NCBI RefSeq assembly: GCF_964204865.1
Contig: NC_135263.1
Location: forward strand, 10,833,426-10,897,425
DNA length: 64,000 nt
From: Styela clava
Taxonomy: Eukaryota > Chordata > Ascidiacea > Stolidobranchia > Styelidae
Direction of reading: 5' to 3'
A program made the translations under genes and the position numbers. Each line of letters starts with the position of its first letter. The stretch's first letter is position 1. Positions 1 to 64,000 of this stretch are shown in pieces. Below the pieces are notes generated by a model. It was not told where the DNA came from, made no database searches, and was given only the letters and a program-made list of their open reading frames with translations.

Positions 1-624
1 AGTAACCTGAAGCTTATTGTCCACAGTTTTATTTGTTTTTCATTTCATTGTCTCCAACAAGCAACAATTTGATTAATTCAAATTATTTTTAGCATAATCA
101 TAAAATATTAAACAAGCTACACCGACTACAAAGTAATGTTTGTGTATTTCCTCTCAGGCTTGGAGGAGCCGCCGAGTAAGACCATCGGATTCTAAAAAAA
201 ATTGTTGATTCAGCATAGAAACTACATTTTATAGTAAAATTTGACCTATGCATATGTAAACCTTGCCATGCAGTGATGCATAATTTGTATATATTCTTAC
301 TTATATTCTCTGTGCAATCTCTATTTTATACAATCAAACAATCTTGATCATTTTGAAAATATGCAATAAACTTTGATTGACCAATTTGTCTCATTGTCTG
401 TGCTTTTTTCTACTCTGGTGATAGAAGAAAAACAACTCAATGCTAATTTGTGTGTATTGTTATCAGTCTTGAATAGAAGTGTTAAAGATATCACAATAGA
501 AGATACATGGAATGAAAGTTAGAAAAACAAGAACAGCCTGGAAATTACCTAGCAAAAAAATATATTGCAGGTTGTGAAAAGGAATTCTGCCATACCATTT
601 CTTACATTGGAGAAAATAATTTTA
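1..624. other. 3' flank of the ACOT9-like gene
   Basis: AT-rich sequence downstream of the minus-strand thioesterase stop codon, probably holding its 3' UTR. A TTTATT at 28-33 reads AATAAA on the minus strand and could be its poly(A) signal, about 600 bases past the stop. No other gene is supported here. A 147-codon minus-strand frame overlapping this flank and the 3' part of the thioesterase is out of frame with it and looks accidental. Confidence 0.4.
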
Positions 625-1896
625 TCAGACGCCAGATATACCTTTGAGGGTATTGTAATGCCTTCTTCCATCCAAATATAGCATGGATTCACCATATGTT
701 CTTGGCATAACTGTGGGAAGGTTTTCATTATCACATGTAAAAGAAAAGTTAAAAGTGTTGCAAGTAGTACTGACACCTGTATGTGGGTCCATAACTTCAG
801 CATGTGCTCGGATGTGAAAATCCTTACCCTGAGAAAAGCATACTTGGGATGATATAAGCAAAAGTGATCCAATTTGCACCGGGCAACGAAATAAAATATC
901 ATCCACAGCTGTGACATGAGGTCTTGTTTTAGAAAATATACAAGCATTCGCCCATGCAAGTTCGAAACCTGTGCGCATAAGGAAACCACCAAAAATTTTA
1001 TTGTGAATGTTGCGCTTTTCAGGAAAACAAATAATTGAATTTTTCAGTTTTGTATCTTCCATCCACACACAATCTTCTGGCAGCTGTCTTCCTCGAAAAG
1101 ACATAGTCTTTGTGTCTAATGTTTGTAAAAATAAGTCATGTACAACTTGTCTTTCTTCTTCTTTTGGGGGATATTTCAAAAGTGAATACTTCGCCTCTTC
1201 CAACCGTTCAATTTTATGTTTTTCCCCTTCCTGAAATAAAGCTTTGTCTTTGGGATCTTCCATTAACAGAGGGTAAACTATCGCAGAACGATTTAACGGA
1301 TCTCGTGCTACCATAACGAATGTTGCATCAATGATAGGTTTTGCCAATTGAGTCAACCACATCTTGATTTCCATGGAGCTTTTCCCTGTCCATGTCACAT
1401 GACCTTTAAGTAATATATCTGCCTGAGATTCCAAGCAATGATTGTGAATTTTTATTTCATCAACCATTGCTGTAACAATTGACAAAGGACTTTCCCCTGT
1501 CTTTGATGAGTAAGGATTATTATGTAGATAACTGATGTGTACTGCAAACGTATCCAAATTTTCCAACAACTGTCCAAGTCTTACATTATCATATAATCCT
1601 TTGTATTTTTCCCGTATGACAGGATCTGACAAGGGTACAATAGCTTCATAATAGCTATCTTGCATCCGACGGGGCATCAAATCACTCTGAGTCTGTGGCA
1701 GAGAAGCTGCAAGTTTTTCCCTATATTCTTCACTTTTAATCCATGCTGAGCTTGCGCCGAGCGTTTGCTGCAACTGTGTCCTAATCTCTTGAATTGTTGG
1801 TATTGCTGCACATTTTTTACTGGATGACGAGACTTTCCTATAGCTTGTCCTAAGTACTGACTTGGTAATTATAGCAATCAGTCGTCGGACTTCCAT
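625..1896 (-). CDS. ACOT9: Acyl-CoA thioesterase 9-like, mitochondrial, intronless
   Basis: One open frame of 423 codons with its stop at 625-627. Known family role: hydrolysis of acyl-CoA esters to free acid and CoA in the mitochondrial matrix, by a protein with two hotdog domains. Seen here: an N-terminus rich in Arg, Ser and Lys with only one early acidic residue (residues 1-28), suiting a mitochondrial presequence. A family-typical PRRMQDSYYEAIVPLSDP segment lies near residue 75. The first hotdog region includes HVTWTGKSSMEIKMW, and the second includes NIHNKIFGGFLMR followed by HVTAVDDILFRCPVQIGSLL. The length matches animal ACOT9 proteins (about 400-440 aa). Vertebrate orthologues are split into many exons, so an uninterrupted frame suggests intron loss or a retained retrocopy. 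There is no frameshift or internal stop, so I expect it to be functional. ACOT9 and ACOT10 cannot be told apart outside mammals. Confidence 0.93.
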   Translation of the reverse strand: MEVRRLIAIITKSVLRTSYRKVSSSSKKCAAIPTIQEIRTQLQQTLGASSAWIKSEEYREKLAASLPQTQSDLMPRRMQDSYYEAIVPLSDPVIREKYKGLYDNVRLGQLLENLDTFAVHISYLHNNPYSSKTGESPLSIVTAMVDEIKIHNHCLESQADILLKGHVTWTGKSSMEIKMWLTQLAKPIIDATFVMVARDPLNRSAIVYPLLMEDPKDKALFQEGEKHKIERLEEAKYSLLKYPPKEEERQVVHDLFLQTLDTKTMSFRGRQLPEDCVWMEDTKLKNSIICFPEKRNIHNKIFGGFLMRTGFELAWANACIFSKTRPHVTAVDDILFRCPVQIGSLLLISSQVCFSQGKDFHIRAHAEVMDPHTGVSTTCNTFNFSFTCDNENLPTVMPRTYGESMLYLDGRRHYNTLKGISGV

Positions 1897-2040
1897 CTAT
1901 TACGCTAATATGCTAGTGGCTAGTGCAATATCTAACTTCTAACAAAATTTCAAAATTCGTAATCAGACACCCCTATAATATTCTATGAGTGTCCAAAGGC
2001 GAAATAGGGTAACAAAGGGGCAGAATGGGGTCAATGTGTG

Positions 2041-2106
2041 TTATTCTTGAAAATAAATTTAAAATAAGACACTTTCTTATTTTCGGGGAAACCCGGTGTG
2101 GTATCT
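2041..2106. repeat. Partial copy of CCGAAAATAAGAC-type repeat
   Basis: Contains AAAATAAGACA facing TCTTATTTTCGGGGAAACCC, the same end motif as the longer copies at 3734-4085 and 60480-60850. Only the two ends seem to be left, giving a short near-palindrome. Confidence 0.5.
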
Positions 2107-3733
2107 AGTCTAGAATTTATCGAATATTTCCGAAGTAAACATCTCTCTGATCTTATCTAGAATACGGGTATCTGCGACTGGAATTATTTTTTGCCGTGGA
2201 AGGATTTAAAGGCTCTCCACAGTTTGTATAGTGTGTCCTTAAAATAAATGAATATATTAAATACAGTATATGTATTTTTCCATGTATAGTAATCGGCTTA
2301 CTATGAGTTTTCTAGTTGTGCACCAATTACTAGCGCCAAGGCAAAACCTAACGTCTGCTATAATTTGCGTATCAATCAAATAAGTAAGATAAGATAAGTT
2401 TATTTCGATTCCATAATCAGCATAAAAGGAGATTTAATGATTGATAAAAACAAATAAAATAAAAACTGATTATGAAAGCAGAAGAGAAAACGAAACCTTG
2501 GATGAGGTTTAAAACGTACAGAATATAAGATGGAAGGTTTTTGTCAAAAAGAAGTGGTACGTGTTCACACACACTCACAACCACAGGGATATAACAAAGT
2601 TAGAAAAAATAGAGAAGCTTTAGATAAATTATATTGTACACAAAAAATAAAAAGAATTAAAATAAAAAATAAGAATTAAAATAAAAAATAAGCTTGACCA
2701 TTTTGATAATTTTATGAAAGTTTCCAAATTGAATACAGATTTTGTAAATAAGGGTGAACAGTATCTAATATAAGACATAAAAAAATATTTCGTTAAGGGT
2801 ATTATAGTTGGGTGCATGAAGAGGTAGGCTAAACCGCTTCATTCCCCAATGAAGAGCCAAAATATTACCAAATTGTAGTCTAGTAGATAACATCAATTAT
2901 TAAATGCTACTGATTACAGTTTAAGTAAAATAGAATGAAATTAGGGTATTGATACTGAGGTAGGTATTGAAATATATTGGTTATGAGGGATGTGAGCCAG
3001 GATAGGTGACAAATATACTAACGTAGTGAGTTTATAGTGACACATCATTTATGAATTTTAATCACAAATGCAGATTTAAAGTTGTGCGTTCTCGTGTTTG
3101 GGATATCTGATCGAAATAATGTTCTCTGTAAATACTCTTTGGTAGCGTGTAATTAAAAAACATCGTATATACATTGATATTGATTACATATTATTAGAAT
3201 ATCGAGAATTTCAAATATCGGTATCGGTGCTTGACAAAAATGATCTGCGCATGTCCCATTAGGCCGAGAGTCTCGTGCGCTCAGTGAGTGTCTCATTACG
3301 GTCAGCAAATATATTCAGTGCATTATACTTTTATCTAGGTTTTTTATTTTTGACAGGTATTCAAAATCGAGTATCACTGTAAACTTTTGACTACGTAGGC
3401 GACATGTTGTTTGTGGAATCGATACAAAAAGAGAACCGTTTTTTTATTTTTATTCCACCACAGGATATGACTCGCAAGCATGGAGATCAAACAAATTTTA
3501 GGAAAAATAATGTTATTTGATGGTAAATATCAGAAAGAACTGTTGCGTAATAATTGAAATTTGAAGCAATCGATCGGACACCTTTTACCCAGGTTTTTTA
3601 AGCTACCTTATAAACATTTACTCATTTTGTTATTTTAAATGTTTGTTTTTCGTTATATTTTCAAAGTTTAGGTTTATTTCAGGAGTCATTTCTTTCTCGG
3701 AAGTCTTCTAGTTTAGTTCCAATTATTGAAAAC

Positions 3734-4085
3734 GGCCCCGAAAATAAGACTGGTTCTTATTTCAATTTTCTTCTGAAAAACAACACTAGGGCTTATTTTC
3801 GGGGATGTCTCTTATTTTCATTTATCAAAAACAAAATTATAAATTAGAGAATTACGAGATTTTCAATCATACAAAATATGAAAAGCGATACCCATGGCAC
3901 ATTTTTAGTCAAAATAACTGCAAAACATAGATTATCAATCATTTAAAACGTGTAGGAGAGATTTCTTGTTATCGACTAAGTAAAAAAAGTTCGCGGTATT
4001 GACTAGGTCTTATTTTAAGAAGAGGGCTTGTATTGAAATAATTTTTTAAATTTGGGCTAGGTCTTATTTTCTGGGAAACACGGTA
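3734..4085. repeat. MITE-like repeat with CCGAAAATAAGAC inverted ends
   Basis: About 350 bp. The left end carries CCCCGAAAATAAGAC and the right end GTCTTATTTTCTGGGAAACAC, roughly inverted. The inner part (ACACTAGGGCTTATTTTCGG, then an AATTACGAGATTTT block and a GAGATTTCTT block) recurs in the same order at 60480-60850, inside an intron of the GalNAc-transferase. This shows a dispersed family. It has no coding capacity and is probably a non-autonomous DNA transposon; superfamily unassigned. Confidence 0.65.
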
Positions 4086-4707
4086 CTAAGCTTCGAAAAT
4101 AAACTTTCAGCACGCGCCTCGCAAATATACCCCTGAAATAAGCAATAAAAACTTTGCAATGGAGTAGCGTGGAAAAATTTTGTTTGGAGTAAAGACTCGG
4201 GAAAGTATCAGTTGTGGCCCTACATTTCTGTGGACTTCTGAATACATACTATTATCGAATGTATGCACCACTCGAGGCGCTATGTAGCCGTAGTTGTAAT
4301 TTGGTTGTCGTGCTCGCGAATAATTATATAAATTTTAAAATGGTCATCACCATATCTGACAAATCAACAAATCTGAATTTACAAAACGACTGAAAATTTA
4401 GTTTATTGAATTCTTCAGGTAGCAATTGCTCGATTGGTTAGCATTGAATTGTTTGGCCAGTATGCATGCCCGACAATGGTTGTCATTGTTTGTTTTGCCT
4501 ACACAGTACAATGATGAATGAATGATTATAACATTTGAACAAAAATTGGTTAAAGCTAAAATGTATTGCTTGGAAGGTAAAAAAGCAAGCTTAGCCTTTG
4601 CAAGGTAATGTGATGTTGCTATCCGCAATGATTCGAGTTAAATAAGCTAAACTTATGTTGTCATTTTTTGGACCATGACGAAGTTCAAAAATGAAATATG
4701 TTATGTG

Positions 4708-5312
4708 TAGGGCTGGGGATAGTTAACCCGTTAATCGGTTAACCGATTTTAGATGGTTAACGGTTACGATTTATTTTAACCGTTAACTGACATCTTAGGT
4801 ATAAATCATCTTTATAATGTACAATTTTTTCAAAAATGATTACGTCATCGCAAATTCATCTCCTGTGGCATTTAATTCCCAATAAATGTGAACAATAATT
4901 GAAGTACCAAGATGCTGATTATGAAAATTTGACAATGATAAATTCAGTTTTCGGTAAAAATATTTTGTTCACAATTTTATTGCAAAATCGTATATTCAAT
5001 GTCATCCAACAAGTGCGCAGTTGATACTGTTTTTCTTTATGATATATATCCCAGCGTAGAATTTGCAAGTCGAACACTGAAAGTTTGTCACATAAATGAC
5101 ATACAATAACGGATTCAGGTTTTATTACAATACTTTCACATGTACGAATCACGCTGCATATTTCTTCTAGCAGAGCGAATAATTTTGAGCGATAGCGGGA
5201 TAAGATCACCCTAAATTGCTTTGTAATCATTGAGACGTAACAAGCTAAAATTATAAATTATTACGTCAAACGTCACGCTGTTAAAGTGTTTTCCCTGAAA
5301 TTCCCAGCCCTA
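4708..5312. mobile_element. Non-autonomous hAT-type element with perfect TSD
   Basis: The ends are TAGGGCTGGG (4708-4717) and CCCAGCCCTA (5303-5312), exact inverted repeats over 10 bases. Both sides carry the 8-bp direct repeat GTTATGTG (4700-4707 and 5313-5320). An 8-bp target duplication is the hAT hallmark. The left subterminal region repeats the GGTTAAC/CGGTTAA motif several times, probable transposase-binding sites. A 103-codon minus-strand frame inside (4919-5230) shows no transposase similarity I recognise, so the 605-bp element looks non-autonomous. Confidence 0.9.
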
Positions 5313-5320
5313 GTTATGTG

Positions 5321-8300
5321 ACATCAATTTTCCTAATACGCTTTTCCTAACTCGACTTCCCTGATCCTAAAGCGTGGACGATAATACTCACGCACTGTCC
5401 CGAAGGCGTAATCACGATTCATTTCACGCTGTCCGTTGTATAAAAACTTTGGCTGGAGGAAGTCCAAAACCAAATATTTTGCATTCAATTTAATACTGAA
5501 TATACCCAACAGAATTTTCACATCACAAATTATTATTCTTGTTCAAAATAATTGAGAATGCGTCGGATCTCTCTGTGTAAGATCAGCGCTTGTCTTGCGT
5601 GAACCCCTATTCAAAAGGTGATGAACTGACTTACTTCATACGTTTGGTGGACCGTGACAAAGCAAACGCGCTGACCACACACTAGCGTATATCGCCTGTG
5701 TTCTATAAGTGTTTACACAGACAAAGTTACGTGAAGTAAACAATTTAATCCTGCTATTTATGAAAACTGATTTATTTAAAATAAGAACAGGTTGCTTACT
5801 TTATTTCAGCCAAAGCATTCATATCTGAAGGAAAATCTCTCCTAGCAGGAACGTTATTTGTTGTTCTTTTTTTTAAATCTTGAATACGTTTAAACAAAAT
5901 ATTTTAAAAGACGTATCAGAATAAATCACACGACTGAAAGGATAGTTTTTACTAAAGATTATTATATACTCTTATCTATATAATAATGTGGACGTGGAAT
6001 TAATTCTTTAAAAAAAAACATCAAGAAAAAAATTCACTCCGGGAATAGCAATTAGTAATTTCTTTAGCAATTACAAAATTTGAAATTGAAAAAAATATTG
6101 AAAGTCTAAAAATACACAGTGATGAAAAAGAATGTAATATTTGGGCTTTCGTAATTGGATTAAAACAGTAGTAGAATTCACTATGAACTTGCAAACAAAC
6201 GTGCAAACAAAATGTATTTTCTTAATAATAAAGTTCGTCAACAACTCTTTATATGTAAATGCCTTATCCGTTAATAAAAGTAGTGATTTGGTTGCCTTCA
6301 TTAGTATTTCTAAAAAAAATTAAAAATAAATCAGCATAGACTACTTATGTATCTTCTACTTGAAAATTGTTTGCGATAACTTTTGATCTTGATGTTATTT
6401 TAGACAGTGCAATTTCGATCCACTAGAAAGTGGATGTAACCTCATTATTGCCTAACCTATACCCAGCTGCGAACTTTACAATTACAGTTTCGCAGCCAAG
6501 ATATGTTGTGTTTGGGTTCAGTTCAAAGCGATGCTTAGATGGCGTGGAATACCTATTCAATTTTGTGATGTTCAACCCATTGATGACCCAAGTAGCGCCA
6601 TTCAATTGAGCTGAAAACAATGAACCGTTGTTTTACGAGATAACTTTCATTAAAATATACCGCAATGTCTGTGGAGTTAGACATGCCTGAAATATTTACG
6701 GGCAAATTATATTAGGGTCCATTTTTCGGCTTGGCATGTTGGGATAGCTACTGAAATGCACAAAAAAACACAATAGTGAGTTCAAATACGATGACTATAT
6801 GTGAGTGTGACGTAATTATAATACAAGTGTTCTTGCGCGTTTTCTTCATACTTGTTTGTCCGTCATTAAATAACTCGAATACCTCGGAATGTAACTTTTC
6901 AAACAGGTCCGCAAATCTTATATATATATATATAAGGTAGAGAGCAACCACTTCGGAACATCCGATATCATAAATTCAATAAGAGAAATGAACACCTGAT
7001 TTTACTCAACGATTTTATCAATAATTACCCGGAAACACACATTCGAGTCAAATGAAATTGTGTTTCGATAAAAGCTTCACTTAGGTTAAAAACGTTGACG
7101 GGAATAAAGCAAACATACAAATTACATGATATTACTTCTCTCTTTAAATTATTACTGCATTCTTGTTCATGGAAGGTTTGGTCAGTCAAAGAAAAAAGTA
7201 CGTCTATATGAAAGCATAAAATAAATACTAACTTATAAAAATTGCGTGAAACTTGTATCATGCCACGTGACGCGCGCACACGGCGTCTGGAGAACTTTTC
7301 CATAAATGAATAAAAACAGAAAAGCTTTGGTTAAATATCAGTCCTGAAGGGCTCGACACAAATATATATATATATATTAGCGACCTCTTCCCTCTTCCAA
7401 CTAAAACATCAAAATTCTTCCCAGGGGAGAAAATCCTCCCTGGTTTTGAAACGCTGGCATGAACCAATAAAAAGAAAGGAAGCGTCGAGAATAAGTTCGT
7501 AAACTTGGGCCAGTCACATTTGAACTCGGCCAAACATGTAGTCAAATGTACGATATAGTATATTCTAGGAGACGGACTCCAAAAACATCTACGAATGCTG
7601 GCAATATAATAACACATGGACAAGTGACTCAAACATTTAATATTCTTTTGTTCTGTGTGACTTCGTAACTCACAAACCACGCAAAGGCAATTTATTTTAA
7701 AACGGATGGGATTAATCAACAGGTTTATCAAAAAATCACAAGCGACAATAAATTGTATAAAAATTCTTCACTTTGATAGCCTTTTCACCAATGTGATAGA
7801 GAAAAAATAAAATGAGTCAGGAGCCATGTACTGTATTCAAATAGGAAACATCAGACTTGTTTTCGTGACGGTTCATATATTGGCTGGCGTGATATAATAT
7901 AAAGCATCAGTGGCATAAACACGAAGGTGATTGCGTGTGAAAGTAACATTCGCGTGTAACAAGATCGATTTTCATAACTTATAAAAATATAATCAGCGAA
8001 TAACAATCCGTCACTCGGATGTGCGTGCAAAACACTTCTCCAAGACTGGGGCGCATGTTTCCGAGTGATTTGATTGAATCGGCATTCGCGCATTTGTCCC
8101 ATTCATTTAATTATGATGACGATGAATGGAGGTGGGGCCCTTCATTTTTACAATACCGTTAAACAATCTTCACGCATCACCCAATGGCTGTTACATCACC
8201 TAGCTCCATCACTAACAATTGTTATACATGTCACGCCATAAACTTGGAGTCACCTCGGCAAGGGACATAAGTTTATAACAACCAATGCTGTATTATTATT

Positions 8301-11300
8301 TTCATTGTTGTAAGGGTACATATTAATTTTTTTCAAGAGAGCTTCATTATTTAACATGTTTGAGGGCATCGGATATTGTGAGATAAAAAAAAAAGCTTCG
8401 TAGATTGATCTATACTATTTCGAGAAAAAAGGAAAAAAATTACTCGAGAACAATATATATAAGTGATGTATAATTAGTGCTTTCAGCTAACAAAGTAAGG
8501 GGTTGCGTGACTATAGACATATCAAATTGTTAATTGAAACGAAAGAAACATGGCGTGAGACGGGGCTCTGCCGTAAACGAGAGACCCTATCATTGCATGG
8601 CGGAACGAAGGCATCAAATGTTTTACATTCGTCGCCAGATTCTCTCGATTGGGTTAATTACAGTATAATAATCACGTTAACAATGTTCAAAGCTGGAAGG
8701 GGTCTTGTCGAAGTCACGACTGAGCAGAAGAATTTCAAAGTTTTTACATGTTTAACTATACCTACTTAACCAAAGAAAACGGGCGTAGGATTCGATTTTC
8801 GTTGCCTGGTTTTGCTAACAAAAACGTAAAGCATGTAAAAGCAATTTGTTTAATTTGAAGAAATGAGAACATGTGAGCAGGGATCCCATCTCAAAACCAA
8901 GAATAGAGACGGCGCTAAATCTCAATCACCACTTACGATATGCCGCAACGATTTCTCGTCGTTCGAAACAACATTAAAACATCTAATTGTGACTTAGGTG
9001 CAGAACCAGTTCCACTTGCAAAGGTGTTCTTGAAAGTTACGCCCACATATCTAATCGGGGCAATCAGTTTGCCGGAATTCAATGAACGGCCATCGTCTCT
9101 TGTGCAAATAAATAAAACATAGTAGCCCTGCATATTAGCGATTTGACTCCCAAGCGGTTCTGATTAAAATAGCAAATTCCACGTCCAAATCCCGCCACTT
9201 CGCAAAGACATGTTTTTTCATAACTTTTCTTTCATTCACGTAACACAATTGATACTGAATTAAAACTCATACTGTGAGTCGTTTCTCCCGACTTTGAATA
9301 TAATTTTAGGACTGAGATTAGTGCTATCGACTGTTTTTAATCAAAAATTTTAAAACTTCGTTTACATTCATATGCAGGTGACGTTATTGTGCTAATAAAT
9401 TTGCATGTTAGCATGATGTGGGTAAGTCTGCTAAGCTTTTTTTAAAGTAAAGGATGAAATTGGCATCATTCGAAGATCGAAACAATTCGTCCGAAACGTC
9501 AGTCAAGGATACACCAAGTCGGTGCACAGTTTTCAATCTTTGAAGAAAACAACCATTGGATTTGTTATAGTAATTTTGTGGCAAATAATTCGATAAATAA
9601 GCCATCTTCTTACAATTTTTTCGATCCGTGAGCAATTCGAGCCGCTATTGTACACATAACGGATCACGTCAATTTCGGACCAAGGTCCACTTCCGTCGAA
9701 ACGTTTTCGCTTTTGGACGTAAACATAAAATTATAGTTGTTCAAACCAACACTTCAGCGTTTGTAAATAATTTAAGCAAAAATAGATTCTAAGCTATCAA
9801 TAACTTGCAACTTGTACGTAAATGTCACTCTCCTAAGTTTATACTTTCAACAGATTGTAACTATGTGAACCGTGAGGAACCCGAAAACAAATCAATTTTC
9901 TGTAAAAATTGGCATTCGACATCGAGTCTTGAGAAATACTTCTCGGTTTACCTTACTATTGTATAAGAGTATTCTGTTCCGATTAACGTAGTAACAATAT
10001 ATTTAAAAGGTCACATCCACAAAAATATATCAGGGTGCAATTTTATTATATAATAGTAAAATCTATCATAACTTTTTCATATAAAAAATTGCGGTGTTTG
10101 TTCATAAACAGGTACGATATTTTTTAATCAATTTTCTTGTATCTCATTGAAAAGTAAAATACAGTAAGAAAATATTTTGACACAGTCAGTGCGAGAAATA
10201 TTTATTATTTTAGAATCTGACTACGATTTTGCTTACATCACAGTATATTAAATATTTCTGTCGTACACGTAGATTCGAGTCATGCTGCTACCGATTGAAA
10301 ATAAGTACAAGTCAAAAGTGAATTCAGAAATTTGATATAATCTAACTGGTTTAAATATCTATTGATTTTTTCTCCGAAAAATAATTATAACTGTTTGGAA
10401 TCTGTTTCAAGGAGCATATTATACGGTATACCATGATAATGCTACAAACGTTTGCACGAGAGCCTGCAATTAAGGTGGAAATATTACATATAAAAAAGTC
10501 GCAAATCACCACTTACATGCAAAACGCCATTTATATATCTATTGCTAAAAGGCAGGTGTCAGTACCGATTGATGCTGGATTGAAAACAAATCAAGTTCAT
10601 GTTCTCTGTACAGGAGTTAATATTTCTGAGTTTATTAATCCTAATTTGCTGTAGTCACGATAAATAGGCATTTTTTCACAGAGTCAAACCGTTTGTCATG
10701 TTTACGAAACATTTTCAGATTGCTATTTTGGATTCTGATTATGTGCAAAACACGCCCTCCCTTTGTGTCAAATGGCGGTTTATCTAAAAAAACGTCGCCG
10801 TCAATTGTGCGCCACAATGAAAACGGACAAAAATACGTCACGTCATTTATATTTGTACTTCAGGGGTGAAAGGCGTGAAATGGATCTATTTTGTGGTTAA
10901 CGTAACAAAAATAAAATGTCATCAATACAATATTTTTGTGTTTGTATCGTCATAATGTTGCAAACTTTGTACATCTATATCTATTTTTTATTGTTAACTC
11001 GTGACATTTATTTTAATTGGGCGTCATCTTGTTGAATAAAGTTTATGTAAACAATCGTTTTTTCAGAATCAACAATTTATGTTTGCATTGCTAAAAATTA
11101 TTAGATTGAAAAATTGATGTTGGACCAAATTTATCTGCCACATGTGACATAATTGATGGGGAAGGGAAGTCTTAAATCCAAAGCTGGCAGCGACACCCAA
11201 AATTCAGGATTCATATTTGACATATTTTGGAAAAGCAAAAAACTGGCGTATACCTGGACACGAATCATACCTTACGGGCTTACTGTGCTACAATCTGTCA

Positions 11301-14300
11301 TGAGACCAATTTTCAAGAAGATTGTTTAAAACGCGTCGTATGGGGGAAGAAGGTCTATATGACGTCGATCAGCTAGATTCAAATAATCAAAAGTCAATAT
11401 ATATCGTCATGTTTTGCAATATTGCACAGCTGTTTAATTACCTTTATTATTCAAATAATTTCATCAATTAAGTAGCAACATCGAGGGTGGCTTCCATTTC
11501 GTGCCTTGTTACCAATAAATTTCGTAAAAAATATAGAATATTAAACAGACCGAGGATAGATTATTTGATTTGTGGAGCAAGCATTTTAACCTCGCCTCAA
11601 TTTTAGCTTATTCCCATAAAATACAGAAGGCAAAGTGCACCTGGTGGCATGGTTGTGATGTTTTTTGCTGAGGTTTTAGTCTCGAGAATTTGATTTATTC
11701 TATACTAAGAGTGTCACACTTTTTGTGAACAAATTGAACAATCACCGTAATTCGAACTTTTTTCAAATCTAAACAGAGAAGAGTAGTAGATTGAATTAGA
11801 GGTTCAAATGTTTTTTTCTCGCAAGAGATAAGAATATATTTAAAGTTAAAATTGTTAACTGAATACGTAAGTGTTTCAATATTATACCTAGTGTTTCAAT
11901 ATTATGTAATATTTCTCATTTAGCCTTACCCTCATTAGATCTTGCTTGTGACTAATAAAGCAGGATTTGTAAATTTTAAACTTATGTAAAATATCCATGG
12001 TTGACGTACGGTTTGAGACATTTGACAAACGTGATTGACTTGAAAGAACACAAAATATTATTTTTCTAGAAAAAGTACTCAAATACTGCTGGGTATATTG
12101 CGTCATTCGCACTTGTTACATTCCTGACCCTCTTAATCTGAAGGTAAACAACTTCATGTTTTATAAGAACAGTTTTCTCGGTGTTACTCAAGTGGATTGC
12201 CCGTGTATGTGTGTTTCGTGTTGCATATCCTCTATGTTCCATTAACGTAATGACCCATACTAGGTATGAACATGAGAACTATTCCCACACCCTATTCCGT
12301 CAACTTATCTTAAACAACTTCTGTGGGAAAGAAAGCAGAATAAATACAATAAATTATACAATTTCATTCCGATTTATGGCTCCCGTCAAGGATCATCATT
12401 TGTATATAATAAGCACTGTTTTTGCTACGAGAATCCGCTTACATGGAATTTGCCTAAGTACAGTCCTGGGTTCTATTATTGGGAAAGGATAAGCCTTCGC
12501 AAACACAGGTTTCACCGCTTAAAAGCTAACAATCGTAAGATCAATCGCGGGGAGATTTGTGGAGGCCTGCAATTCTGTGCGTATTGCAAAAAGTAGGTCC
12601 GTTTTTAATCTTGAGTTGTTTTGTTTTGGTGCTTGACCTCATCTATGAAGATCACTATACAACAACGATTTTTGGTTTTGTGATTGCGGCCCGGCTACTG
12701 ATATATACGTGAAAGAGCCGCAAATAAGTCGGTGCGCTCATTTAGCATTTTAAGCAACCGTGACAAAAATTGGATTTAGTAAACGGTGTTTTTGATGGGG
12801 CGTGACTCCCCCAATTAACGCAAAATTGGACGGTAGCATTTTGACCTTATTGGCAAGAATTGCAAAAGCCGCATATAAATGTGCTAGCACAGGATATTAT
12901 TTTGTAAAGTAGGAACTTAAGAAGTAAGGAAAATGCAAGTTTTTGACAAAATTTGAGGCGAGTTTAATAAGCGTGTTGTTTTATTAGCTGCCGCGGTTTA
13001 TGTTAGTTTGCATCTGTGAGTTCACTTCAGATTTCGGATCCTTTTTGAATGCTTATCATTTTGTGAAATAAAAACTCTTACCAGTTTACCGCATTAAATA
13101 TTTTAAGAAATTATGATTGAACAATCAGTCCTTCAAAAAATGTTTAAAAATCGTTTAAGTATACCTTTTCCGTTGCGAAGAATACCAAATTTCAGCCTTT
13201 ATATGACAGAACACCACCTTTCTCGTAAAGAGATTCACTGAGTAGTTTTGGACAATTATAATATAAGGGCTGTCGGACTACCTATACAATAGCTTTATAT
13301 GGGTATATATCACATAAAAAGATAGAAAACGCAAGAATACCAAAAATGAATTGAGCTAAAATATTTCGAAGCCATGTGTAGCAAAGAGCAAAAATATCAA
13401 AAAGTGTCTTGTAAAGCTGTCATGGTGAAAATAATTAGCATTCTTTAAATTCAACAATTTATAGTTTACCACATCAATTTTAAAACCACTGATCAAAAGA
13501 TTGTTGCAATAAGTGCAGAAGGCAAACTAGTAACTGATTCTCGTGCGAAAGTAAATGATGACATATTTCCAGGATTGTTATGAGTGAGACTCACAATGCC
13601 TTGGAAATTAATTTTGGAATGTTGTATGTTGTATTTTGATTTTGACATTGTTGACGAAATAAAATACTACTACTACTTTATAAATTTGGTTAAAAATCAA
13701 GAACAAACTTTTCGACTTTGCAGTCAAGATGTACGTTTGATTACATATATATGACAATGATATCATTTATGTATATGTACGGTATATGTATTTGTCAAAA
13801 AAAATAAGAAAAAATTGTTTATTGACTTTTCCCCAAAATTTTTTTTGTCCTCTGCGTTCTCAAATACTTTTCGTCATTGAAATATTAATTTTACCTTACC
13901 CTAAACGTAATTTACTTTTTCATTCGTCATAATTGCTTAAAAGAATTTACGAGCATGACTTGGCGTGGAAGTGCCTTCGACCACTTGGCCCCGCATCTGG
14001 TTCCGAAGAGGAGAAGTTACTTTCCCGCCAAACATTATCATTAGTCACGTTTGTTTATGTTTTCAAGTCAGCCTTGCCAACCAATAAATCAAGATGTCTA
14101 ATCGGGCTAGCACACTGCTTACATCTTCATAACCTTTGTAGGTGAACATATATTTTCTAAAAATATACCGGTACTCTTAATATTGTTGTTATAGTTATTC
14201 GTCCAAAATAACTTTGATTGGTGACAGATGTACGTGACTTATGATACACTACCAGAAAGTAAGTACCAAACAATGTTTAAAAAGTTTATTGGACATGGAG

Positions 14301-16101
14301 TGAACCTTTGGGTCGTTTTGTTTTTATGTTGCTTTTCTCTTCAATTGCTGGACCAATTGCTTTGAAATGTTCAGTGGTTGAAGCTTGTTGTTGTCGATTG
14401 AAGGATATCACTTTTATTTATTTCAAAACTATAACAGCATATGTGAGCTCTATAGGATTCGATTTTCACTTCAAAGTTATGTGTATTGACGTTATCAAAA
14501 TTAAAAATTGCGTGTCATGGTTCTGTGGCAACATCTCAGTGATTTAGTACTACTTTGTTTGGGCCTTTGGCTCCATATATTTGAGCAATGCTCTCTTGTT
14601 ATGAAAATCATACGGAAACAAAAAGGGTAAAGGGCTAGCAGTTTGGGCAAAGTTATTGTGCTAGCTAGTACAATAATTTAGTATTTCGGGATTTTGGTTT
14701 GATAAAGTTCTCAGAATTGCCGTGATGTACGTCAGGACTAATGTAGTCATTTCGTATTTTTTCAATAGTTAATGCATAATTTTACAGTTATAAAATTAAC
14801 ACTCAGGGTGTCTCCATCTTATAAAATATATATAGATATATTTAGTCTTCTTTAAAAAAAAATATAAACAATTTAGAAAAATCAACTTGAATTTCCATCC
14901 TATCAATTATAAATGTTATTCAATCAAGATACAAAATTTAAATAGCAAACTAAGTCGTGTAAACATACGATAAAAATAGACGAAATAATTAACAATGTAG
15001 ATAAATACGGAAACTTCCGATAAGGCACGCGTTTAGAAATACAATGCACGGAAATTACTCGCGTGCTGTTGTTTGTTTTTGACCATAAGGTATTCATAAG
15101 ATGATCAGTAGGATGAAGCCGTTTAACCAAAACAATTCAGCAGTTATCAGTAAATACCCCCTCCCGTTCAAAAGCAAACATGAGAATATAGTTTACGTAT
15201 GTAATATGTCGATTATATTACTTCGTCTAATCCTAGCTTTTAAAGGATTACCATACCTTTGAAAAATAAAGGGTGAAGATGGCGATATAAAAGCATTTCG
15301 TTGATGGCAGAGGTATAATAGTTGTTTTGTGAAGGTTTTGCTTAGCTGGCAGCTTCATTCGTAGTGGCACATACATAGCCGTCATAAAAGAATACGCTTT
15401 GCTGGGAAATCGCATGGTCCTATACAACCTCTACTTGACTCTTTTAACTCTGAAGTGCTTTAAAAGCCACAACCAAGGAATCGGTATAAATTAGACAAAT
15501 AACACCGATTTCATTTATTGTACCTGCAAAAGTTAGCCTACTTTAGATTTCAGTTAGAAGAAGTACCAGTGGTAAATAAACATTACTGATTTCTGAGATG
15601 TATTCAGACTATTTGAAAGCAAAACAAATAGAAACCTTCATCTCAAACGCGACAAAATATTGCAGCCTACTCCAGGATGAGACCCAAACGGTGGTGAAAT
15701 TGCGGTGGCGTTCAAACGGCACAAACCGACACGCGCGCTTTTTCGTCTCTGCGTAGCTGAAATCACTTTTGCACTCAATATAAAAGCTTTTGAGAGACGA
15801 ACAAGACCTCATTCTCTCGTAACTGTTGGACCGGCTTGGTTTTGCGAAGTGGATCGTACTTCAGAAACCCTATTGTCATTCATGTTACGCATATGTATTC
15901 TAATATATCAAAACTATGCCAAAATCGTGGGATCTCAATATACGGCGGTGCTCCTGATGGGTAGACACAACCGTCGTTCGATAAATATCGTAGACATTTT
16001 AACGATGGCAAGCCCCGTACGGTTATCCTAGCTTTAGTACTTACTGATCGACATGTTTTCATTTGTCAGGTATATTGATTGGCTTATAAGGAAAAACGAA
16101 T
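5321..16101. other. Long intergenic region, no gene seen
   Basis: About 10.8 kb between the hAT element and the sFRP gene. Open frames here are short, lack recognisable motifs and have no plausible splice structure. The longest is 157 codons at 7258-7731 on the minus strand. Short TA microsatellites lie at about 6919-6934 and 7362-7377. The last few hundred bases must include the sFRP promoter and 5' UTR, but I could not pick a convincing core promoter. Enhancers may be present and cannot be recognised by eye. Confidence 0.6.
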
Positions 16102-19100
16102 ATGAAATTTTTTATAATACTGGCAACAGTTTTGTTGATTACTTTGATTTTATGTGTTGATGCCGCTCAAGAAACAGCAGCGAAGTCCCATAAGAAGCGG
16201 CCTACTCGAAGGATATTAGACTCTTCCAATGTAGTAGTCGAAAAACGTCAGCGCAGGAAAAACAGAAACAAAAAGAAGGGGGTTTCGAGATTGCCCCCGC
16301 CGGTTTCTGTGGCTTCGCCAGTCGTGGAAGCTTTCACCGATATATTTCACCCACCCGTAACGGAATACAGACAGACTCAGTGTAAAGAAATTCCACCGCA
16401 GTTTGCCCTTTGTTATGACATTGGGTATAAAAAGTGAGTAAATAACATTACTTTTACAATAGTTTTCTGGTCATATGGAGATCATGAGCTAAAAAGTGCC
16501 AGATGGTTGGTTGGTAACAATTTAACTTGAGACGGTCTTGAGGCTAATTTTTTATTTGTTATGCGCGCACGGTTTTCTGTATTATGAACTATATTTTTCT
16601 TCTCACTTCTAGAATGCACTTGCCAAACCTCCGTGGACATGATTCCATGGACGAACTTCAAAAACAATCCAATGAATGGACTCCTTTACTGGCCACCAGA
16701 TGTCATCCCGAAGCGCGAAAGTTTCTATGCTCTGTATTCGCACCGGTTTGCGTTGAAGGTAAGTGTCAATTCGTCTGGAAAATTTCGTGAATCTCCTTCT
16801 GTCATGCACCAAAATAGAACTGTTAAGTTTATTCTCAGGGTATTCTCGTTTTATATATATTCATAGCTTTAACATATTATAAAATGTAAACGTGTTTATT
16901 TTGCACGTCGACTTTAAATTTATAAGTTCAGATTGCTGTCATTATTTTTCAAATTTCATTGCGCATAAAGACCACACAACTTATATTTACGTCACTCCTG
17001 TTTTTGTTGGGTCATGGTGAATGCATGTAACTCTTAATATAATATTTTTCTTACAGATTTCAGCAAACCCATCCCACCATGCCGATCACTTTGCGAAGCA
17101 GTACGTGACGGTTGTTCTCCTGCAATGGCGCGGTTCGCTTACCCTTGGCCACACATGCTAGATTGTTCTCAATTCCCTGCTGACGATACCCTATGCATTC
17201 CTTCAGAGACGCCGAAGATATCAACGCCCAATATGACCCCTTCTGGTATGTAGTTTATTGTTTTTGTTTATTTGGTAGGGATTACTTTTTTTGTAAACAA
17301 AATGTCACGTTGTGCGAACCACCCACGCAAATTGGATTTGGTGAAAATCCACTAATACGATTGGATTATAAAAACACGTTCAGGATGATACTGTTCAATA
17401 AAAATGAAGAATACGAGATTTTTGAGATGCGAAAAGCATTCAACTTTTTTCTGACCATTCATGAGGAATTGTTGATAAGTAAGTGTGATTGATGTTTCGC
17501 GGAAATAAAGGAAAGATATACTTATATAGGCCTACCTTATAGGGCCTATAGGCTTTCCCGGAGAAAAAGTTGTTTTACATAATATGCTGTACTCAATGTC
17601 ACTCTTCAAGTCGCAAAAAAATAAACTTCTTAATGCCCGAAAAGCTTTGTTTTTGAATAAAAGAAAATTGTAGGCCAACAACTCAGCAATCACCACCAAT
17701 AAAAGCTTGTAAACTTCTGTCATAGATTTAGTATTCTTTTTGAGTGGATGACTTGCATCACACCTGTGAAAACTAAACCATCTGTCCGCGAGAAGTAAAT
17801 AAGCGAAACCAAGTGCAAATTTGGCTGCGCTTCAGCGATTTTTGATGGCACAATTCACTTATGCATTGTGTTGAGCGTAACAAAACATTTCCGGGTTATT
17901 TTGGCAGAGTCATTTATTGATTTTGTACTGTTCTGATAGGCAAGGTGGAAAATCTCCAAAAAGTGTCTATCACACCTTTTCGCATATTACAGCACGGCTA
18001 TTGATGGTTTCGGAAGCACGCACGGCAAACGGGAGGCGCAAGTTATTTCGTTGTTTCCACTTAATTGAGTTTCAAAGAACACACGCCGTCATCGTATCAT
18101 AAAACATTGTCTAGCGCTTGTCATTCGTCGCCATTCGGTTTTACTCCGATATCGCTTTGAAACGAAATGAAGCAGGGCGTACGCTAAACGATCTTTAAAT
18201 TCCGACACGACATTTCATTTCCTATGTGATATTTTATGTTCGAATTAGAATGGACCGCCGATACGGAAGAGGTTTCAAATAAATAAATTGGGTTGTTATT
18301 ATTACAGGACGTCCTATACTAGCGGAACGATAGCTGTCGTTATTTTGACACAAGTGACAAGTTTTTTTTGTCTCGTTTAGAAATGTCCAGTATGACAACA
18401 TACGGTTCGCAGTTCTATTCATTTGCGATTTTAAATCTCCTACTGTCTGTAAACCAATGAAATTACCAAATAGACAGTGTTCTTATACAGAGATTCCAAC
18501 CTATGAATTTTCTGATTTTTGTGCTGAGAATGTACACTGCACAATATTTATTCTATATTTTGTTCTTATTTACAGCTACTAAGACATGTGCGCCTTGCCG
18601 TCAAAAGAAAATAACTTCAAGTTTCAAGAAAAAGCTATGTTCTTTTGATTTTGGTGAGTAGAGATACCTTATTAATATTTTCATTCAATTATTCATCGTT
18701 CGTTTGGTACATAACGCTGCTTCAGTTTTTCAGCGCGATAAACGACTGTCTTGGTATTTTATTTATAATTTTTTTGTTTTATATTCGTAGTCATGAAAGC
18801 ACGGGTAAAGCTTGTCTCATATCACAAAGGCAGTACAAAAATTTTACTGGAAAAGAAATCTCGTTCGGTCTTCAAGTGGCTTGATCAAGTAGACTCAAAA
18901 TCAGCAGGTCGGAAAATGGCTAAAAAGAGTACGATTTGGATGAAAGATGGTTTGAACTGCACTTGTGATGTCTTGGATGGTGTACACAGCGACTACCTTA
19001 TCGCAGGATGGCAGCAAGGCAGTAAATTGAAGCTCCATAGCATCACTAAGTGGCGAAGATCAAATAAAAGAATTAGCAAGCTACTGAAACGAAAAAATTG

Positions 19101-19143
19101 TGGCATGAATTACGCCAAGAATAAGAGGAGTGGAGGACATTGA
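16102..19143 (+). CDS. SFRP: Secreted Frizzled-related protein, SFRP1/2/5 type
   Basis: Five coding exons with GT-AG junctions: 16102-16433, 16613-16758, 17057-17245, 18576-18653 and 18791-19143. They join in frame to 365 codons plus TGA. Residues 1-21 form a signal peptide (FFIILATVLLITLILCV core). Residues 27-62 are a strongly basic stretch (KKRPTRR, RQRRKNRNKKKG). Residues 94-206 are a Frizzled cysteine-rich domain with all ten cysteines, including PCRSLCEAVRDGCSP, WPHMLDC and LCIP. A netrin-like domain follows from CAPC (227-230) to Cys352, including KWRRSNKRISKL. Known family role: extracellular Wnt binding and modulation. There is no seven-pass membrane part, which excludes a Frizzled receptor. 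NMT at 218-220 and NCT in the netrin-like domain are possible N-glycosylation sites. The long basic N-terminal extension is unusual against human SFRP1 (314 aa) and may bind heparan sulfate (inference). Confidence 0.95.
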
Positions 19144-20304
19144 ACTAAAATATAAGAGCATCACCACGTTCTATACAAAGGCACTTCTTCCAAAGGAATG
19201 GAAGAAAAGATGAGAGCAGGAAGCGATGACAATATTAGCAAGACTGGATTCTGGAAGATTTATCCTCGACTTTTCGTCCCACAATTATAGATGATGTACT
19301 TGGAAATACCCAGACATGCGGCGGTGTAGTTGTAATTAAACTTGAGCAGGATATACAAAGAATTTGTGTATGTACAATCTTTCATATTCGCTCTAAGTAT
19401 GCATAATATCAAGCATTTTCACAATCTTTCATCCGGCTAATATGTTAAAGAAGCTGGACTATAAACAATGGTTTAGGATAAATCTTTTCTTTCAATTGTG
19501 AAACAATATCACCCTCTCAACCAATTTCTATTGCTAATTGTGATTCCCTCAAACGCAACAAAATATTGTCCTCCCTATTTTTATATTTTGAAGGAAATAA
19601 ATATTATTTCAATTTATATTTTAAATTTCCATTTTCACCAAGTTTATCGTGTGATATTTATGATTACTGCGAACAAACAAACTTTTGTATTCTTTATATT
19701 TATTGTAATGTTTTTGCACTTTTTTATTTTCTTTCGTATTTTATCATTAAACTTTATGTAAATTTAATAAATTCCTTCTCATCAAGCGGAAGAGCATACC
19801 GAAAATAAAACAGTAAACAGCAATCACATTCGATGTTCATGACCAATCCAATGAACTAAGACAAATAATCAAAAGTTGTTGGTATGTAACAAATGGACGC
19901 TATGTCACTGTTTAAATTATTACGTGGGGAAGGTTTCATACGCAACCACGACAACAGTTGGTTTGAAAGTTTCTGACGCGGCCAAGGCCAATTCGATATA
20001 TATAATTAGCAACGACAGCTTAGCTAGCATGCAACTCGATGATCGGTGGGCACAATTGGCACCCGTCAAATATAAAATTTGCGACCGGTGTGTTACTACT
20101 AATCTGCAAATTGCAAAAGAATACCAACGCATCATACGTAAGTAACTAATTACCTAGAAGCAATTAGTCACGTTACTTTCGGTGATTTCTTCATCTATAT
20201 TCAACAACTCTTTGTGACATCTCCACATTTTCTAGGCCGTGTGTCCCATGTTACAGAGGATATCTGTTAATTAAAGTGTGCTGTTTGATTTGGAAATAAG
20301 TTCA
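19144..20304. other. 3' flank of sFRP, no further gene seen
   Basis: AT-rich DNA after the sFRP stop, likely including its 3' UTR. Candidate AATAAA poly(A) signals lie near 19596, 19766 and 19803, and I cannot decide between them. Short frames at 19498-19808 are low-complexity Phe/Ile/Tyr-rich translations and not credible. Confidence 0.5.
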
Positions 20305-20420
20305 ACATTGACCCACTGCCTATCTCAATCAGCTTTCTTACCTTCGACCCACTGCCCTATTCTTCCCCTCCTCGATACACTGCGCTGTCTCCCTCACGCG
20401 TCCTCAGACCACCGTACTTG
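20305..20420 (-). repeat. Minisatellite units, inverted orientation
   Basis: A C-rich run containing CGACCCACTGCC twice and related CTCCCTCA pieces. It is the reverse complement of the G-rich unit (GTGGGTCGAGGATAGGAAGG core) found at 20760-20955, 21676-21922 and 39998-40066. The copies are diverged. Confidence 0.55.
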
Positions 20421-20759
20421 ACCCCACCGCTTCCACACTCGCTATATACAGCTTCGTTATTTTCGACTTTACCCACGCCCCGACCACCAAATTCAACCTT
20501 TATCTACCACTCGACTATATCTTGTGTAACTTTCAAAAATGCACAGATAGTAGATGAATTTCTAGCAATATATCAAGTTAAAAGTAGCACATTTTTGGCT
20601 ACCAGTAATGGCAAATCCAGACAATAAGCCTACGTTAAATACAAACAACCTTATTGACATGCCTCCCCGTGGTATGCTTCAATAATTTAATTGGCACAAT
20701 TGAACCGCACAAAACCTGGAAAAAGATCCGAGATTAGCAAGGCGGTATATATAAGGAGG

Positions 20760-20955
20760 GTGAAAACAGTGGGTGGGTCAAGAATAGGAAGTTAGGGCCG
20801 TGATTCGAGTGTAAGATGGCTGCGGGAGATTGGACAATAGGTCGAGTAGATAAGGGATGCGGGGGATGAGCGAGGTAGGGCAGTGGGTCAAAAGTAGGAA
20901 GACTGAGGGAGATCGGCAGTTGGGAGTGGATCGAGGGTAGGGAGATAGGCAGCAG
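20760..20955 (+). repeat. G-rich minisatellite, first direct block
   Basis: Degenerate tandem units of about 30-36 bp built on GTGGGTC-(A/G)AG-ATAGGAAG-CTGAGGGAGAT. At least four can be recognised. The block is cut off at its right by the element at 20956-21675, and the same repeat resumes after it. Confidence 0.75.
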
Positions 20956-21675
20956 AGTTGGATCAATTACAGTAATTCAGTTCAATTACAATTACTTCCT
21001 TACATATTTCAATTACATTACAATTACTCCGTGCAAAAAATAACAAATTACATTCACAACAGAGCAGAGCGAAACAGCCCTTTGACGCTACTGCTACCCT
21101 CAAAAAAATTCCCGAGTTTCGCGTGGCAAGAATTTACAGAATCAAACCAGACAGCCAGTGTTCCCATGGATTTAGCCTATTTTTCACAGCTATTTCCAGA
21201 CTAATTTTTCATTGTAACTTTTAAAACTACAATTCATAAGGAGGTAAATGATGATTGACTTATTTGATCCATACCTAAATTTCCGAAACATAACTAAAAA
21301 CTAAAGAATATAGCATTCAAAAACGCAAAATGAGGTAAAGTTTACAACCACGACTGAAAATTTGTCTGACTGTCTTAACAGATGTGAAAAAGCATAAGGT
21401 TACGTCACTTTTTCGCATCTTGCTGACTGGCTAATGTTACGAAATGAAAAAGGAAGGCGATTCTCGGAAAAAGCCTCTTGGAAAAAAATTTCACCTCGTG
21501 TTATTGCGGGCCAGATGAAAGAACGCTGTAGTTTGGTGACCCCTCGTGTAATTGAAAGTGTATTTGAGCCAAATTTTAGCAAATTACAATTACATTTGCA
21601 CAGACTGAAAATTCCTCAATTACATGAAAACCTGTAATTAATTACATCAATTGCAATTACAAATGATCCAACTCA
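20956..21675. mobile_element. MITE-like element inside the minisatellite
   Basis: Inverted ends GAGTTGGATCA (left) and TGATCCAACTC (right) enclose about 720 bp. Both subterminal regions are rich in AATTACAATTAC/GTAATT motifs. Minisatellite units abut it on both sides, so it inserted into the array. No coding region or clear target duplication is seen, so I do not assign a superfamily. Confidence 0.65.
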
Positions 21676-21922
21676 GTGGGACGAGATAGGGAGGATGAGG
21701 GAGATAAGGCTGTGGGTCGAGGGTAGGAAGGCTGAGGGAGAAGGGGCAGTGGATCGAGGATAGGAAGGCTGAGGGAGGTAAGGCGACTGGTCAAGAATAG
21801 GAGGGCTGTGGACGATTGCGCAGTGGGTGAGGATAGGAAGGCTGTGGGAGAATTGTTTTGAGGGCAGAAAGGCTGACGGTCAGTGGGTCGAAGATAGTAA
21901 GGCTGAGCGAGATAGGCAGTAG
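21676..21922 (+). repeat. G-rich minisatellite, second direct block
   Basis: Six or seven diverged units of the form GTGGGTCGAGG-TAGGAAGGCTGAGGGAGA. The array stops in mid-unit at GGCAGTAG where the BEL/Pao LTR begins and resumes with GTAGGTCGAG at 39998. The last four bases (GTAG, 21919-21922) are the left copy of the target duplication. Confidence 0.8.
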
Positions 21923-22771
21923 TGTAACAGCCGTTCTTTGTGACCTGGACGACACCGACTGCACACTAGATATTTATTAACAGTTCGATAACGCGGTCTT
22001 TCAAGCCCCAAGTTTGTATCTTCAATCCAGAAAATCACACAACTCGAAGTATACAGTTGACACGGTTATTTTAATACAAACGTAAAAACAAATCAATACA
22101 AAATACTTGCAATAAATAAATAATCGTACACAATTCGGCCTTCTCAACTTTATGAACACATTTATCAAACATAGTTAATTAACAAGTCTAACCAAATTAC
22201 TATTAAATAACTTGCAGCCTTCAAATCAGAAAGAGTTACAAATTATAACATACCGAATTTGTCTGCTATTCCAGGCTTAAATTATCATAAGTTGAACATG
22301 AAATCATTCGTCAATGAAATCCGAACAAATCAATTAAATAAACTATACCTGTAAAAACAACCACAAAGGCAATCTAATGTTCATATAAACATCCCTAAAC
22401 TAGGCCTATGTGGAACCGCCATATTCTACAATATTTAATCGTCCTACTGTCAAAACAGAAAGTCAAGGTCGCTGAACAATTTTAACTCATTTACAAATTA
22501 CACCGAAACGTGCGCCATTCTCTGCAAAAGTAAAGCGCTATCTAAAGCAAATTACCGAAACTATCCTTGTCTAAGCGAGACATGTCTGGGCAAGCAATTG
22601 CCCCCGAAGACTCTCTCAATTGTTTCGTAACAAAGTGTGTGGAAGCACACTGTCAATCAAGTGAAATTACGGCGTCAACAATAACAAATAAATCACTACA
22701 CAAGTTAAGTTAAACGGACGCAATGTTTGAGTCAATAGAAAAATCAAGTGAATGCAATTCTCGATGTAACA
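21923..22771 (-). repeat. BEL/Pao 3' LTR
   Basis: 849 bp, TGTAACAGCC to CGATGTAACA on the plus strand; read on the minus strand it starts TGTTACATCGAG. It aligns along its length with 30628-31250 plus 39795-39997, with scattered substitutions and small indels (roughly 5% different by eye). The insertion is therefore not recent. Confidence 0.92.
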
Positions 22772-22784
22772 TTCCCCCAGCCAG
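22772..22784 (-). other. Polypurine tract next to the BEL 3' LTR
   Basis: On the minus strand CTGGCTGGGGGAA directly precedes the LTR start TGTTACA. A purine-rich run here is where plus-strand DNA synthesis begins in LTR retrotransposons. The run has two pyrimidines at its 5' side. Confidence 0.65.
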
Positions 22785-22856
22785 ATGTTGGAACCCAGTG
22801 AAAACATCTTACACACAAATTTCTTACATCGAGAATATCACACACTTGAAAACATT

Positions 22857-23949
22857 TTACTCATTAACTCCATGAATCAAGCACAACTTAGCAATTGGCC
22901 TTCTCAGTAAACCCTTGCATGTCTTCACAGTAACTTGACGCACAGCTCCAAGTTTATCAGGTGTAGTTTCCATAACACGTCCAGTCTGCCACTTCCCTCT
23001 GGGTATAGTATTGTCCACAAGTAGCACAATATCGCCAACTTCCATATTACGTTCTTTAGAGGTCCATTTATGTCGTGTCTGAAGTGTGGGTAAGTATTCT
23101 TTGGTCCATCTGATCCAAAACTGATCAGCTAAATACTGAATTTGTTGCCATCTTCGTCGAGTGTAACAATCCTTTTTGTCGAATATGCCGGGAGGTAAAT
23201 TACTTGCAGGATTCAGTAATAGCAATAGATTTGGAGTGAGTGGCTCATCATCCTTCGGATCAAAACGTATTGGATTGATGGGTCTAGAATTCAACTGTGA
23301 TTTCACTTCACAAAAAATAGTAGCCAAAGCTTCATCTGACACCAACTGATCGTGTGAGAGAGTAATCAAAATCTTTCGAACTGATCGAATTAATCTTTCG
23401 TAACATCCTCCAAAATTAGAAGCAGTAGGTGGATTGAATTGGAATTTAATATTCTCCTGACGCAAAAATTGTCCACCTTTGCTTGAATTCCAAACTTTTA
23501 TTTCTTTACGTAGGATTTTATTTTCGGCAACGAAGTTACTACCGTTGTCACAGATGAACTTGAATGGTCTACTTCTACGTGCAATAAATCTTAACGCATT
23601 TATGAATGAATCTGCATCCATCGAGTATGCAACTTCCAAGTGTACGGCACGAGTTGTCATGCATGTAAATATACAGCCCCACCTCTTAACAGTGCTTCGT
23701 CCTGGTTTTCACAGGAAAATGTCCAAAGTAGTCCACTCCAACATATGCAAATGGGCTTGCACCTGGTGTGACTCTTTCTTTTGGAAGATCTGCCATAATC
23801 TGTTTACTCACAGGTGAACTTCTTCTTCGACAAACCATGCATTTTCTGATAACAGATTTCACCATAGCGCCTCCTTCAAAAATCCAAAATCGTTGTCGCA
23901 GAGAAGTCCATGTACTTCCCATACCAAAATGATGTGTAGGTAGATACAT
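22857..23949 (-). pseudogene. BEL/Pao integrase, frameshifted
   Basis: Two overlapping reading frames. The upstream piece (23686-23949) has the zinc-binding part with paired cysteines (CMVCRRR) and the start of the catalytic core at VGVDYFGHF, giving the first Asp. The downstream piece (22857-23660) has TTRAVHLEV, the second Asp in CDNGSNF, and the Glu in GGCYERLIRSVRKIL. It ends with the BEL-specific C-terminal region (GDIVLLVDN, LRRPIAKL) and a stop at 22857. All three catalytic acids are present, but a frameshift near 23.67 kb separates the first from the other two. Confidence 0.85.
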
Positions 23950-23968
23950 GATGTTCTCTTATAATCAT

Positions 23969-24570
23969 CTAAGTTACATGATGTTTGTGAGGGAGTATAA
24001 TCGGATGTTTAACATCAAAATCAACCGGTGCATTTCTCAATTTCCCACCAACTCTGATGAAGCCATCTTTCACAATCGGATTGAGTTTATGCAGGAAATT
24101 TAAAATCTTCAATCTCTTCAGTACTTGTTTTCCAGATGTACTTCTATGATTGCCTTTCAGTAAGGCATCAAGGACTTCGCCAAATTCTTGCCTTTGTATA
24201 TTTTTCAAAATATCATCACCAGCAACTTGCAATTCTTCAACTCCAAGTTGCTCATTGCACTTAAAATTCTTCTTCTTCTCATGAAAGTAGTCTTTGAATC
24301 GAATCATTCATGCACTTGCCTTTTTCAACTTATACCATGTTGAGAAATATGAAATGAATTTATCCATGGCTTCAAAGCAAAATCAGTAACATAATTCGCA
24401 ACAACTCGTGGCTTGCATCTTACAAATTCATCAGGAAGCTCAGGTAACTGCACTGGCGGTTCAGGCCAATGTTCCTCTTGCTCTTGGAGAAATGATGGTC
24501 CTTTTAGCCATCGTTCATCCATCAATGACTGTACCGACAACCCTCTGGATGTATCATCTGCCGGATTCAA
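23969..24570 (-). pseudogene. BEL/Pao region between RNase H and integrase
   Basis: Two frames (24325-24570 and 23969-24307). The first carries NPADDTSRGL, a conserved BEL/Pao block after RNase H. The second carries GGKLRNAPVDFDVKHPIILP, the usual lead-in to the integrase zinc-binding domain, followed by HKHH. The frames are offset, so at least one indel lies between them. Confidence 0.75.
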
Positions 24571-24591
24571 ATCTGTAGGTACATATCTCCA

Positions 24592-26200
24592 CTACAAAGC
24601 ATTCGATCCTTCTTCAATCTTTGCAAGTCGATTTGCCACAAATGTTGGAAATCTTCGTGATGTATTAATAATACCTAAAAGCACGGAAGTTGAGTCTGTC
24701 CAAAACAGTGACTCTATCTCTTCAAAGTCCAATTCACGTCTCAGGAATAAATCTAATTTAACTGCAAGAGCTGCAGCTGTCAACTCCAGTCGTGGTATTG
24801 AAACAGTTTTGATGGGTGCAAGTCGAGCTTTTCCTAAGAGAAAGGCAACATGAATCTTCCTAGTTTCATTTATCAGTCGCAAATATGATACAGTTCCATA
24901 AGCAACTGCAGAGCCATCTGCAAAATGGTGTATTTGACGAGTCACAATATTGCCAAAACCAGAAGGCGCAAAACATCTTTGCATGAATATATTCTCAAGT
25001 TCAAGAATATCTTCGAGCCATCTGTTCCACAATAATTTTTCACCATCCGATATTTCATCGTCCCATCCATAATTATTTCGACATAGCTGCTGCATCAGAA
25101 TCCTTGCTTTAAGTATTACAGGTGCCACTATTCCCATCGGGTCAAATATCGAACTGAGTACAGACAAAACCCCCCGTTTTGTTGCGGGTATTGATTTCAC
25201 ATTAACATTAAATCCAAAACAATCTTATTGGATATTCCACTTTATTCCGAGTACTCGATCGATCTTTTCAGGTTCTAAATTTACACTTAACGCAGTCTGC
25301 TCTGTCTTTAGCAGGAATCTCAGACAGAACTTCAGGATTGGAACTTTTCCACTTTGCTAAATGAAATCCTTTTTTCTCCAGCAATTTGTTCGTTTCTCGA
25401 ACAATATGAATTCCCTGGTCTACAGTAGATTCAGGTAATCACCAACATAAAAATTTCGCTCCACTCCTTTGACAACTTTTTCGTCAAATTCATCTTAATG
25501 ATCTTGAGCTGTCTTTTTCAGACTCCAATTAGCACAAAATGGAGATGAGACGCTACCAAATATGTGCCTGACCATAAAATATTCTGATGGATCCTGTGAC
25601 AAATCACCTCCAGGCCACCACATAGATCGCACTTTCACCTGATGGAACATTGCTTCGATGTCAGCCACCCTAGCTATTTCATGTTGTCTAAAGCGGAGAA
25701 GCGTTCCAAGTAGAGAATTTGCCGAATCCGGACCTCTCAATAGTTGGTCAAGGAAGTCCAATATTCATACAACGTGATGCAGCGTCAAAGACAACGCGTA
25801 CCTTGCCTGGCTTTTGTTCAGAAAACACAGGGTGATGAGGCAAGTACCAAACTGCACCTTTCCGGCCAACTTTATATTCATTCGGGATACGTTTTGCAAA
25901 TCCAAGACTAATATATTTCTCCATAGTATCACAGTACTTCTTTTTCAAAACAGGATCACTCTTCAATTTTCGTTCAATGTACTTTAAGCGTTTCATCGCA
26001 ACACTTCGATTATCTGGCAAATTAGGACATCCTGCTGGCTTCCATGGCAATGGTAACTGATAATGTCCGTCCACGATCTCACCTGAATATTCCATCAACT
26101 GCAATGCATATTTGTCTTCCTTAGACATTGATGAAATAGGCGACAGGGAAGCATCTTTAAAATCACTTTCCAACAAACTTTTGATTTGCTGACTCAGCAA
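24592..26200 (-). pseudogene. BEL/Pao reverse transcriptase and RNase H, broken
   Basis: The first piece (25748-26200) ends with the fingers-domain motif PGKVRVVFDAAS. The second (25495-25761) has VADIEAMFHQVKV, with the first catalytic Asp. The active-site box at 25438-25449 reads YVGD where the family has YVDD, so one catalytic Asp has become Gly. Frameshifts and stops follow. The last piece (24592-25200) has SSIFDPMGIVAPV, RNase H Asp in HHFADGS, Glu in IPRLELTAA and Asp in LFWTDST. This is the BEL/Pao type of RT-RNase H. It is inactive as read. Confidence 0.85.
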
Positions 26201-26215
26201 GTCTTCCTCTTCCTC

Positions 26216-26940
26216 TTAAACGCAATGAATGTGAACATCACTGTTTCTCTCGTGAGATAAAGCTGGTCCAACCAGTGACCATCCTAAAATGTATTTCTTC
26301 GCCGAAGGTTCATTGTGTTTCCCTCGTCTCTCATCCATTGTCCAAAACACTTTAGGGACATTTACCCCAATCATCAACATCACATCTTTACACGGCAGAG
26401 TAGGAATCTTCAATCCCTTTAAATGTGAATAATTTTGTACATCAAATTGTTCTTCATTAGCTTTTACAGGCAGTCTATTAACCGTTAGCACACAACACTC
26501 TCTCTACCATCAAGTGACTTTACAGTAAAATCAACCGCATAGCCATCTTGTGAGGTTGGTACAGCATTCACAGTTGTCAACGAAAACTGCGTTTTCTTGC
26601 CCCTCAACTTCAATAGATTAAGAAGTCGCCTACCACACAAGCAGGCAGTAGACTGAGTAGAACCTTCATCTAGGAATGCATATGTTTCTATTTCTCTCCT
26701 GTTAGCACAGATCTTGACAGGTACAATATTTAAAAAACATCCTGCTGAGATTTTTGAAGTCGCATATGCTTCAACTTTTGACTCATGCATACCAGCAGCA
26801 TTTCCTGTCAGGGTACATGTCTCTTGTTCTCTTCTGTGCAATAAAGTATTATGTTTCAACCTACACCCGTCAACAGTACAAGCAGGTGGTTTGCGGCAAT
26901 TTCTCGACATATGACCATGTACAAAACAATTGTCGCACAA
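26216..26940 (-). pseudogene. BEL/Pao zinc knuckle and aspartic protease, frameshifted
   Basis: The frame at 26485-26940 opens with a perfect CX2CX4HX4C knuckle (CDNCFVHGHMSRNC) followed by the BEL-typical KHNTLLH. It then has AFLDEGST, matching the catalytic D-x-G-S/T of the retropepsin-like A17 family. The overlapping frame at 26216-26491 continues with VMLMIGVNVPKVFW and YILGWSLVGP, a conserved block leading toward the RT. The two frames overlap by seven bases in different phases, so the polyprotein is interrupted just after the protease. Confidence 0.83.
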
Positions 26941-28831
26941 TCTTGCTTTCTAACAATCTTCAAGCGGTCACCGTTTGACTTCTGCAGGAATTCGTAACAG
27001 TCGACAAGTTTGTGTGACGTCTTCAAACATTCAGGACAGATATCTCTTCCCTTTTCAATATGTTTGCACTGGTAACACTGCTGTCAACAGCTGAAGTCAC
27101 AGCAGTAGAATGAGCGTGAATCTTTCGCCTATTCGATGATTGAAATCGTAAACGATATTGCTATTCTTGCTCCCTTCGAGCTCTCAAGGCTTTTCCATAA
27201 GGCGTATTTGCAGCAGCAGCCCTTTTCTTCATAAATCGAACAAGATCTCTAAATCTCACTTCTTCATCTTGTCCATCTAATTCTGCCACCGATTCTTCCC
27301 AGTTGTTCCGCAACTTGAGAGGAAGTCGTAATACGAGGGACAAAATAGTATTAAAATTGTCCAAATCCCCAAAATATTTCAAATGTGTCAAAATGACTAA
27401 ACATTCTAATGTTTGAGAAAGACGTAACAAGCCTTCGTTATCTCCAGGTTTCAACCATGGTCCATGGCAGTGCATAATCAGTTCCCTTGCATCACCTTCA
27501 CAGTATTGTACCAAATATGACAACTTTGTACTTGTATCATGTACTCTTCTATCAATATCCAGATTGAAGTTAGTGATAAACCGGACATATTCAGTCTCTA
27601 TTCTACTGAAATGCAATAATTCAGGTCAAGGTCTATCAATTCCGTCTTGCAACATAGATGCCATATTACCCAATAAACTTTCCACATTCGGCGATGATTG
27701 ATCGTGCGTGTTTCCTTGTTGTGGGATTTGTGCTTCTGTGTACGGAGATCGATTTAATGGTTTGTACCGATCAAGGTATATTCACATTCACCGCTTCTCT
27801 TATATTAACAGGAGAAGCAGGTCTTCTAACATTTAATACAGGATTTTCCACTCTGACTCGAGATTGTGACAACAAATCTGATGCTGGCAATTTAGCTCTC
27901 ACATCAGGAGGCTTTAATACTGGAACCACTATTTCATTCAACTCTTGGATTTGATTAGGTGAATGTGAACGAGACATATTTTCATATAATGACATACCTT
28001 CGCCTCCCTGAGAAGCATTTTCCCGTACATCGGCTGCTATACAGGCTGATTCATATGCATGCTGCAATTCCAAAAGCTTTGTTCCACTTTGAGCATCTTC
28101 TTCAATTTGTCTAGCTCTCATTTCGGCATCACGTTTAAGCTTTTCAGCCTTCATTTGAGCTTATCGCTCTTGGTTTTCTGCATTCTACATAGCTTCACGC
28201 TCCAGCCTCTTAGCATTTTCCATAGCTGCATGTTTGAGTCTTTGCGCTTCTTGCTCTAGCCTTTCAGCTTCAAGTTGGGCATCTAATTTCATTTTTTCTA
28301 CTGCCATTTTCGCATCATCTTCTCGCTTTTTTGCGGCATCCTTTTCTACTTGCTGCCAAATACTAGCATGAGCAAGTTCTCTGATGGCAATGGCTTCTGT
28401 ACGTTTAGTACTCGAACTTGAAATGGCACACGAGCCACGGGAACTTTTTCCAGAAATTATAGAACGTGCTTTAGGGCTATGTGTCGATGATTTATGGCCA
28501 TCAACGTCAGACATTTTGATCCAATCGCGTAATTGCACATTGAATTCTTGAAACTCGCGCAGTTCACACTAGAAAAATTCACTGACATTTCTCCGATTTC
28601 TTCAAAACGTAAAGTAGCCTACTCACATGAATTTCATGAGCATTTGAATACTCTGTGAACCGTTTGTCAATGTCAGCACTTTTCAACTCAACAAATCTAG
28701 ATTTTTGTAGTCTGACAGTATATATTTACGGTCTGACCGTCTGACATAAGTCTCTCAGGATCTTGATATAATTCCTTTATACGAGCACGTAACTCTTCTA
28801 AATTTGATTTTGAAACAGATTGCGCATCCAT
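26941..28831 (-). pseudogene. BEL/Pao gag, broken
   Basis: The likely start is the ATG at 28831 (MDAQSVSKSNLEELRARIKE). Next comes an alanine/glutamate/lysine-rich coiled-coil region (28185-28538 and 27771-28154, frames separated by a stop), then the DUF1759-type gag core at 27161-27616 (YLVQYCEGDARELI, ESVAELDG). A first CCHC knuckle (CPECLKTSHKLVDC) can be read near 27.0 kb, out of frame with its neighbours. This order is standard for BEL/Pao gag. Several indels and stops make it non-functional. Confidence 0.8.
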
Positions 28832-28950
28832 AATGTACAATCACAGTGCTCTTCAAACAATGTTCAACAGTAGGATGATTTCTTCAAATTTGACGATTTA
28901 CCGAACTCCTGCCGGCATTCGACGATACTCTATTTATACACTATCAAACG

Positions 28951-30590
28951 CAGTGGCGGCGCGTGGTCATTTTGACAACCGGGGCAAGCTACTGCGGGAC
29001 CAAGTCACCCCCATCTACGGAGACAGGATGAGCGCTATAAGTTCTCCCATCATTTTATGAGTATAAAAACCATTCCATCGGTAACAACCAATCGGCAAAA
29101 GCGACAATTTTTAACGATAAGAAAGTGTCTTTAAAACCGGTCCAAGTCAAGGGATTAATAAATATAGACATAGTTTATTTTGAAACCTCTTTCAAAAGGA
29201 AAGGCAATATTTACCAAGATAAATACAATGACATATTAACAGAAACTTCGAAAAAGCAGACAAAACCTAAAATAAGGTTTAAAACGTTACTATGAAGAAA
29301 GGAAAGGTAATGCAAAGATAAGGACATGCGTCGCTCACTCATAGATATATATGCTGCTAGACTTCTACTGCTTGAACATATATGCAACACGCCGCGGTTT
29401 CTTGGAAGCAAAATGCTCAATAACGCGCTGATTAAAGTCATGCATCCCAGAAATAACGTCTCTGTGAATGGATAAAAAAGCCAAGGAATTTATTCTATCT
29501 TGCTTCATTGTGTTTCTGAGATACGTTTTAATACGCTTCAGCGTGCTGAATGTTCGCTCTGCGTCGGCGGAAGAAATAAGCGTCGTCAAAATGATGTCCA
29601 GAAATTTTGCAGACGCCGCAAAGGTAGTTACTAGAGTGTTATCTATGAGGAACCCATAGAGCGCGCAAGTTGATGTGATGTTCAAAAAAGTTTGATTGGT
29701 GTATATACATCGCAATTCATTTTCCAATTTACCCACGTTTATCATGGGGTAAAATTTGGAGACAGTACAGTCACAGCATTCTTTTGCAGACAAAATCAAA
29801 CGCTGCGTTGTTTGCCCGCGGCGTAAAGAAGCACTCCATGTGTCGTCGTATTTTATTGTTTCCCGGATACGAGATACAGCATCGCAGAAGTCTGAAATAC
29901 ACGACTGCACAGACGCTCCATCCATTAGTCTTGACTGAAATGCGCCGTATAATACATCCACGTGATGGAATATTGTGGAGAAAAAAGCGAGAAAAAATGA
30001 AAACTCACCATCTTCTAGCAGACGCTTTAGACCTGCCGCCTCCCTCACAGAGCGTTCGTCCCAAACCGGAGAGCTCTGAATGCCATTGAAACACTCAATG
30101 AGCTCAGACCTAATTTCGGACACGCCCTGCACCACGCGTGATTGGAAGTTCCAACGTGTTGGTGCACAAGCTGGTAGACGGCGGCTACATATCTGGCGAA
30201 GGAGGTCAGAGCGCTTCGGCGAAACGAAAAAAAAATGAAGAAAACCCCGAAACATTTGCAAAAAATATTCGGACGAGAGGGGTATCAAGACACATATTTT
30301 TAATAACGAGGTTAAATTGGTGTGCATAACAATGTAAAAAGCATGAGGAAAATCTTCTTTTATATAAACTTGAACACCATGTTTCGACCCACTCATGACT
30401 GCCGCGCCGTCATAAGTTTGAGCTATCAATTTTGACTTCGCGTTGTAAGGCTGTAACACTTCTTTCAGTACAGCCGATATCCCGCAAGTCGTGCGATCAA
30501 CGATTGGTACAAAGCCTACAATATTTTTTATTATACCGAAAAAACAACCGGGGCATTGCCCCGGTTGGCCCTATTGACGCGCCGCCACTG
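28951..30590 (-). mobile_element. hAT element in the BEL leader
   Basis: The ends are CAGTGGCGGCGCGT (28951-28964) and its reverse complement ending in CACTG at 30590. A second matching block AACCGGGGCA lies about 30 bases in from each end. It separates about 120 bp of BEL leader on the gag side from 37 bp next to the LTR. TCAAACG occurs directly left of the element and again three bases beyond its right end, which may be a decayed 8-bp target duplication. At 1.64 kb it is too short for a full hAT and holds only the C-terminal part of a transposase. Confidence 0.85.
29365..30459 (-). pseudogene. hAT transposase C-terminal fragment, ZMYM1-like
   Basis: 364-codon frame. Near the start, AQTYDGAAVMSG is the RNase H-like catalytic Asp block of hAT transposases. 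CAPTRWNFQSRVVQ fits the region before the insertion domain. The C-terminus has SSADAERTFSTLKRIKTYLR and NSLAFLSIHRD, the hAT dimerisation region. This pattern is that of the TTF/ZMYM1-type hAT group. The N-terminal zinc finger and first half of the protein are missing, because the element's end is only 131 bases upstream. It is an internally deleted derivative, not a host ZMYM1 gene. Confidence 0.88.
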
Positions 30591-30627
30591 AATTCAAACG
30601 TTATATGCATAAATTCGATAACTTTAA

Positions 30628-31250
30628 TGTAACAGCCGTTCTTTGTGACCTGGACGACACCGACTGCACACTAGATATTTATTAACAGTTCAACAACGCG
30701 GTCTTTCAAGCCCCAAGTTTGTATCTTCAATCCAGAAAATCACACAACTTGAAGTATACAGTTGACACGGTTATCTTAATACAAACGTAAAAGCATATCA
30801 ATACAAAATACAATAATTGAACACAATTCGGCCTTTAGAAAGCCTACTCAAATTTATGAACACATTTATCAAACATAGTCAATTAACATGGTAACCAAAT
30901 TACTAAATAACTTGCAGCCTTAAAGTCAGAAAGAGTTACAAATTATAACATACCGAATTTGTCTGCTATTCCAGGCTTAAATTATCATAAGTTGAACATG
31001 AAATCATTCGTCAATGAAATCCGAACAAATCCATTAAATAAACTGTAACTGTAAAAACAATCACAAAGGCAATCTAATGCTCATATAAACATCCCTAACT
31101 AGGCCTATGTGGAACAGCCATATTCTACAATATTTAATCGTCCTACTGTCAAAACAGAAAGTCGAGGTCGCTGAAAAATTTTAACTTATTTACAAATTAC
31201 AACGAAACGTGCGCCATTCTCTGCAAAAGTAAAGCGTTATTTAAAGAAAA
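30628..31250 (-). repeat. BEL/Pao 5' LTR, proximal part
   Basis: Matches 21923-22546 of the other LTR from TGTAACAGCC through GCGCCATTCTCTGCAAAAGT. It then stops at a T-run where the LINE's poly(A) tail begins. No tRNA-complementary primer site starting TGG is visible in the leader directly beside it (30591-30627). Confidence 0.9.
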
Positions 31251-31685
31251 TTTTTTTTTTTTTGCCAAATTAAATTCCAGAGTTAATATGACATTATTAA
31301 ATTATATTTTTTTTAAGCCAATTATATTGTCAATTTTTTTTTTTTGGAAAACAATTGCATGCATTAAGTTCCGATTAGTTGAAAAGGAATAAAACAGTTG
31401 TATAAGCAATTAATTTTACGTATGATATCCAATGTTGATAATCCAGTATTCGTCATATATCCATTTGTATTGAACATTGTCCACATTTCATCAAAGGCAT
31501 ATCATTATAATGTACATATAGAGAACTTGCACGGGTCACGTGACTTTGTTACTGGACGGCAATGAAACAAAAACGTCCATTTGGCTCCTGTCAGTTGCAA
31601 GTCGGATTATACGTTTCCGTTTTGTTTGGCTGTTGAAAATGGTTATTTCGTATTGTTCCGTTGGCTGTACGTATAGTATAGAGTC

Positions 31686-33849
31686 CAGTGGTTCCCAAAC
31701 TCTTTGTACAATCGCCCCTCTATAGTAGTTTATTCAACTTCATCGCCCCCCAAGACTACAAAAAAATGTAAAGTCAGAAACGAATATATTACAGACCAAA
31801 TAAGACGACAAATCATAGTTTATGGTGTGTTTTAATGAGATGGATGAGCTTGGTGCTTTTTAGCGAGTTTTTCATTATTTGGAGACATTCTCGTCAGACA
31901 CAAACCAAAATCACCCCGTTTACTGATGGAAAGGCGATTTCGTTGTTTTGATAGCAATAATAGCACGGCTGAAAACCCCTTTTTCACCATATAAGAGGTC
32001 GGAAGTGAAAGAATCCAGGGTTCTCTTCAAAAACCTCCGTGTACTTGCCCTGTAGCATTTAACTCCCTCAATATTCACCCCATTGCACATTGAAATAATG
32101 AAAACAAAGTTAATTTTCCCAAAATTATAATATTAATTTTCGTACAACTCATTCATCCCTACAGCCTGATGACCTGCACCGAAATACATGATATATAACG
32201 ATCTTCGGTAAAATTCATCCTCAATTCTTCATCCGAGGCCTCCACATACCTATCACCATTCCATAGAATAAAAATCAGCCTTTGTTTTAGATTCGTGGAC
32301 TCGGATGTGAAAAAAATCGTGACTGACTATCGACTACGGCCCAGGGGTCGGCAAATTTTATGTTGCTCACGGGACAAAATTAAGGGTTGCTAGTCTTTGC
32401 GGGTCGCATATATTTTTTGAAAGTTAAAAATGGAACAGCGCGCAAAAACTGCGACACGACAAATCATGAACTCAGCTCAGTCGTCTTATTAAAAAATTAT
32501 TACAATGACATTTAGTGTGACACTGTCTTGTTGCTGCATCAAGCTTGATAGCTTTACGACGCCAAGATTGGAACATTTTCTAAATGGGCATCACTAATCC
32601 TAGTTCTTTGCTTGTTCTTTGTAATGTTCAATTTCGAAAATAATTGTTTGCACAAATATGTACCTCCGAACATCGAAGTGAATATTTTCGCATGGTTTGT
32701 GAAATATTGCTAAAGATTTTTTTAAGGAGATACATTCTTACAAAAATTAAGCAGTGATGAATTTCTCGAATAGAATATGAATTTTATTTCCTTATTGCAT
32801 TGCAATATATTTGAATATTTACTGCGATATTGAACCCCTGCACTTAGCATCAACTTTTCTGCGTGTTGCCATTTGTCTAATTATAATTAAATTGTAGGCT
32901 CGTTAAACTAGCTGTTCACTAAATTGCTAGGATATAATATAATTTTGTGTAATTTTTTATAAACGTGTCTCACGATGAATTCTGTTACGTAAAAAATGTA
33001 ATTTACTCCTCGAGCGTAGATTATAAATAAAATTGATTTATCGTCAAAACCGGAGTTTTGTCTGTATAATGAATGTTTCCCCGGGCATAGACTTCCATGT
33101 TTACTTCGTGACATTGGCCAATCAGCAAGATGCAAAAATAAACTTACGGTAACAATGCCCACTTTCGCATCCGCTCAGACACTTTTCTCACTCAGACAGA
33201 TTTTCAGGCGTGGTCGTAAACATTACACCTCATTTTCGCATTTTTGAATTCTATTTGTTAATTTTTAGTTGTTTTTCGGAAATTTAAATATAATGCAGAT
33301 AATTCAATGATCACTTTGTTTTCCTAGGAGTTTCAGTTTAATTCCAGTAATCAAAAATTAGTGTAGAAATAGCTGTGATAGACTAGGCTAAAATTCTTTA
33401 CCGGTACTTTTAAAAACATGTATGAATTAGAATGATAGTTTGAAACAAATACCTCATTTTACAGGCGACAACTCGCAAAACCACTCTTAAATAAGCACCG
33501 AAAATTTTAAAATGGTAAAGTATAGAGAGAATTTTTCGGGTTCAAAGGTGGGGAAAGCCCATTCAGTGAAGCGTCCCGGGCCAGATCATTTTACTCCGGC
33601 CGTATTTTGCCGACTACTGGGTTTCGCAAACTACCGTACCTTACTGCGGATACTAGTCCAGCAATCCTTTCGCGTGTGATAATCGTCCATGTGAATCAAA
33701 CCTACGAAAGAACGCAGACTACAGTAATCAAGTACACGATGGGCTGAACAAAAACACGTTTCGCGAAATCGCCCCCTTCGACTTTTTCGCCCCCCTCTGT
33801 GTCGTTTTCGCCCACCGGGGGGAGATATCGCCCACTTTGGGAATCACTG
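31686..33849. mobile_element. hAT-like element inserted in the THAP left arm
   Basis: The ends are CAGTGGTTCCCAAACT (31686) and TTTGGGAATCACTG (ending 33849), inverted with two or three mismatches. Both subterminal regions are rich in ATCGCCCC/TCGCCCCCC runs. The uninterrupted right arm shows the original site as GTATAGTATAGACAAC. The left junction has GTATAGAG two bases before the end and the right has GTATAGAC, so an 8-bp target duplication with one mismatch is likely. No transposase frame is seen. Confidence 0.78.
32342..33619. mobile_element. Possible further hAT-like element nested within
   Basis: Starts CAGGGGTCGGCAAA (32342) and ends TTTTGCCGACTACTG (33619), inverted repeats with two mismatches. 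No matching 8-bp flanks were found, so it could instead be part of the enclosing element. Its right half (about 33190-33600) is related to a repeat in GalNAc-transferase intron 3 (58890-59270), which shows this stretch is a dispersed repeat. Confidence 0.5.
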
Positions 33850-34249
33850 GTATAGACAACGAAATGGATCTTCAGTTATATTCCACTGTTTTCAAAAGAT
33901 CCGGAACGTCGCGCAATGTGGATATCATCCATTGGCAGGACTGCTGGGTGTCAAGTCCAGAAGCCATCTCACTTGTGTTTCACTGTTTGCGGACAGCACT
34001 TCGTTGATGGTGAGTCATCATGTGCCGTTATCAAATTTTTAAATATTCATAAGCTCCCTCATTTCAATGGAAAGCAGATGACAAACTACTGTTATTGGTA
34101 GGCTTAGGCGTAGGCCTACTTGCAGACTTGACTCGTGTAAGGTATTAATCAATAATTGCCATTAGGTATTGTTTTCCTAGTTAGCAGGTAATCTATCAGT
34201 AAGTGTGAAAAGTTGAATAGATAACTAATGTTTAACGCCAGTGCTAAGG

Positions 34250-34420
34250 CAAAAAATAACCAGAATTCAATTGAATTCTCCATCTAAGAATACGCTCGCC
34301 ACCGCATCTCTGATCCCCCTGGGAGTTTCACAGGTTCCAATCCCATGCGGGGATAGTTATGTGCGAGGGGATTGCAGCTCTCCTCCCACTGAGGGTGGTT
34401 CACACGACCGCTGGTCGATT
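34250..34420. repeat. tRNA-like/SINE-like block in the fold-back arms
   Basis: CAGGTTCCAATCCCATG at about 34329 resembles an RNA polymerase III B box (GGTTCNANNCC). It is followed by a GAGGGGATTGCAGCTCTCC and CACTGAGGGTGGTTCAC block. The inverted copy near 35900-36010 keeps the same layout (B box reading GGTTTCAATCC). No good A box and no tRNA cloverleaf were found, so this may be a SINE fragment captured by the arm. Confidence 0.3.
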
Positions 34421-36279
34421 ACGACATCTCCCACCATCCAGTATATGCTTCTAAAACAAATAACTGGCTAAGTAATCCCGACATAGAATGGTAATCGTGC
34501 GACGTAGCACCTTGCAATATGTCCCCAACCACAGATAAATTCTATCATGAAAACTTTTAAAATTGGAAGAAATCTTCATTAATGGTCAGAAGGTGTTGTC
34601 TGATTGTTTTGTTAGTTAGCAGGTAATTTATTACTGATCTGATACACAAACTTGGTAGTGTTGGCACTGTCAAATGATGATTAGTGTTTAATTTATTTTC
34701 AGGAAAAAAGGAAGATAACCCATTATCAGCTGCTTATATGTCCCATCGATATTTGAATTTTCGCCATCCCCAGAGAGGAAGAGAATAGTTAGAAAAAGGG
34801 GGATTTTGAAGAAAGGCAAAAAGCAGGACCATTTCAACAAATTCTGTTAACTTGCATGCGTTGCAATGTTAACTTGCAGTTGTTAGCATAAACATTTAAT
34901 GTATCTTTCGACTAGACCTACCACACTTTAAAAAAGCCTCCTACACCCCTTTTCACTAGAACCATAATACTGTAAAATATTTGATAGAAATTACCCCCGA
35001 GGCATCATATCTTCCATTTGAAAGGGCTGTCGAGGCAGATACATTTTTTACTCTAAATTATGGAATGTTACTTCCAGGTTATCTAATCCTTGCTCATAGA
35101 TATCTTGAGGTTAGTGACTCCAACTGACCCATGCATGCCACACTGAAAATTCTCTTGTGTACCCATAAAATAAGGCTGTTGGAGCCTTCAGACCTTGAAA
35201 ACAGTCGAATCTGAGCACGATGGATTCATGTGAAACACGTAATATGCATTTAGAAGCAAAAATATCCCATCCTGAGCAGCACCGATCCACAACCTCCTGC
35301 CTATGGAATCAAAACATTAGACAAATTGGTGTACTGTGCGCATTCACAAATCTTTGCGAATCAAGTGTGCCTTTTGACTAAAGAAAATTTAGCATTGAAA
35401 TGGTCAATCTCAATATCAACCTAGTATCTGCAGACAAAACCAATTGTTTTTTAAAAATACATTTTTGATGTGCTTTATTTTTCAAATATAATCAATATAT
35501 AATTTATAATTACTGTAAAGTGTGTGATATATTTGGTACCATGAATACCATTTGCAAATTAGCTTGGGTTACACCCCTCTCAAATAAAAGTCATATCTCA
35601 TAATATTCCATCTATATCTATTCCATGGTCGCACCCATATCTGTAAGATAATGGATACAGATAGATTTTTCATAAAATCTAACGATCAAGGAGTGCGAAA
35701 TTTAGGTCCATATCCCACCACAGCCACTAGTCGTAAATGAATTTGATTCCGGGTAGCATATCTTTTTTACCAATGCACACAATAAAAAGACATTTTGGAT
35801 CAGTTGTACAAGCACCATTAGGATAGGATTTATCTGGGGGGAGCCAGTTATTTGTTTTCAGAAGCATGGACTTGGATGGTGGGGAATGGTCGTAACCGAT
35901 CAGCGGTCATGTGAACCACCCTCAGTGGGAATAGAGCTGCAATCCTCTCGCATCCTCTCTGGGATTGAAACCTGTGAAACTCCCAGGGTGATCAGAGATG
36001 CGGGGGGAGCGTATTCCTAGATGGCGAATTCAATTGAATTCTTGTTATTTTTTGCATGACCACTGGTGTTAAACTTTATTTATCTATTCAATAGATTACC
36101 TGCTAATTAGGGAAACAATACCTTATAGCAATTGATTATTAATTCCTTACTGTCTTACACAAGTCAAGTCTGCAACTGCAAGTAGGCCTACTAATAACAG
36201 TAGTTTGTCATCTGCTTTCCATTGAAATGAGGAAGCTTGTGAATATTTAAAGAAATTGATAACAGCACACTATCACCAC

Positions 36280-36510
36280 ATTATCACTCACCATCAACGA
36301 AGTGCTGTCCGCAAACAGTGAAACACATGTAAGATGGCTTCTGGACTTGACACCAAGCAGTTCTGCCAATGCAATATGCAATAGATAATATCCACATTGC
36401 GCGACGTTCCGGATCTTTTGAAATCAGTGGAATATAACTGAAGATCCATTTCGTTGTCTATACTATACGTAAGGCCAACGGAACAATATTAAATAACCAT
36501 TTTCAACAGC
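36280..36510 (-). pseudogene. THAP-domain exon, right arm (inverted copy)
   Basis: On the minus strand this repeats the left-arm exon without the hAT insert: SKDPERRAMW, then CFTVCGQHFVDG, followed by GTGAGT. Differences include GTTGGCTGT to GTTGGCCTT (the second zinc Cys is lost) and an extra 12-15 bases (TATTGCATATTGCAT) after the MW. The two exons point toward each other across the 1.37-kb centre. Confidence 0.7.
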
Positions 36511-36779
36511 CAAACAAAACGGAAACGTATAATCCGACTTGCAACTGACAGGTGCCAAATGGACGTTTTTGTTTTATTGCCGTCCAGTAACAAAGTCACG
36601 TGACTCGTGCAAGTCCTCTATATAATTATTTATTTTATATTAGCATGGAAAAAGAAGATTTCAAAAATTTAAACAGAAAATTCGAAAACCTATCATGCTA
36701 CTAGGATTTTCTTTTTCGCTGTCTACGATATGCAAACGTGTATATAGACAAACCTAAATAAATACAATCTAACTTCCTT

Positions 36780-39700
36780 TATTTTCAACTCATTATCGAT
36801 TTTTGTACCAAATCATCCACAATTTCATCAAGTGTTATTCTTTGCCTATCAAAATTAGTCATTAATCTAATTACCCCAAGGAATTTACATTTGAAAATAG
36901 CTCGCAAGTTACATTGCATTTGGAATACATCATCATATTTGACACTATTCCTAAATTCCCATATGGCTGATTTTCCACATTGAATGATTAATGCTTCTGC
37001 TTCACTATTAATATTATTAGCAATAATTTTGTCACAATTGATTCCCCTATATTACACCACTGCCAAAAATCTAATATCCAATTACAACAGCAAAATAAAT
37101 GATTACAGGTTTCTTCAATTTCATTACGAAATACACATTTTCCATTTTTGTCATCAAACCAATATTTTGATTTGTCACCTGTATGTAGGCCATTATCTAA
37201 GATAGAATTTTATACTTATTGGGGAGTTTATATTGCCAAATTTTTGACCAGGCAATTGGACTATTCAAATTGAATTTTTGTTTAATGTACATATCATGAT
37301 GTGTAGCAATTTCTGTAATTTTTCTTATTTTCAATAAACTACTTATTTTTTTGGTGGAGAAATCGGAGTTAATATATCTATCGATTCCAAGTCTATTTTT
37401 GGTGAAATTATAATTTCTTGCTAGAATTTCCTTCCAGCTTATGGGTACATTGCCCCAAACCTGTTGGATTTCATTTGAGCATCTATATAAACAAGAGAGC
37501 TATGCTCAAATATATGGACACGTAGCGCCACCCAATGGCAATAATTTTGATGACGTCATAGCGAAAAAAAAAGTAATAGCCTTTTGGAGAAATAGCCTTT
37601 ATCTTTAACCACTGAAAATTTCAAAGCAATTGGTCCAGTATTCGAAGAGAAAAGCGACTTTTTAAAAACGTGTCAAAGAACAAGAACAACAACAAGAGAG
37701 CTATGCTCAAATATATGACCACGTAGAGTCACATAATTTTGATGACGTCATAGCGAAAAAAAAAGTAATAGCCTTCTGGAGAAAATTTTTATTTTTAACC
37801 ACTGAAAATTCCAAAGCAATTGGTCCAGTATTCGAAGAGAAAAGCGACTTTTTAAAAACGTGTCAAAGAACAAGAACAACAACATAATATTGAAACGATC
37901 GTTATGTCCACTACGTGTCCAATAAGAGAGCTTTCCTCTGTGATCCCCAATTTGATCAATAGAATATATTCTATTCGTTAAATTATGTACAGAATTATCC
38001 ACAACGTCAGCTACCGAAATGACTTTAGCTTGGATCCATTTAGATGAAAATCAAAAATGCTGCTCCGAGATTAAAGGATTGTACCATAATATTTCATTTT
38101 TTACCTCTGTATTATTAAAGAAATGATTTCTCTCCAAATGGATGTCCTTAAATGAGTTGATGATGGCTGTATAAAAATTTGGTATGGTTGTTATTTTCTC
38201 AAATCGGATTGTCAAATACAGACATTCTAAATTTTCTTTGGAAAAAATATTACAATAATTATTAATATGATAAATGGCTCTTCTACTCTATGGCCTATTC
38301 TGGTGTTTGAGTATTTTGAATATTCATTTGACCTGAAGAGCTTTTATTTGGCTTCTGAAGTCTAACATATTCAAACCTGCGGATGCGAAATTACCAGGTG
38401 TAACTTGTCTTGAAACTAGTTGAGATTTATTATTCCAAATGAATTTCCATATTATTGTTTCTAATTTTCGAATTGAGTTCTCTGGCATAATTTCATAATT
38501 GGCAATGTGCCATACTTTAGACAACATTAATGATTTGACAATAATAATTTTTCCTATCATTGATAAATTTCGCCCCTGCCATAAATTTACTACATTTTGA
38601 ATTGAGTTTATGATTTTCAACCAGTTTTTATCCCTCCATACGATATTGTTTCCTATATAAGCCCCAAGAATTTTCAGCTCTTCTTGGATTTGAATACCCT
38701 TGTATCTTGTATGAAGGTCCCAAGTTTAGCCGTTTTTCTGACCCACACAACATTATGTTGCATTTTGGAATATTTATTCTCAAGCCCGTAGCTTTTTCAA
38801 ATTCTGCCATTAATTTTAATACTTCGTCTATGGATGGTAAACTTTCTACTGTGACAATAGTGTCATCCGCAAAACCTTTATATTTCTCCCTAGCACCTGT
38901 ACAATTTTGAAAACCTATAATTGCTCTATTGTATCTGATGTTGGATGCTAACAATTTTGACATTATAATGTATAAATGTGGGGCAAGTGGACAACCTTGT
39001 CTAACTCCTCGTGTTATACTAAATTGCTTTGATAAATATCCATTTGTTATTATTTTTGCATTGGTGTTGTTAAAAAGGGTATTGACCCATCTAATGAAAT
39101 AATTGCCAAAATTAACCTTTTTTAATATTTTGAGTAACAAAACTCCATCAACAGTATCATAAGCCTTTTCTTGGTCTATACTGAAAATTATTAGCGGTTG
39201 GTTTTGTTTATTTGCCCAAAATATGTCATCTCTTATTGTTAATAAATTTTCATGAATCGTTCGTCCTTCAATAAATCCTGTTTGGTCATGATTTATTATA
39301 TCAGGCACTGGCAGTACTGCTTTCATTCTCATGGCCAAAACTTTTGCGATTAATTAATATTCAATTTTTTATGTCATTTTTGTCCCCTTTTTTTATAAAG
39401 TAAAGTTATTAAACCAAGACTTGTGTTCTGAGACAGACATGATTGTTTATGATAACTATTTTAAATTTGCAAGAGAATTGGGCGTAATTGTTTCCAAAAT
39501 TGAACAAAGAATTTTTTTGTTAGACCATCTAGGCCAGGGGATTTATTCAATTTCATTTGTTTGAAAGCATACTCTAATTCTTCTTCTGTTAATTCACTAT
39601 CCATTTCTTGTTTTTGCTCATTTGAAACTTTTTGCTGATAATTATTCAATAACCAATTTTGACTATTAAAGTCCAAATTTTCATCTCTTTGATAAAGATT

Positions 39701-39780
39701 TTTATAAAATTTGACTTGCTCTTCCTGAATTTCTTCACATGTGTAAACTAAAGTGTTGTCAGGCTTCCTTAAAGATTTGT
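36780..39780 (-). pseudogene. LINE reverse transcriptase (ORF2 remnant)
   Basis: Pieces in order on the minus strand: 39461-39676 (LNKSPGLDGLTKKFF, the entry of non-LTR RTs); 38628-39338 (HDQTGFIEGRTIHENLL, FSIDQEKAYDTVD with the first catalytic Asp, RGVRQGCPLAPHLY, and FADD with the other two); 38324-38620 (LSMIGKIIIVKSLMLSKVWH, the post-RT thumb block). A C-terminal ETCNHLF-type Cys/His region lies near 37.1 kb. The style is L1/Tx1-like. About 120 bases are disordered between the first two pieces, and stops elsewhere make it inactive even though FADD is intact. Confidence 0.85.
37489..37925. repeat. Two tandem ~200-bp units with a unique tail
   Basis: Unit 1 (37489-37691) and unit 2 (37692-37881) both run from CAAGAGAGCTATGCTCAAAT through GATGACGTCATAGCG and ATTGGTCCAGTATTCGAAG to ACAAGAACAACAAC. 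They differ by a few substitutions and a 15-20 bp gap. A tail TAATATTGAAACGATCG-TATGTCCACTACGTGTCC follows, and the same tail stands alone at about 40733-40788. Tandem units plus a fixed 3' end recall a non-autonomous Helitron-like or SINE-like insert; it interrupts the LINE coding region. Confidence 0.7.
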
Positions 39781-39794
39781 CTGTCTAAGCGTCT

Positions 39795-39997
39795 GTCCCT
39801 GTCTAAGCGAGACATGTCTGGGCAAGCAATTGCCCCGAAGACTCTCTCAATTGTTTCGTAACAAAGTGTGTGGAAGCACACTGTCAATCAAGGGAAATTA
39901 CGGCGTCAACAATAACAAATAAATTACTACACAAGTTAAACGGACGCAATGTTTGAGTCAATACAAAAATCAAGTGAATGCAATTCTCGATGTAACA
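39795..39997 (-). repeat. BEL/Pao 5' LTR, distal part
   Basis: Resumes the LTR at TCCCTGTCTAAGCGAGACAT (the other LTR has TCCTTGTCTAAGCGAG) and runs to CGATGTAACA at 39997. It is near-identical to 22571-22771. GTAG follows as the right copy of the target duplication. Confidence 0.9.
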
Positions 39998-40066
39998 GTA
40001 GGTCGAGAATAGTAGGGATGTGGGCGATTGCGCAGTGGGTCGAGGATAGGAAGGCTGTGGAAGGCA
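39998..40066 (+). repeat. Minisatellite right of the BEL insertion
   Basis: GTAGGTCGAGAATAG, then GATTGCGCAGTGGGTCGAGG and ATAGGAAGGCTGTGG: two units of the array left of the retrotransposon. Joining the left flank GGCAG to GTAGGTCGAG restores a normal unit. Confidence 0.8.
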
Positions 40067-40431
40067 GCAAAATGTAGGGGGGCAGCAGATCCAAGCTGTA
40101 GAGTTTACGTTATTACACGTGCTCTTCTAGATATGTACTTATTTAATTAAAAGCTAACATTATGCGTTCTGTAATGATGGTTATTCAACAATGGTTGTTT
40201 CCCCGACCCTTGACCTCAGAAAAAATTTTCCTATATTTTACAATTGCAACATTTTTGATGCTTAGTTTAATAAATCAACCGTTTTTCTTACTTGACCTTT
40301 ATTTGATTTATTCTCGTGTATGATGACATCTATAATCTGTTCATCACCCAAATTATTTTAGAAGTTATAGGTATAAGGGGCAGCATTATTAGAAACTCGC
40401 CCCGGGCAGCAGACTAGTTTGGCACGCCCCT
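40067..40431. mobile_element. Possible hAT-type MITE, left end unclear
   Basis: The right end reads GTTTGGCACGCCCCTG (ending 40431), whose reverse complement CAGGGGCGTGCCAAAC is a typical hAT-like start. GGCAGCAGA occurs near both ends in inverted or direct form. The left terminus is not clean and no target duplication was found. Confidence 0.4.
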
Positions 40432-41188
40432 GTTTGCAAAGTACAACGCATTTTACATTTGCGATAAGTAGGTTTTCAACCTTTTAGTGGAGCGGAACTC
40501 CAACGACAAATTCCGGAGGCTCGAGGAATCTCTGTGCAATAGTTTAATTGTCTTTTATCGCTTGAATTGTACAAACTATAAATATATATACATGGGTAAA
40601 TCTCAATACCGACATAACAAAATGATTGTGCAGCTAGTTTAATGATAGTGGCAAACGTAATAAAATTTAGAAATCCAGTCCTGTCTGGCATGCCGGATTT
40701 GTTGTTTTATTGTACAACAACTGTTAACTTAACAAGAACAACAACATAATATTGAAACGATCGCTATGTCCACTACGTGTCCAATAATAACAAATTTAAT
40801 ACAGAAAAACAGTGAACACAGGAAAAATGGCCAACGTCCAGCCTTTACCATTGAAAAATAGAGCGAACTATTTTCACTCGCGACTCGTGGGTGGTCGGAG
40901 TTTCATAGTAACAAAACCCGGGTGGAATTTATCCAAATTAAGGGTCCTCGAAATGAGCATAAAGTAAAGAAAATATAAAAGATCTCAAAAACTCAACGAA
41001 ACACTCGGATAATAAAGTCCGTGACAACAAGTAAAGGATATTCAAAATACAAACAAGCATAAGCGTGGTTTTTGGGCAAAGTTGTGCCTGATATATTATC
41101 AATTATATTCTCATTTTATTAGATTTTTCTGCTTCTTGTAGACAGTTAAAGAGTGCTATGATCTACAAATGCATGCTATGCTTTAAAA
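40432..41188. other. Repeat-derived DNA, no gene seen
   Basis: Contains GGTTTTCAACCTTTTAGTGG near 40471, which resembles one end of a hAT-like MITE whose other end I cannot find. It also contains the solo tail (about 40733-40788) of the tandem repeat at 37489-37925. The rest is unassigned, with no plausible coding region. Confidence 0.4.
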
Positions 41189-41801
41189 CAGGGGTGTTCA
41201 ACCTTTTTCGCGGGCGGGACAAATATCAATAACTGAGTGAGACCGCGGGCCGCAGGCGCAGAATAGCTCATTTTGGAAATAAATATGTTACCGAAAAGTG
41301 CCATATTTGAAGCCATGACTTTTTTATAAATGTGGAAAGCTTTCTTGGTGTATTCGGTAAGATTCATTTCCAAGTAATTTTCTGTCAAATCTTATTCCAT
41401 ATTGATTAGATTTAGACAAAATCAATTGATAGGCTTGAAACAAAACTCATTTTAGCCTTTGTATCTATATAATATTAAATTTTTTAAACTGCTTTCCAGT
41501 TACCTAATCTTCAATTGCCCATTCTTACAAATTCATTAGCGTCTGCTCCGCATCTTCCTTAAATTGTTTGCTGCTCAGCAAGGGACAGCTTTGTGAATCG
41601 CGTTGTTCGCCTCGCTGTCAGGTCGCTGTAAGTCATAGACATAGATAATAAATTGAACTCGGATATAAGCTTTGCAACGCAAAGGATACCAGATTCAACT
41701 AAATTTCAAAACTACTTTAGCTGGCCGCGCACTATTCAAGATTGGCACTTCTCCGCGGGCTGCACAATTTTCCCTTGCGGGCCGCACTTTGCACACGCCT
41801 G
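41189..41801. mobile_element. hAT-type MITE, CAGGGGTGTTCAACC family
   Basis: Starts CAGGGGTGTTCAACC and ends TTTGCACACGCCTG, inverted with mismatches. GCGGGC-type runs lie just inside both ends. Flanks CTTTAAAA (left) and CTTTATCA (right) agree at six of eight positions, compatible with an old 8-bp duplication. There is no transposase; the 70-codon minus-strand frame at 41176-41388 just spans the left end. Confidence 0.7.
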
Positions 41802-41853
41802 CTTTATCATATTGAATGTTTCAAATTGTTTTGCTTGCTTCCTCAATTTAGAG

Positions 41854-42059
41854 CAGTGGTCTCAAAATTCCTGTGCCATGGCTCCTTTACAGTACTCTTA
41901 TGCAATATATTATACATATGCAATATGTATGCAATATACATATGCATTATATACATTATGCAATATACATCCGCCTGATTTTACCGAGGATGCGCTATCG
42001 GTCCTTATTTGTCTCTTCCTCTCTCTAGGTTAGGTGATATCGCACTCCGAGGATCACTG
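41854..42059. mobile_element. Short hAT-like MITE remnant
   Basis: CAGTGGTCTCAAAATTCC at the left and CTCCGAGGATCACTG at the right form weak inverted ends about 206 bp apart. The inside is largely ATATGCA/TATGCAATATA low-complexity sequence. Confidence 0.4.
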
Positions 42060-43532
42060 ATCCATAGTTCCCTCAAGTTTTCTTGGGTAAATCATATAAA
42101 ACGCATGTTTTTGAATAGTAGTTCTACGTTTCTGAAAGGCATAATTATTTATTTTTGTACACCATACCATTCAAAATGAATTATATTACAACATAGATCA
42201 TATTGTAATTAGAAAACCCTACATTTTGTATATAGATCTTAGTACTGTTCATTCAAATCAATCGTAAATATATACTATCGGCTCTGGCCTATTTAAGTTT
42301 TCTTTCGTTGCGAAAGAGTTTTAACTTTGATTATTAATTGTATTTTATTGTCGTACATTATGACACATACTATAAAATCATTATTATTAATCTGGATAAT
42401 GCGACTGTAGTTTTCCTATAAGATTTAACCCAAAGCCGTCCGGTTGAGGTTTTGTCGAACGAAGACTGATATTGATCCGGAGACTACAGTCACGCAAGTC
42501 ATGTGATTTGTGACGATCAGTTCTCTCGGTTCGATACTTTGAAAGCTTCGCAAGGAGTTTTGTGATTCTTTCCTGGGCGGTTTAGCGTGCTTTTGTTCAT
42601 TCAAATAGTTTGTCGTTCATGTAAGGAGATGAAAATATGTTGGAGTCGATCATTAAGCTTTGATTGTTTAGTTGTCAGAGTAATAAAATGATTTGTTGAT
42701 AGATAGGCTAGCCATTTCTGATTTGCGCCCTCACATTCCAGCATTCAGGCATGATTCAGTGATTACTGCATTATCGCACAGCATTCGGACATTTCGCTCT
42801 TCTGCACTTTTAGTACAAGAAATCTGTGAGCTTCGTAGTGAAAGAATCGCATCGTGTACCGTATACGGTCAGATATTTTGCGTGTCGAGTTCAAACAAGA
42901 CCTGAAGACCAACAATCACTGAATTGAATCAATCAGCTAAGAACTGAAATTTATTATTCAAAATAAAGATACTGAACATATTCTAGATATTGGTTCAGAC
43001 TAAATAATACTCGTAACAAATTCTCAAAATAGATCTTAATGACTCATAATAATTGTAGTTCGAAACTTCAATTACTGAAATAATGGTATTTCTGAATGAT
43101 TCTACATAAAGTTACAATTACAGAATTAGAGTCAATTTTTCTCAGAAAAGCATTCAGCTATTATCAAAACCGCAATTTTCAATTTGCTTCCCCATCACTC
43201 ATAATTAAAACTCAATACGGTAACTTTCAATTCTAAAATTTATTTAGACGTCTTTATTTCATTCACAAATGGCTTGTGTAAATGAGTACATTGTAATACT
43301 CAATTCTGCAATTTGATCCACATCAAACAATGATAATTATTGAATATTTTTCATATAACTGAACTGTAAATTTCACCTCTTTTTCAGATTATTTATAAAG
43401 TACTATTTACACCTCAATCGCTTTGTTTGAGTGCGTTTTGAAATTTAAATCAAATTTCCAAAATCTTCTACTACCAAACTCTACATTTATTTCAATTCCA
43501 TCTCTTCTTGACTCAAGTAAAAATACAACAAT
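42060..43532. other. Upstream region of the V-ATPase gene
   Basis: AT-rich, no coding region supported. It should contain the ATP6V0C promoter and 5' UTR. A pyrimidine-rich CACCTCTTTTTCAG at 43375-43388 could be a splice acceptor for a 5' UTR exon running into the start codon, but that is tentative. Confidence 0.4.
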
Positions 43533-45090
43533 ATGGCTGATGCAGGAACTGGACCCGAATATTCTCCTTTCTTCAGCTCAATGGGCGCTGCTGCCGCAAT
43601 GGTTTTCAGTGGTGAGTTCCGATTGTATTTTGAACTTGATTTTTCTGGATCTTGAAGTTCAGGAAAAAGCTGAATGAATTTTGCATGAAAACTGTTTAAA
43701 ATTCCGATTTATGAAATTTAACTTTGAATCTAAATTAATAGTGTTTATCTTTGATTGATCTTAGTAAATCTTGACCAACCAAATTTTTGAACCAATGTTC
43801 AATTTGTGTAGCAGTATCAGTGTGGAATTTAATTCAAGCGAATCCGTATAAAATACCAAATTTTACTATTTTATGCTATCTTCAGATCTTAAAGACATGT
43901 CTCTTTACAAAGCCTGGTATTGAATTTTGCTCCATTTATCCAAGATTCTTCTCATTTTTCAGCAATGGGAGCTGCATATGGAACAGCGAAATCTGGTACA
44001 GGAATTGCCGCAATGAGTGTGATGAGGCCAGAGTTGATTATTAAATCAGTTATTCCTGTTGTCATGGCTGGTATTATCGCTATTTATGGAGTAGTTATTG
44101 CAGTTTTGATTACTCAGAAGATGAGTGCAAGAATGCAGTTATTTCAGTAAGTATACTTTAATCACTTTGGAATTGTATTATGATGCTGATCTGTGGTGAA
44201 AAAAAAATCTCCAATTTGAGGAATTGTGTTGAAAGCTTTCTAAAAAATATATTTTTTTGTATGAAGCATACATATAAATGCTTATGCATAAGAGAAAATA
44301 TTGTTTGTGTGCCTCAACAAGAATCAAGTTTTATATATATTTTTCGCTTTTCTGACTTCAAGTTTATATTACACCCTATCTAAGCACCCTATATTGAACA
44401 TAACTTTTTAATTCAGAGCGTTTCTTCATCTTGGAGCCGGTTTATCTGTTGGACTTTCAGGTCTTGCTGCTGGAATAGCTATTGGTATAGTAGGTGACGC
44501 AGGTGTAAGAGGAACGGCACAGCAACCTCGACTGTTTGTTGGTAAGTCCATAAATACTTCATTACTCGAGTACAGATGATAGTGTTCAGAATCATAATTA
44601 TATTGCGACCTACTGACACCAATGGTATAGGGGGAATTGATTTTATTGATTAATTTATTGTGCTTATAATATTTCTATCAAGCCAAAGGTTTTTGGAATC
44701 TTGGCAGAATGCCATACATGCTCACTGCTATTGATTATTTGTTTCCTTTCTGACTTCCTAGAAAGGCTGTTATTATTTGAAACTGACATCCTTTTGTCAG
44801 GCTAGGTGCCCGACTTCACTTGCAAAATTGAAACATTTGGAAATCTAATATTGGCTTTGAATGTGCTGTCGTTCTTGTTATAATTTCACTATTTCTTTAC
44901 AAAATGACTTGCCATTCAATTTTTTTAAAAAAAATATCTTAAACTAATAGTTTCACCTATGCATAGTGCATTATCTAGCATTTGCTAATTTGTGTACAAT
45001 TTTACAGGAATGATTCTCATCCTTATTTTTGCTGAAGTCCTGGGATTGTACGGTCTCATCACTGCTCTAGTCTTAATCGTGCGTGGTTGA
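43533..45090 (+). CDS. ATP6V0C: V-type proton ATPase 16-kDa proteolipid subunit c
   Basis: Four exons (43533-43611, 43963-44146, 44417-44541, 45008-45090) join in frame to 156 residues. Known role: subunits c form the rotating proteolipid ring of the membrane Vo sector, which carries protons across endosomal, lysosomal and secretory membranes. Seen here: four hydrophobic segments in two related halves. [14 protein letters not shown] lies in the first half, and [12 protein letters not shown] with [19 protein letters not shown] in the second. The proton-carrying Glu is residue 139 in [13 protein letters not shown] of the last helix. Length matches the near-invariant animal protein (155-159 aa). 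All introns are short and use GT(A/G)AGT donors. Only the C-terminus (VLIVRG) departs from the usual ending. It is a normal housekeeping gene. Confidence 0.97.
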
Positions 45091-48000
45091 TTCTGCTATA
45101 TGCGATGAAAAATCATCCAAAAACTCTTCGATTCAGTACTTGTGTCCTCTTTAGTTCCCGATTGCTATATTATGTTTATTCTCACTATTCCGACCTACCA
45201 ATGTAAATCTAATAATTTGTCAAATAATATATTACATTGCGTTACAATTTGATATTTTATGTATCTTGATTTGTGAATACTACAAAAACAATTCTTATAT
45301 AACCACCAATATTTAAACTTCGTTATTCGGGGCTTACGGTAATTATTTAACGAAAGTATTCTTCCCAATTTTTGTTTCGGAATTTCGGGCATTTGACTTC
45401 TATAGATTCATGAACTTGCTTGTAAAATTGGTAATTGTTCATGGAAGGTTGAATACAATTCCATTTTATAATTCAAAATATCGTTGCTCTGTCATAAATA
45501 TATTTGAAAAATATTCTTGCTATGCTGAAGAGATCTTTTATTTTAATGTGAGGACATTTAAACTGAGTATTATGTGTCCTTTTCATTGGGGCCTGACTAC
45601 GTACAATTCTACATTACGATTGGCTTATTAGATCAAGTTCAATACTGGAATTGTTTGCTCACAATTTTTTAAATAATATTTGTCAATATGCATATAAAAC
45701 ACAAGAGCACAGTTATTTTTACGGACCTATACTAATACAAAGTTCAATACTGTCAGCTACTGGACTATTGTTTAAATAAGAGTTGGCCATAATCCTAATA
45801 TGTTTATTTGATTCTGACTGATGTTTACATAGTGTAAGTTGGTCAGGGGAGGAATTGTTATGTTGTTTCTACTGTAAATTAATGTTTGATGGTGGTAGCT
45901 GTTATCAATACTATGTACTTATTTTCTTTTTGCATTGCATTACTTCAGAGTTGTAATTTTCTCGGAAAATAGACACGATGATATGAAAAGAAGATCTATA
46001 TAAATATACATATATAAGTTTTATTGGGAATGTATAACTTTTGCATTTGGGTTACTGAGTAAGAATAAATGCCTCACAAAAATTTAAAAATGCCTTGAAA
46101 CACTGCTGTTCGTTTCTCAGAATTACTTTCAATAAGATATTTTGGCGGATACTCATAGATTAAGGCATGGCCTGCATTTTAAAAGTAATATCCCACTGAA
46201 TTAGCTAAGTAGATCAAATTGTTAATATGGCACATGCTATTTATATCGGATGAACTCTACAACTTTCATGTAGTGATAGGTTGGTTTTTGTTTTGTATAA
46301 ATTATATCATGTGGTGTAAAAAGTTCTCTATCACGGGATCATCAATGTTCAAATACTACTAGTTATGTGCAAATATAATATTGAATATGTTATACATTTA
46401 CGAATGACTGGTGTATTAGTTGCTGTTTCGTCCGTCAGGAAATTGCAGAGAATACACGAATTTCTTGGAATCAGAACATCGTGAGACACTTTTAAGCTGG
46501 GTCATAAATGCTTTACTTAGATAATCTGCCATGTAGTTTGTCCTTGGGATGCACTAGTTTGCATTTTCTTTAATGCAGTATTGGCAAATATGTTTTTGTT
46601 GCTGGCGAACAAATGCAAAAAATATTAATGAATGAATACCAAACGTGGTTTCGTGGATGTTCGCTTTCGACTAAGACTATTTCAGTCTCCTATAAATCGA
46701 TATTTCGTGGATTTTCTCCGTGGCGTTTGTGTACGATGAAATGCGCAGTGCGGCAGTATTACTCCGGTGTGAGCAAAGTGACTTGGGTATGAGCTGGCAT
46801 TTCGTACTCTTTGGCTGTTTCCGCCGTCACGCGGGTTCTGAATAAACGAACAACACGTCATGTGATTTTTGTCGGTCGGTCGGCGACGCGGTTATAAAAT
46901 ACCATTGGTAAGCTTAGCTATTGAACATGATCAAACATGGTCGCGTTGAGTTGCTCGAGACGGTTACGAAACTTTCGTACTTGCCAAAAATCGCCGCGTT
47001 CGTGCCTTTGGCACACAGCAGTAGAAACTCCGTGACGTGTCTGAAATGACGCCATATGTTGCTTGTGTTTCTTAACCATGTGATCAATAACCAACTGACT
47101 ACCGAATGTGAAAGATCGATACGATTTTAAGATTATTAATTTTAATCTTGTGACATACCAAGCCAATTTATCGGTGTGTGATTATAGCAGTTTAATTTCC
47201 TGAGTATGCTTTATTGACTTCCCGCATAAAACTGCATTAACCTCAATTTGAAAAAGGCCTCGATCATACGATAAGACTCATCTAAACAGTGGTGCTTTAT
47301 CACGTGTATTGTTATTTTCAATAGAGTGCGGTAAGTGCACCGATTTATCTACGCAGTTGCCTATGAGAGCTGTCCTGAACATCTTAAAATCTCAGATAAA
47401 AATATAAATTTTTCAAATTCATCTTTATACTTTCTATCAAGTAATGTAAAATTTACATTAAAGGCGCTATCATATAATATATATACATATGGTTACCATA
47501 TTTTTGTGACCTCAAAGCAGGACGCCTCCAAAGACCATAGCTGTGAATTTTGCAACTTTAAATCTACCGATTTTACATTAGGGGCCTACATTTAGAACCA
47601 TCCGGGCTGACTCCATTGACCATAAATTGTCATCGAGAGTTCATGCGCTGTCTGTCTAAATATCGGTTTCATTTCAAAAAATATAATCCTTATAACATCG
47701 TCTTAAAAGCCATAGAAATCTTAAATTTAAAAAGATTATCAACATGATAAGTTTGTCCAAAGTCAGGATTATTCACCTGATGAAATATTCTACACTTGTA
47801 CAGAACTGTATACAACCGATCCTTCTTCAAAGGAAGTTGCTGACAGGACGAAGTCCGGAATGTGTGTGAGAGATCTGACAACGATTAATGAATCAAGGTA
47901 TTGAGTATGCAGCAACCTATATATGTTTGTAGGTAGGCCTATACCTGTAAATTCGATACTCTTCAAACAATCAATATTCATGAAGTACGATCTTGCATAA

Positions 48001-48139
48001 TTGAAATTATTTGGTAACACTTTCCACATTTTTTGCCAAAACTCCAGTTGAACTTCAACTAAAATATTTTTTGTTCAATTTCTCAAATTATATGATAGTT
48101 TTTCCACGTTATTCCGTGATTCGGATTTTCGAAGTGTGG
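45091..48139. other. 3' flank of ATP6V0C and intergenic DNA
   Basis: Probably begins with the V-ATPase 3' UTR; AATAAATG at about 46064 and AATAAACG at about 46841 are possible poly(A) signals but distant. The stretch 46700-47170 is more GC-rich than its surroundings and carries an 82-codon minus-strand frame of no recognisable family; it could be regulatory or an unrecognised exon. Otherwise nothing is supported. Confidence 0.45.
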
Positions 48140-48147
48140 GTTTATAC

Positions 48148-48694
48148 CAGGGGTCGGGAACTCATCGCTCGCGAGCCATATATGGCTCTTTTGGTGACGG
48201 CATATGGCTCCCAGAAAAATCTAATATTCTAAGACTAAGCTTACTATTGTTACGAGATTTCAAACACTTTTATAGCCAATTTTGGCAGGAAATTCCCAAT
48301 ACGTTTGAGAACGCACGCCCAGCACATGTCTATGTTATGTAAGATAATCACCAGACAGGCATTGTGACAAACAAGGGGATTATTCTGGAACATATATTGT
48401 GACATCACAAAGCGATAGAGTTTTAAAAACACTACGGAGATGCCTAAACGAAAAAGGGTGATGAGTACCGTAGATTTCAACTTGGGCTGCAAGTGAGCAA
48501 CCGTTCAAGGACCGCAGCGACTACATGCAGCATCAGAAATCACATTAAATGTATATTGACATTGTATGTGTTGACTTTTGAGTAAACATTTCAGGCCTGA
48601 TTAATTGAAGAAATGTTATATGGCTCGCACGGAAATGCAATTGAAAATATGTATATTTTATGGCTCTCTTGACCAAAAAGGTTCCCGACCCCTG
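48148..48694. mobile_element. hAT element, CAGGGGTCGGGAAC family, perfect TSD
   Basis: The ends are CAGGGGTCGGGAAC (48148) and GTTCCCGACCCCTG (ending 48694), exact inverted repeats over 14 bases. The 8-bp direct repeat GTTTATAC flanks both sides (48140-48147 and 48695-48702). ATATGGCTC motifs recur at both ends. At about 48438 the plus strand reads MPKRKRVMSTVDFN and then soon hits a stop. That resembles a basic transposase N-terminus, so this is probably a deletion derivative of an autonomous hAT. Confidence 0.92.
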
Positions 48695-48702
48695 GTTTAT
48701 AC

Positions 48703-51700
48703 ATTTGAGTAATATCCAGCAGTCCAGTGCATATTGTTGGACACGAAATGGACCTATAGGTTGTTTTGTTATTATGTGGTTGTTGTTGTTTATCTTGTCA
48801 GTATTTCATTCTTTTCTTCTTTCTGTGAAAAATCGCTTTCCTCGTTGACTATTAAACCAATTGCTTTTGAATTTTAGGTGGTTAAAGATTGTATTTTTCG
48901 CTAGAAGGTTATTACTTTTGTTTATTTCAAGAATTTCAACATTTCATGCCATAGAATTCGTTTTTTGGGTGTGTGTGCGATGACGCCATTGAACATTGTG
49001 CACCTTCTGGCGGTTCCACGTTCGCTGCTATCTGGTGGTCACGAAAAGTCGCGAAGACAGTGGTACTGGTAGTCTACTATGACAGATTGCATACCCGTAC
49101 TAATTCGTTTCGATATTCGCGTTCATATATTTGGGGCCACCCTCTTGTTTTGTCTTCTAACTAACCAAGCGACCAGTTTCAAACTCTAAAGATTAACATA
49201 TTCCGCTAAAACAATTGGATTGAAAAAAAAAAAATTCAACCAGTGAACATCAATCGTACACAACAACGAGAAAAAGAAAGCACATAGGTATACTAGGGAA
49301 GCAAAATCGCAGGAAAATTAAGCTATAGGTGGCAATCAGCGACACCCAAAGTTGTAATATCTGCTAAAAATATTGACGATCTTAGTTACGCGCTGTCGTT
49401 GTTGGCGGTGAATATCGTTTAAACTTTAAACGAATATCCAACATCGCTATCTAGAGATTATATTCGAAGAGCCATCACATCACAGGATGAGACTGAGTAT
49501 TCCCTACTTAAACTGGATTACTTGAAGTAAAGGTTCCCCCTGCTGTTCAGTCAGAATTAGGTTGGCACGTCAGGTCCCATGATAATGAATGGCGGAAATT
49601 TGATCACAGGTGGTACTGGGATTGGGTAACGATATTTCTTGGGCAGATGCAAGTTATATAAAATATACTATTCTATTGTGACATGGTCTGGTTATGCTCG
49701 TTTTTATTGTTATTTTTGTTTGTATTATCATAAAATTGTGTGTAGAGTCAGGACCATGGTTTCATCTGTGGTACTGCCCAATGAAGTAGTTCTCAATGGA
49801 ATAGAGTAATGGAGTGGATTTGACTATTCTTGACTGACGTCGAGCACCTCTGCTCACGTGACCTAGTTCGGGTACGTCTTTCTCCCTTCTTGTCTGACTG
49901 TGTTTTTTGTTACTCTGATCGAAAATGAGGTTTCTTACTTTTGTCATCAAATTTATCTCCTGGAGGCTTACGGACTGGGCGATCGTTCTTATTCGTAAAA
50001 CTGCACCGCTGCAATAATATCTTCAAATACCTACATTGCCGCCGATAGATAGCGCAGTCGAACAGCTATACTTCATTAAAGCCAGTCTCGAAAAGCGGTA
50101 CATTATATAATATATTAGTTACCTTTTTGACGCTACAATAATACGTAAAAATTTGCCTTTAATTACAAACTATTATGATAACCATTTCGTGATACAAGAA
50201 AAATATTATCTTTTGTTTTGTTCATTTGTTGCGTGAAATTTATTAGTAATAGAAATGTCGAAAATCCTCAAAAAGTGGAATGACCAGCCCCCATCACTTC
50301 CTCCGAAATCGACATATACGGGCTAAAGAATCCTCATCAAAAATAATGAAAAAAGTCATTTCGTTTTGACAAAATGGAATTAGTTTCAATGATTTGCAAA
50401 TGTATATATATACGCTTTTTCGATTATTTTATTGGTATAAATATACACAGTGATTGACGTACATAGCTTTTATCTTCACGCACCAATTTTGATTAAAACT
50501 TTACTTTAGTGTATTATATAGCATGATTTAAAATAGTTCCGGTGCGGAATTTGTCATTTTACACAGAAGTCTTATCTTAATCCTATTATGCCTTAACAAT
50601 AACTAAATTCCGTCTGAAATGAAATGGGATTTTGTATTCATAACCTCAACGTATTAGCGTAATAATACTTGCTTCAACAGGAACGCGTCTCTGTCCTCCC
50701 CAGTCGCCATATAGCCAACATATTATCTACCTTCAGCAACCTATCCGTGTTTTTAAAATTCGAGCTCATATACGACCCAATTTGCAATTTGTATTGCAGT
50801 AGAAATTCTCAGCAATTTCAAATCGTAGCTCATTAAACATGGAAAGGAAGAGCGTATTAAAATTTATTAGCGATTCAACAACGTCTGGTGATATCCATTT
50901 TAAAATAAAACAGAGCAAATTAATAAAGCAAACTAACGTAGAAGTAAACTATTGGAATGGCCTGAATCTGAACGGATCGTCAGTCTGTACCTTATGTTTG
51001 TCTGAAGTAAACTTTGAACAATAATGCACAATAGACTTTATGTCAAGTTGTTGGTTTTACCCATTCCAACCTATAATATTTGTCATAAAAATCTCTCGAC
51101 GTGTTAGTTACTCGATAAAATCTCGAAACCTTTTTGTCGTAAGAATAAATACTGAATTTGGACCGTAGTGTCATTGTGTATCGAAATTGAGCCTAATAAA
51201 TTCACCAACATTGTTCACGCAAAATGTTTTTATCGCGATTTTACCTACCCACGTAAACACAAAGAGACCATGATATACCTGGTAGTGACGTGTACAAACA
51301 CCTCATGTCCGGGTTTGGAATTCATAACTAAAGATCCGGGTTGGCGTCAGCACAGTATTATACAGATTTGGCTATGAGTTTGCCTGGTTTACTCGAAGGT
51401 GATTCTCTTTGAGAATTGTTGCGATATGGACTAGATACTAGGAAGAATGAATTGAATATATAAAAGCACAAGGGTTATTTAATGAACTTTCTTAAATCAG
51501 ATAGTTTCAGAACTTATTTCCACCATAGTTCATAGAAAAAGGCACCATGAAATTCGCAAAGCGACTTGAGCGCAATAGACCAAAATACTTCAACCAGGGT
51601 CTCCATTTTATATACAGGCGGTTAAGCGCCAAGCCAATATGGATCATCCATTTTCGATTGTGCGTTAAAATGGGAGGCAGAAAATGTTATAAAACGAATG

Positions 51701-54700
51701 ATCGCAAATGATATTTTTTCAGTGGCTGGTGATATTCTTTAATCGATATTGCGTAACGAGGGTAATTATTATATTTATTGTTATGATATGAACATGGGCG
51801 GTATGGCACAGTGTGTCTACAAATACCAAAGCAATCTTTCATCACTGGTTGCATTATTGTTTAGGCTACTCTCGTTCGGGTCATTTATGAGAGACTACGA
51901 CAGACACTATATTTATAAAAAAGAGTCATACCATTTTAAAAATAGTATTAAACTTTCCTCAATCACTTAGGCAGATGATGCAAATCAATACGCAACACTA
52001 CCTTCGTTATATACCACTTTATCAATAAAATGTGAAGGTCATCACCTAATTTGCATTCAGTTTTGATTTAACGTCAATTTTACTTTTAGGAACAGTCTTT
52101 CGTTACATTTTGTAATTGATCGGTTAAAATTAGAAATGTCTCACAGTAAAACATGGACAAATGCATCTAAAAGAACTACAGTGACGTCATATTACGTGGT
52201 GCCATTATTATATTTATTCCACATTTTGACTCGCTTACAATTTATTTCAGTGAACGACATCTTTATTACTTAAATAGCAAATTATATCAAGGTCTGAGAT
52301 GGAAGGCTATAGTTTTCTATAGATCCATGCATGATCATCTCCAATCAACGATTGTTTGTCGTTATCTCGGCGAGGAATGACGTCACTTCTTACAGTCGTT
52401 TACTGCTGATTAATAACGTTTCCTAGACGGATAAGGCGACTCATTCAGACTCTTTAGTACTTCTGAAGTATCCGCAAAAGTACCGTAAAGAATAGCGAGC
52501 GCCCGATTTATCTCGAGAAACGGCTGTAGTAAGAAACAATCTGTAAGTATAAGCAATCAAGGAAGGAAAATGTATCTGAGAATGACTGCTGAATGCGGAA
52601 ATTAGTTACGAAGTGTGTAGTATATTGTGATAATCAAACGTCTACTGTATATTCATATATTTTGATAAAGTTGAAACGCTTTTTGCTTGGCCTAAGAGTG
52701 GAACCATAATCATGTCTATTGTGATCTAATGTTTTATATTCTGTTTTTTGTAAGGTTTTTTCCTCGTCCAGTAAAGGTCCCAAGGATCCAGGATATGGTC
52801 AGTGTCATGTACAATAAGATTTACGCATTCTGACGTTTGCAACGTTCAATCATACGTTGTAGAACAGTAGATATCATGTTGTTGGTGATTTAAATTTCGT
52901 GACTAGCATGAGAATCGTTGTCCGTTCTTAATGCAGTATGAAACTAGTTTAGGCTTTGAATGAGGTGAATGTGAAACTATTCTTAATTAGTTTTCGGTTC
53001 TTTGCTTGAACTTTTTTTAAATGTCGACTGCTGTAGATATAATATATGTAATAATATTCTTGTTGCCTGAAAAATGTATGCTCGTCGACAAAGAATTCAT
53101 TTTATACCAGTAGGCGCAGGCATATCTTTGGGCTAAATGTATGTTAGATGCAGTCAACCGGCTTGACCATGCGCAATTTACTGTGGTAATGAATCACAAT
53201 ACTCGACGCATATATTTTACGAATTATGTATGGTGATCGATTGCGTAACAAACGAACATACCGCATTTGTGCCTCAGACGGTCCAGCAAAAATATTATCA
53301 ACAATAAGCGTCAACAATATATAGAGTCGGTATACTGTGATACTATAGTCATTTTTTTGTTTTGTTTTACATATATTTCTAGCGCGTAAAATTTTAGGTA
53401 ATTCGTCATTATAATTGCATTGATTTGCAGACAAATTGAACTTTCAACACATAATGTATTATGCAACGGTACGCATGGTTCCAAATTTGCAAAATATTTC
53501 CTGTATATTCTGCATGTAACAATACGTCATATTGCACCAACTTCCCCTATCAATTTCATGCCAAATGGGTATTTTATCAGACTCGCTATTGAAAAATTTG
53601 TAAATCATCCAGCTTTCAAATAATTTTTTTGTAGTAAAGCAATTTGTAAGATGATCACTATTGTTACAATATCCACAAATGGTATGCATATCGGAAGTAA
53701 GCAAGGCAGATACAATGGAAAGCAAATTTTTTGGAAATCGGTGCTTTCAACCCAGGAAGTAAGGGCTTCGTCACTATTGCGAAATAATGCTCGCATTTTT
53801 TTATAGCTAAACTTTATAAACGAATCTGTATAACGTTGAAACGTTAAAAAAAGAGTAGAATAGTTTTAGGGTTTTTCATGGTTGAGGCTGATGGCAAGTC
53901 CAACTTTCATTACAACTTCCCCGAGCTCCGATTGCTTGGCTTTTAAACCAATATACTTTTAAAATATTTGAGAATGTGCCATCTGCTTTAAGTCGTTGCG
54001 ATAGTTATGTCATGTCAACAAGTGGTGTACAGTTTTTTTAAACTCTGTAATTTCTAAGTATCCAATTCGTTTTTAAAATTTGGTAGCCCTGAATATCTTA
54101 TGCTGGTTCAGGCCCCTCTCTCACATTCGGCTTGTGACGCGTTACTTTCGGAATTCTCCTATTTGGAAGTTGCGTTTGACGGACGTAAATCACGATGGCC
54201 CGCGCTTCGGCAACGCATTCTACCAATGGTACATACTCAACTTGGTATAAATATTTGAGCATTTTGTGTATAAATTTCTATTAAATATATACGATTATGT
54301 CTGATCAAATATCGAATACATATTAACGGAACATAAAAATTAACGTTCAGAGTTTTGAGTTTGTTTACTTTTACCCTCTAGGTAGACTTTATTTATTTGC
54401 GTCTGTTTACTCAGGGAGTAGTGGGAATAATGACATATGGTATATTGCGGTTCAATACTGTTTAGGCCAAGTGCTATTGACCACGTCTGCAGTAGTCTTT
54501 TGTGTTCACCAGTCAGATATGGAATTGAATGTAAAACTTTTTGAATTAGGGTTCCAGTTTTGCCGGTACTGATTGATCATAGGATGACAGTCTAGAGGTG
54601 GTGGTGACCTGTTACTCTGCGAGTCTTGGCGACGGTATCTAGAATTCCCGCAATTTACCGGCACTACTGTTCTGCCCTAAACTAAACGGTAACAGAATTT

Positions 54701-55774
54701 TAATAGCATGAGAATTGCTTGATATTTTTCATTCTTTGGTGTTAATTCCAAAAGAATTTACTTCTGTAAACGTCAATGCATACGGAATATAGCGACCACT
54801 TACACTTACACATATATTTAAAAACGTTTTTCCCGTAAGCCAGGGGTCGGCAACCTGCGGGCCGGAAGCTAATGAAACTAATCCTGAAAATGGCCTATTT
54901 GTTGAAACGGAACATGCCGGGACTTTTTGACTTTATATTTGTAAGTTCGGTACAACATACGGACCTCGCAATTTAACTTTGCAAATAAGTTTATTAGGTT
55001 ATTGATAGGTCACTTGCACACATATTGTTGAAATAATGCACTTTCATTTAGTGTTATTGTTTAGAATAGTTTCGAAGACTGTGAGCTGTCTGTGCTTTAT
55101 TATATATCTTGTTAAATTAAATTCTTTTTATATTGAACGTGACCGAAATTCTCATTGTAATAAAGGCGCTGGCATTTGTTATTTTAATGTTAAGTATCGA
55201 TTCTTTGTTGTATTTGTCTTAATGAGTCATTTTCAAGTTTCAATTTAATAATATATATATATAATTAAATTTGCTTTTGGTCGTTGCTTATGATGTCACT
55301 CAAGTAATTCCAACAATAGTACAGCGGAAGCGTATAAGTAAGTGCACAATAAATTGCAGTATCAGTGGCAGTACTAAATGCGCAAGGTTCTTGTTTATAT
55401 ACTTTAGCAGTAAAATTTGCCATAAAATAGCTTAATATTGTTCATGCATTGCGAGGTTTAATTAATACTCATTGCATATGGCGTGGCAGATTATTTCTGA
55501 AATCAAATTAAAATCTTATACATGACTGCATGGACGGTGATTCAAGAAGTGAGAAATGTTTTTGACAAGATATATAGATTTTTATGGATTCATCCATGTC
55601 AATTAGTATTGGCAATAGGAGAGAAGTAGGAAGTATTCTTCCTTGTGAGCAGAGGACAGTAATCTGAATTCTAATAAACTTTTCCAATTGAATTTAGGTT
55701 GTTTCCTGTCAATCGCAATTAATTATCAAGCAACTGTTGAGGTCAAATTTTTTACACTACTTTAATTTTTCCAG
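48703..55774. other. Intergenic region upstream of the GalNAc-transferase
   Basis: About 7 kb with no convincing gene. Short frames such as 50839-51024 and 51168-51377 have no recognisable motif or splice context. Perfect TGACGTCA palindromes occur at 52182 and 52378. The end should hold the GALNT promoter and a 5' UTR exon, because a good acceptor lies just before the first coding exon. Confidence 0.5.
54841..55250. mobile_element. hAT-like MITE end, other end not found
   Basis: CAGGGGTCGGCAACCTGCGG at 54841 followed by GCCGGAAGC is a typical hAT-like MITE start, close to 32342 (CAGGGGTCGGCAAA). I found no inverted partner downstream, so the right boundary given is a guess and the copy may be truncated. 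Confidence 0.4.
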
Positions 55775-55790
55775 TCCTAATCCGATAAAT

Positions 55791-58700
55791 ATGAGACTTA
55801 CGAAAAGGTCGCGGTTGAAATCCGTTGGACTTGTGCTTTTCGGGGCCACGTTTTATTTCGTGTTCTTGAAGAGAACTCCAGACAAGAATACGTTGCTTGA
55901 TTTTCAACGTAACGTCGGTGATGACAACGACGTACTTCAACTTGACAAGAAAAATCTTTTTGACCCCGATCACGAAGATGAATCGGTTATCAACGCCCCA
56001 GATGCCTTGCAAAATGTAAATGCAGGGAAGAAGGTTTTTAATGAAGCACCCATGTTGAATAAATATGTAAGTTATTTACTTTCTTTTCCTAACTTCCTCA
56101 AAGACAAAATTCAACTTACTATGGTAATTAGCAAGAAACAAACATTCGTTTAGATCGTGTTCAGAGATGATGCTATTTATTCCAAATAATAGTAGTTTTA
56201 GTTGGATAAAAGTTAAATTCCACAAGTATCGACAACCAAAAGCTTGGCCATCCTTCGATTTATTTCAACTGATTTCAAACTAAATGGTAAAACAGGGAAT
56301 TTCGTCTAGTAAACCAAAATGTGTTGTTTCCAACCATATGATTTTTGACCTTGAAATTTTGCCAAAGATGTTGTATGAATAGTCGCACAAGGCTGGCAAG
56401 ATAAGATGGCAATCACTGTTGAATGACTTCCTTTAACTCCCGTTCTCGGTATCTAGGGTTAATCAAATAGACATCAATAGTTTCGCAAAAAAAATCCACA
56501 AATAATGTATGCACAAGTTGCACCCGACCGAAGACTGCTTCTCGATATTTAATAAATTTTCATACGCAATATATTGGCGGCTCGCAAAACAGGAACGAAT
56601 TCATAGAGATCCTTCGCAAATTTTTGCATGCAAAAAACGATTAATAAAATTTCATATAAAAAATAATTACATAATGACATTATGACAAGTCAGTCTAAAA
56701 TCGGTTCCGCGTGGCCACACGTATATTGTTCGGCAATAATTGTAATCAATATAGGTTTTGAAACCGTTTATGCTCATTCGAACGCATGAATGTCATTGTG
56801 ATTCATATTTAATAAATGACGATGCATGTTTCATTTCATATTGATTCAATTAATTTATTTAGAGAGTATAGAAAGGGCATCAAAGACATTGATAATTTTA
56901 ATATATATTCAATTTTAATGGTTAGATTACTGCCAAAATCTAGGGCATTCTACCATTTGCTATTTTGAGTAATATGTACGGTGTATTTGTCAATCAAAAC
57001 TAACGCATGATGGATTTTTTACGAATAAACAGTTTTACACGCATCATACGTAATCATTAGTAACATAATGATTCAAATATATAACGTAAATATAAACAAA
57101 ACATTTCAATGACGTCATACACTTTGCTCCGAATAAGGCTCTTCACTGAATGCTACTCTTAATATTTATTGACTGGGTTTTTGAGAAGCCACAAAATTTA
57201 TTGATGAGTCATTGAATAAAAAATTTGTTTGGAATATTTCAAGCATATTGGTACATACTGAAATGAAACACAAAGTATACGTCTCTGTATAAAAGGCCTT
57301 GTAATAAAAATCATAACATTGCGACCTGAAGTGTATCCTATGATAAATATTTTCATAATGAAACACCTTTGTAGTGAACATCTTTACGGACGTTTATCCG
57401 GAATATAACACATGATGCATGATGAATCAATAAAATTACTTTCTCTTTTTGAATAACTTGCATTGTAACACAGTAACTGTAATAAAATGATTATTTTTCG
57501 CCACGTTCCATTACATAACGTCAGCGTTATTATGCGTTTCTGATTACACAATCAATCGGAAAACAAGAAAGCAATGATCAAATATATGCACATCAAAACC
57601 AAAACGAACAAGTACGGGTATCAAGTATTTTACACAGTACAAGTACCGTAGCCTTCCCCACTTCGATTGACCAATCACAACGATTGCGAACGCCCACGTG
57701 AAACCGCAAGGTGCGCCCTAATTTTAATTTCTATGACGACATCTTCCAAAAAATCATGGCGAAAAACGAATCCCAAAGACCCCACAAAAATTTTTGGCGC
57801 AAGTAAAACAACAACAATCTTCAGCCACTGAAGTTTCAATTGTTTTTATCGACTTTGAGTCCGTTATTATTCGTATCCTGTTGGTTATATCATCTTGAAA
57901 TTACAGATATGTTTGATTGTATGTTTATACCGTTTTCAGTCGCATGAATTTTACACTGCCAGCGAACTGACGCCGTGGAGGAGTAAGCCCTTACCGTCGC
58001 CATCAAATCCTGGAGAATATGGCAAAGGATATAAGATCGACAAACCTTCCGAAATGGAATCTCAGTTGATCAAAGAGGGGTGGGAACGACACGCCTTCAA
58101 TCAACATATATGTGATAAAATTTCTGTCCATCGGTACCTGGGAGACAAACGCGATCAAGAGTAAGTGTAGTATTAATTCATATCAGGATTCCCTGACATT
58201 TGACTCGGCCAGACAAAATCCTGTAATAGATGGGCGGTTTACTAACTTTTATTTATCGGTAACCCTTGTCTTAATGCCAGATATTATCTCGGATGTATCC
58301 GGAGCTAAGCTTGTTACATACATATAACTAGTTTCCACTACAAGTGTAAAATTCCTTTTCATTCTTTATATTATTTTTCTCACTTACACTCAAATGATAA
58401 ATATCATTAGCATGTATTACCAAAAAATCAGCATGTGTCAGGAAATGATTTTTAATGCGCTCTAGAATTTTAATATAAAATATATCAAATGGACTACATG
58501 GGAAAGCCAATGTACATGTTTCCATTTTATAAACATAGCGATTTTTATTATAGGTGCAAAGACCGAAAATGGAGGAAGCCTTTGCCAACAACGTCTGTTA
58601 TTATAGTTTTTCACAACGAAGCTTGGTGCACTTTATTACGAACTGTTTACAGCGTGTTGGAAACTTCACCCAAAGTATTATTGAAAGAAGTTATTCTTGT

Positions 58701-61700
58701 GGACGACTCAAGTACTCACGGTATGCTTCGTTCGACAAGATTGCTAGGCAATCAAAAGTGTATTACAATGGAGTTTCCCAGAGGATTGATTTCCTTGTTT
58801 ATTTCCGTAACAATGACTAATCAGTAGGTTAATCAATAGGTTACCAATGACATAATTATTCTAATTTGTGTAGCCACTCTGACAAATATTCAAGCATGGG
58901 TGTAAACATTGCTTTGTGTTCGTGGTTTTGCGCGTTTTTGTAAATTTTCAGTTGTGTTTCCGAAAATTAGTTGTAAATCAAGAAACTTAATTGTCTTTAT
59001 GTCTTTCGAGCAGCTTTAGTTTAGTTGCGATATTCAAAAATTAGTCCCGAAAAAGATGCGATATAGACTCGGCTAAAAATAGGCGGCTCGTGGTTAAAGA
59101 TTTTTATTAAAAATGATGATTTAAACAAATAAATCAAATTGTAAGCTCCAACTCTCAAAAACGCTCTCAAAATAAGCGTCAACAATGTTGCAATATTAAT
59201 GTATAGCGAGAAATGTTCTGAAGGCAAGGTTTGGGAAGCATTCATTAGTGTAAAATGATTTTCAGAAACCAAAATACAATCAAAAGTATTAGCCATATTA
59301 CTCCATATATGCCAGGACTAATTGAGTGCCATACTATTTTCAATTGTTCCGTCGGCAACTTACACCAATAGTACCTAGAATCGATAATGGTTGAATAAAA
59401 CCTATTTTGCCCTTTGTGGCAGGCATTCAATCTCGAATATTCTGAAAATATTTCCCACAAAATTAGTATCCAAAATTTGTCAGTCTCGGATCAACATCGG
59501 TACTTATATTTAATTAGGCTTTATATCAACAATGCATCTAAGACTCTTAGTGGTACTTGAAAATTTCAGAAGAATGGTGCGAAACTTATAGAATACTTAT
59601 AAAAAAAAGTGAACCAAAATTTTATTTTTCAGAGGATCTACATGAACAATTAGAGGAATATGTTAAACAACTTGACGTTGTCCGAATTATTAGAACACCA
59701 GAAAGAGTTGGATTGATTCGTGCCAGATTAATTGGTGCTGAGGCATCTACTGGCGATGTTCTTACATTCTTAGATGCCCATTGTAAGTTATTTTTTATGT
59801 TTTAGAACATTTCTTTTTTGAAGGTAATTTACACCGTCGGTTTATATATGCGACTACTAATAAGTATAGGGAACTTCTAGACTTGGCCGGTATATTATAC
59901 CGCCCGGATTTTACATGAATTTGTTTCATCAACTTCACATGTAGCATCACATCTAGATGGGTAATTTTGGAAGCTCGAAAATATCACAAAAACAAAATCC
60001 GATCACTGTGAAATCCTAGTGTATTTGTAACTATTCATCAAAATGTTTCTATATTGTACAACAAAATCTCCATTTTCACCGTACCGAATCAATAAGAGAT
60101 GCATGATAACCAATTTGCGGCAAAACACAACCATTATAATGTTTCATTCAGGCGAATGCGCCACAGGCTGGCTCGAACCATTATTGGAACGAATAGCGGA
60201 AGATCCGACGAGGGTAGTTTGCCCAGTAATTGAAGTAATTGATTCCGATACTTTTGCAATGGGAATCACGAGTTCAAGGTGGGAGACATACTCCATTTGT
60301 TCAGCAGCGATTAAATATCTTTAGAATACCGTACCTCGGTCAAAGGTTTATTCTCTCCTAAAGGGTGTAAAATATTTTTTATGTAAGAGGCCGAAACATA
60401 AGTTTATTTGTTTTCATGCCAAATTAAAATATTGAATATCATGTGTACAAATAGGAATGGTTACATAAATAAATATATACCGCGTTTCCCCGAATCAACA
60501 TTTCTTTCGAAAAATAACACTAGGGCCTATTTTGGGGGGATGTCTTTTATTTTCATTTATCAAAAACAAATTACAAAGTGAAGAATTACGAGATTTTTAA
60601 GTATAAAAATATTAAAACCGATATCCATTTACTTATAAATAGCACGTTTTTATTAAAATAAAAACCGCTAAAAGTAGATTATTCATGATTAGATTAATCA
60701 TTTGAAACGTGTAGTAGAGATTTCTTTTTATGGACTAGGTCAAAGAGAAATTCGCGCTATCGTCTAGGACGGTCTTATTTTAAGGGGAGGGCTTAAAATG
60801 AAATCATTTTCAAAATTCAGGCTAATTTTTATTTTCGGGGAAACAAGATATGTGCAGATTAAAAAACAATGGCTGGACGTTTGCATGAAACTCTTGCTGC
60901 ATTTTTTAATATGAATATAATTTTATTCTGTCTGTTATTCACTTGCAGATCAGTACAAGTTGGTATTCTAGGATGGAGTCTGGGTTTTAACTGGGCAGTT
61001 CAAAAAAATCGTCCAAGTAATCAAGCGAGCGACGACGCTATTTCATCCCCAACAATGGCTGGTGGTTTGTTCTCAATGAGCAGATCATACTTTTATTTTC
61101 TTGGTTCCTACGATGATCAGATGAAAGTTTGGGGTGGAGAAAATATTGAAATGTCTTTAAGGGTAAGTTTGAATCTTCTGGTCGGTTTGTTTGAGAATGA
61201 GAGGCCGCGTTGGGGTTTTGTACATATATACAAATTGTATTGTATGTTATATAAAAAAAAAGATTGGCTGCTTATGTATGCTTGATTGATTTAATATGCG
61301 TATTACTTGACTTGGTGGCATAGTCTCATTGGAGTTGAAATGTATAATGTATGACGTCATAATGTAACAACTTTGCGTCATAACAAAATATGACGTCATG
61401 GAAATGATGGAATACGATTCAATGGACACAGAAATATTATGAGTGGTTTGAGTTTTCATACCTATTTTTTGTATTTGTTCTATGCATATAACACTCATCG
61501 ATTGCTATTACAAAAAGGGCGCCCCAGAAGTGTGTGTACCAATATGGAGGTGAATAATTTTGTTCGCCTACTTTACATCAAGTTGTGTAAAGGCACAGGG
61601 GGACCTATGGGCAGGGGGTATATTCAATTGGCTAACACGAACAGTCCCCGAACTCGTAATTGAACTAAAATAAGGAAAACCGGAATAAAATTATTGCCTC

Positions 61701-63544
61701 ACTCTAACCTGGTACACATACTACGGGGGTACCAAAATAAATGCATCTTTAACACAAATATATAAAATATACTTTGTTACAATCTTTACAGATATGGATG
61801 TGTGGAGGAACTTTAGAAATCCATCCTTGCTCTCACGTTGGTCATGTCTTTCGGAAAAGAGCTCCCTACACTCATCCGGGAGGAACTGACGTCATAACAA
61901 GAAATAACCGAAGAGTAGCCGATGTTTGGATGGATGAATATAGCGAACAATATTACAGAAGAGTACCCAGAGCAAGAAAAGTAATTTGCTAATCTTATAA
62001 TCGGAAATAGTTAACCGACTTATGGAACGGACGCATACTTGGAAATACAATCACCACTAAAACCCGCGTGTATGTTTGTCGTTGATATCTATAATTATTA
62101 CATTAACTCAAACATACATATATTCAAACGGAAATATAAAGCTTACAATATAATCGGGTCCTATTAAATTTTTATCAACAATTTCTGCACATATTCTGTT
62201 TCATCGCAAATATTTTATCGCGCAGAAATCTGTCGGTACATATCGTTATATGAGTTATTTTAATTCACAAAAGTTTATGCCATTTTTTGCGGGCCACTTT
62301 GCACAGTTGCTAGTTGCACAATGGCCAGAATCTCAACTCTTCCTCAAGAACGTAGCCAGTCCCAAATTTCCGGGGAATGCCAAATGTTTTTTTGTGTAAT
62401 GACGTAATACGACGCTCACTCGTGCCTTTTGCTATAAACAAAGCCAGATAAAAGCTCTTCAGACATATTTCGCCGTCGAAGTTAACCCAGGCACGTAAGA
62501 GCGCATTTTCATCCATCTCGTTTGGTTCATTTGGTGATAGGATTATTGACAGCAAATCGGAAACGTCCGGTTTTTAGTAAATCGTTTGAGAATAGAGCAA
62601 AATAGTGTTGGAAATAGCGTATGAATTTATATCATATTTATCGCAACATTCAAACCATTAATTAATGCTTGTAAGCTTTAATGAAGGCAAGGAATTATTA
62701 CAAAATGAATGAACTATATATACCAAAAACATGAAAATGTTCAATATAATAAACATAAGTCTGCAACAAAGTATGTTTAACATGAACGAATTACTTATAT
62801 GAGAATCTAGAACACTAACTATAGGCATATCCATAGTTATGACCTGTGCTATATAAGCGTTATAACTCCTTATATATATATATCAAATTTATTTGATGCA
62901 ACTTCTAGATCGACGCTGGTGACTTGACTGAGAGGAAACAATTACGAGAAGATCTTGGTTGCAAAAGTTTTGCCTGGTATCTTAAAAACATATATCCCGA
63001 TTTGTATGCGCCACCAAAAGATGATATAATAATGGCTGGCGAGGTATGGTCTACTCTTTCTGATTTACAATTCTCGTTGCCGAAATTTACTTGCGAAATT
63101 GGAGAGCATGGTTTTAGGATGATAATGTCACAAAAGTGTGGATTATATTCTTAGACAATAGAATCCGGTATGCGCTAACTTTATCACTATGAATCGAAAT
63201 TTTGTCAAACATTTAATGCTTTTATATATATGACATTTTTATGTAAATGTGAAAGACATTTTGATAGAAAATAGATGATCAATTGTAGCAATGCAATATT
63301 AATATACCATTAAGGTATAGTTAGATTTTATTATCAATTCGAGATACATTACCTTTGAGTATTCTTGAGAAAATGTCGTGTTTCCGTGTAAGTATCACGT
63401 TTTGAATAAAATTTTGTGAAACGTGTTTTACAGTGGACAAACGAAGGGAAATCAAATCAATATTGTCTTGATTCTGCTAATCCACAAGGAAGTATCGGAC
63501 TCAAAACAACTTTGTATGTTTGTCATGGAATGGGCGGTAATCAG
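55791..63544 (+). CDS. GALNT: Polypeptide N-acetylgalactosaminyltransferase, 3' end outside window
   Basis: Nine coding exons: 55791-56066, 57940-58160, 58554-58720, 59633-59782, 60152-60278, 60949-61162, 61792-61980, 62909-63043, 63434-63544. They join in frame to 530 residues, and GTAAGG follows the last. Known role: transfer of GalNAc to Ser/Thr in the Golgi, starting mucin-type O-glycans. It is a type II membrane protein: a basic tail then [16 protein letters not shown] (about residues 11-26). The catalytic domain begins [20 protein letters not shown] and has VILVDDSS, the metal-binding DAH (269-271), [23 protein letters not shown] (375-379) and CSHVGHVFR with His403. Exon 9 starts the ricin-type lectin domain ([12 protein letters not shown]). 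The start follows an acceptor at 55774, so a 5' UTR exon lies upstream. Oddities are [11 protein letters not shown] for the usual GGF-W-L-F-W and FSMSRSYF for FSIDRDYF. Paralogue not assigned. Confidence 0.95.
58890..59270. repeat. Dispersed repeat in GALNT intron 3
   Basis: Shares an ordered series of blocks with about 33190-33600: a TTTTCAGTTGTGTTTCCGAAAATT-like stretch, ATTCAAAAATTAGT, GACT-GGCTAAAA, AACTC-CAAAA-C-CTC, AAATAAGC and GGGAAGC-CATTCA. The match is diverged but collinear. No ends or coding capacity were identified. Confidence 0.5.
60480..60850. repeat. MITE-like repeat in GALNT intron 5
   Basis: The ends CCGCGTTTCCCCGA and TTTCGGGGAAACA are inverted, with TA on both outer sides. 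The inside is collinear with 3734-4085 (ACACTAGGGC, ATGTCTTTTATTTTCATTTA, AATTACGAGATTTTTAA, CATTTGAAACGTGTAG). It lies wholly within the intron, clear of the splice sites, on the same strand layout as the 3734 copy. Confidence 0.7.
61500..61735. repeat. GC-richer block in GALNT intron 6, probable repeat
   Basis: Begins GGGCGCCCCAGAAGTGTGTG and includes TACATCAAGTTGTGTAAAGG; its composition is unlike the surrounding intron. It looks to me like a dispersed non-coding repeat, but only one copy occurs in this window, so the call rests on composition and general familiarity. Confidence 0.3.
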
Positions 63545-64000
63545 GTAAGGTATTGATTGCAGCAATGAAGTCCAAATACAAGACGCAATTGCTCACACGT
63601 TGATTGCTACGTGATATAAATATATAAGAATTGCATTCTACGTTATAAAGTTGTGCCAAATAATTTTACAAATGTAATTTTGCAATTCTGTTGCAAAGGC
63701 CCACCATACCTTCTTCGCATGCAATCTATCGAAAATCGTTTAATCGTCCCAGTCGCGTCAAAGTTGTAATCTGGTGTTTTTTGATTACATTGGAATCGTA
63801 ACTATACTTCGAATTTACCTGCAGTAGGTAGAAGCTTTTATATTTTTGACTGAAACTTAAATATAGACTCATGTGCTAAATTTTCGTCGAAAAACATTCC
63901 CAATCCTGGATTCAGGAAAAATGGGAATTTCTGTCATGGCAAAATCGCGACCAACGTCGTATTTTGGAATGAGTCTATAATATTATTCAAATTCTAACGG

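What the first reader, a model, noticed from the sequence alone, without database searches (positions are those of the whole stretch)
31516..36624. Fold-back element with a THAP DNA-binding exon in each inverted arm
Arms of about 0.79 kb are inverted copies, and both include the THAP exon with its splice donor. Terminal repeats of P-like transposons are usually short and non-coding. Here the arm contains the protein's DNA-binding exon, so the element carries two convergent THAP exons but no visible catalytic domain. It could produce a THAP-only repressor-like peptide, or hairpin RNA from the arms feeding small-RNA silencing. I know of no described family with this layout, though I could not search.
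Basis: partly seen in the sequence, partly recalled or inferred. Interest (0 to 1): 0.75.

Follow-up and report, generated by a model that had tools for sequence, protein, structure and literature searches.

The report
Fold-back transposon duplicating its THAP exon
This is one copy of a large family of dead-gene "jumping DNA" in an animal genome, in which the start of the jumping enzyme's gene was copied in reverse onto the other end of the element, and the resulting fold-back form then spread to many places; it is a striking new variant of something already seen in fruit flies rather than a new kind of system.

Summary
Arms of about 0.79 kb (31516-31682 plus 33850-34469, split by a hAT insert; and 35842-36623) are inverted copies, each with a THAP exon and donor. 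It is a family: 39 other copies of the middle were scored in the source genome, all 20 fetched have both arms, and the exact 28-base tip occurs 260 times (control 0). Inner arms of 21 copies split into a left and a right clade (42 of 42), so one inversion preceded amplification as a unit. Empty sites of one copy show that insertion duplicates TATA, unlike P elements. A YqaJ relic, a THAP exon and a weak DDE relic suggest an ISL2EU-like (PHIS) parent, not found intact. The THAP exon is open in 2 of 38 arms, so the repressor peptide is not supported; hairpin RNA was untestable. Best reading: a non-autonomous, ISL2EU-derived fold-back family moved in trans. Nearest precedent: Drosophila Galileo, with transposase sequence recruited into long terminal repeats (PMC4168063).

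The parts
31521..36618 (.). whole fold-back element (GAGAACTTGCACG...CGTGCAAGTCCTC), including a nested hAT
   Evidence: ends compared with family copies
31517..31520 (.). left TATA (target duplication)
   Evidence: duplication shown for copy L036
36619..36622 (.). right TATA (target duplication)
   Evidence: duplication shown for copy L036
31516..31682 (+). left arm, tip part (95% complementary to the right-arm tip)
31639..31683 (+). left THAP exon 1, 5' part, from ATG (MVISYCSVGCTY...), interrupted by the hAT
31686..33849 (+). nested hAT-like element (CAGTGGTTCCCAAA...TTTGGGAATCACTG), duplication GTATAGAG (31676-31683) / GTATAGAC (33850-33857)
33850..34009 (+). left THAP exon 1, 3' part, ending at donor GATG|GTGAGT
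   Evidence: THAP match of the same stretch in copy L060
34010..34469 (+). left arm, intron part; about 34290-34465 resembles a separate interspersed repeat
34703..34788 (+). likely THAP exon 2 after acceptor TTTTCAG, outside the arm (DGKKEDNPLSAAYMSHRYLNF...)
   Evidence: read directly; not tested by a profile
34960..35124 (+). weak relic of the DDE transposase exon
   Evidence: not significant by profile
35591..35655 (-). place of the family's YqaJ relic (approximate); in this copy all but its edge is deleted
35842..36623 (-). right arm (inverted copy of the left arm)
36292..36500 (-). right THAP exon 1, ATG to donor, frame broken

Best explanation
A non-autonomous fold-back DNA transposon family derived from an ISL2EU-like element (PHIS superfamily: THAP-DDE transposase gene on one strand, YqaJ exonuclease gene convergent on the other). 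In one ancestral copy the right end was replaced by an inverted copy of the first ~0.8 kb, which carries the left tip, THAP exon 1 and part of intron 1. That copy lacked a working transposase or soon lost it. Because both ends now carried a working tip, it could still be cut and pasted in trans by a transposase made elsewhere, and it spread to what 260 exact tips suggest are more than a hundred sites. The THAP exon in the arms is a passenger. Shown: family, arm anatomy, one inversion before amplification, insertion at TATA with duplication (one copy), broken THAP frames, YqaJ relic. Inferred: superfamily placement of the lost transposase, mobilisation in trans, and the break-repair origin of the inversion.
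For: 39 other copies of the middle at 87-93% identity (40 scored of 280 candidates, one being the window). 20 of 20 fetched copies have inward-facing arms. 260 exact tips with 0 control matches; in the 100 listed, 29 inward-facing neighbour pairs closer than 12 kb against 1 of other orientation, 11 of the 29 at 3.0-3.4 kb. Inner-arm tree separates 21 left from 21 right arms (42 of 42); left-right distance is the same within a copy (0.0988) and between copies (0.0994), against 0.049 left-left and 0.045 right-right. Empty sites of copy L036: 10 matches, 9 with CTATAG, one with CGATAG; filled form CTATA-GAGG...CCTC-TATAG. THAP profile 31.7 bits over cut-off 23.9 in copy L060. YqaJ relic 20.7 bits against a best of 10.9 in 300 random sequences of matched composition. 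DDE relic against L058: 1 of 500 or 0 of 500 random sequences reach it. Resident elements with convergent DDE and YqaJ genes exist (L058, L059).
Against: The DDE relic is not significant by profile (6.2 bits against 10.2 for the best of 300 random sequences) and L057 and L059 do not match it. Pfam does not see YqaJ in the relic itself. No intact partner with the same tips was found: 15 YqaJ matches were listed, 14 of the 15 were fetched, and the nearest (L051, in L057) was only 50% identical over 32 residues; in L057 the YqaJ and DDE genes are divergent, not convergent. Published ISL2EU elements have AT duplications in an A|AT|T context and usually start GG (PMC4482050, passages); this one sits at TATA and starts GAGG or AGAGG. 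The outer tips do not separate as cleanly as the inner arms (best split 39 of 42), so some tip exchange occurred. The empty site was tested for one copy only.
Confidence: 0.78

Rival explanations
1. A P-superfamily (Galileo-like) fold-back element: THAP domain plus long terminal repeats.
For: THAP exon and long arms resemble Galileo, with terminal repeats of about 0.3-1.2 kb and recruitment of internal sequence (passages and sections of PMC3573991 and PMC4168063).
Against: By eye, no 7- or 8-bp flanking duplication in the 17 copies with both ends read; a single TATA is duplicated in L036. A YqaJ relic is present, not known to me from P elements (recalled).
Confidence: 0.08
2. The arms are kept because they do something: a THAP-only repressor peptide, or hairpin RNA feeding small-RNA silencing.
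For: Two convergent exon-1 copies per element; left and right arms still about 90% alike. One of 38 arms (L029 right) has the four zinc ligands in one open frame.
Against: Exon open to the donor in 2 of 38 arms, and in L029 the core between the ligands is out of frame. Majority sequences of both arms are frame-broken. RNA not testable here.
Confidence: 0.08
3. Two separate elements inserted in opposite orientation, or a local inversion, at this one place.
For: No duplication is visible at the window's own ends beyond TATA.
Against: Same layout in 20 of 20 fetched copies on 12 contigs, with a shared left/right split.
Confidence: 0.02
4. The arms derive from a host THAP gene captured by a transposon.
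For: THAP genes are common in animals (recalled); 56 THAP matches were listed in this genome (150 of 270 candidates scored).
Against: The THAP exon begins about 120 bp from the tip in a repeat with a YqaJ relic; the THAP domain of the resident ISL2EU-like element L058 is similar (37% over 43 residues, E 4.5e-5 in a three-locus search).
Confidence: 0.04

Closest known systems
ISL2EU transposons (PHIS superfamily; PMC4482050, passages read; PMC9179366, passages)
   Same: THAP at the start of a transposase gene, a second YqaJ gene, AT-rich target with a duplication that reads as AT or TATA.
   Different: Target context T|AT|A, not A|AT|T; tip GAGG or AGAGG, not GG; arms about 0.79 kb where terminal repeats of 6-259 bp are reported; no coding capacity; right end replaced by an inverted left end.
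Galileo, Drosophila (P superfamily; PMC3573991 and PMC4168063, passages and one section each; PMC3688188, passages)
   Same: Fold-back form, long repeats, recruitment of internal and even ORF sequence into the repeats (copy 147, more than 500 bp), other transposons inserted in the repeats, non-autonomous majority.
   Different: P-type transposase and 7-bp duplications; recruited sequence varies between copies, whereas here the same arm with a THAP exon is shared by the 20 copies read.
Tetris, a Foldback element of D. virilis (PMC4079207, seen in search listings with the start of its abstract only)
   Same: Fold-back anatomy.
   Different: Not examined further here.

Membership tests
ISL2EU (PHIS) | THAP domain at the transposase N-terminus | tested here: met
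   THAP 31.7 bits in copy L060; the window copy's exon is frame-broken
ISL2EU (PHIS) | second gene with YqaJ domain | tested here: met
   relic only: 20.7 bits against best random 10.9; below Pfam detection
ISL2EU (PHIS) | DDE_Tnp_4-type catalytic domain | tested here: inconclusive
ISL2EU (PHIS) | AT duplication at A|AT|T | tested here: inconclusive
   single TATA in empty sites; AT duplication possible, but in context T|AT|A
ISL2EU (PHIS) | terminal repeat usually begins GG | tested here: not met
   GAGG or AGAGG; reported as usual, not universal, in PMC4482050; hence called ISL2EU-like, not filed as a member
P superfamily / Galileo | 7- or 8-bp target duplication | tested here: not met
   (8 bp for P recalled; 7 bp for Galileo)
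P superfamily / Galileo | P-type transposase | not tested
   no P-type profile was searched
Kolobok | TTAA duplication | tested here: not met
   TATA, (TTAA rule recalled)
Fold-back elements (structural class) | long inverted terminal arms with a middle, mobile as a unit | tested here: met

The most novel reading that the evidence does not exclude
A fold-back lineage of PHIS/ISL2EU-like transposons in which an inverted copy of the transposase gene's own THAP exon replaced the other terminus, giving a family with two transposase-gene starts facing each other that out-multiplied its parent; the symmetrical ends may transpose better, or the convergent gene starts may make double-stranded RNA that restrains the parent.
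Probability: 0.25. Interest if true: 0.6.

Novelty: new variant of a known kind. Interest (0 to 1): 0.42.

Why it matters
It shows the fold-back route (an end replaced by an inverted copy of the other end, followed by amplification) in what looks like a superfamily other than P, with a partial order of events: a repeat captured in the intron before the inversion (it is in both arms), then inversion, then amplification, then hAT insertion in this copy; the frame was lost by the time of amplification. It gives a natural test of whether symmetrical long ends help a transposon multiply, and it warns that THAP-exon counts in such genomes can include many dead transposon arms.

Tried and rejected
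P-element reading: rejected on the target site. Two-insertion or local-inversion reading: rejected by the family. Host-gene reading: no support. THAP peptide: rejected for the family at large. tRNA/Rfam identity: none for the window or the intron repeat. Tip pattern in viral contigs: 0. Autonomous partner: searched through YqaJ, DDE_Tnp_4, THAP and a 65-residue THAP query; none with the same tips plus intact genes was identified, but the scored lists were capped and most places were not read. Several one-frame 65-residue matches may be chance frames: L009, which I could read, shows the core in the wrong frame; the others were not read. C9:6907080 (75% identity; THAP over cut-off) is the best lead and was not read. 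The arm and hAT trees with extra copies were drawn, then the script stopped with a division error, so its hAT distances were not printed.
Full report
OBSERVATION. The inverted arms are real. The left arm is 31516-31682 plus 33850-34469; the right arm is 35842-36623 on the minus strand. The outer 167 bp are 95% alike; the inner part is lower (about 82-88%, depending on gap treatment). Between the two left-arm pieces sits a hAT-like element, 31686-33849, with the 8-bp duplication GTATAGAC (left copy GTATAGAG plus two extra bases). Each arm holds the ATG and 5' splice donor of a THAP exon.

FAMILY. The source genome (376.6 Mb, 379 contigs; unnamed, an animal by its gene content) could be searched. 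The 1.37-kb middle gave 280 candidates; the 40 scored all matched, one being the window itself. They were chosen by the middle and not by the arms. All 20 have arm sequence on both sides in inverted orientation, 2.85-3.9 kb from end to end. The exon is partly deleted or interrupted in the right arms of L024, L031 and L042 and in the left arm of L029, and in a few copies a tip is incomplete. The exact 28-base tip occurs 260 times (149 and 111 by strand; backwards control 0). Of the 100 tips listed, 29 neighbouring pairs closer than 12 kb face inward and 1 does not; three of the 29 are one tandem repeat.

ONE INVERSION, THEN SPREAD. On the inner arm (window 33850-34469 as reference), 21 left and 21 right arms, the window's included, separate completely (42 of 42; support 1.0 for the left clade, 0.648 for the right). 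Left-right distance within a copy (mean 0.0988, n=21) equals that between copies (0.0994, n=420), while left-left is 0.049 and right-right 0.045 (n=210 each). So inner arms have not been homogenised within copies, and copies share one fold-back ancestor. For the outer tip the separation is incomplete (39 of 42), and the window's left tip groups with right-type tips, as does L042's, so tips have been exchanged at times. One further copy (L060 with L061) has an arm close to the root between the two clades, next to a YqaJ relic; it may be a remnant of an older fold-back.

INSERTION SITE. Both ends could be read in 17 of the 20 copies. They show nTATAGAGG, a few with point changes, and by eye the flanks beyond TATA do not repeat. 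For copy L036 the flank pattern TATATACTCGCN{1,12}GTCGCACC matched 10 times, 9 with CTATAG and 1 with CGATAG, against CTATA-GAGG...CCTC-TATAG in the filled site. Insertion therefore duplicates TATA, or AT inside TATA; sequence cannot tell these apart. Only this copy was tested.

GENE RELICS. In L060, 57 residues of the exon read in one frame and match THAP at 31.7 bits over a cut-off of 23.9. The family majority sequence (3348 bp) has on its minus strand a 111-residue frame containing CDYCGLVEIKCP; a profile of six resident YqaJ stretches scores it 20.7 bits against 10.9 for the best of 300 random sequences of matched composition. Pfam's own YqaJ model does not report it. A 55-residue plus-strand stretch aligns with the DDE region of resident element L058 (29% of 59; 1 of 500 or 0 of 500 random sequences, depending on BLAST's composition setting), but a three-member profile does not find it significant, and L057 and L059 do not match it there. 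Order and orientation (THAP plus, DDE plus, YqaJ minus) are those of resident elements L058 and L059; in L057, which holds the nearest YqaJ, the two genes are divergent. This points to an ISL2EU-like parent; target context and tip letters differ from those reported for ISL2EU (PMC4482050, passages), so I do not file it as a plain member.

CODING. Exon ends were found in 38 of 41 arms examined (20 left, 20 right, and the window's right; the hAT-split left arm of the window was left out). The exon is open to the donor in 2 of 38; in one of these (L029 right) the four zinc ligands share the frame, but the core is scrambled. The majority sequences of both arms are frame-broken. Shared features are a TATAG doubling (two units in 27 of 38, one in 5, other forms in 6) and the form TTCCACTG (36 of 38). 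The doubling lies at the site where hAT elements insert and could be an old excision footprint; that is speculation.

MECHANISM. Shown: mobility, single origin, broken frames. Inferred: an end was replaced by an inverted copy of the other end during repair, and transposition was served in trans. No intact partner with the same tips was identified, so the enzyme may be extinct here, may come from an unread copy, or may belong to another ISL2EU-like element.

PRECEDENT. Galileo shows recruitment of internal sequence into terminal repeats (PMC3573991, section 7), and in D. willistoni over 500 bp of ORF in copy 147, plus other transposons inserted in the repeats (PMC4168063, section 10); its authors called the ORF overlap a unique trait of Galileo so far. 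My searches for a fold-back ISL2EU (12 of 12 papers listed, 20 of 152 listed) showed none in the listed papers, and one search listed 9 papers with at least two of ISL2EU, YqaJ and THAP; this is not proof of absence from print.

Going back over the calls I corrected the number of other middle copies (39), the number of contigs (12), the exon-2 end, and the list of copies with damaged exons, and added the divergent order in L057.

Noticed in passing
31686-33849; L009-L018: hAT-like elements have their left junction at the same GTATAGAC site of the THAP exon in ten other loci (chosen because tip and hAT matched together; 40 of 1380 candidates scored). In the tree the window's hAT groups with a solo hAT (L019) and not with most of those, suggesting at least two independent hits of one site.
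   Followed up: partly
34290-34465 (family positions about 597-775): Intron part of the arm is a separate interspersed repeat, found without the rest of the arm in L010, L014 and L040 at 77-79%; it carries a GGTTCCAATCC box that recalls a tRNA-derived SINE but has no Rfam match.
   Followed up: partly
21920-31252: Probable BEL-type LTR retrotransposon (LTR-like pair 21920-22553 / 30625-31252, 92%; DUF5641 in 22857-23708), with a hAT transposase frame (29365-30570) apparently nested in it, ending 264 bp before the fold-back element. BEL is recalled, not tested.
   Followed up: no
G000 C2 17244996, 17262782, 17280568: Three tip pairs, each 1592 bp across, spaced exactly 17,786 bp: a tandem segmental repeat carrying a short fold-back.
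   Followed up: no
L060 with L061: Arm near the common root of left and right arms, beside a YqaJ relic, followed by a reverse-transcriptase frame: possible remnant of an older fold-back.
   Followed up: partly
C9:6907080-6907259 of the source genome: THAP exon over the Pfam cut-off and 75% like the arm's exon: possible relative of the parent; letters not available.
   Followed up: no
38324-39784; 57859-61285; 625-1896: Reverse-transcriptase-like frames (recalled); frames of a probable GALNT gene (Glyco_transf_7C in 60863-61282); a 423-residue frame that I recall as acyl-CoA-thioesterase-like (no Pfam match).
   Followed up: no
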